Positions 1 through 20,815 of a stretch of DNA of 20,815 bases are shown one piece after another. Each line of letters starts with the position of its first letter. The stretch's first letter is position 1. Source of the stretch: a virus; the IMG/VR virus record IMGVR_UViG_3300020171_000553, positions 1 through 20,815 of that record. One strand, 5' to 3'. Both the position numbers and the translations under genes were made by a program. The notes beneath the pieces were generated by a model. It did not search any database and was not told where the DNA came from. It saw only the letters and a program-made list of their open reading frames with translations.

Positions 1-2
1 CT

Positions 3-83
3 TGCGCGTCGGAACTCGAACAAGAAAAATTACTGAAAAGATTTATCAAGGAGGGTCTAAAATGCAAGGCGTTCATATTGTAA
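3..83 (+). CDS. Possible C-terminal end of an upstream gene (partial)
   Basis: An open frame enters from the left edge in frame 3 and stops at TAA 81-83. Its last residues (SELEQEKLLKRFIKEGLK) look like a charged amphipathic helix, as is common at protein C-termini. It would overlap the next gene's ATG by 22 bases, in keeping with the tight packing elsewhere. Only 26 codons are visible and no function can be given. Frame 1 also enters open and stops at 34-36, so the choice of frame is uncertain. Confidence 0.3.
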   Translation, partial: CASELEQEKLLKRFIKEGLKCKAFIL

Positions 84-1198
84 GAGAATCGGCCATTGAC
101 CGTTCGCCCCGCGTGATGCTGCTGGAGGGCATGTTTGATATTTCGGTTGCCGAAAAATCACGGCACGAATGGGATGTTACGCTTGACTTGCCGGACAAGT
201 GGAATATCGGCGTTATTGTCGGGCCTTCGGGTTGTGGCAAAACAACGATTGCACGAGAGTTGTTCAAAAAGTCAATAGCCGACAAGTGGCCGTGGAAAAA
301 GTCCGCAAGCGTTATTGATTCATTCCCGGCAAGCATGTCCTTGCGGGATGTAACCGCGCTATTGTCATCGGTCGGCTTTTCAAGCCCGCCGTCTTGGCTA
401 AAACCTTTTTCAGTATTGTCGAACGGAGAGCAGTTTCGCGTTCATCTGGCCCGCACGCTGGCGGAAATGAAAGACCTGGCCGTCGTGGATGAATTTACAA
501 GCGTGGTTGACAGAACAGTCGCAAAGATTGGAAGTGCTGCGATTGCAAAAACCGTTCGTAAACGCGGACAGAAATTAATCGCAGTCAGTTGTCATTACGA
601 CATTCTCGACTGGTTGGAGCCGGACTGGGTTTATGAGCCTGCCATAAACCGCCTGGCAAGGGGGTCACTTTGGCGCCGGCCCAAAATCACGCTCAATATT
701 CGACGCGTGGATAAAACAGCTTGGCAGTTATTCCGCCAACATCATTATTTGAGCGCCGACCTTCATCGGGCGTCGAGTTGCTTTTGTGCGTTAGTTGAAA
801 ATCGGCCCGCGGCCTTTTGCGCAATCCTGTCTTTTCCCCACCCGATAGTGCCATCATGGAGAATCCACCGGCTTGTCACCCTGCCGGATTTTCAAGGGGT
901 TGGAATCGGAAATGCGCTGATGGATTTTTGCGCAGGAGTTTATGCAAGCGAAAAACCGGTCTCAATTACTACCTCCCATCCGGCCTTGATGCGATCAATG
1001 AGCGCAAGGAAAAACTGGTTGATGACATCGCGTCCCGGCCATAGATCAAAACAGGGTGGCTCGACATCTATTGCGCGACATGATTCAAGTTGCGGACGAA
1101 TAACGGCAGGCTTTCGATTTCGCGGCCAGGCGTTACCGGAAGAATATTGGAAGTTTGGGCTGGATAAATCACGTTGTAAAAACCTTGTTGCCCTTTGA
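62..1198 (+). CDS. ABC-type ATPase fused to a GNAT (Mom-like) domain
   Basis: A 378-aa protein. The N-terminal half is an ABC-type ATPase: Walker A GPSGCGKTT (res 54-62), signature LSNGEQ (119-124), Walker B LAVVDEF (139-145) and H-loop His178. The C-terminal half (about 215-355) looks like a GNAT fold, with WQLFRQHHYL (221-230) and an acyl-CoA-loop-like QGVGIGNAL (278-286), ending in GRITAGFRFRG. There are no membrane segments, so it is not a transporter. The HHYL...TLPDFQGVGIG pattern is one I associate with phage GNAT proteins of the Mom-like class; phage Mu Mom is a GNAT-fold protein that modifies adenine in DNA. DNA modification is therefore a reasonable inference, but the substrate is unknown. 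ATG 62 is chosen because AAGGAGGG lies at 48-55; an upstream TTG at position 2 lacks this support. Its last 131 bases overlap the convergent ASCH gene. Confidence 0.85.
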   Translation: MQGVHIVRESAIDRSPRVMLLEGMFDISVAEKSRHEWDVTLDLPDKWNIGVIVGPSGCGKTTIARELFKKSIADKWPWKKSASVIDSFPASMSLRDVTALLSSVGFSSPPSWLKPFSVLSNGEQFRVHLARTLAEMKDLAVVDEFTSVVDRTVAKIGSAAIAKTVRKRGQKLIAVSCHYDILDWLEPDWVYEPAINRLARGSLWRRPKITLNIRRVDKTAWQLFRQHHYLSADLHRASSCFCALVENRPAAFCAILSFPHPIVPSWRIHRLVTLPDFQGVGIGNALMDFCAGVYASEKPVSITTSHPALMRSMSARKNWLMTSRPGHRSKQGGSTSIARHDSSCGRITAGFRFRGQALPEEYWKFGLDKSRCKNLVAL

Positions 1199-1481
1199 CG
1201 GGGAACGGCGTGATCGGGCGCACGTCGGCCAGCACCCAAGCAAAGCATCTTGGCTGATAAGGAATATGCGCCGCGAGCATATCGGCGGGAGTAAATTCTC
1301 GAATGTCGAATAAATTAACAACGCAAACCGCGACGCCGCAAGGAAGATCGGCGTATTTCCGCTGGGTGGAAACAATCAGCAGTTCGCCCCGATAACTGGT
1401 TTTCCAAGACCTGATTTCCAGTGTCTTGAGGGCTTGGGCGATCAAGGTCGCGTATGGGTTATGTATGGATATGGCTTTCAT
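1068..1481 (-). CDS. ASCH-domain (PUA-like) protein
   Basis: A 137-aa protein on the minus strand, the only convincing gene on that strand. It opens with MKAISIHNPYATLI (res 1-14), then TLEIRSWKTSYRGELLI, the typical start of small ASCH proteins (compare MKALSIRQPWAxLI...IEIRxWxTxYRGxLLI). The core closes with GQQGFYNV (97-104). ASCH domains have a PUA-like fold and are predicted to bind RNA or modified nucleotides or bases; no target can be inferred here. The start at 1481 is set by the family N-terminus; an in-frame ATG at 1553 is upstream, and neither has a clear Shine-Dalgarno site. The C-terminal 44 codons overlap the end of the ABC-GNAT gene on the opposite strand. The terminase gene is divergent, 45 bp away, so the space between must hold signals for both. 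Confidence 0.8.
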   Translation of the reverse strand: MKAISIHNPYATLIAQALKTLEIRSWKTSYRGELLIVSTQRKYADLPCGVAVCVVNLFDIREFTPADMLAAHIPYQPRCFAWVLADVRPITPFPVKGQQGFYNVIYPAQTSNILPVTPGREIESLPLFVRNLNHVAQ

Positions 1482-1501
1482 TGCAACGATAGATTTGGAT
1501 A

Positions 1502-1516
1502 ACCCCGCGTCGGGGT
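1502..1516 (+). promoter_or_regulatory. GC hairpin before the terminase start
   Basis: ACCCCG (1502-1507) and CGGGGT (1511-1516) form a perfect 6-bp stem around the loop CGT, in the gap between the divergent ASCH and terminase genes. Its GGGG arm (1512-1515) is the only Shine-Dalgarno-like sequence before the terminase ATG at 1527, so the hairpin could limit initiation. The regulatory role is inferred. Confidence 0.45.
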
Positions 1517-1526
1517 CAATAAAATA

Positions 1527-3293
1527 ATGGAACAAAATAAAATGAGCCTCCACACCTACAACCCCCTGCGCCTCATCATCATCCCGTCCCGGCTATCTAC
1601 GGTTGCGTGGTGCGAGGAGCACGTCTATCTCTCCCCGCGAGTGCCCACCAGCGAACCCGGCCAATGGCGGGCGACCACGGTGGCGGCATTATGTCTGTCC
1701 GGTGGGCCACTGGAGGCTCTTGATGAAAGCGAGGTCGAGACGGTGGTGGTGATGAAGGGATCGCAAACCGCTTTGACGACCACCGCGTATTGCTGGCTGG
1801 CAAAGGAATTGGATCATGACCCATCATCGGCATTGATCGTGATGAATAGCGCCCAGGATGCAAAAGAGAAATCCGATGAAACCTGGCGACCGATCTGGGA
1901 AGACTCGCATCGGCTTCAAAGATTCCTGCCGAAGGACCGCCGAAAAAACTGGACCAAACTATTTCAGCGGATCAATGGCGTTCCGGTGTACTGGATTGGG
2001 GCCAACTCGCCCGGTCGGCTAGGATCAAAGCCGATCCGGCGATTGATATTGGATGAGGTGGATAAATATCCACAGCAGACTAAGAGTGAGGCGGGGGCCG
2101 CCGCCCTGGCGCGGCAGCGCACAAAATCATTTCGTAAAAAGGGGCTGGCAAAAATCCTACAATTCAGCACCCCGACCGACGATGGCGGCGAGATCAACCG
2201 AGAATATCTCAATGGGGATCAGCGAAAGCTTTACGTCAAATGCCATGCCTGCAAGGCTGAACAGATCATGGTCTGGCAGAATTTCAGGATTGACATGGCG
2301 CAGGCACAGACCGATGCCCCAAAGGCGGTTGCCGGAGCGCACTACGAATGCCCGCACTGCAAGACCCCTTGGACGGATGACCAGCGCTGGGCCGTGATTG
2401 ACGCCGGGGTGTGGAAACCGACCACTACGCCCCGCGATCCCAAATGTCGCTCCTTTTGGCTTCCGTCATGGTGTTCCAAATTCGTAACCTGTAATTACCT
2501 GGCCGCACAATGGGTCAAGGCGCAACAGGGTCAATCCGCATTGCAGGATTTTATCAATGCTGAATGCGGCGAGCCGTACGTCCATTTCGATAATCGAATA
2601 AAGGATGCCACGTTCGCGGAACTAGAAGGCGATTATATCGAGGGCCAGATGTTTGCAGACCAGCCCGCTTACGCGGGGCAATACCCCAAGGAACGCGAGC
2701 GATGGGTCATCGGCGGCGTGGACGTGCAGAAGGGATACCTGATGGCCGTGTTCCGGCTATTCGTGGATGGTGGTGATTCCGGGTTGATGTGGGCCGGAGA
2801 TGTCGGGAATTTTGAAAAGCTGGACATACTTGCTGAACAGTATGATGCAAAATTTATCATTATCGACCAGCGCTACCGGACCCGCGAAGTTCAGGAATGG
2901 TGTTTTGAGCACGCCGGTTATATCCCCAGCATGGGTGTGGCCCACCGGGCTCGGTCATTATTCACAGCGCAGACGGTTGACCTGGATGAGGGCCGGGTGA
3001 GCGGGAAGGGGCGCAAGATTGCCAGCATTGACTTCGACCCCGATATGCTCAAGGACATCCTGGCCGTCCAGATTCAGCGGGCAGAGGGATCCCGTCGCTG
3101 GCTGGTGCCCAAGGGTTACGCTATGAACGCAACCTACGTCCAGCAGATGACGGCGGAACGATGTGTCAATGGCCGGTGGATCAACCCGCAGAATCGGGCG
3201 AATCACGTCTGGGATTGTGAATCCTTGGCCCTGCTGGGTGCAATCCGGTTCGGGGTATGGGGAAATTCCAATCCGGGGGAGGAAAAAAAATGA
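1527..3293 (+). CDS. Terminase large subunit, lambda gpA (GpA) family
   Basis: A 588-aa packaging motor and nuclease that cuts concatemeric DNA and drives it into the prohead through the portal. The ATPase half has a Walker A-like KGSQTALTT (77-85), in the usual GpA position but not a classical P-loop, Walker B LILDEVD (173-179) and a coupling motif LQFSTPT (211-217). A Cys pair at 239/242 and another at 275/278 suggest a zinc ribbon between the halves. The nuclease half shows Asp399 (GGVDV), Asp447 (IIIDQ) and Asp563 in NHVWDCES. Length and motif order match GpA terminases. The start is 1527, or 1542 (Met6); neither has a strong Shine-Dalgarno site. The stop overlaps the next ORF as ATGA. 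No recognisable small terminase subunit precedes it here; that gene may lie left of the window. Confidence 0.95.
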   Translation: MEQNKMSLHTYNPLRLIIIPSRLSTVAWCEEHVYLSPRVPTSEPGQWRATTVAALCLSGGPLEALDESEVETVVVMKGSQTALTTTAYCWLAKELDHDPSSALIVMNSAQDAKEKSDETWRPIWEDSHRLQRFLPKDRRKNWTKLFQRINGVPVYWIGANSPGRLGSKPIRRLILDEVDKYPQQTKSEAGAAALARQRTKSFRKKGLAKILQFSTPTDDGGEINREYLNGDQRKLYVKCHACKAEQIMVWQNFRIDMAQAQTDAPKAVAGAHYECPHCKTPWTDDQRWAVIDAGVWKPTTTPRDPKCRSFWLPSWCSKFVTCNYLAAQWVKAQQGQSALQDFINAECGEPYVHFDNRIKDATFAELEGDYIEGQMFADQPAYAGQYPKERERWVIGGVDVQKGYLMAVFRLFVDGGDSGLMWAGDVGNFEKLDILAEQYDAKFIIIDQRYRTREVQEWCFEHAGYIPSMGVAHRARSLFTAQTVDLDEGRVSGKGRKIASIDFDPDMLKDILAVQIQRAEGSRRWLVPKGYAMNATYVQQMTAERCVNGRWINPQNRANHVWDCESLALLGAIRFGVWGNSNPGEEKK

Positions 3294-3394
3294 TCTGCAA
3301 CCCTGAAAAGCCCAAGGGCCTCTCCCGAGAGTTCGTCATTAAATCCATCCTGCATATTCTGGACACGGCGGCGACGGGGTGCCCTTTTTTTTAA
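3290..3394 (+). CDS. 34-aa ORF coupled to the terminase gene
   Basis: ATG 3290 overlaps the terminase stop as ATGA and has GGGGAGG (3276-3282) just upstream. The product has Cys3 and Cys31 and a predicted helix around SREFVIKSILHILDTA, ending at TAA 3392-3394. It has no domain I recognise. The overlap and ribosome site suggest it is translated; alternatively it may simply keep ribosomes moving to the Cys-rich gene that starts 15 bases further on. Confidence 0.45.
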   Translation: MICNPEKPKGLSREFVIKSILHILDTAATGCPFF

Positions 3395-3409
3395 CCAAAG
3401 GAGAAGGAA

Positions 3410-3589
3410 ATGAAATGCAACTTCTGCGAAAAGCCAGCGACGAAAATCAATACTACGGAAACCCGAACGGGTGTCGGTACGGTTAAAACAAATACCTATG
3501 CCTGTGACACTCATGTCGGATTAAGTCGGGGTGATACCTGCAACGTCAATATCATTCGGTTCAATGAAAAAGGGCCAGCCCGATTTTAA
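3410..3589 (+). CDS. Small zinc-ribbon-like Cys-rich protein
   Basis: A 59-aa protein preceded by a strong Shine-Dalgarno site AAGGAGAAGG (3398-3407). It begins MKCNFCEKPA, so Cys3 and Cys6 form a CxxC knuckle; Cys32, His35 and Cys44 follow (ACDTH, GDTC), a plausible second half of a zinc site. The stop TAA at 3587-3589 lies 15 bases before the next gene. Small zinc-ribbon proteins are frequent near phage terminase genes, where they may bind DNA or serve as adaptors, but no specific role can be assigned. Confidence 0.75.
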   Translation: MKCNFCEKPATKINTTETRTGVGTVKTNTYACDTHVGLSRGDTCNVNIIRFNEKGPARF

Positions 3590-3604
3590 GGTCACGGAGG
3601 GCGC

Positions 3605-3910
3605 ATGGAAAAGACAATCTCGTTAGAAAACGATCCGATATTTCATCATGCCGGTCGCTTGCAGGAAAACAGGGACTACCGCACTGGGGCGGAATATAGG
3701 GCAGAGGGCGTGCGGGAAGCACTGTGCGATCTTGTGGTCCGGGGAAAACTTGACGCTATTGATCTGAAAATTATTGAGGCGAGGGATTGCTCGCCGATGC
3801 CTACGCAATCCGAAGTTAGCCGGATTGTCGGAGTTAAGCGCCGCACGGTATGCCACCGAATAAGGCGTTTTCGCTCTTTGTTTGCAAGGGTTCGGTTAAT
3901 TCAACTCTGA
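3605..3910 (+). CDS. Helix-turn-helix protein
   Basis: A 101-aa protein with GGAGG (3596-3600) upstream. Residues 67-93 (TQSEVSRIVGVKRR, then TVCHRIRRFRS) read as a helix-turn-helix: the first helix holds the conserved E-V-x-x-I, GV is the turn, and RRTVCHRIRRF is the basic recognition helix, as in sigma-region-4-like and small terminase DNA-binding domains. The N-terminal part has no known domain. It could be a late-gene regulator or a displaced small terminase subunit; both are inference. The C-terminus after residue 93 is short and basic. It is followed by a 109-bp non-coding gap with two GC-run hairpins. Confidence 0.7.
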   Translation: MEKTISLENDPIFHHAGRLQENRDYRTGAEYRAEGVREALCDLVVRGKLDAIDLKIIEARDCSPMPTQSEVSRIVGVKRRTVCHRIRRFRSLFARVRLIQL

Positions 3911-3927
3911 TTTTATTGCCACTTTGC

Positions 3928-3946
3928 CCCCCTATAGTGAAGGGGG
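3928..3946 (+). promoter_or_regulatory. C5/G5 hairpin in the gap before gpW
   Basis: CCCCC (3928-3932) can pair with GGGGG (3942-3946) around the loop TATAGTGAA. It lies just after the HTH gene. No T-tract follows, so it is not a standard terminator. Its C-run could instead pair with the G-run at 4012-4016, giving competing folds. Confidence 0.4.
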
Positions 3947-3995
3947 ACGGTGTGCAAGCCAAATCTAAAACCACTATAAAACTGCCACATTCCGG

Positions 3996-4016
3996 CCCCC
4001 TCCATTTTAACGGGGG
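3996..4016 (+). promoter_or_regulatory. C5/G5 hairpin covering the gpW ribosome site
   Basis: CCCCC (3996-4000) pairs with GGGGG (4012-4016) around an 11-base loop. The G arm is the only Shine-Dalgarno-like sequence for ATG 4020, so this fold would block the ribosome site. Visible in sequence; the effect is inferred. Confidence 0.4.
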
Positions 4017-4019
4017 AAC

Positions 4020-4319
4020 ATGGCGGCCATTGAAGACCTCAAAAACGCATGGGTAGCCAGGATCGGCACGATCAGCGATGCGCTGGTTAAGGCCGAGGCT
4101 ACCTATCTATTGGATCAATACATCGCTGCCCTGCCCCAGCAGGCCGCACTGGAGGCCAATCAGATCACGTCCTACTCCATTGGCGGGCGATCATTCACCC
4201 GGCGCATGGTGGGTGAGGGGCAATCGGCCATCCAGCGCATGAAGTTTGAACTTTACCAGTATTGCTACGGCTCCACTTCCCTTTGTGATGCTAATGAGGA
4301 CACGATAACCGATGATTAA
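4020..4319 (+). CDS. Head-tail joining protein, gpW-like
   Basis: A 99-aa, mostly helical protein. Residues 50-61 (TSYSIGGRSFTR) match the SYSIGGRxxTR beta-hairpin found in many gpW-like head completion proteins, and the position directly before the portal is where lambda W lies. gpW joins the filled head to the tail connector. It starts at ATG 4020 behind GGGGGA, which is part of a hairpin. Its stop overlaps the portal start by 8 bases, suggesting translational coupling. The family call rests on one short motif plus position. Confidence 0.65.
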   Translation: MAAIEDLKNAWVARIGTISDALVKAEATYLLDQYIAALPQQAALEANQITSYSIGGRSFTRRMVGEGQSAIQRMKFELYQYCYGSTSLCDANEDTITDD

Positions 4320-5901
4320 GGCTAATTTATTTGACCGATTCTTGGCTGGAATTGCCCCGGACATGGCGGTGCGCCGGCTTGAGAACCGTGCCACTTTTGA
4401 AATGTTGTCCCGTGGATATGACGCCGCCGAGGACTCCCGGATGCGTAATCATCTTGCGTGGAATCGGGCACTGCCGCTCGACGAAGATAATTTGATCGGA
4501 TCGGGCGACCGCCAGACCATCCGACTGGAATGCCGCGATTTGTGGCGTAATAATGAAATTGTGCGGGGCGCCGTGGATCGGTTCACCGCGTATGCCGTAT
4601 GGACGGGGATCTACCCACAGCCGCAAACATCAAGCAAGGATTGGAATAAGGAAACAGCGTCCTGGTGGGAACAGATATACGTTCCCACCGCAGACTACCG
4701 GCAGTTGAATGGGGTGGACCTGATTTCGCTCCAACGTTTAACCATCTCCCATCGTATCCTCGATGGTGATTGCGGCTTCATTCTTTTGGCTAACGGGCAA
4801 CTCCATGCCATCGAAGCTGACCGGATTACCACTCCGCAGGAGTTGACCACAGACGAAAATATAGTTGAGGGCGTCCGGCGCACAACTACGGGGTTGGTCC
4901 TGGGTTATTACGTCTGCAACCGTAACGGCCAGGGCACGGTCGATAAAACCAAATACACCTACATCCGCCGCGAGAATTTCGTTCACTGTTTTAACCCCAT
5001 TCGCATTGACCAGATTCGGGGTATTTCGGACTTGGCCCCAGCAATCAACAAACTCCGCGATTACGATGAAACCGACAAGTACGTCCTGAACAAGATCAAG
5101 CTCGACGCCATGCAGCAGTTTAAGCGCAAGACTGAAAGCGGTCTGCCAAACGAGCGGATGCGGGGCAGTTACACCAAGACCGGCACCGACGGCAAAGACG
5201 CGGAGCGTGTAAGTAAGAGCGAGCAGGGGACAACCCATTGGCTTCGCCCGAATGAGGAAATGGACGCCTTTGAAAGCAAAACACCGAACGGTGAATATGT
5301 ACCCTATCTTAAGCATGAACTCCAGGCCATCGCGTGCTGCCTGAATATTTCCTACGAAATTTTAATGCTCATTTTTACAGAAGGCTCATTTTCCAGCCAG
5401 CGGGCGGCACTCATCCATAATCGGCACACGTTCATGGAGTGGCATGACTGGGTGAGTTGCTCATTCATGAACCGGATTTATAACTGGCGAATTGCCAAGG
5501 CGATCAATAACCGGGAACTGCCGCCGGCGCCGGTCGATACCCGCGGGATATCCGAGTGGTGGAAGAAGTCTTGGAGTCTGCCGCACTTCGACTGGGTTGA
5601 CCCGGAGAAGCAGGCCCGCGCCGACAAGGAACGTTATAACATGGGCACGGATAGCATAACCAGCATCGTCAACTCGATGGGGCGGGACCGGGACGAGGTG
5701 TTTGCGGAGAAGGCGGACGATATTGGCGAGGCTATCCGGCAGTCCGAGATTATCAACAAGGCCCACCCGGGCGCGAATGTTACCTGGCGCGAAATGATCC
5801 AAACGGGAGTGCCCGGACAAATCACCAGCCCGGCTCCGGCAACCCCATCCGAGCCGGCCGCAACACCGATGAAGGAAGAATCGCCCGATGAAAATGCTTA
5901 A
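4312..5901 (+). CDS. Portal protein, lambda gpB family
   Basis: A 529-aa protein that would form the dodecameric portal ring through which DNA enters the head. The family signature is at residues 75-100: RDLWRNNEIVRGAVDRF then TAYAVWTGI, like RDLxRNNPIARGAVD in lambda-type portals. Further support comes from the DGDCGFILL segment, AIEADRITTP, and the region ending in ILMLIFTEGSFSSQRAAL with a following HNRHTFMEWHDWV helix. The last 25 residues or so are Pro/Ala/Glu-rich and probably disordered. The gene overlaps gpW by 8 bases and the protease by 14, the lambda W-B-C arrangement. Confidence 0.95.
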   Translation: MIKANLFDRFLAGIAPDMAVRRLENRATFEMLSRGYDAAEDSRMRNHLAWNRALPLDEDNLIGSGDRQTIRLECRDLWRNNEIVRGAVDRFTAYAVWTGIYPQPQTSSKDWNKETASWWEQIYVPTADYRQLNGVDLISLQRLTISHRILDGDCGFILLANGQLHAIEADRITTPQELTTDENIVEGVRRTTTGLVLGYYVCNRNGQGTVDKTKYTYIRRENFVHCFNPIRIDQIRGISDLAPAINKLRDYDETDKYVLNKIKLDAMQQFKRKTESGLPNERMRGSYTKTGTDGKDAERVSKSEQGTTHWLRPNEEMDAFESKTPNGEYVPYLKHELQAIACCLNISYEILMLIFTEGSFSSQRAALIHNRHTFMEWHDWVSCSFMNRIYNWRIAKAINNRELPPAPVDTRGISEWWKKSWSLPHFDWVDPEKQARADKERYNMGTDSITSIVNSMGRDRDEVFAEKADDIGEAIRQSEIINKAHPGANVTWREMIQTGVPGQITSPAPATPSEPAATPMKEESPDENA

Positions 5902-6724
5902 TATTTTAACGACTATTTGGACCGAACCGTGGCTGCTCATGCCGGAAGTGCATCGCCAGTTATGTTCCATCCTGGAGGCGCACATCACCGGGGAGGCTCA
6001 TCAGGCTGGTGGCATCGCCGACGCTCTCCCTGCCCAGCCGGAAACCCCGTCATTCAGCACGGTGGGTCAGCTTGCAGTCATCCCGATTCAGGGTGTCCTC
6101 GGGAAGCACGTTGGCGATATGGCCAAGTCGTCCGGGGCAACCGATATCGGCGACATAGAGAATGCGCTGGATGAGTGCATGGCCGATCCCGAAATCAAGG
6201 GCATCCTCTTGGATGTTAATTCTCCCGGCGGGACCACCACGGGAATCCCGGAACTGGCCAGCAAGATTGCCCAAGCCACGATCCATAAACCCATCGTGGC
6301 CTATACCGACAGCCGCATGGCTAGTGCGGCCTATTGGCTGGCTTCAGGCGCCGACGCCATCTTTGCCAGCCAATCGGCGTCAATCGGGTCAATCGGTGTT
6401 TATATGGCGTGGCTTGACGACAGCAGGGCAATGGAGATGCGGGGATACCGAGCCGAACTTATTAAGCGCGGTAAGTTCAAGGCCGTCGGGATCAGCGGTA
6501 CTGCACTTTCTGCTGAAGCGCGGTCCATGCTGCAGCAAAATGTTGACCAGGTATATGACTGGTTCACGTCTCACGTCAAAATGTTTCGCGAGGATATTTC
6601 CGATTCGGCGATGGAGGGTCAGGTGTTCTTTGGGCAATCGGCCATGGATAACGACCTGATTGACCGGGTTGGAACATTGGACGACGCCCTGGCGGAACTG
6701 GCGGATATGGCCGACATAAAATAA
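5888..6724 (+). CDS. Prohead protease, S49 (SppA/lambda gpC-like)
   Basis: A 278-aa serine protease of the SppA/ClpP fold that would trim head proteins, probably the scaffold, during prohead maturation. VNSPGG (110-115) is the oxyanion-loop motif; SRMASAAYWLAS carries the likely nucleophile Ser146, and GKFKAVG the likely general base Lys198. Their spacing of 52 residues equals that of Ser147/Lys199 in Bacillus SppA. IGSIGVYM follows the nucleophile as expected. There is no signal peptide, consistent with a phage protease. Unlike lambda gpC, it carries no in-frame scaffold extension; a separate scaffold-like gene follows. ATG 5888 overlaps the portal stop and has AAGGAAGAA upstream. Confidence 0.93.
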   Translation: MKMLNILTTIWTEPWLLMPEVHRQLCSILEAHITGEAHQAGGIADALPAQPETPSFSTVGQLAVIPIQGVLGKHVGDMAKSSGATDIGDIENALDECMADPEIKGILLDVNSPGGTTTGIPELASKIAQATIHKPIVAYTDSRMASAAYWLASGADAIFASQSASIGSIGVYMAWLDDSRAMEMRGYRAELIKRGKFKAVGISGTALSAEARSMLQQNVDQVYDWFTSHVKMFREDISDSAMEGQVFFGQSAMDNDLIDRVGTLDDALAELADMADIK

Positions 6725-6742
6725 TTTCAAATTAAAACAAAC

Positions 6743-6778
6743 GGAAAACCCTTGATTACCCTCGGAGCGGGTTATTCC
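6743..6778 (+). promoter_or_regulatory. Bulged hairpin between protease and scaffold genes
   Basis: GGAAAACCC (6743-6751) pairs with GGGTTATTCC (6769-6778), nine base pairs with one bulged A, around a 17-base loop. No T-tract follows. It fills most of the 101-bp gap and may be an mRNA stabiliser or processing site; the role is unknown. Confidence 0.4.
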
Positions 6779-6825
6779 AAAAACAAAAACAGACAACGAC
6801 GAGGGCAACACGATAGGAGACAGAT

Positions 6826-7323
6826 ATGAGCTTGGGAAAAGAAATCCAACGAGCGCAAGCAAAGATCGAATCGCTCCAGGCAAAAGAAAATGAGATGGAA
6901 GCGATGATTCTTTCCGTGACCCAGGAGCGCGATCTGGCCCAGGCGGCCATCGAATCCGCCATGAAAGCCAGCGAGGAAAAGATTGCCAAGATGCAGGTCG
7001 ATTCAGCCAAACGAATTGACGACCTGAACAAAGCTGGAGCCGACCTTCAGATTGCCCACAAGGATCTGACGGATAAACATTCCGCCCTGATCAAAGAGCT
7101 GGAAGATGCCCGCCAGAAACTGACCAACCCGGCCTTTGCGGACGCAAGCGCCAAAGGCGAGCCGGCCCCGGTTGCCGATGGCGGCCAAGCCGTAGCAGAG
7201 GAAAAAAAGGTTTCCCTGTGGCAACAGTATTACCAGATCAGCGACCCCGTCGAGCGGTCAAAGTTCTGGAATGCCAACGAAAAAGAACTCCGGACTGAAG
7301 CCGGCAAAATCGCTTCCAAGTAA
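6826..7323 (+). CDS. Scaffold-like coiled-coil protein
   Basis: A 165-aa protein. Residues 1-103 are highly charged with heptad-like hydrophobic spacing and almost no Pro or Gly, a long coiled coil. An Ala/Pro/Gly linker follows (about 104-126), then a compact C-terminal segment SLWQQYYQISDPVERSKFW (129-147). A helical rod with a small C-terminal capsid-binding tail is typical of phage scaffolding proteins, and the place between S49 protease and capsid matches lambda Nu3. It is probably needed for prohead assembly and cut by the protease. The start has AGGAGA (6814-6819). The assignment is from architecture and position, not from a specific motif. Confidence 0.65.
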   Translation: MSLGKEIQRAQAKIESLQAKENEMEAMILSVTQERDLAQAAIESAMKASEEKIAKMQVDSAKRIDDLNKAGADLQIAHKDLTDKHSALIKELEDARQKLTNPAFADASAKGEPAPVADGGQAVAEEKKVSLWQQYYQISDPVERSKFWNANEKELRTEAGKIASK

Positions 7324-7345
7324 AAACACACAACGGAGAAAAAGC

Positions 7346-8014
7346 ATGAAAAAAATGATTCTGTTAGGACTGGCGGCGATGGCGATGAACGTCTTTGCCG
7401 CACAGCAAACGCTCAACACCCAGGACGCTACCAAGACGGGATTGGGAAGTCTGATCACCAAGGTCAATGCCAATTTTGTCGAACTTTATGATGGCACCGG
7501 ACTTCCTGATGCGATTGTAACAAATACATCCGTGACTTTGACTCGCCAAGCGGTGGCCAGTGCGACCAACGTAACGGCGACCTCGGCATTGACGATGCAA
7601 CGGCCCGGAGCGCAGACGCCCACGATCACGGTGACGGCCCAGCGACCTGGCGCACAGACGCCCACGATCACGGTGACGGCGCAAACGCCGGGAGTAACAA
7701 CGCCGACGATCACAGTGACGGCGGTGCTGGCAACTAACACGTGGATATATCTGGATGGTTCATCGAATGTGGTGACCAATACGATTGTTTATGTTGCGAG
7801 TGCAACGGCGACAAGTTCAGCATTGCCTGACTTCATCACTAATGCAACAGCGGTAAGTTCTGCATTGCTGGACTACCCAACCAACGCAACGGCGGTGAGT
7901 TCGGCGTTGCTTGACTATCCGACGAACGCGACGGCGGCCGTTACGGTCACGGTTGAACGCGCCGCAGTTGCGGCTCTGACTAACGCGGTTTTGGCGATCC
8001 AGCGCGTTCCGTAA
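7346..8014 (+). CDS. Signal-peptide virion-type protein with 14-residue repeats
   Basis: A 222-aa protein starting at ATG 7346 (GGAG at 7335-7338). It begins MKKMILLGLAAMAMNVFA, a textbook Sec signal peptide with a VFA cleavage site after res 18. Next comes GLGSLITKVNANFVELYDG, a motif seen in phage fibre and decoration proteins. Two sets of 14-residue repeats follow: three copies of QRPGAQTPTITVTA-like units (85-126) and three of SSALLDYPTNATAV-like units (157-198), with almost only small and beta-branched residues, suggesting a fibrous beta structure. The position between scaffold and capsid is the slot of lambda gpD, so a head fibre or decoration protein is likely; a signal peptide there is unexpected. 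An in-frame ATG at 7271 inside the scaffold gene would bury the signal and was not used. Confidence 0.75.
   Translation: MKKMILLGLAAMAMNVFAAQQTLNTQDATKTGLGSLITKVNANFVELYDGTGLPDAIVTNTSVTLTRQAVASATNVTATSALTMQRPGAQTPTITVTAQRPGAQTPTITVTAQTPGVTTPTITVTAVLATNTWIYLDGSSNVVTNTIVYVASATATSSALPDFITNATAVSSALLDYPTNATAVSSALLDYPTNATAAVTVTVERAAVAALTNAVLAIQRVP
7598..7723 (+). repeat. Three 42-bp tandem repeats (coding)
   Basis: Three in-frame 42-bp units at 7598-7639, 7640-7681 and 7682-7723. The first two encode the same 14 residues (QRPGAQTPTITVTA); the third gives QTPGVTTPTITVTA. Each unit ends with ATCAC-GTGACGGC. Confidence 0.9.
7814..7939 (+). repeat. Second set of three 42-bp tandem repeats (coding)
   Basis: Units at 7814-7855, 7856-7897 and 7898-7939 encode SSALPDFITNATAV, SSALLDYPTNATAV and SSALLDYPTNATAA. 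The last two differ at many third codon positions but hardly in protein, so the repeat is old and kept by selection. The period matches the first set although the sequences are unrelated. Confidence 0.88.
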
Positions 8015-8032
8015 CACAATAACTCTGACGAG

Positions 8033-8051
8033 GCGGGGGCAATCCCCCCGC
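8033..8051 (+). promoter_or_regulatory. GC hairpin upstream of gene 8072
   Basis: GCGGGGG (8033-8039) pairs perfectly with CCCCCGC (8045-8051) around a 5-base loop. The C-run could instead pair with GGGGGG at 8058-8063, which is part of the ribosome site GGGGGGAAGGA. Two exclusive folds are thus possible, one exposing and one hiding the site. Confidence 0.5.
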
Positions 8052-8071
8052 TCCGATGGGGGGAAGGATAT

Positions 8072-8515
8072 ATGCGAAAAATAATTTCAAGCCTTTGCAT
8101 CATGGGGTTGGTTGTTGTTGCCACAGCGGATGTGGATCGGGAGATTTTATCAATCACCTCCGGCACCAATGCGTCCGCGACTGTAGCGATAACCAATACC
8201 ACGATTCGGGGCTATATCGACACCATCGTCTTCGATGTTGTCAGCGCCGGGACTACGGGAACTTTGACATTGGTATCCGTTCCTGAATTATCCACACTGG
8301 CCAATGTTACACTGGCGTCAGCAACGGCATGTACAGCAGATACCACATTCCGCCCCCGGTTTAATCCAACTACCACGGACGGAACGGCACTGACGAACGA
8401 TCCGGCCTATACGGTTTATCCCTACGTGTCGGTGGGCGATACCCTGGTGTTTGGGTGTACCAACGCTAATCGGTCGAATATCACATTCAAGGCAATCATA
8501 AAATACGATAAATAA
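8072..8515 (+). CDS. Signal-peptide protein in the capsid-decoration slot
   Basis: A 147-aa protein with GGGAAGGA (8060-8067) before ATG 8072. The N-terminus MRKIISSLCIMGLVVVATA is a Sec signal peptide: positive start, hydrophobic core, ATA cleavage site after res 19. The mature part is Thr/Ser/Asn/Val-rich with beta-strand alternation (IRGYIDTIVFDVVSAGTTG, TLTLVSVPE), fits a small beta-sandwich, and has Cys residues near TACTAD and VFGCTN. No family is recognised. Its place directly before the capsid gene suggests a capsid decoration or stabilising protein, but the signal peptide argues that at least some of it leaves the cytoplasm. Confidence 0.7.
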   Translation: MRKIISSLCIMGLVVVATADVDREILSITSGTNASATVAITNTTIRGYIDTIVFDVVSAGTTGTLTLVSVPELSTLANVTLASATACTADTTFRPRFNPTTTDGTALTNDPAYTVYPYVSVGDTLVFGCTNANRSNITFKAIIKYDK

Positions 8516-8533
8516 ACAATAACCGAAAAATCC

Positions 8534-8554
8534 CGTCGGACTAATTACCCGACG
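8534..8554 (+). promoter_or_regulatory. Hairpin upstream of the capsid terminator
   Basis: CGTCGG (8534-8539) pairs with CCGACG (8549-8554) around a 9-base loop, 15 bases before the terminator stem. It could be part of an attenuator with the next hairpin. Confidence 0.4.
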
Positions 8555-8569
8555 AGGCGAATAATCGCG

Positions 8570-8610
8570 GAGGCCGTTCAGGGCTGAACACCTTTGCGGC
8601 CTCTTTTTTT
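8570..8610 (+). terminator. Rho-independent-type terminator before the capsid gene
   Basis: GAGGCCG (8570-8576) pairs with CGGCCTC (8597-8603), followed directly by seven T (8604-8610). Inside the loop, TTCAG and CTGAA can form a second stem. This is a good intrinsic terminator, placed 24 bases before the capsid ATG and on the same strand. The T7 run can itself pair with A7 at 8615-8621 (stem 8603-8622, loop CGGG). Confidence 0.7.
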
Positions 8611-8634
8611 CGGGAAAAAAAGAAAGGTAAGTAA

Positions 8635-9582
8635 ATGAGTAACACATGGACTAACTCTACATTCACGAATATCGCCCGCACGGGCTTCAAGGCGTTTATC
8701 GCCAAACTGGCGCCCATTGGCGTATTCTCGACGGACTTTTCCGCCGAGATCGCCGACCAGGGCACGGTTGTGGCGACTAGTGTCGTCCCGGCGAGCGATG
8801 CGGCGGTTGATCTCCAGGATACGAGCACGGGCGGCTCCGGGGATCGTGAGTCGGCTAATATCATCAAAGATATTACGACCACGTCTGTCAGCGTGACTCT
8901 TAACCAGCAACCCGTCGCCGGCTTCACTATCACGGATGAAGAAGCGGCCTATATCGGGTCTGGGGTGTGGGAAGATACCAAGACTAGGGTCATTCAAAAT
9001 AAGGCGTGGGCGGTGGCGAATTACGTCCTGGACTATTGTTTTGAATTGATTACCCAGGCGACCTATACGACCACCGAAGTCACGGTCGCCGCGTCCGCCT
9101 TCGACATGGATGACGTGGTTGATCTCTCGGTGCTGGCCTCGGCGGCCGGCTGGGGGACGGACCGCAACTATCTGTGTCTGTGCCCGACTTATCTGGGTGC
9201 CCTGAAAAAGGACAACCAGATTCAAGACCTGTCGGCATCCGGTATCAAGGTGGTTCAGGATGGTCTAATTCCGCGTCTGGATCGGTTCGGCTTGGTTGAA
9301 TTGCCCACGCTTCCCACGGCGGCAGTGTACGGAAGCACGGAATATCTGATGGGCTTCACCTGCGTTCCGTCAGCTATGGCGATTGCCATGCGGGCGGTGC
9401 GGTCACAGGCGGTTGATCAGTTAGCGGCCTACGAGGTTATGACCGACCCGGATAGCGGCGTGACGCTGGTTTATCGGAGTTGGTACAAGCCAGGTACGGG
9501 CAAACTGTATCATACGTTTGAAACCCAGTTCGGCGCCTCCGCCGCTCAGGTAGCTGGTTTGCAGCGCATCGTGTCGCAATAA
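8635..9582 (+). CDS. Probable major capsid protein
   Basis: A 315-aa protein, the best candidate for the coat protein. It comes after portal, protease, scaffold and decoration-slot genes, where lambda E lies; its length fits an HK97-fold subunit; and no other gene in the window fits. A flexible, polar N-terminal part (about 1-80) is followed by a helical segment DEEAAYIGSGVWEDTKTRV and then mixed strands and helices, ending in YRSWYKPGTGKLYHTFE and GLQRIV. There is no signal peptide, unlike the two genes before it. The ribosome site is AAAGG (8623-8627). It has its own translation signal just after a terminator-like hairpin, possibly to set expression separately. No diagnostic capsid motif was recognised. 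Confidence 0.75.
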   Translation: MSNTWTNSTFTNIARTGFKAFIAKLAPIGVFSTDFSAEIADQGTVVATSVVPASDAAVDLQDTSTGGSGDRESANIIKDITTTSVSVTLNQQPVAGFTITDEEAAYIGSGVWEDTKTRVIQNKAWAVANYVLDYCFELITQATYTTTEVTVAASAFDMDDVVDLSVLASAAGWGTDRNYLCLCPTYLGALKKDNQIQDLSASGIKVVQDGLIPRLDRFGLVELPTLPTAAVYGSTEYLMGFTCVPSAMAIAMRAVRSQAVDQLAAYEVMTDPDSGVTLVYRSWYKPGTGKLYHTFETQFGASAAQVAGLQRIVSQ

Positions 9583-9606
9583 GTCGGCGTAGTGCACGGA
9601 AACATC

Positions 9607-9641
9607 ATCGGGGGGGCGGGATTAAACCCCCGCTCCCCGAT
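9607..9641 (+). promoter_or_regulatory. Long GC hairpin after the capsid gene
   Basis: ATCGGGG (9607-9613) pairs with CCCCGAT (9635-9641), and the inner GCGGG (9616-9620) with CCCGC (9629-9633), around an 8-base loop. Only TTT follows the stem, so termination would be weak; it may act as an mRNA end-protector or partial terminator. Its right arm CCCCCGCTCC is shared with the hairpin at 8033-8051. Confidence 0.5.
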
Positions 9642-9660
9642 TTCATAAGGAGGAAAAATT

Positions 9661-9912
9661 ATGCGCGTATCAGTTCTTATCGGCTTGGACCAGGCGGGAA
9701 AATGGGATGCTATCGCATTGCCCGATCGAACAATCGACGATCAGAAAAACCTGTTCAAACAAATAATTTTGAGCGGGGGTAAACTGGAATCGGGGAAAAA
9801 GGGTAAGCCCCAACAGTTCCAGAAAATAATGCGTTTTGACAGGCATGTCAAACGCGCCTCCTTCCGGCATCCTGTTGTTGCGCCCGTAACGCCGCCCCAA
9901 GTGGAGGCGTAA
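9661..9912 (+). CDS. Small hypothetical protein after the capsid gene
   Basis: An 83-aa basic protein with a strong Shine-Dalgarno site AAGGAGG (9648-9654) and a stop 2 bases before the next ATG. It is Lys-rich in the middle (SGGKLESGKKGKPQQFQK) and has a Pro/Val tail. No domain recognised. The start VSVLIGLDQAGKWDAI reads as a beta-hairpin. Its place between capsid and connector genes suggests a virion or assembly role, without further support. Confidence 0.65.
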   Translation: MRVSVLIGLDQAGKWDAIALPDRTIDDQKNLFKQIILSGGKLESGKKGKPQQFQKIMRFDRHVKRASFRHPVVAPVTPPQVEA

Positions 9913-9914
9913 CT

Positions 9915-10550
9915 ATGTGGGGCAAAATCGCCATTGGGACTCGGTTCTATGCCGATCCGCGAGCCGAGTTTGTGGCCTCGCTTCTGCGTCTCGCCGGCTC
10001 GGGATTATGTCCGGGGGATATGATTCTGGAGCCGGTGATTCGCTGGAACGTGGTTACGGCGCTTACGAAGGTATGTCAACGTTTTCTGGCTTCCCCCTGC
10101 GACTCGATGTTGATCTTGGAAGACGATGTTGTTTTTAATCCGGAAGACTTGAAGGCATTGCGTAATTCCGGCCAGGAATACGGAATATTAAGCGCCTTGT
10201 TCCCGGCTCGACGTTATCCGTTCAATCCCCAGGTGTTCCGGTCCATGCGCCGGAGTAAAAATAATATCGAGAATTTGCGCGGGATCATTGACGTGGAAGC
10301 GGTGCCGTTTGGCTTCTGCTTAATTCGCCGGGAGGTGATTCAAAAGATTACCGAGGTTAATGGCGAGCGGATCGCCCGCTGGGGCGTATGCGACGAATGT
10401 ATTTCATTTTGTGAGCAGGTCCGCGGATTCGGTTTTAAGGTTGGAATGAATACCGATGTTTCGGTGGGTCATATCCTTCCGGCCATCCCGGTCTATTGGG
10501 ATCGAGATGATTCAAAGCCAAGGTTCGATTATGACAATCTCAATAAGTGA
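9915..10550 (+). CDS. GT-A glycosyltransferase-like protein 1
   Basis: A 211-aa protein resembling the nucleotide-sugar-binding GT-A fold. MLILEDDVVFNPEDL (65-79) holds the acidic metal motif Glu69-Asp70-Asp71 after a hydrophobic strand. CDEC with Asp160/Glu161 is the likely catalytic acid segment, and VGHILPA with His186 matches the late metal-binding His of GT-A enzymes. It is related to the gene at 12477: both start with (K/V)AIGTR, have (E/D)xD-V-F-x-P-(E/D)-x-L, GILSALFPARRYPF versus DMLSALSVTRRRPF, GFxLIRR and GH. Both may have a sugar donor and attach sugar to virion proteins or modified DNA; acceptor unknown. ATG 9915 has GGAGG at 9903-9907. Confidence 0.75.
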   Translation: MWGKIAIGTRFYADPRAEFVASLLRLAGSGLCPGDMILEPVIRWNVVTALTKVCQRFLASPCDSMLILEDDVVFNPEDLKALRNSGQEYGILSALFPARRYPFNPQVFRSMRRSKNNIENLRGIIDVEAVPFGFCLIRREVIQKITEVNGERIARWGVCDECISFCEQVRGFGFKVGMNTDVSVGHILPAIPVYWDRDDSKPRFDYDNLNK

Positions 10551-10854
10551 TCTTGATGGCGACCTGGACTACGCCATTGCCGACCTTCCCACGGCGCTGA
10601 CCATTACCGGGTTGACCACCGGCGCCAGCGTAAACAGCGTAGCCACGGAGATCAACTCCGGGGAAACACTCCAGATGGCCGGGATGATGCCGGACATTTC
10701 TATTCAATTTTTTGTGCCGACGGTTGCCTTTACGACCCGCCCAGCCAAGGGTCAGACATGTACGGCCGGCGGTGTAACTTATCGCATTCAGAATATCAGG
10801 ACCAGTCCCGACGACGTGGCCCTGACCCTCGAATGTACGGAGGATGAATCATAA
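10531..10854 (+). CDS. Head-tail connector/stopper-like protein
   Basis: A 107-aa protein that overlaps the preceding gene by 20 bases, beginning MTISISDLDGDL. Its C-terminal part KGQTCTAGGVTYRIQNI then DVALTLECTEDES has the pattern of small phage head-closure proteins (G-x-x-V/T-x-x-G-x-x-Y-x-V), a beta-barrel that plugs the portal. The place after the capsid region and before the terminator and gp10-like genes fits. The N-terminal start at 10531 was preferred to 10456, which lies deep in the previous gene. The family is inferred from pattern and order. Confidence 0.6.
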   Translation: MTISISDLDGDLDYAIADLPTALTITGLTTGASVNSVATEINSGETLQMAGMMPDISIQFFVPTVAFTTRPAKGQTCTAGGVTYRIQNIRTSPDDVALTLECTEDES

Positions 10855-11267
10855 TGAAATATATCATTTTCGCTATAATGTTTTTGGCTTGTAACGCATG
10901 GGCGCTTTCACCGGCCACCATCACCATAACCAATCTGCGCGATGAGGCCGAGGCTGACGCTTCATCCGTCGAGTATGTTCGCGGATACCAACTTGTCTTT
11001 ACCAACTGCGTTGCGTATTCCGGCACTTCCACCAGTTCTGCGAAAGAGGATTTAACCGGGTTGACTGTAACCCTGACGCTGGGGTGGCCGTATTCCAACA
11101 TCGTCTATACCGCTACCGCCCAGGTTGCCACGGCTGGAACATGGTCGTGCGCGACCACCGTGCCGACGAATTGGACTACCACCAAAATACAGGTAAAACT
11201 TTCCGGCACTACTTCAACCAACATTTATCCGTTGAAAATACTTAATACCCGCGAGGCGATCAAATGA
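10854..11267 (+). CDS. Signal-peptide beta-rich protein
   Basis: A 137-aa protein whose ATG overlaps the previous stop by one base (TAATG). MKYIIFAIMFLACNAWA is a Sec signal peptide with an AWA cleavage site after res 17; FLAC at 10-13 is close to, but not, a canonical lipobox. The mature part has VRGYQLVFTNC, LTGLTVTLTLG and YTATAQVATAGTW, the pattern of an Ig-like phage baseplate or adhesion domain such as BppU-N (region of the form y-rG-x-x-L...LtG-a-x-v-x-f). It ends 4 bases into the next gene (ATGA). A secreted protein among connector genes is odd. Confidence 0.7.
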   Translation: MKYIIFAIMFLACNAWALSPATITITNLRDEAEADASSVEYVRGYQLVFTNCVAYSGTSTSSAKEDLTGLTVTLTLGWPYSNIVYTATAQVATAGTWSCATTVPTNWTTTKIQVKLSGTTSTNIYPLKILNTREAIK

Positions 11268-11710
11268 CCGCCCCGAATCACAGCATCAAGCGAAAAAGCG
11301 AAGACGCCGTGGCTGGCATAATCAATTCGCTTAAACCATCCGGAACTTTGACCGGAGTGACGGCCTTCAAGGGATTCAGCGGCTCGGACTTATCGGTGCC
11401 GCGATATGAAGTTGTGGCCGCCGAAGCCGAGGCCGAGGTATTTGGGGTCACGATTACCGGTAACTGGACTGTAACTATACGCGTGGCCATGATCAGCAAT
11501 GCCAATGACGATGCGCGGTCCACCCACCAGGCCAACGCCGCTACGATTGAAGACGTGCTCATGCGCGATGACGTGGTTAGCCAACTTAATTCGCAATCGA
11601 TAGGAGATTTCACCGCCTTTTTATGGCACCCGGATTCGGGAACGGACACAGTGGACGGCGATACATTCAAAACCGAAATCAGCGGAACACTTTACGCAAT
11701 GCCGAGTTGA
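11264..11710 (+). CDS. Tail terminator/completion-like protein
   Basis: A 148-aa protein coupled to the gene before by ATGA. It has GNWTVTIRVAMISNANDDARSTH, a central beta-strand then helix (NAATIEDVLMRDDVVSQLN), and DFTAFLWHP near the end. Tail terminator (gpU-like) proteins have a similar alpha/beta layout with a helix carrying I-x-x-x-L-x-x-D-x-x-x-x-L. Position in the neck cluster supports this. The exact family is not certain. Its start lies within the signal-peptide gene's last codons. Confidence 0.55.
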   Translation: MTAPNHSIKRKSEDAVAGIINSLKPSGTLTGVTAFKGFSGSDLSVPRYEVVAAEAEAEVFGVTITGNWTVTIRVAMISNANDDARSTHQANAATIEDVLMRDDVVSQLNSQSIGDFTAFLWHPDSGTDTVDGDTFKTEISGTLYAMPS

Positions 11711-11716
11711 GGCGAT

Positions 11717-12475
11717 ATGCCCGTATCGGGGGAAATAAAGATTGATGATCGGCAATTTCAACAGGCATTGCGGGAATACACCGAGGCCAGCAAGCGGGAT
11801 TGGTCCTATATCCTCAACAAGCAACTTGGAAATGTTGCGGCGCGGGCATCCGGGTATGCCCCACAGGGAAACAAGAGCGATATTGCTGGGTTACCTGGCC
11901 GGGAATGGTGGCCGGCGTTCGTTCAAAAAGTTTTGAAAATGAAGGACGGATTTACCGTCACCATGCGCCGGAAGGCCAGAGGAATGGAACGGTTTGTTCC
12001 ATGGATGGATACGGCAACCAGAGAGATGAGGTTCGGTAGAAAGACCAAGGGTGTCAAGGTCAAGTACCGGGGGAATGTTGGGCGGGATGTTAAAAGGGCG
12101 GAGGCGGTGCGTGTCTCAAGGGCGATCATCAAGCGGCGCATGGCCACGGTCAATTCGATGCGGGCCGTGTTTGGGATTGCTGCCCTGAAGTTTGGGGTGC
12201 CGTTGGGTAAGTTTGAACGGAAAGGGCGAATGTTTGCCCTGCCGGGGCAACTGGCAACACCGAGTCGGCTCACGGCATGGTTCAAAATTCCATGGTCCAG
12301 CAAGAAGAAACCCTGGCCGGGCGGGACGAGGCCCGATGCGGCGGCAGATGTGGCGATGAAAAAACGGATTGGAACGATAGCCCTTCAGCGGGGCATAGAT
12401 TTTGTGGCCAAGGATATGCTCCGGTGGGCAGGCGAGCGAATGCGGGCCACGGCGCGTAAATATTCAGCGAGATAA
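11717..12475 (+). CDS. HK97 gp10-like neck protein
   Basis: A 252-aa very basic protein. The N-terminus IKIDDRQFQQALREYTEAS and ARASGYAPQG follow the HK97-gp10 pattern (x-G-x-x-x-L-x-x-x-L ... a-x-x-x-AP-x-x-T/K-G), proteins that help join tail to head or complete the tail. The family is normally about 100-150 aa; here a Lys/Arg-rich insertion (roughly 75-200) makes it much longer. The C-terminal segment ALQRGIDFVAKDMLRWAGE is helical. GAGGCGAT before ATG 11717 is a weak ribosome site. The gene ends just before the second glycosyltransferase-like gene. Confidence 0.55.
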   Translation: MPVSGEIKIDDRQFQQALREYTEASKRDWSYILNKQLGNVAARASGYAPQGNKSDIAGLPGREWWPAFVQKVLKMKDGFTVTMRRKARGMERFVPWMDTATREMRFGRKTKGVKVKYRGNVGRDVKRAEAVRVSRAIIKRRMATVNSMRAVFGIAALKFGVPLGKFERKGRMFALPGQLATPSRLTAWFKIPWSSKKKPWPGGTRPDAAADVAMKKRIGTIALQRGIDFVAKDMLRWAGERMRATARKYSAR

Positions 12476-12476
12476 A

Positions 12477-13181
12477 ATGAGTAACGCCAAAACTTTTGGA
12501 CGGGTGGCAATAGGCACAAGAATGAATGATCGCTGTGATCCTGTCTTTTTCAATTGCTGGAGCCACATGATCGCCGGCGGGATGCGTACGGGCGACACCG
12601 TTCTGGACGCCGGTATCGAACTCCCGCAGCACTTTGCCGCCGTGGTTCTCGCCAGTTACTTCCTCAAATCCAATGCCGACACCCTCTTGATGGTTGACAC
12701 GGACATGGTTTTCAAACCTGACACGCTCAACCGCCTACGGGATGACGTGGAAGGGCAGGAATATGATATGCTGTCGGCCCTGTCTGTAACCCGCCGCCGG
12801 CCATTCCACCCGATTATCCTGCGCCTGCGCGATAAACCCCTGCCCAACGGGTGCGCGTATGAATGTATCAAACCCAAACCGGAGGACACCATCCTCGAAT
12901 CCGATAGCGTCGGCACGGGCTTTACCTTGATTCGTCGCGCGCTATTTGACCGGATGCGCTCCGAGTTGGGCATTACCAAGTGGTTTTTCGATTGGATGCC
13001 GGGCGGCGGCGGAGAGGATACCATGTTCTGTCAGAACGCCAAACGCCTGGGGGCTAAAATCGGCGTGCATACCCGCGTCAACATCGGACACCGCGGCCCG
13101 ATCACGTTCATCTGGGACGCCGAACAGCAACGATCTGCAATGGAAACGAATGACCAAATCGCGGCAATACTGTCGCAATAA
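12477..13181 (+). CDS. GT-A glycosyltransferase-like protein 2
   Basis: A 234-aa protein. DTLLMVDTDMVFKPDTLNRL (68-87) is a GT-A core with the DxD motif Asp74-Thr75-Asp76; GGGGEDTMF with Glu180/Asp181 is a typical catalytic-acid segment (GEDxxF); and IGHRG with His205 is the late metal ligand. It is a paralogue of the gene at 9915 but has a better DxD and ED motif. No membrane segment or signal is visible, so it is a soluble cytoplasmic enzyme. Its start at 12477 follows the previous stop by one base; the longer upstream frame falls within the gp10-like gene. The acceptor could be virion protein or hydroxylated DNA base. Confidence 0.8.
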   Translation: MSNAKTFGRVAIGTRMNDRCDPVFFNCWSHMIAGGMRTGDTVLDAGIELPQHFAAVVLASYFLKSNADTLLMVDTDMVFKPDTLNRLRDDVEGQEYDMLSALSVTRRRPFHPIILRLRDKPLPNGCAYECIKPKPEDTILESDSVGTGFTLIRRALFDRMRSELGITKWFFDWMPGGGGEDTMFCQNAKRLGAKIGVHTRVNIGHRGPITFIWDAEQQRSAMETNDQIAAILSQ

Positions 13182-13200
13182 TAAAGGAAGGAAATAGTAT

Positions 13201-13569
13201 ATGGCAGCCACGCAAAAAGGAACCACACTTCTGATTTCGTTTGGGAGCTTCCTGTATACCGGCTACATCGCGGAAGATGTCACCGTGAGTTACCCGGACG
13301 GCAACGTGGAAATCATCAAGAACGCCGACGGCGCGACGATTACCAAGATATTCATGGACCCGTCAACGAAGATTGACACAACCGTAATTATCCTGTCCAC
13401 CGGATCGGCTGATCCGCCAAAGGATAATCAAGCCGTTGGTATTATCCCGCCTAAGGGAACGCTGACGACATTCATGAGTTTGGGGTCGACCGCGAAGCAT
13501 GGCGCGGGCGCTACCCGACTCTCCCTCGGATTGATTCTTGAGGATTCAATGGTAGGCAAATATACCTAA
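13201..13569 (+). CDS. Probable major tail (tube) protein
   Basis: A 122-aa protein, with AAGGAAGGAAA (13184-13194) before ATG 13201. It is rich in beta-strand patterns (TTLLISFGSFLYTGYIAEDV, VEIIKNADGATITKIF, IDTTVIIL) with no helix-rich segment until the end, and DPSTKIDTTVIIL resembles tail-tube strands. It comes directly before the tail assembly chaperone and tape measure, the usual slot of the tube protein. It is small for a tube protein, but these range down to about this size. Own ribosome site suggests high expression. Confidence 0.6.
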   Translation: MAATQKGTTLLISFGSFLYTGYIAEDVTVSYPDGNVEIIKNADGATITKIFMDPSTKIDTTVIILSTGSADPPKDNQAVGIIPPKGTLTTFMSLGSTAKHGAGATRLSLGLILEDSMVGKYT

Positions 13570-13592
13570 TCGCGCCATGGAGGATTTTGACA

Positions 13593-14159
13593 ATGCAGGG
13601 CGCTTTTATTCAAAGCCTGACCTTCAACCCGCCGACCGTGCTGGGGCGCAAGTTGATGCCATTCTCCTCCTGGCATCTCTTAGTCTTGGAGGCGGCGGGT
13701 TCTCCTTTCGTCCTCGGCGGTGTTCCCGATATTGATGATCTGGTCGCGGCGATATGGGTCTGCTCCCACGGATTCGCGGAAGGTATTACCATCGCCGGTG
13801 ATGCCCCCGCCATCCGCAAGTGGGCCCGCGCCCAGAAGAAACCCGCATTCACCGCCGCCCGTGCGGCCTTCCAAGACTATATCAACGCCGCCTTCTGCTC
13901 CCCGGAATATTGGTCATCGAGCGACGGTGGCGAGATCCGCGCCCCGGCGTGCTGGCACATGGCCACATTCGCCATGCGCGAGCTACATATGACCGAGCAG
14001 GCGGCGTGGGATTTTCCCGTCAACCGCATCAGTTGCTACCAGGCGTGCGTGGGCGAGATCAACGGCAATAAGGACCTGATGAGCGCCGAAGATATCAAGG
14101 GTGTTGCCACCCTGGAAGCCGATGCCGATAAAGAAAAAGCTGAAAAGGAAAAGAAATAA
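13593..14159 (+). CDS. Tail assembly chaperone-like protein
   Basis: A 188-aa protein with GGAGG (13579-13583) nine bases before ATG 13593; a TTG at 13587 is too close to it. It is mostly helical with a central SPFVLGGVPDIDDLVAAIWV and a charged Lys/Glu tail (about 170-188). It sits between the tube protein and the tape measure, where lambda-type phages encode chaperone G. Its last codons overlap the tape-measure ATG (TAATG). Position and helical makeup are the main support; I see no canonical -1 slippery site. Confidence 0.6.
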   Translation: MQGAFIQSLTFNPPTVLGRKLMPFSSWHLLVLEAAGSPFVLGGVPDIDDLVAAIWVCSHGFAEGITIAGDAPAIRKWARAQKKPAFTAARAAFQDYINAAFCSPEYWSSSDGGEIRAPACWHMATFAMRELHMTEQAAWDFPVNRISCYQACVGEINGNKDLMSAEDIKGVATLEADADKEKAEKEKK

Positions 14160-15406
14160 TGTCCGTCCTGTCAGAACTTACCGCCAAAGCCAGTCTTAAC
14201 GGTGCACAATTTAAGGCCGAGGTCAAGAACATCGGCAACTCCGTAACCTCGCTGGGTTCCAACCAGCTTGCCGGCCTGAAGGGCATGATCGCCGGGGCGT
14301 TCTCCGTGGGGGTGCTGATACAATTCGGACGTAAGATATTGCAGACGGCGGATGATCTCCAGACGGCGGCGAATATATTTGGATTATCGCTTGAAACCAT
14401 GATTGCTTTCAAATCGGTAATGGCCGAGAGCGGGATTGGTGCTGACAGGTTTAATAAAATATTCGGACGGATAGCCAGCGCCCAGGTTGATGTCAGGAAC
14501 GGGTTAGCCACGTACGTTGATGCGCTGAAGGAAATGAATATCAGTTCCGCTGAGTTCCAAAACTTGGGGATCGATAAGGTTTTAGAGTTAATGGCCAAAA
14601 AATATGCGGAGGTCGGGAATAAACAGCAATTTGTCGGAGGCATGACCAAGCTACTTGGCGCCCGCACCATTGATTTGATCGAAGTATTTCAGCGCATGAA
14701 CAAAGAGGGGATGGCTAAATATGCCGAGGAGGCAAAGGTTGCGGCTGACGGGATGAACGTATTGGCGAAGGCGTCTGATAGCTTTGAAAAAGCAGGAAGT
14801 AAAATTATCAACTGGGCGGCAACCGCATTTTGTTGGCTTCAAAAAGTAACCAACGCCGCACTAACCGCTGGATTAGCCTTATGGGGAATGGCGGGAAAGG
14901 GTGGTGGGTTTGTAGATCGCATGCGGGTTATCAAAGAAGGATGGTGGGCCGGTTGGAATATTACATCACCGCCCCCAAAAACTCCCGGTGCCGGTGGTGG
15001 CCCCAGTGGTGTTCCAGGACCTGCCGATGCAGAACTGACCGCAATTAAAAAAACATCAGACGCATGGTTGAAATATTACGATATTCTCGATGATGAAGCT
15101 AAAAAGCAAATGGATCGTGAAGATAAATACATGGGGTTGATAAAGAATCGTCAGGAACTTGAACTTGATTTTGCCAAAAAGAAAGCAGACATCATGGCCG
15201 GCAGGGGTATTACTAGCCCTGAAATGTCACGGATAGACGCTCTTCAGCGGATCGGTGGACTTATCGGTGCCGCCGGCGGAGGGGATCAGGCGGCACGGCG
15301 CGCTGAACGGCAGGAAAAAATACTAGAAGCCACCGAGAGATTACAGCAGGAGCATAATAATAAACTCGATGAAATTAAAACGGCGGTCAACGAATTGAAC
15401 GAGTAA
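14159..15406 (+). CDS. Tail tape measure protein (short)
   Basis: A 415-aa protein. The start LSELTAKASLNGAQFKAEV followed by LKGMIAGAFSVGVLIQFGRK is the typical tape-measure opening (a short domain, then hydrophobic helix at about 37-58). A mid-segment TAGLALWGMAGKGGG is hydrophobic, then a Gly/Pro-rich hinge (PKTPGAGGGPSGVPGP) and a long charged helix to the end (about 300-415). Tape-measure length sets tail length at about 0.15 nm per residue, so a tail of about 60 nm is predicted. ATG 14159 overlaps the chaperone stop. The protein lacks lysozyme or peptidase domains. Confidence 0.75.
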   Translation: MSVLSELTAKASLNGAQFKAEVKNIGNSVTSLGSNQLAGLKGMIAGAFSVGVLIQFGRKILQTADDLQTAANIFGLSLETMIAFKSVMAESGIGADRFNKIFGRIASAQVDVRNGLATYVDALKEMNISSAEFQNLGIDKVLELMAKKYAEVGNKQQFVGGMTKLLGARTIDLIEVFQRMNKEGMAKYAEEAKVAADGMNVLAKASDSFEKAGSKIINWAATAFCWLQKVTNAALTAGLALWGMAGKGGGFVDRMRVIKEGWWAGWNITSPPPKTPGAGGGPSGVPGPADAELTAIKKTSDAWLKYYDILDDEAKKQMDREDKYMGLIKNRQELELDFAKKKADIMAGRGITSPEMSRIDALQRIGGLIGAAGGGDQAARRAERQEKILEATERLQQEHNNKLDEIKTAVNELNE

Positions 15407-15410
15407 TAAT

Positions 15411-16190
15411 ATGGCCATCGCCAACGAAACATTTCATAGCGTCAAGGGGTCTTCCGAGATAATTCCATTACCCGATACGCACACTTGGGATTTAGCTGAC
15501 GGGACGCAAACATTTAAAGAATTTGCCGGAACGAAAGCCGCGATCTTACAAAAGTTCCGCGAACTCGCGGCGGCGGGCGCAGATTCCGGGGTGGACGCCT
15601 TGCGCGATACATATAATGGACAAAGCGGCCGTTTATCATGTCGGGTGATTGATGATTCAGGCGGAGCCGATGGTGGAAACACCGAGGCGGTCAATGCCAT
15701 TTGGGAATTGATTGCCAATGATGTTTTGAAACCGATCGAAACCCATTCCGACTTTGATTCTATCGCCGCCGATCGCAAGCGTGAAATTGAAAACTACGTC
15801 CGAAGCGCCACGGACTATCCGGCCACGCTGTCGGGGGCTGCTGAATTATCGCTTGCTGGTTATTACGCCTACCAGGTTCTCGATTTTCCAGTAACCGAGC
15901 TCATTCTCAGAAAGTCGATTGTGGTATCCAGTCGCTCAACTATTACCGCCGCGTATGCCAACATGAATAGGGTGGTTACGCTGGCGAGCATAGCCCCTCC
16001 ATCCGCTCTGTTGGGAACACTGACCATCCTCCCGTTAATGGGTGGACTCTCTGGTGCATGGGAGTGGTTGAAGAAAGCCCCCCAGGTCCGGCAAGTCGCC
16101 AAACGTAAATTCCAAATTATTTATGAATGGCACGGGGCGGAGCGCTGGGCGGCAATTTATGGCGGATCGTGGACTCCCGCTTATACTTAA
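15411..16190 (+). CDS. Distal tail or minor tail protein
   Basis: A 259-aa protein 4 bases after the tape measure. It shows no domain that I recognise. A segment VVTLASIAPPSALLGTLTILPLMGGLSGAW (about 193-222) is hydrophobic, but with Pro and Gly, so may be a buried or membrane-interacting part. The end PQVRQVAKRKFQIIYEWHGAERW is basic. Position after the tape measure suggests distal tail or baseplate. The ribosome site is weak (only ACGAG), so expression may depend on re-initiation from the preceding gene. Confidence 0.6.
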   Translation: MAIANETFHSVKGSSEIIPLPDTHTWDLADGTQTFKEFAGTKAAILQKFRELAAAGADSGVDALRDTYNGQSGRLSCRVIDDSGGADGGNTEAVNAIWELIANDVLKPIETHSDFDSIAADRKREIENYVRSATDYPATLSGAAELSLAGYYAYQVLDFPVTELILRKSIVVSSRSTITAAYANMNRVVTLASIAPPSALLGTLTILPLMGGLSGAWEWLKKAPQVRQVAKRKFQIIYEWHGAERWAAIYGGSWTPAYT

Positions 16191-16196
16191 GGAACC

Positions 16197-16637
16197 ATGA
16201 CTATTGCCACAAAACGCTGGGTTAGAGATCAAATAGGGGAAGGTCCGGAACATCCCCGCCGGATAGATTTATCAAACGCCGGCGGATTTAAGTTAAATTC
16301 CAAGGTATGTTTTGGTTACAAACTCAATCCCGACGGCGACAATCCCGCCGAGGTTTTGATATACAGCGGTGAAGCACAACATGGCGTCCGGGCGATTATT
16401 GATGTCGTTGATACAAAGATTGTGATAACCGAAGACCTGCAATACGTTTGGGTGGAGTACGTATTGGGGTCAGGGACGGCAATCATTACGGGCCCATCAA
16501 CGAGCAGGCCGGTATCTACGGCGGCAGATAGTACTTTTCGCCAGTGGCTTTATTTGTTTGGGCTGAGTGGCGGAGTGGCGAGTTTGGTGCGGGTTGGGCA
16601 TTTTGGCAACGTAGTTATTCCAGGAGCGTTTGCGTAA
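16197..16637 (+). CDS. Small tail-associated protein
   Basis: A 146-aa protein with AAGGA at 16190-16194 before ATG 16197. It starts TIATKRWVRDQIG and has beta-rich stretches such as FGYKLNPDGDN, VLIYSGEAQHG and IVITEDLQYVWVEYVLG, then a probable receptor- or baseplate-binding end. No family recognised. It is translationally coupled to the endonuclease gene by TAATG, which takes the place of a normal tail gene neighbour. Confidence 0.55.
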   Translation: MTIATKRWVRDQIGEGPEHPRRIDLSNAGGFKLNSKVCFGYKLNPDGDNPAEVLIYSGEAQHGVRAIIDVVDTKIVITEDLQYVWVEYVLGSGTAIITGPSTSRPVSTAADSTFRQWLYLFGLSGGVASLVRVGHFGNVVIPGAFA

Positions 16638-17275
16638 TGGCAACAAAGATATATGTTTTATTGAGTCCAGAAAATGAAATTCGGTATGTAGGGAAGACTA
16701 AAAATTCCCTATCCTCCAGATTTATGGGACATCTTAGTGAGGCCAGGAAAGGATCAAACGGATATCGTTGCAACTGGATAAGATCTCTATTAAAAATTGG
16801 AAAATTGCCAAGTATTCAATTGATTGGCGAAGTTGACGGAGATGGATGTAGAGAAGAAATTGCGTGGATTTCATATTTCAATGAGGATGGAGTGTCGCTC
16901 ACCAACAATACTCTTGGCGGCGATGGGGCTTCAAGAGATTTCACATCATCGGAAACGCGCCAAAAAATAAGCCAAACGCTTATGGGGCATAAATTATCAG
17001 ACGAGACTAAAAATAAAATATCAACAACACTGAAGAAGAATCCCACTAGATATTGGTTGGGTAAAACCAGATTGTTTTCAGAACAGCATTGTAAAAACAT
17101 GAGTCTTTCGAGCCAGGGGCATGTTGGCTGGAATAAGGGAAAAATCACCCCAGATGAAACAAGGAAAAAAATTAGTATAGCTCTAATGGGAAGACCACAC
17201 GGCCCGGTTTCTGAAGAGACAAAAACAAAAATTAGCATCGCGCAGAAGGCAAGATTAAGAAAGATAAATCCATGA
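16637..17275 (+). CDS. GIY-YIG homing endonuclease with NUMOD3-type repeats
   Basis: A 212-aa protein. The GIY-YIG nuclease domain (about 1-90) begins KIYVLLSPENEIRYVGKT: IYV and YVG correspond to the GIY and YIG strands. Arg in LSSRFMGH and Glu in CREEIAWI are the expected catalytic residues. The C-terminal half has three NUMOD3-like DNA-binding repeats (S-x-E-T-x-x-K-I-S-x-x-L-x-G) at about 113-131, 170-184 and 192-205, and GWNKGKI. Such endonucleases cut unoccupied alleles so that their gene spreads. The start at 16637 was chosen for the IYV strand and the TAATG overlap. The region is more AT-rich (24 and 21 GC of 60 in two sampled lines, versus 31 of 60 in the preceding gene), a sign of recent transfer. 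Confidence 0.92.
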   Translation: MATKIYVLLSPENEIRYVGKTKNSLSSRFMGHLSEARKGSNGYRCNWIRSLLKIGKLPSIQLIGEVDGDGCREEIAWISYFNEDGVSLTNNTLGGDGASRDFTSSETRQKISQTLMGHKLSDETKNKISTTLKKNPTRYWLGKTRLFSEQHCKNMSLSSQGHVGWNKGKITPDETRKKISIALMGRPHGPVSEETKTKISIAQKARLRKINP

Positions 17276-18354
17276 GCCTTTCTGTAACTCAACTTAAATA
17301 CGGATGGTTGGCCCTGGCAAGCCTGGGCGTGCTGACCGGAGTGACCATATACATTTCGGGGAATATGCGTAAGACTGTCCAAGTAGAGGATGTAATTCCA
17401 ATTGCGCTGGGCGTTCACGAGCATTGCCTGGCAACACAGTACAGCACAAACCCCGTTCTGTATCGGGTCGATCCGCCGTCTTTTGTTCGCACGTGGTACA
17501 GCAACGTCTATGCGACAAATGGAGTCGCGGTCTTTACGCACACCGTAACCAACACTTTCGGATGGGAAATTGATCGGGCGATGTTGGTTAGTCTGGATAC
17601 AACTATAAAATCACTCGTCCCTTATTATTGCGATTCAAACAATACCTCGCTGACGGTGACGGGATTGTGGGCGTCGCTGGGTATTGGCGATGGAACAAAT
17701 CAGTTTACCAGGACGCCTGTTCTGGGAACAAACTCCGCAACCTACGGCGATTATCCTTGGCAGATTTATAAGGAAGACCTAGTGGAACGATACAAGGTTT
17801 TATATTCGCTGAATCGCACCAAGCCGACCGTGACGCTGGTTCCGTTGGGCAAGTCGGCGGGAGGGATAGGATCGGGATCATGGGCCAACGCGCAATCTGA
17901 TACTGAATCAATTTATGATGGATTAAGCCCATCCGCGGGATCTTATTTTTCTGCTGCTACTGCCGGATATTCGGTTTCCACTAATCCGTATTATTCGGCA
18001 AGAGGTTTGATGACCAGGATTGCGGGACAGATGTACGTTATAGCCTCCACCAGTTTGAATTATACGGCCGTGTTTTATCTTGGTTGCACCAACGCAACTC
18101 CAGGTCAGGTTGTGCCCAGCAATACCACTTATACGTTCGATGCGAATAGCGATACCTATATTGTCGAGGGCTATCATTTGGCCGATACGCAAACCAATTC
18201 GGCCGCGTTGTCAATCGGAAACACAAATTTACCTCATCCAACGTGGTGCTCCGAGCCGGGAATAAATCAAGATAAAGTGAGGGGTTACAAAACCTATGCC
18301 CACGACATTATCCTGGACTGGGAGTTCTATTACTGTACGAATAAATTTTGGTGA
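17272..18354 (+). CDS. Membrane-anchored virion-type protein
   Basis: A 360-aa protein. YGWLALASLGVLTGVTIYISG (about 10-30) is one hydrophobic segment near the N-terminus with no clear cleavage site, so a signal anchor is likely and the bulk would be outside the cytoplasm. The rest is Thr/Ser/Tyr-rich with beta-strand patterns and several Cys (CLATQYS, YYCDS, LGCTNATPG, WCSEPG, YYCTN), perhaps disulphide-bonded. No family recognised. ATGA couples it to the endonuclease stop. The position among tail-tip and fibre genes suggests a tail or adhesion role. It is uncertain why a virion protein has an anchor. Confidence 0.65.
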   Translation: MSLSVTQLKYGWLALASLGVLTGVTIYISGNMRKTVQVEDVIPIALGVHEHCLATQYSTNPVLYRVDPPSFVRTWYSNVYATNGVAVFTHTVTNTFGWEIDRAMLVSLDTTIKSLVPYYCDSNNTSLTVTGLWASLGIGDGTNQFTRTPVLGTNSATYGDYPWQIYKEDLVERYKVLYSLNRTKPTVTLVPLGKSAGGIGSGSWANAQSDTESIYDGLSPSAGSYFSAATAGYSVSTNPYYSARGLMTRIAGQMYVIASTSLNYTAVFYLGCTNATPGQVVPSNTTYTFDANSDTYIVEGYHLADTQTNSAALSIGNTNLPHPTWCSEPGINQDKVRGYKTYAHDIILDWEFYYCTNKFW

Positions 18355-18418
18355 ACGATGTCTGATAGTCGCCGGCTAACCGTGGCAACGAGTAAATGCT
18401 ATCAAGGAAAATGGTGAA

Positions 18419-18865
18419 ATGAATATCTTCTGGGATATCCAGGGACAGCAACTAATCCCCGGCCTTAACGGGGGGGGGGCGATAACGCTCTATACTGTTG
18501 TCCTGCGCGATGTGTGGCCCGTCTCGCTCTATCTCTGCGCGGAGCAGAGCAATATCAATGTCCCGTATGCCGTGAGCGCAATTACTTCCGGCCATGCGGT
18601 AAAATTTGGGGCCAAGTCTGCCCTGACCGCCACGACCTATCTTTCCGAGCAGGCCACATGGACATCTGCCGGATCGGGGAGCACCCAGCGATACGAGGCC
18701 AGTATCCCGCTTGACGGCGCCGCCCTGATTGCCGCGATGACCGGCTTGATGGCGCTGGATCTTATCGCGGAATTTACCACGCGGGATGCGGACGGAAATG
18801 AATATCTCAGTACACAATTCAACATCACGGTCGTGCCCGACGTGATTACCGGGAGCGAATCATGA
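18419..18865 (+). CDS. Tail-tip/baseplate-like protein A, with G10 tract
   Basis: A 148-aa protein with AAGGA (18404-18408) upstream of ATG 18419. Residues 2-35 and LRDVWPVSLYLCAEQSNINVPY, then AVKFGAK, are shared with the first 150 residues of the next gene, so these two are tandem paralogues. A run of ten G at 18470-18479 encodes the Gly-Gly-Gly of NGGGAI near residue 18-20, early enough that slippage would abolish the protein. No known domain, but the beta-rich Ser/Thr composition fits a fibre or baseplate part. ATGA overlap with the next gene. Confidence 0.65.
   Translation: MNIFWDIQGQQLIPGLNGGGAITLYTVVLRDVWPVSLYLCAEQSNINVPYAVSAITSGHAVKFGAKSALTATTYLSEQATWTSAGSGSTQRYEASIPLDGAALIAAMTGLMALDLIAEFTTRDADGNEYLSTQFNITVVPDVITGSES
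18470..18479 (+). repeat. Poly-G tract (G10) inside a coding region
   Basis: Ten consecutive G in codons 18-21 of the gene at 18419. In the paralogue at 18862 the aligned residues are NSTTKI, without a homopolymer, and the alignment has no gap, so the tract as read keeps the frame open. Homopolymers of this length are typical slippage sites. Confidence 0.9.
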
Positions 18866-19536
18866 GTTTAAATCTATATTGGAGTCTCGGGGAACAAAAG
18901 CTGGTGTCGTCCCTGAACAGCACCACGAAGATCGAACGCTACGACTTCGTGCTCCGCGACACTCTCCCGGTTGTCCTGCGGGTATGCAACGAGCAATCGA
19001 ATATCAACGTGCCCTACATCGTGACGGCCATTGACGCCGGATCGGCCATCAAGTTTGGAGCCAAGGCGCTGGCGACCTATGCCACGGATGCCAATTTCCT
19101 TTTCTCGCAGGCAACCTGGACCAAGACCGGGACCGGGGAATCAACTATCTATTCCGCCAATATCCAGCTGAACACGGCGGAACTTATCACGGCGATCGGA
19201 ACGTCAGACTATATTGATTGCAAGGCTGAATTTACCATCCTGAACGGCTCGAATGAAAACGAGTTATCCACCCAGTTCACATTGAGAATATATAAGGATG
19301 TCATCCAGGGCTCGGAAGGCGTGCCATCATCCCAGTTTGCATCAATCGCGCAATATACGGATGACAATGGGGTCCAGGGTGTGAGGCTAGTGGATGCCGA
19401 CGGGGTGGTGGCGGGGATCTGTAAGAAGGGGTGCTTCTATCCGTTCTGCGCGTCCACCGGACTGTATTATCCGCTCTCAATAATTATTCAAGACACCGTT
19501 CCGACTATATCGATAGGCGCCGGGGAGGCAAACTGA
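18862..19536 (+). CDS. Tail-tip/baseplate-like protein B, paralogue of A
   Basis: A 224-aa protein whose first 150 or so residues match protein A: LYWSLGEQKLVSSLN versus IFWDIQGQQLIPGLN, then EQSNINVPYIVTAID and AIKFGAK. It adds a C-terminal domain of about 70 residues (from VPSSQFASIAQYTDDNGVQ) that ends PTISIGAGEAN. The extra part has Cys in AGICKKGCFYPFCAS. Beta-rich; probably a fibre or baseplate component formed by duplication and extension. Coupled at both ends (ATGA, TGATG). Confidence 0.65.
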   Translation: MSLNLYWSLGEQKLVSSLNSTTKIERYDFVLRDTLPVVLRVCNEQSNINVPYIVTAIDAGSAIKFGAKALATYATDANFLFSQATWTKTGTGESTIYSANIQLNTAELITAIGTSDYIDCKAEFTILNGSNENELSTQFTLRIYKDVIQGSEGVPSSQFASIAQYTDDNGVQGVRLVDADGVVAGICKKGCFYPFCASTGLYYPLSIIIQDTVPTISIGAGEAN

Positions 19537-20815
19537 TGAAAAAAATAATGATTATAACGTCTTTACTGCTGGCCGGCCAGATCGTCTTCGGCGCTCTAGG
19601 AATTACCAGCCTGGGACCGACGAATATCACCACCACCAGCGCCTATTTCCGGGCGAGCGTGACCACCAACTTGATCACGCCGACCAATACCCTGTTCTAC
19701 GGTACCGTGGACTATACGACCAACGCCGCCAGCTGGGCGTACAGCAACGTCTATGGCGCCGGCGCCGGGACAATCAGCACCCAGATCACGGGCTTGTCGC
19801 CTTCGCATAAATATTATTTCCGCTGGCGAGCCAATGACGGGACCAGCAACCTCTGGACTTCGACCACCAGTTCAAACTTTTGGACCATGCCCACAGCGCC
19901 GACCAGCACACCGGCGGTCGTGACGATTTCAGTTCAGACCGACACTAATGCCGTCCTGAAATCACCCACCAATTTTTTTGGGGCGAACAAGGCGCTGATG
20001 AATACCGCCCTGGCGTCTTACGGGTTTTTGACCAATGAACCAACTTTTACAAACTGGCTACCGACGTTCACGGCGCATACGAATAACAGCGGAGCAAACA
20101 TCCTACACCTCACGACGGCTGAAAAACTGCTGGCGACCAACGCATATCAGATTCAGAACGGGAACAGCGTCAGCGGACAGGTGGCAATTCTGAATACAAA
20201 TACGGCTCCGCTACAATCGTATTTGAGTACATCAAACACTTTGGGAATTGTGCTGACGAATTACTTCCCGTTGCAATCGGGGTTGTCGGGATCGAACGAT
20301 CTTGCGATAATCAAGACGAATTACACGACCATCCCAGCATTCACGTCGCACACGAATAACAGCGGAGCGAACATCCTACACCTCACGACGGCTGAAAAAC
20401 TGCTGGCGACCAATGCTGTGCAACCGGACAATACCAACTACCTATCCATCATCCGTTCCATGACCAACTATGTTGCCGTGGCCTCGGCGACGAATTACCT
20501 CACATACGACCCCGCAACGCGGTTGCTGACTGGATGCGTGACGAACAGCGGCGGTGGATTGGCGTCCGATTGGTCAGCATACCCCGCAACGCAGACGGTC
20601 GCGATGGCGAGTAATAATATCGTAGGTGTTGACGATCTGCTGTTGGCCCAATTCGCGCAGATATGGGAGAAATACGAAGTCAAAAATATCACCTTCCCCT
20701 GGGGTACAGTTAGTCGCGGGGGAAGTTACACAGTTGTTTCCCAGACCAACCAACAGTCGGGGGCCTACTCTAAATTCCTGGTTCTGACTCCCTTGAACCG
20801 CACAAATATATTCCT
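19536..20815 (+). CDS. Signal-peptide fibre-like protein with FN3-type domain (partial)
   Basis: The frame opens at ATG 19536 (TGATG overlap with the previous stop) and stays open to the window end, 426 codons. MKKIMIITSLLLAGQIVFG is a Sec signal peptide with a VFG cleavage site after res 19. Residues about 22-118 resemble an FN3 domain: ITSLGPTNITTTSAYFRA, then TQITGLSPSHKYYFRWRAND, the classic LxPxxxYYF(R) end of FN3. Two copies of a 26-residue unit with HLTTAEKLLATN follow (res 178-203 and 269-294); the HLTxxEK element is common in phage tail fibres. Asn/Thr/Ser-rich throughout. It is probably a tail fibre or adhesin; the C-terminus lies outside the window. Confidence 0.8.
   Translation, partial: MKKIMIITSLLLAGQIVFGALGITSLGPTNITTTSAYFRASVTTNLITPTNTLFYGTVDYTTNAASWAYSNVYGAGAGTISTQITGLSPSHKYYFRWRANDGTSNLWTSTTSSNFWTMPTAPTSTPAVVTISVQTDTNAVLKSPTNFFGANKALMNTALASYGFLTNEPTFTNWLPTFTAHTNNSGANILHLTTAEKLLATNAYQIQNGNSVSGQVAILNTNTAPLQSYLSTSNTLGIVLTNYFPLQSGLSGSNDLAIIKTNYTTIPAFTSHTNNSGANILHLTTAEKLLATNAVQPDNTNYLSIIRSMTNYVAVASATNYLTYDPATRLLTGCVTNSGGGLASDWSAYPATQTVAMASNNIVGVDDLLLAQFAQIWEKYEVKNITFPWGTVSRGGSYTVVSQTNQQSGAYSKFLVLTPLNRTNIF
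20067..20144 (+). repeat. 78-bp direct repeat, copy 1 (fibre gene)
   Basis: In frame, 26 codons (FTAHTNNSGANILHLTTAEK, then LLATNA). Copy 2 lies at 20340-20417, 273 bp on, differing at only five visible bases, mostly synonymous. Confidence 0.88.
20340..20417 (+). repeat. 78-bp direct repeat, copy 2 (fibre gene)
   Basis: In-frame copy of the unit at 20067-20144; the one residue change is Ala to Ser at position 3. The near-identical nucleotides suggest recent duplication or gene conversion. Confidence 0.88.

Follow-up and report, generated by a model that had tools for sequence, protein, structure and literature searches.

What role do export signals play in the head and tail operon of a tailed phage? 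Tailed phages are held to assemble wholly in the cytoplasm, and we know of none that makes outer coat parts beyond the host membrane. An earlier note on the window analysed here, a 20,815-nucleotide stretch of viral DNA, had claimed Sec-type signals on four genes of a virion operon and a membrane segment on a fifth, and had proposed that they represent an undescribed export set.

Signal peptides in a lambda-type late operon

All genes discussed lie on the + strand, and the head module has the lambda-type order of GpA terminase, lambda portal, S49 protease, scaffold and major capsid protein. The terminase large subunit (GpA family, 1527..3293; Pfam PF05876, 1.2e-51, and PF20454, 1.6e-23) and the lambda-family portal protein (4312..5901; PF05136, 3.3e-55) are followed by an S49-family, lambda gpC-like prohead protease (5888..6724; PF01343, 4.4e-34), a coiled-coil scaffold-like protein assigned by position and by homologues in L094-L099 (6826..7323), and the major capsid protein (8635..9582; phrog_283 major head protein, 2.7e-12). 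As the earlier note had placed them, two signal-bearing genes lie between scaffold and capsid, namely 7346..8014 (SP1 family, fibre-like, with repeats behind the signal) and 8072..8515 (SP2 family, a beta-sandwich of cement-like character), while a third, encoding the 137-residue SP3 (10854..11267), lies among the connector genes. The tail region encodes the protein with the membrane segment (17272..18354), an adaptor-like protein (18419..18865) and its paralogue (18862..19536), which is related to a segment within long fibre-like proteins of other phages. Neither paralogue has a signal, and none was detected in the outgroup-phage homologues of 18419. At the end of the tail module stands a tail-fibre-like protein with HTNNSGANILHLTTAEKLLATNA repeats (19536..20815), which runs past the window end and matched no Pfam or PHROG family; its reading as a fibre leans on a repeat motif that we take to be fibre-type.

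The N-terminus of 7346 is MKKMILLGLAAMAMNVFA, followed by AQQT, with predicted cleavage after residue 18 (NVFA/AQQ). Those of the other three are MRKIISSLCIMGLVVVATA in 8072 (ATA/DVDR), MKYIIFAIMFLACNAWA in 10854 (AWA/LSPA) and MKKIMIITSLLLAGQIVFG in 19536 (VFG/ALGI); one example of a predicted mature N-terminus is QSFTDINSPQYYGK. All four follow the Sec type I pattern of a positive n-region, an uncharged h-region and small residues at -3/-1, and 17272 carries the membrane segment QLKYGWLALASLGVLTGVTIYISGN without a good cleavage site. A Shine-Dalgarno-like site at usable spacing precedes all five starts. For 7346 a longer frame starting at 7271 was not favoured, because the homologues likewise start at MKK.

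Signals were called with a home-made score, which detected 6/7 annotated exported E. coli proteins and flagged 1/30 presumed-soluble ones, this being ybhI, an annotated transporter. In four unrelated phages, none of the 74 annotated CDS of the late operons was flagged. Among 3000 residue shuffles, 1-16 equalled the score of the native sequence for the four signal peptides and 31 did so for 17272. N-termini, score and shuffles thus confirmed, as predictions, the canonical cleavable Sec signal peptides of four late-operon genes and the uncleaved anchor of 17272. The suggestion that hydrophobic N-termini serve as anchors fits 17272 and is disfavoured for the other four.

Conservation and clade distribution of the signals

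Conservation in relatives is a stronger test than a single-sequence score, and the homologue search proposed in the earlier note gave a clear result. In the SP1 family the signal was present in 15/15 members, the window and 14 other loci in related viral contigs, and all SP2 members, from about a dozen loci of such contigs, keep a signal of their own. Homologues of both families nearly always occupy the same slot, from protease/scaffold to major capsid protein, all SP1 members lying in it or adjoining it. Most SP1 members have a short variable hydrophobic stretch ending in VxA, AxA or SxA and then a conserved mature start (VMA/QSFTDI, VFA/QSFRDI, AHA/QSFTDL, VFA/ASFTDI, SIA/QQSFTD), a junction pattern that reads as the signature of signal peptidase I. 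The mature N-terminal motif is QDATKTGLxxLxxKVNANFxELY, followed by repeats. At about 35% identity between signal sequences the signal was still retained in 22/22 homologues, whereas simulated neutral drift to the same level left a signal in 8.5% of trials. Because all family members keep the signals despite this divergence, they are not due to chance and are maintained by selection in the 7346 and 8072 families.

Three further candidate observations on these families were rejected. The signals do not diverge faster than the mature parts, pairwise identities being similar (signal 0.33 versus mature 0.39 in SP1, 0.37 versus 0.33 in SP2). Disulfide formation offers no evident reason for export, because the mature cysteines (0-2) are not conserved. 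The signal-less gene at 4609-5019 of L201, which occupies the same slot and resembled a signal-less homologue, was not matched by the SP1 or SP2 profile. SP1 C-termini are highly variable among members, so a uniform capsid role is disfavoured.

The trait occurred in 13/14 phages of a supported portal clade, with 30/276 genes signal-bearing in the clade against 5/1290 in outgroups, and 4 of those 5 were apparently tape-measure proteins. In outgroup phages the slot between protease/scaffold and capsid is empty. Within the clade the signals are confined to peripheral decoration- or fibre-type proteins, and no terminase, portal, protease, scaffold, capsid or tail-tube gene bears one. The five signal or anchor proteins had no usable match in Pfam, PHROGs, NCBIfam or phage isolates, and none of the isolate phages in the collections searched has the SP1 or SP2 family. 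Capsid and portal scans of genomes from 84,980 species revealed no prophage; a single-protein scan gave no match with the capsid sequence and generic lambda-like phages only with the terminase.

Decoration- and fibre-type relatives with and without signals

No significant match of 8072 to a decoration family was found in Pfam, PHROG or NCBIfam, and its fold was modelled with AlphaFold2 (pLDDT 77). Best solved matches of the model include the trimeric KHP40/KHP30 cement proteins and one Pam1 capsid unit chain. In VIA-align the KHP40 capsid cement protein ranked first (Z 9.4, rmsd 3.7, 106 aligned) and that of KHP30 third (Z 9.0), tied with unrelated beta-sandwiches; PHM, an unrelated fold, was level with the cement proteins at Z 9.3. 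This tie counts against the explanation, set out below, in which exported proteins dress the virion. In Nitratiruptor phage NrS-4 a head decoration protein is annotated between protease IV and the major capsid protein, so the SP1/SP2 slot matches the head-decoration slot. Like SP2, the decoration or cement proteins of the lambda gpD type, KHP30/KHP40 and Pam1 are small and beta-rich with genes beside the major capsid gene; SP1 and SP2 differ from them in each having a Sec signal peptide. To our knowledge, known tailed-phage decoration proteins are cytoplasmic and signal-less.

The earlier note had held that homologues without the hydrophobic N-terminus would speak against export. None was found in the 7346 and 8072 families, but signal-less homologues do exist for two other signal-bearing proteins. 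One, the structural-module family VP3, has a signal in L200 and L205 (mature start ATDEITV or ADEISV) and none in L100 and L212 (start MADEI/MADEF), both forms lying downstream of the tail terminator gene at syntenic positions. A fold search with VP3 gave little information: the model is jelly-roll-like, with a best Z of about 9 to non-phage proteins and an N-terminus of low pLDDT. The other is a signal-bearing protein encoded beside the capsid gene of L207 (2549-3115), which matches phrog_11997 (3.6e-16) and is homologous to gp7 of the Nipunavirus Pseudomonas phage JG054, encoded directly behind the JG054 major head gene and without a signal peptide. The existence of these signal-less homologues points to signals having been added to virion-type proteins, as opposed to generic secreted adhesins. 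In Alteromonas phage R7M, related to JG054, the gene in the same place is not in the reported virion list: the single hypothetical protein of the virion proteome is ORF28, and the capsid neighbour ORF27 is absent (PMC8265664). This absence counts against virion membership of capsid-neighbour proteins.

L200 encodes, starting near 15291, a homologue of the tail-region protein 17272 (E 3.1e-23) whose anchor is similar in sequence. No homologue was found for 10854 or for the tail-end gene 19536, which we counted against the dressing of virions by exported proteins.

Virion proteins are also exported via Sec signal peptides in inoviruses (pVIII, pIII), whose particles lack a capsid head and are built in the membrane, unlike the window with its tailed-phage terminase, portal, protease and tape measure. 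Lambda Lom and Bor, lysogenic-conversion surface proteins, are likewise phage-encoded exported proteins among late genes; each of them is a lone moron lying outside the head-assembly core, unlike the conserved pair between scaffold and capsid and the several signal-bearing tail-end genes described here. A literature search, mostly outside subscription journals, revealed no report of Sec signals on decoration or fibre proteins of tailed phages. Verrucophage P8625, another environmental siphophage whose host group is under-sampled, was reported to have no signal peptide in 52 proteins examined with SignalP (PMC4642752). The idea of an undescribed export set in a virion operon thus stands as regards signals conserved and selected across a clade and lacking a precedent, while the reading placed on it is only partly supported.

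Possible sites of action of the exported proteins

Our preferred explanation, to which we give a probability of roughly 0.4-0.45, is that outer virion proteins are exported and then dress the particles at lysis, yielding a two-compartment virion. In this siphophage-like clade, peripheral virion proteins (SP2 as decoration or cement, SP1 as fibre-like protein, and several tail appendages) would carry type I Sec signals and be made alongside the other late proteins. From the signals and their distribution we infer export, the joining of mature proteins to the virion, and its timing: host Sec machinery would export the peripheral proteins and signal peptidase I would cut them into a mature periplasmic pool, heads and tails would meanwhile assemble in the cytoplasm from signal-less core proteins, and holin and endolysin would open the inner membrane so that particles meet the pool in a small volume and acquire decoration and fibre proteins before or during release. 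In favour of this explanation we count the conservation and selection of the signals, the decoration slot, the cement proteins among the SP2 fold matches, the existence of homologues with and without a signal, the clade-level enrichment, the lack of signals on core assembly genes, and the four consecutive signal-bearing tail-end genes of G001. If exported proteins do join the virion, tailed phages do not all follow the rule of cytoplasm-only assembly, and lysis, in which the inner membrane opens before the outer membrane ruptures, would double as an assembly step.

The main rival, possible but rather less probable, is that the secreted proteins act on the host envelope. They would stay with the envelope late in infection, coating receptors or binding debris and so blocking superinfection or progeny loss, or else they would alter the cell surface; the virion-like fold would be inherited from decoration or fibre genes. 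Signals that look functional and selected agree with such a role, as do mature parts mostly of fibre or jelly-roll character, suited to glycan or receptor binding, and G001, with signals on four consecutive tail-end genes, would be a single phage exporting several independent proteins. However, the SP1 and SP2 genes stay fixed between those for scaffold and capsid even in divergent phages, in what is elsewhere the decoration slot, whereas lom-type surface genes of lambda lie elsewhere, and a signal-less VP3 at the same locus is hard to explain for an envelope role. If the exported proteins stay off the virion, decoration-slot genes would have become a conserved set of secreted proteins with a new late exported function.

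We consider it improbable that the N-termini are virion anchors or capsid-targeting peptides cut by the phage prohead protease. Removable N-terminal targeting peptides are known from the internal head proteins of phage T4, S49 proteases are relatives of the signal peptide peptidase SppA, and 7346 and 8072 lie directly 3' of the S49 protease and scaffold genes. In L174, L212, L213 and L225, however, a ClpP-type protease-scaffold gene (assigned by Pfam for L174 only and by sequence likeness for the others) replaces S49 and the same signals are kept, and S49 processing was therefore set aside. Moreover, tail-end genes of L197 and L095 bear the same kind of signal without a link to the head, and the N-termini show the complete Sec-substrate pattern (n-region, h-region, -3/-1), on which host Sec is expected to act.

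Still less probable is completion of particles at or beyond the inner membrane, in the periplasm or by budding, with SP1, SP2 and the anchored 17272 as assembly factors. The anchor conserved with L200 and the occurrence of signal proteins in both head and tail-fibre positions would suit it, but no envelope or secretin-type genes were recognised, and the packaging, portal, protease, scaffold and tail genes of the core are of the ordinary lambda type, which indicates ordinary cytoplasmic assembly. Finally, chance or start-site misannotation is very improbable: hydrophobic N-termini do arise at a low rate, as the shuffles indicate, but chance is already refuted for 7346 and 8072 by the conservation of the signal in all family members, together with its clade-level enrichment; for 10854 and 19536, which are singletons, it retains a small probability.

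Signal peptides in the scaffold–capsid slot

The window, a viral metagenome record of 20,815 bp, carries genes for a terminase (GpA), small proteins, a lambda-type portal, an S49 protease and a coiled-coil scaffold, then genes 7346 and 8072 and the major capsid protein gene, 3' of which lie connector and tail genes, the tape measure and tail-end genes. The earlier note had claimed signal peptides on 7346, 8072, 10854 and 19536 and a membrane segment on 17272; all five N-termini match the window genes, the four AxA-type sites were confirmed as real, and the N-terminus of 17272 is an uncleaved anchor. Our signal score detects 6 of 7 exported E. coli proteins; of 30 presumed-soluble proteins from E. 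coli it flags one, itself a transporter, and among 74 annotated late genes from four unrelated phages it flags no gene.

Relatives of graded distance were gathered with a stepwise-built capsid-protein alignment and a portal alignment. Two signal-peptide genes lie exactly between scaffold and capsid in all seven first-found close relatives (L094–L100; capsid identity 43–57%), most being homologues of 7346 (SP1 family) or 8072 (SP2 family) by direct blast and the remainder by profile. A similar gene occupies this slot in L200, L174 (capsid 57%) has one signal gene of the 7346 family adjoining its ClpP-type protease–scaffold gene, and further signal genes were found in L205, L207, L211–L215 and L225, the order differing slightly in L205 and L211, where they lie between protease and scaffold. 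The slot is empty in phages with a capsid protein about 30% identical, and L203, L208–L210 and L216 also lack the slot signal genes. In the portal tree, 13 of the 14 rows of a supported group have signal genes. The same slot in L201 holds a signal-less serine-rich gene with KLNALIEAVNA-type helices (4609–5019), possibly an unrelated occupant. Capsid-protein paralogues, two in tandem, were seen in L209 (8329–10506), L210 (9062–11198) and L216 (6579–8600).

Conservation and distribution of the signal

Profile searches, seeded with signal-bearing proteins but not requiring a signal of their matches, recovered 14 SP1 and 12 SP2 members, and the signal claimed for the two window genes is kept in every one given the correct start, which for L096 SP1, L097 SP1 and L098 SP2 was read off gene maps rather than chosen automatically. 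One extra SP1 (L225), found by a DNA pattern limited to mature-part codons, again has a signal. In most SP1 members the mature part opens with a conserved stretch (QSFTDI or similar), immediately preceded by a VxA, AxA or SxA site. When 30 codons were drifted neutrally to 35% identity, the signal survived in 8.5% of 1320 simulated trials, against 22 of 22 real homologues.

Among predicted genes with a ribosome-binding site, signals occur in 30 of 276 in clade loci versus 5 of 1290 in outgroup loci, four of those five being apparently tape-measure proteins; since the clade loci were chosen partly for signal genes and the loci are related, the contrast is weaker than the Fisher p of 9e-19 suggests. 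The carriers are the SP1 and SP2 families, one further neighbour of the capsid gene (L207), the structural-module protein VP3 of two phages, and genes at the tail end (L095, L197, L211 and window 19536); in the loci examined, the genes for terminase, portal, protease, scaffold, capsid and tail tube are all free of signals. The 32-kb relative G001 has signal peptides on four tail-end genes in a row (L197 11363–14362, minus strand); the largest encodes 504 aa, and its homologue in L095 (18134) has a signal and a weak match to BppU_N. Signal-peptide genes also occur elsewhere in the structural module of the more distant L175 (7636–8331 and 13037–14968) and in one distant outgroup locus (L156 10717–11319).

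VP3, encoded behind the tail terminator gene, has a signal in L200 and L205, followed by TDEITV or ADEISV, and none in L100, L212, L201 and L211, where it starts MADEF, MADEI or MSQEI. Similarly, the L207 protein adjoining the capsid gene (2549–3115) has a signal, whereas its homologue JG054 gp7 (phrog_11997), encoded directly behind the major head gene of JG054, has none. Structural-module proteins of phages have thus gained or lost signals.

Possible roles of the signal-bearing proteins

The predicted structure of 8072 is a beta sandwich (pLDDT 77, core 85–90) whose top matches among solved structures include one chain from the capsid unit of Pam1 (Z 7.7) and, from Helicobacter phages KHP40 (Z 9.4) and KHP30 (Z 9.0), the trimeric cement proteins. 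Beta sandwiches of unrelated proteins reach equal scores (PHM 9.3), so the model is evidence for a cement role but no proof of one. We place the families with capsid decoration and fibre genes, as putative virion proteins.

The simplest account using all the facts, to which we give a probability of about 0.45, is that peripheral virion proteins would be exported and the particles then dressed with them during lysis. It draws on the established signal, its conservation and selection, its restriction to peripheral genes and its presence or absence on homologues, and it infers real export, virion membership and timing. The main rival, in which the proteins are secreted to act on the envelope, is less likely. 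A use of the N-termini other than export is improbable, and processing by the phage protease is weakened by the phages with a ClpP protease. Assembly at or beyond the membrane is slightly less probable still.

Dressing at lysis, if true, would be a categorically new assembly mode. At tblastn sensitivity, SP1- and SP2-type families are absent from the isolate phages of the collection searched; verrucophage P8625 was explicitly reported without any signal peptide (PMC4642752). The literature searched, whose incomplete coverage means that absence is not proof, gave no account of Sec signals on tailed-phage decoration or fibre proteins.

Module exchange and accessory genes

In close relatives, the S49 prohead protease has given way to a protease of ClpP type that is fused with the scaffold (L174 5165–6433; L212 5653–6801; L213 5042–6166; L225 2781–3911, reverse complement), with flanking genes still homologous; this is a module swap within one clade. 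The late operon of the window holds two homologous glycosyltransferase-like genes (9915–10550 and 12477–13181; phrog_1574, 12406, 34859) in the capsid/connector-to-tail interval, of which one homologue is kept at that place in L096, L099 and L100; in L014, the capsid gene is followed by a glycosyltransferase-like gene of another kind. A GIY-YIG/NUMOD3 homing-type endonuclease (window 16637–17275) is inserted among the tail-end genes, and an ATPase (ABC/AAA)–GNAT acetyltransferase fusion (window 2–1198), with a 42% identical homologue in L155, lies immediately upstream of the terminase.
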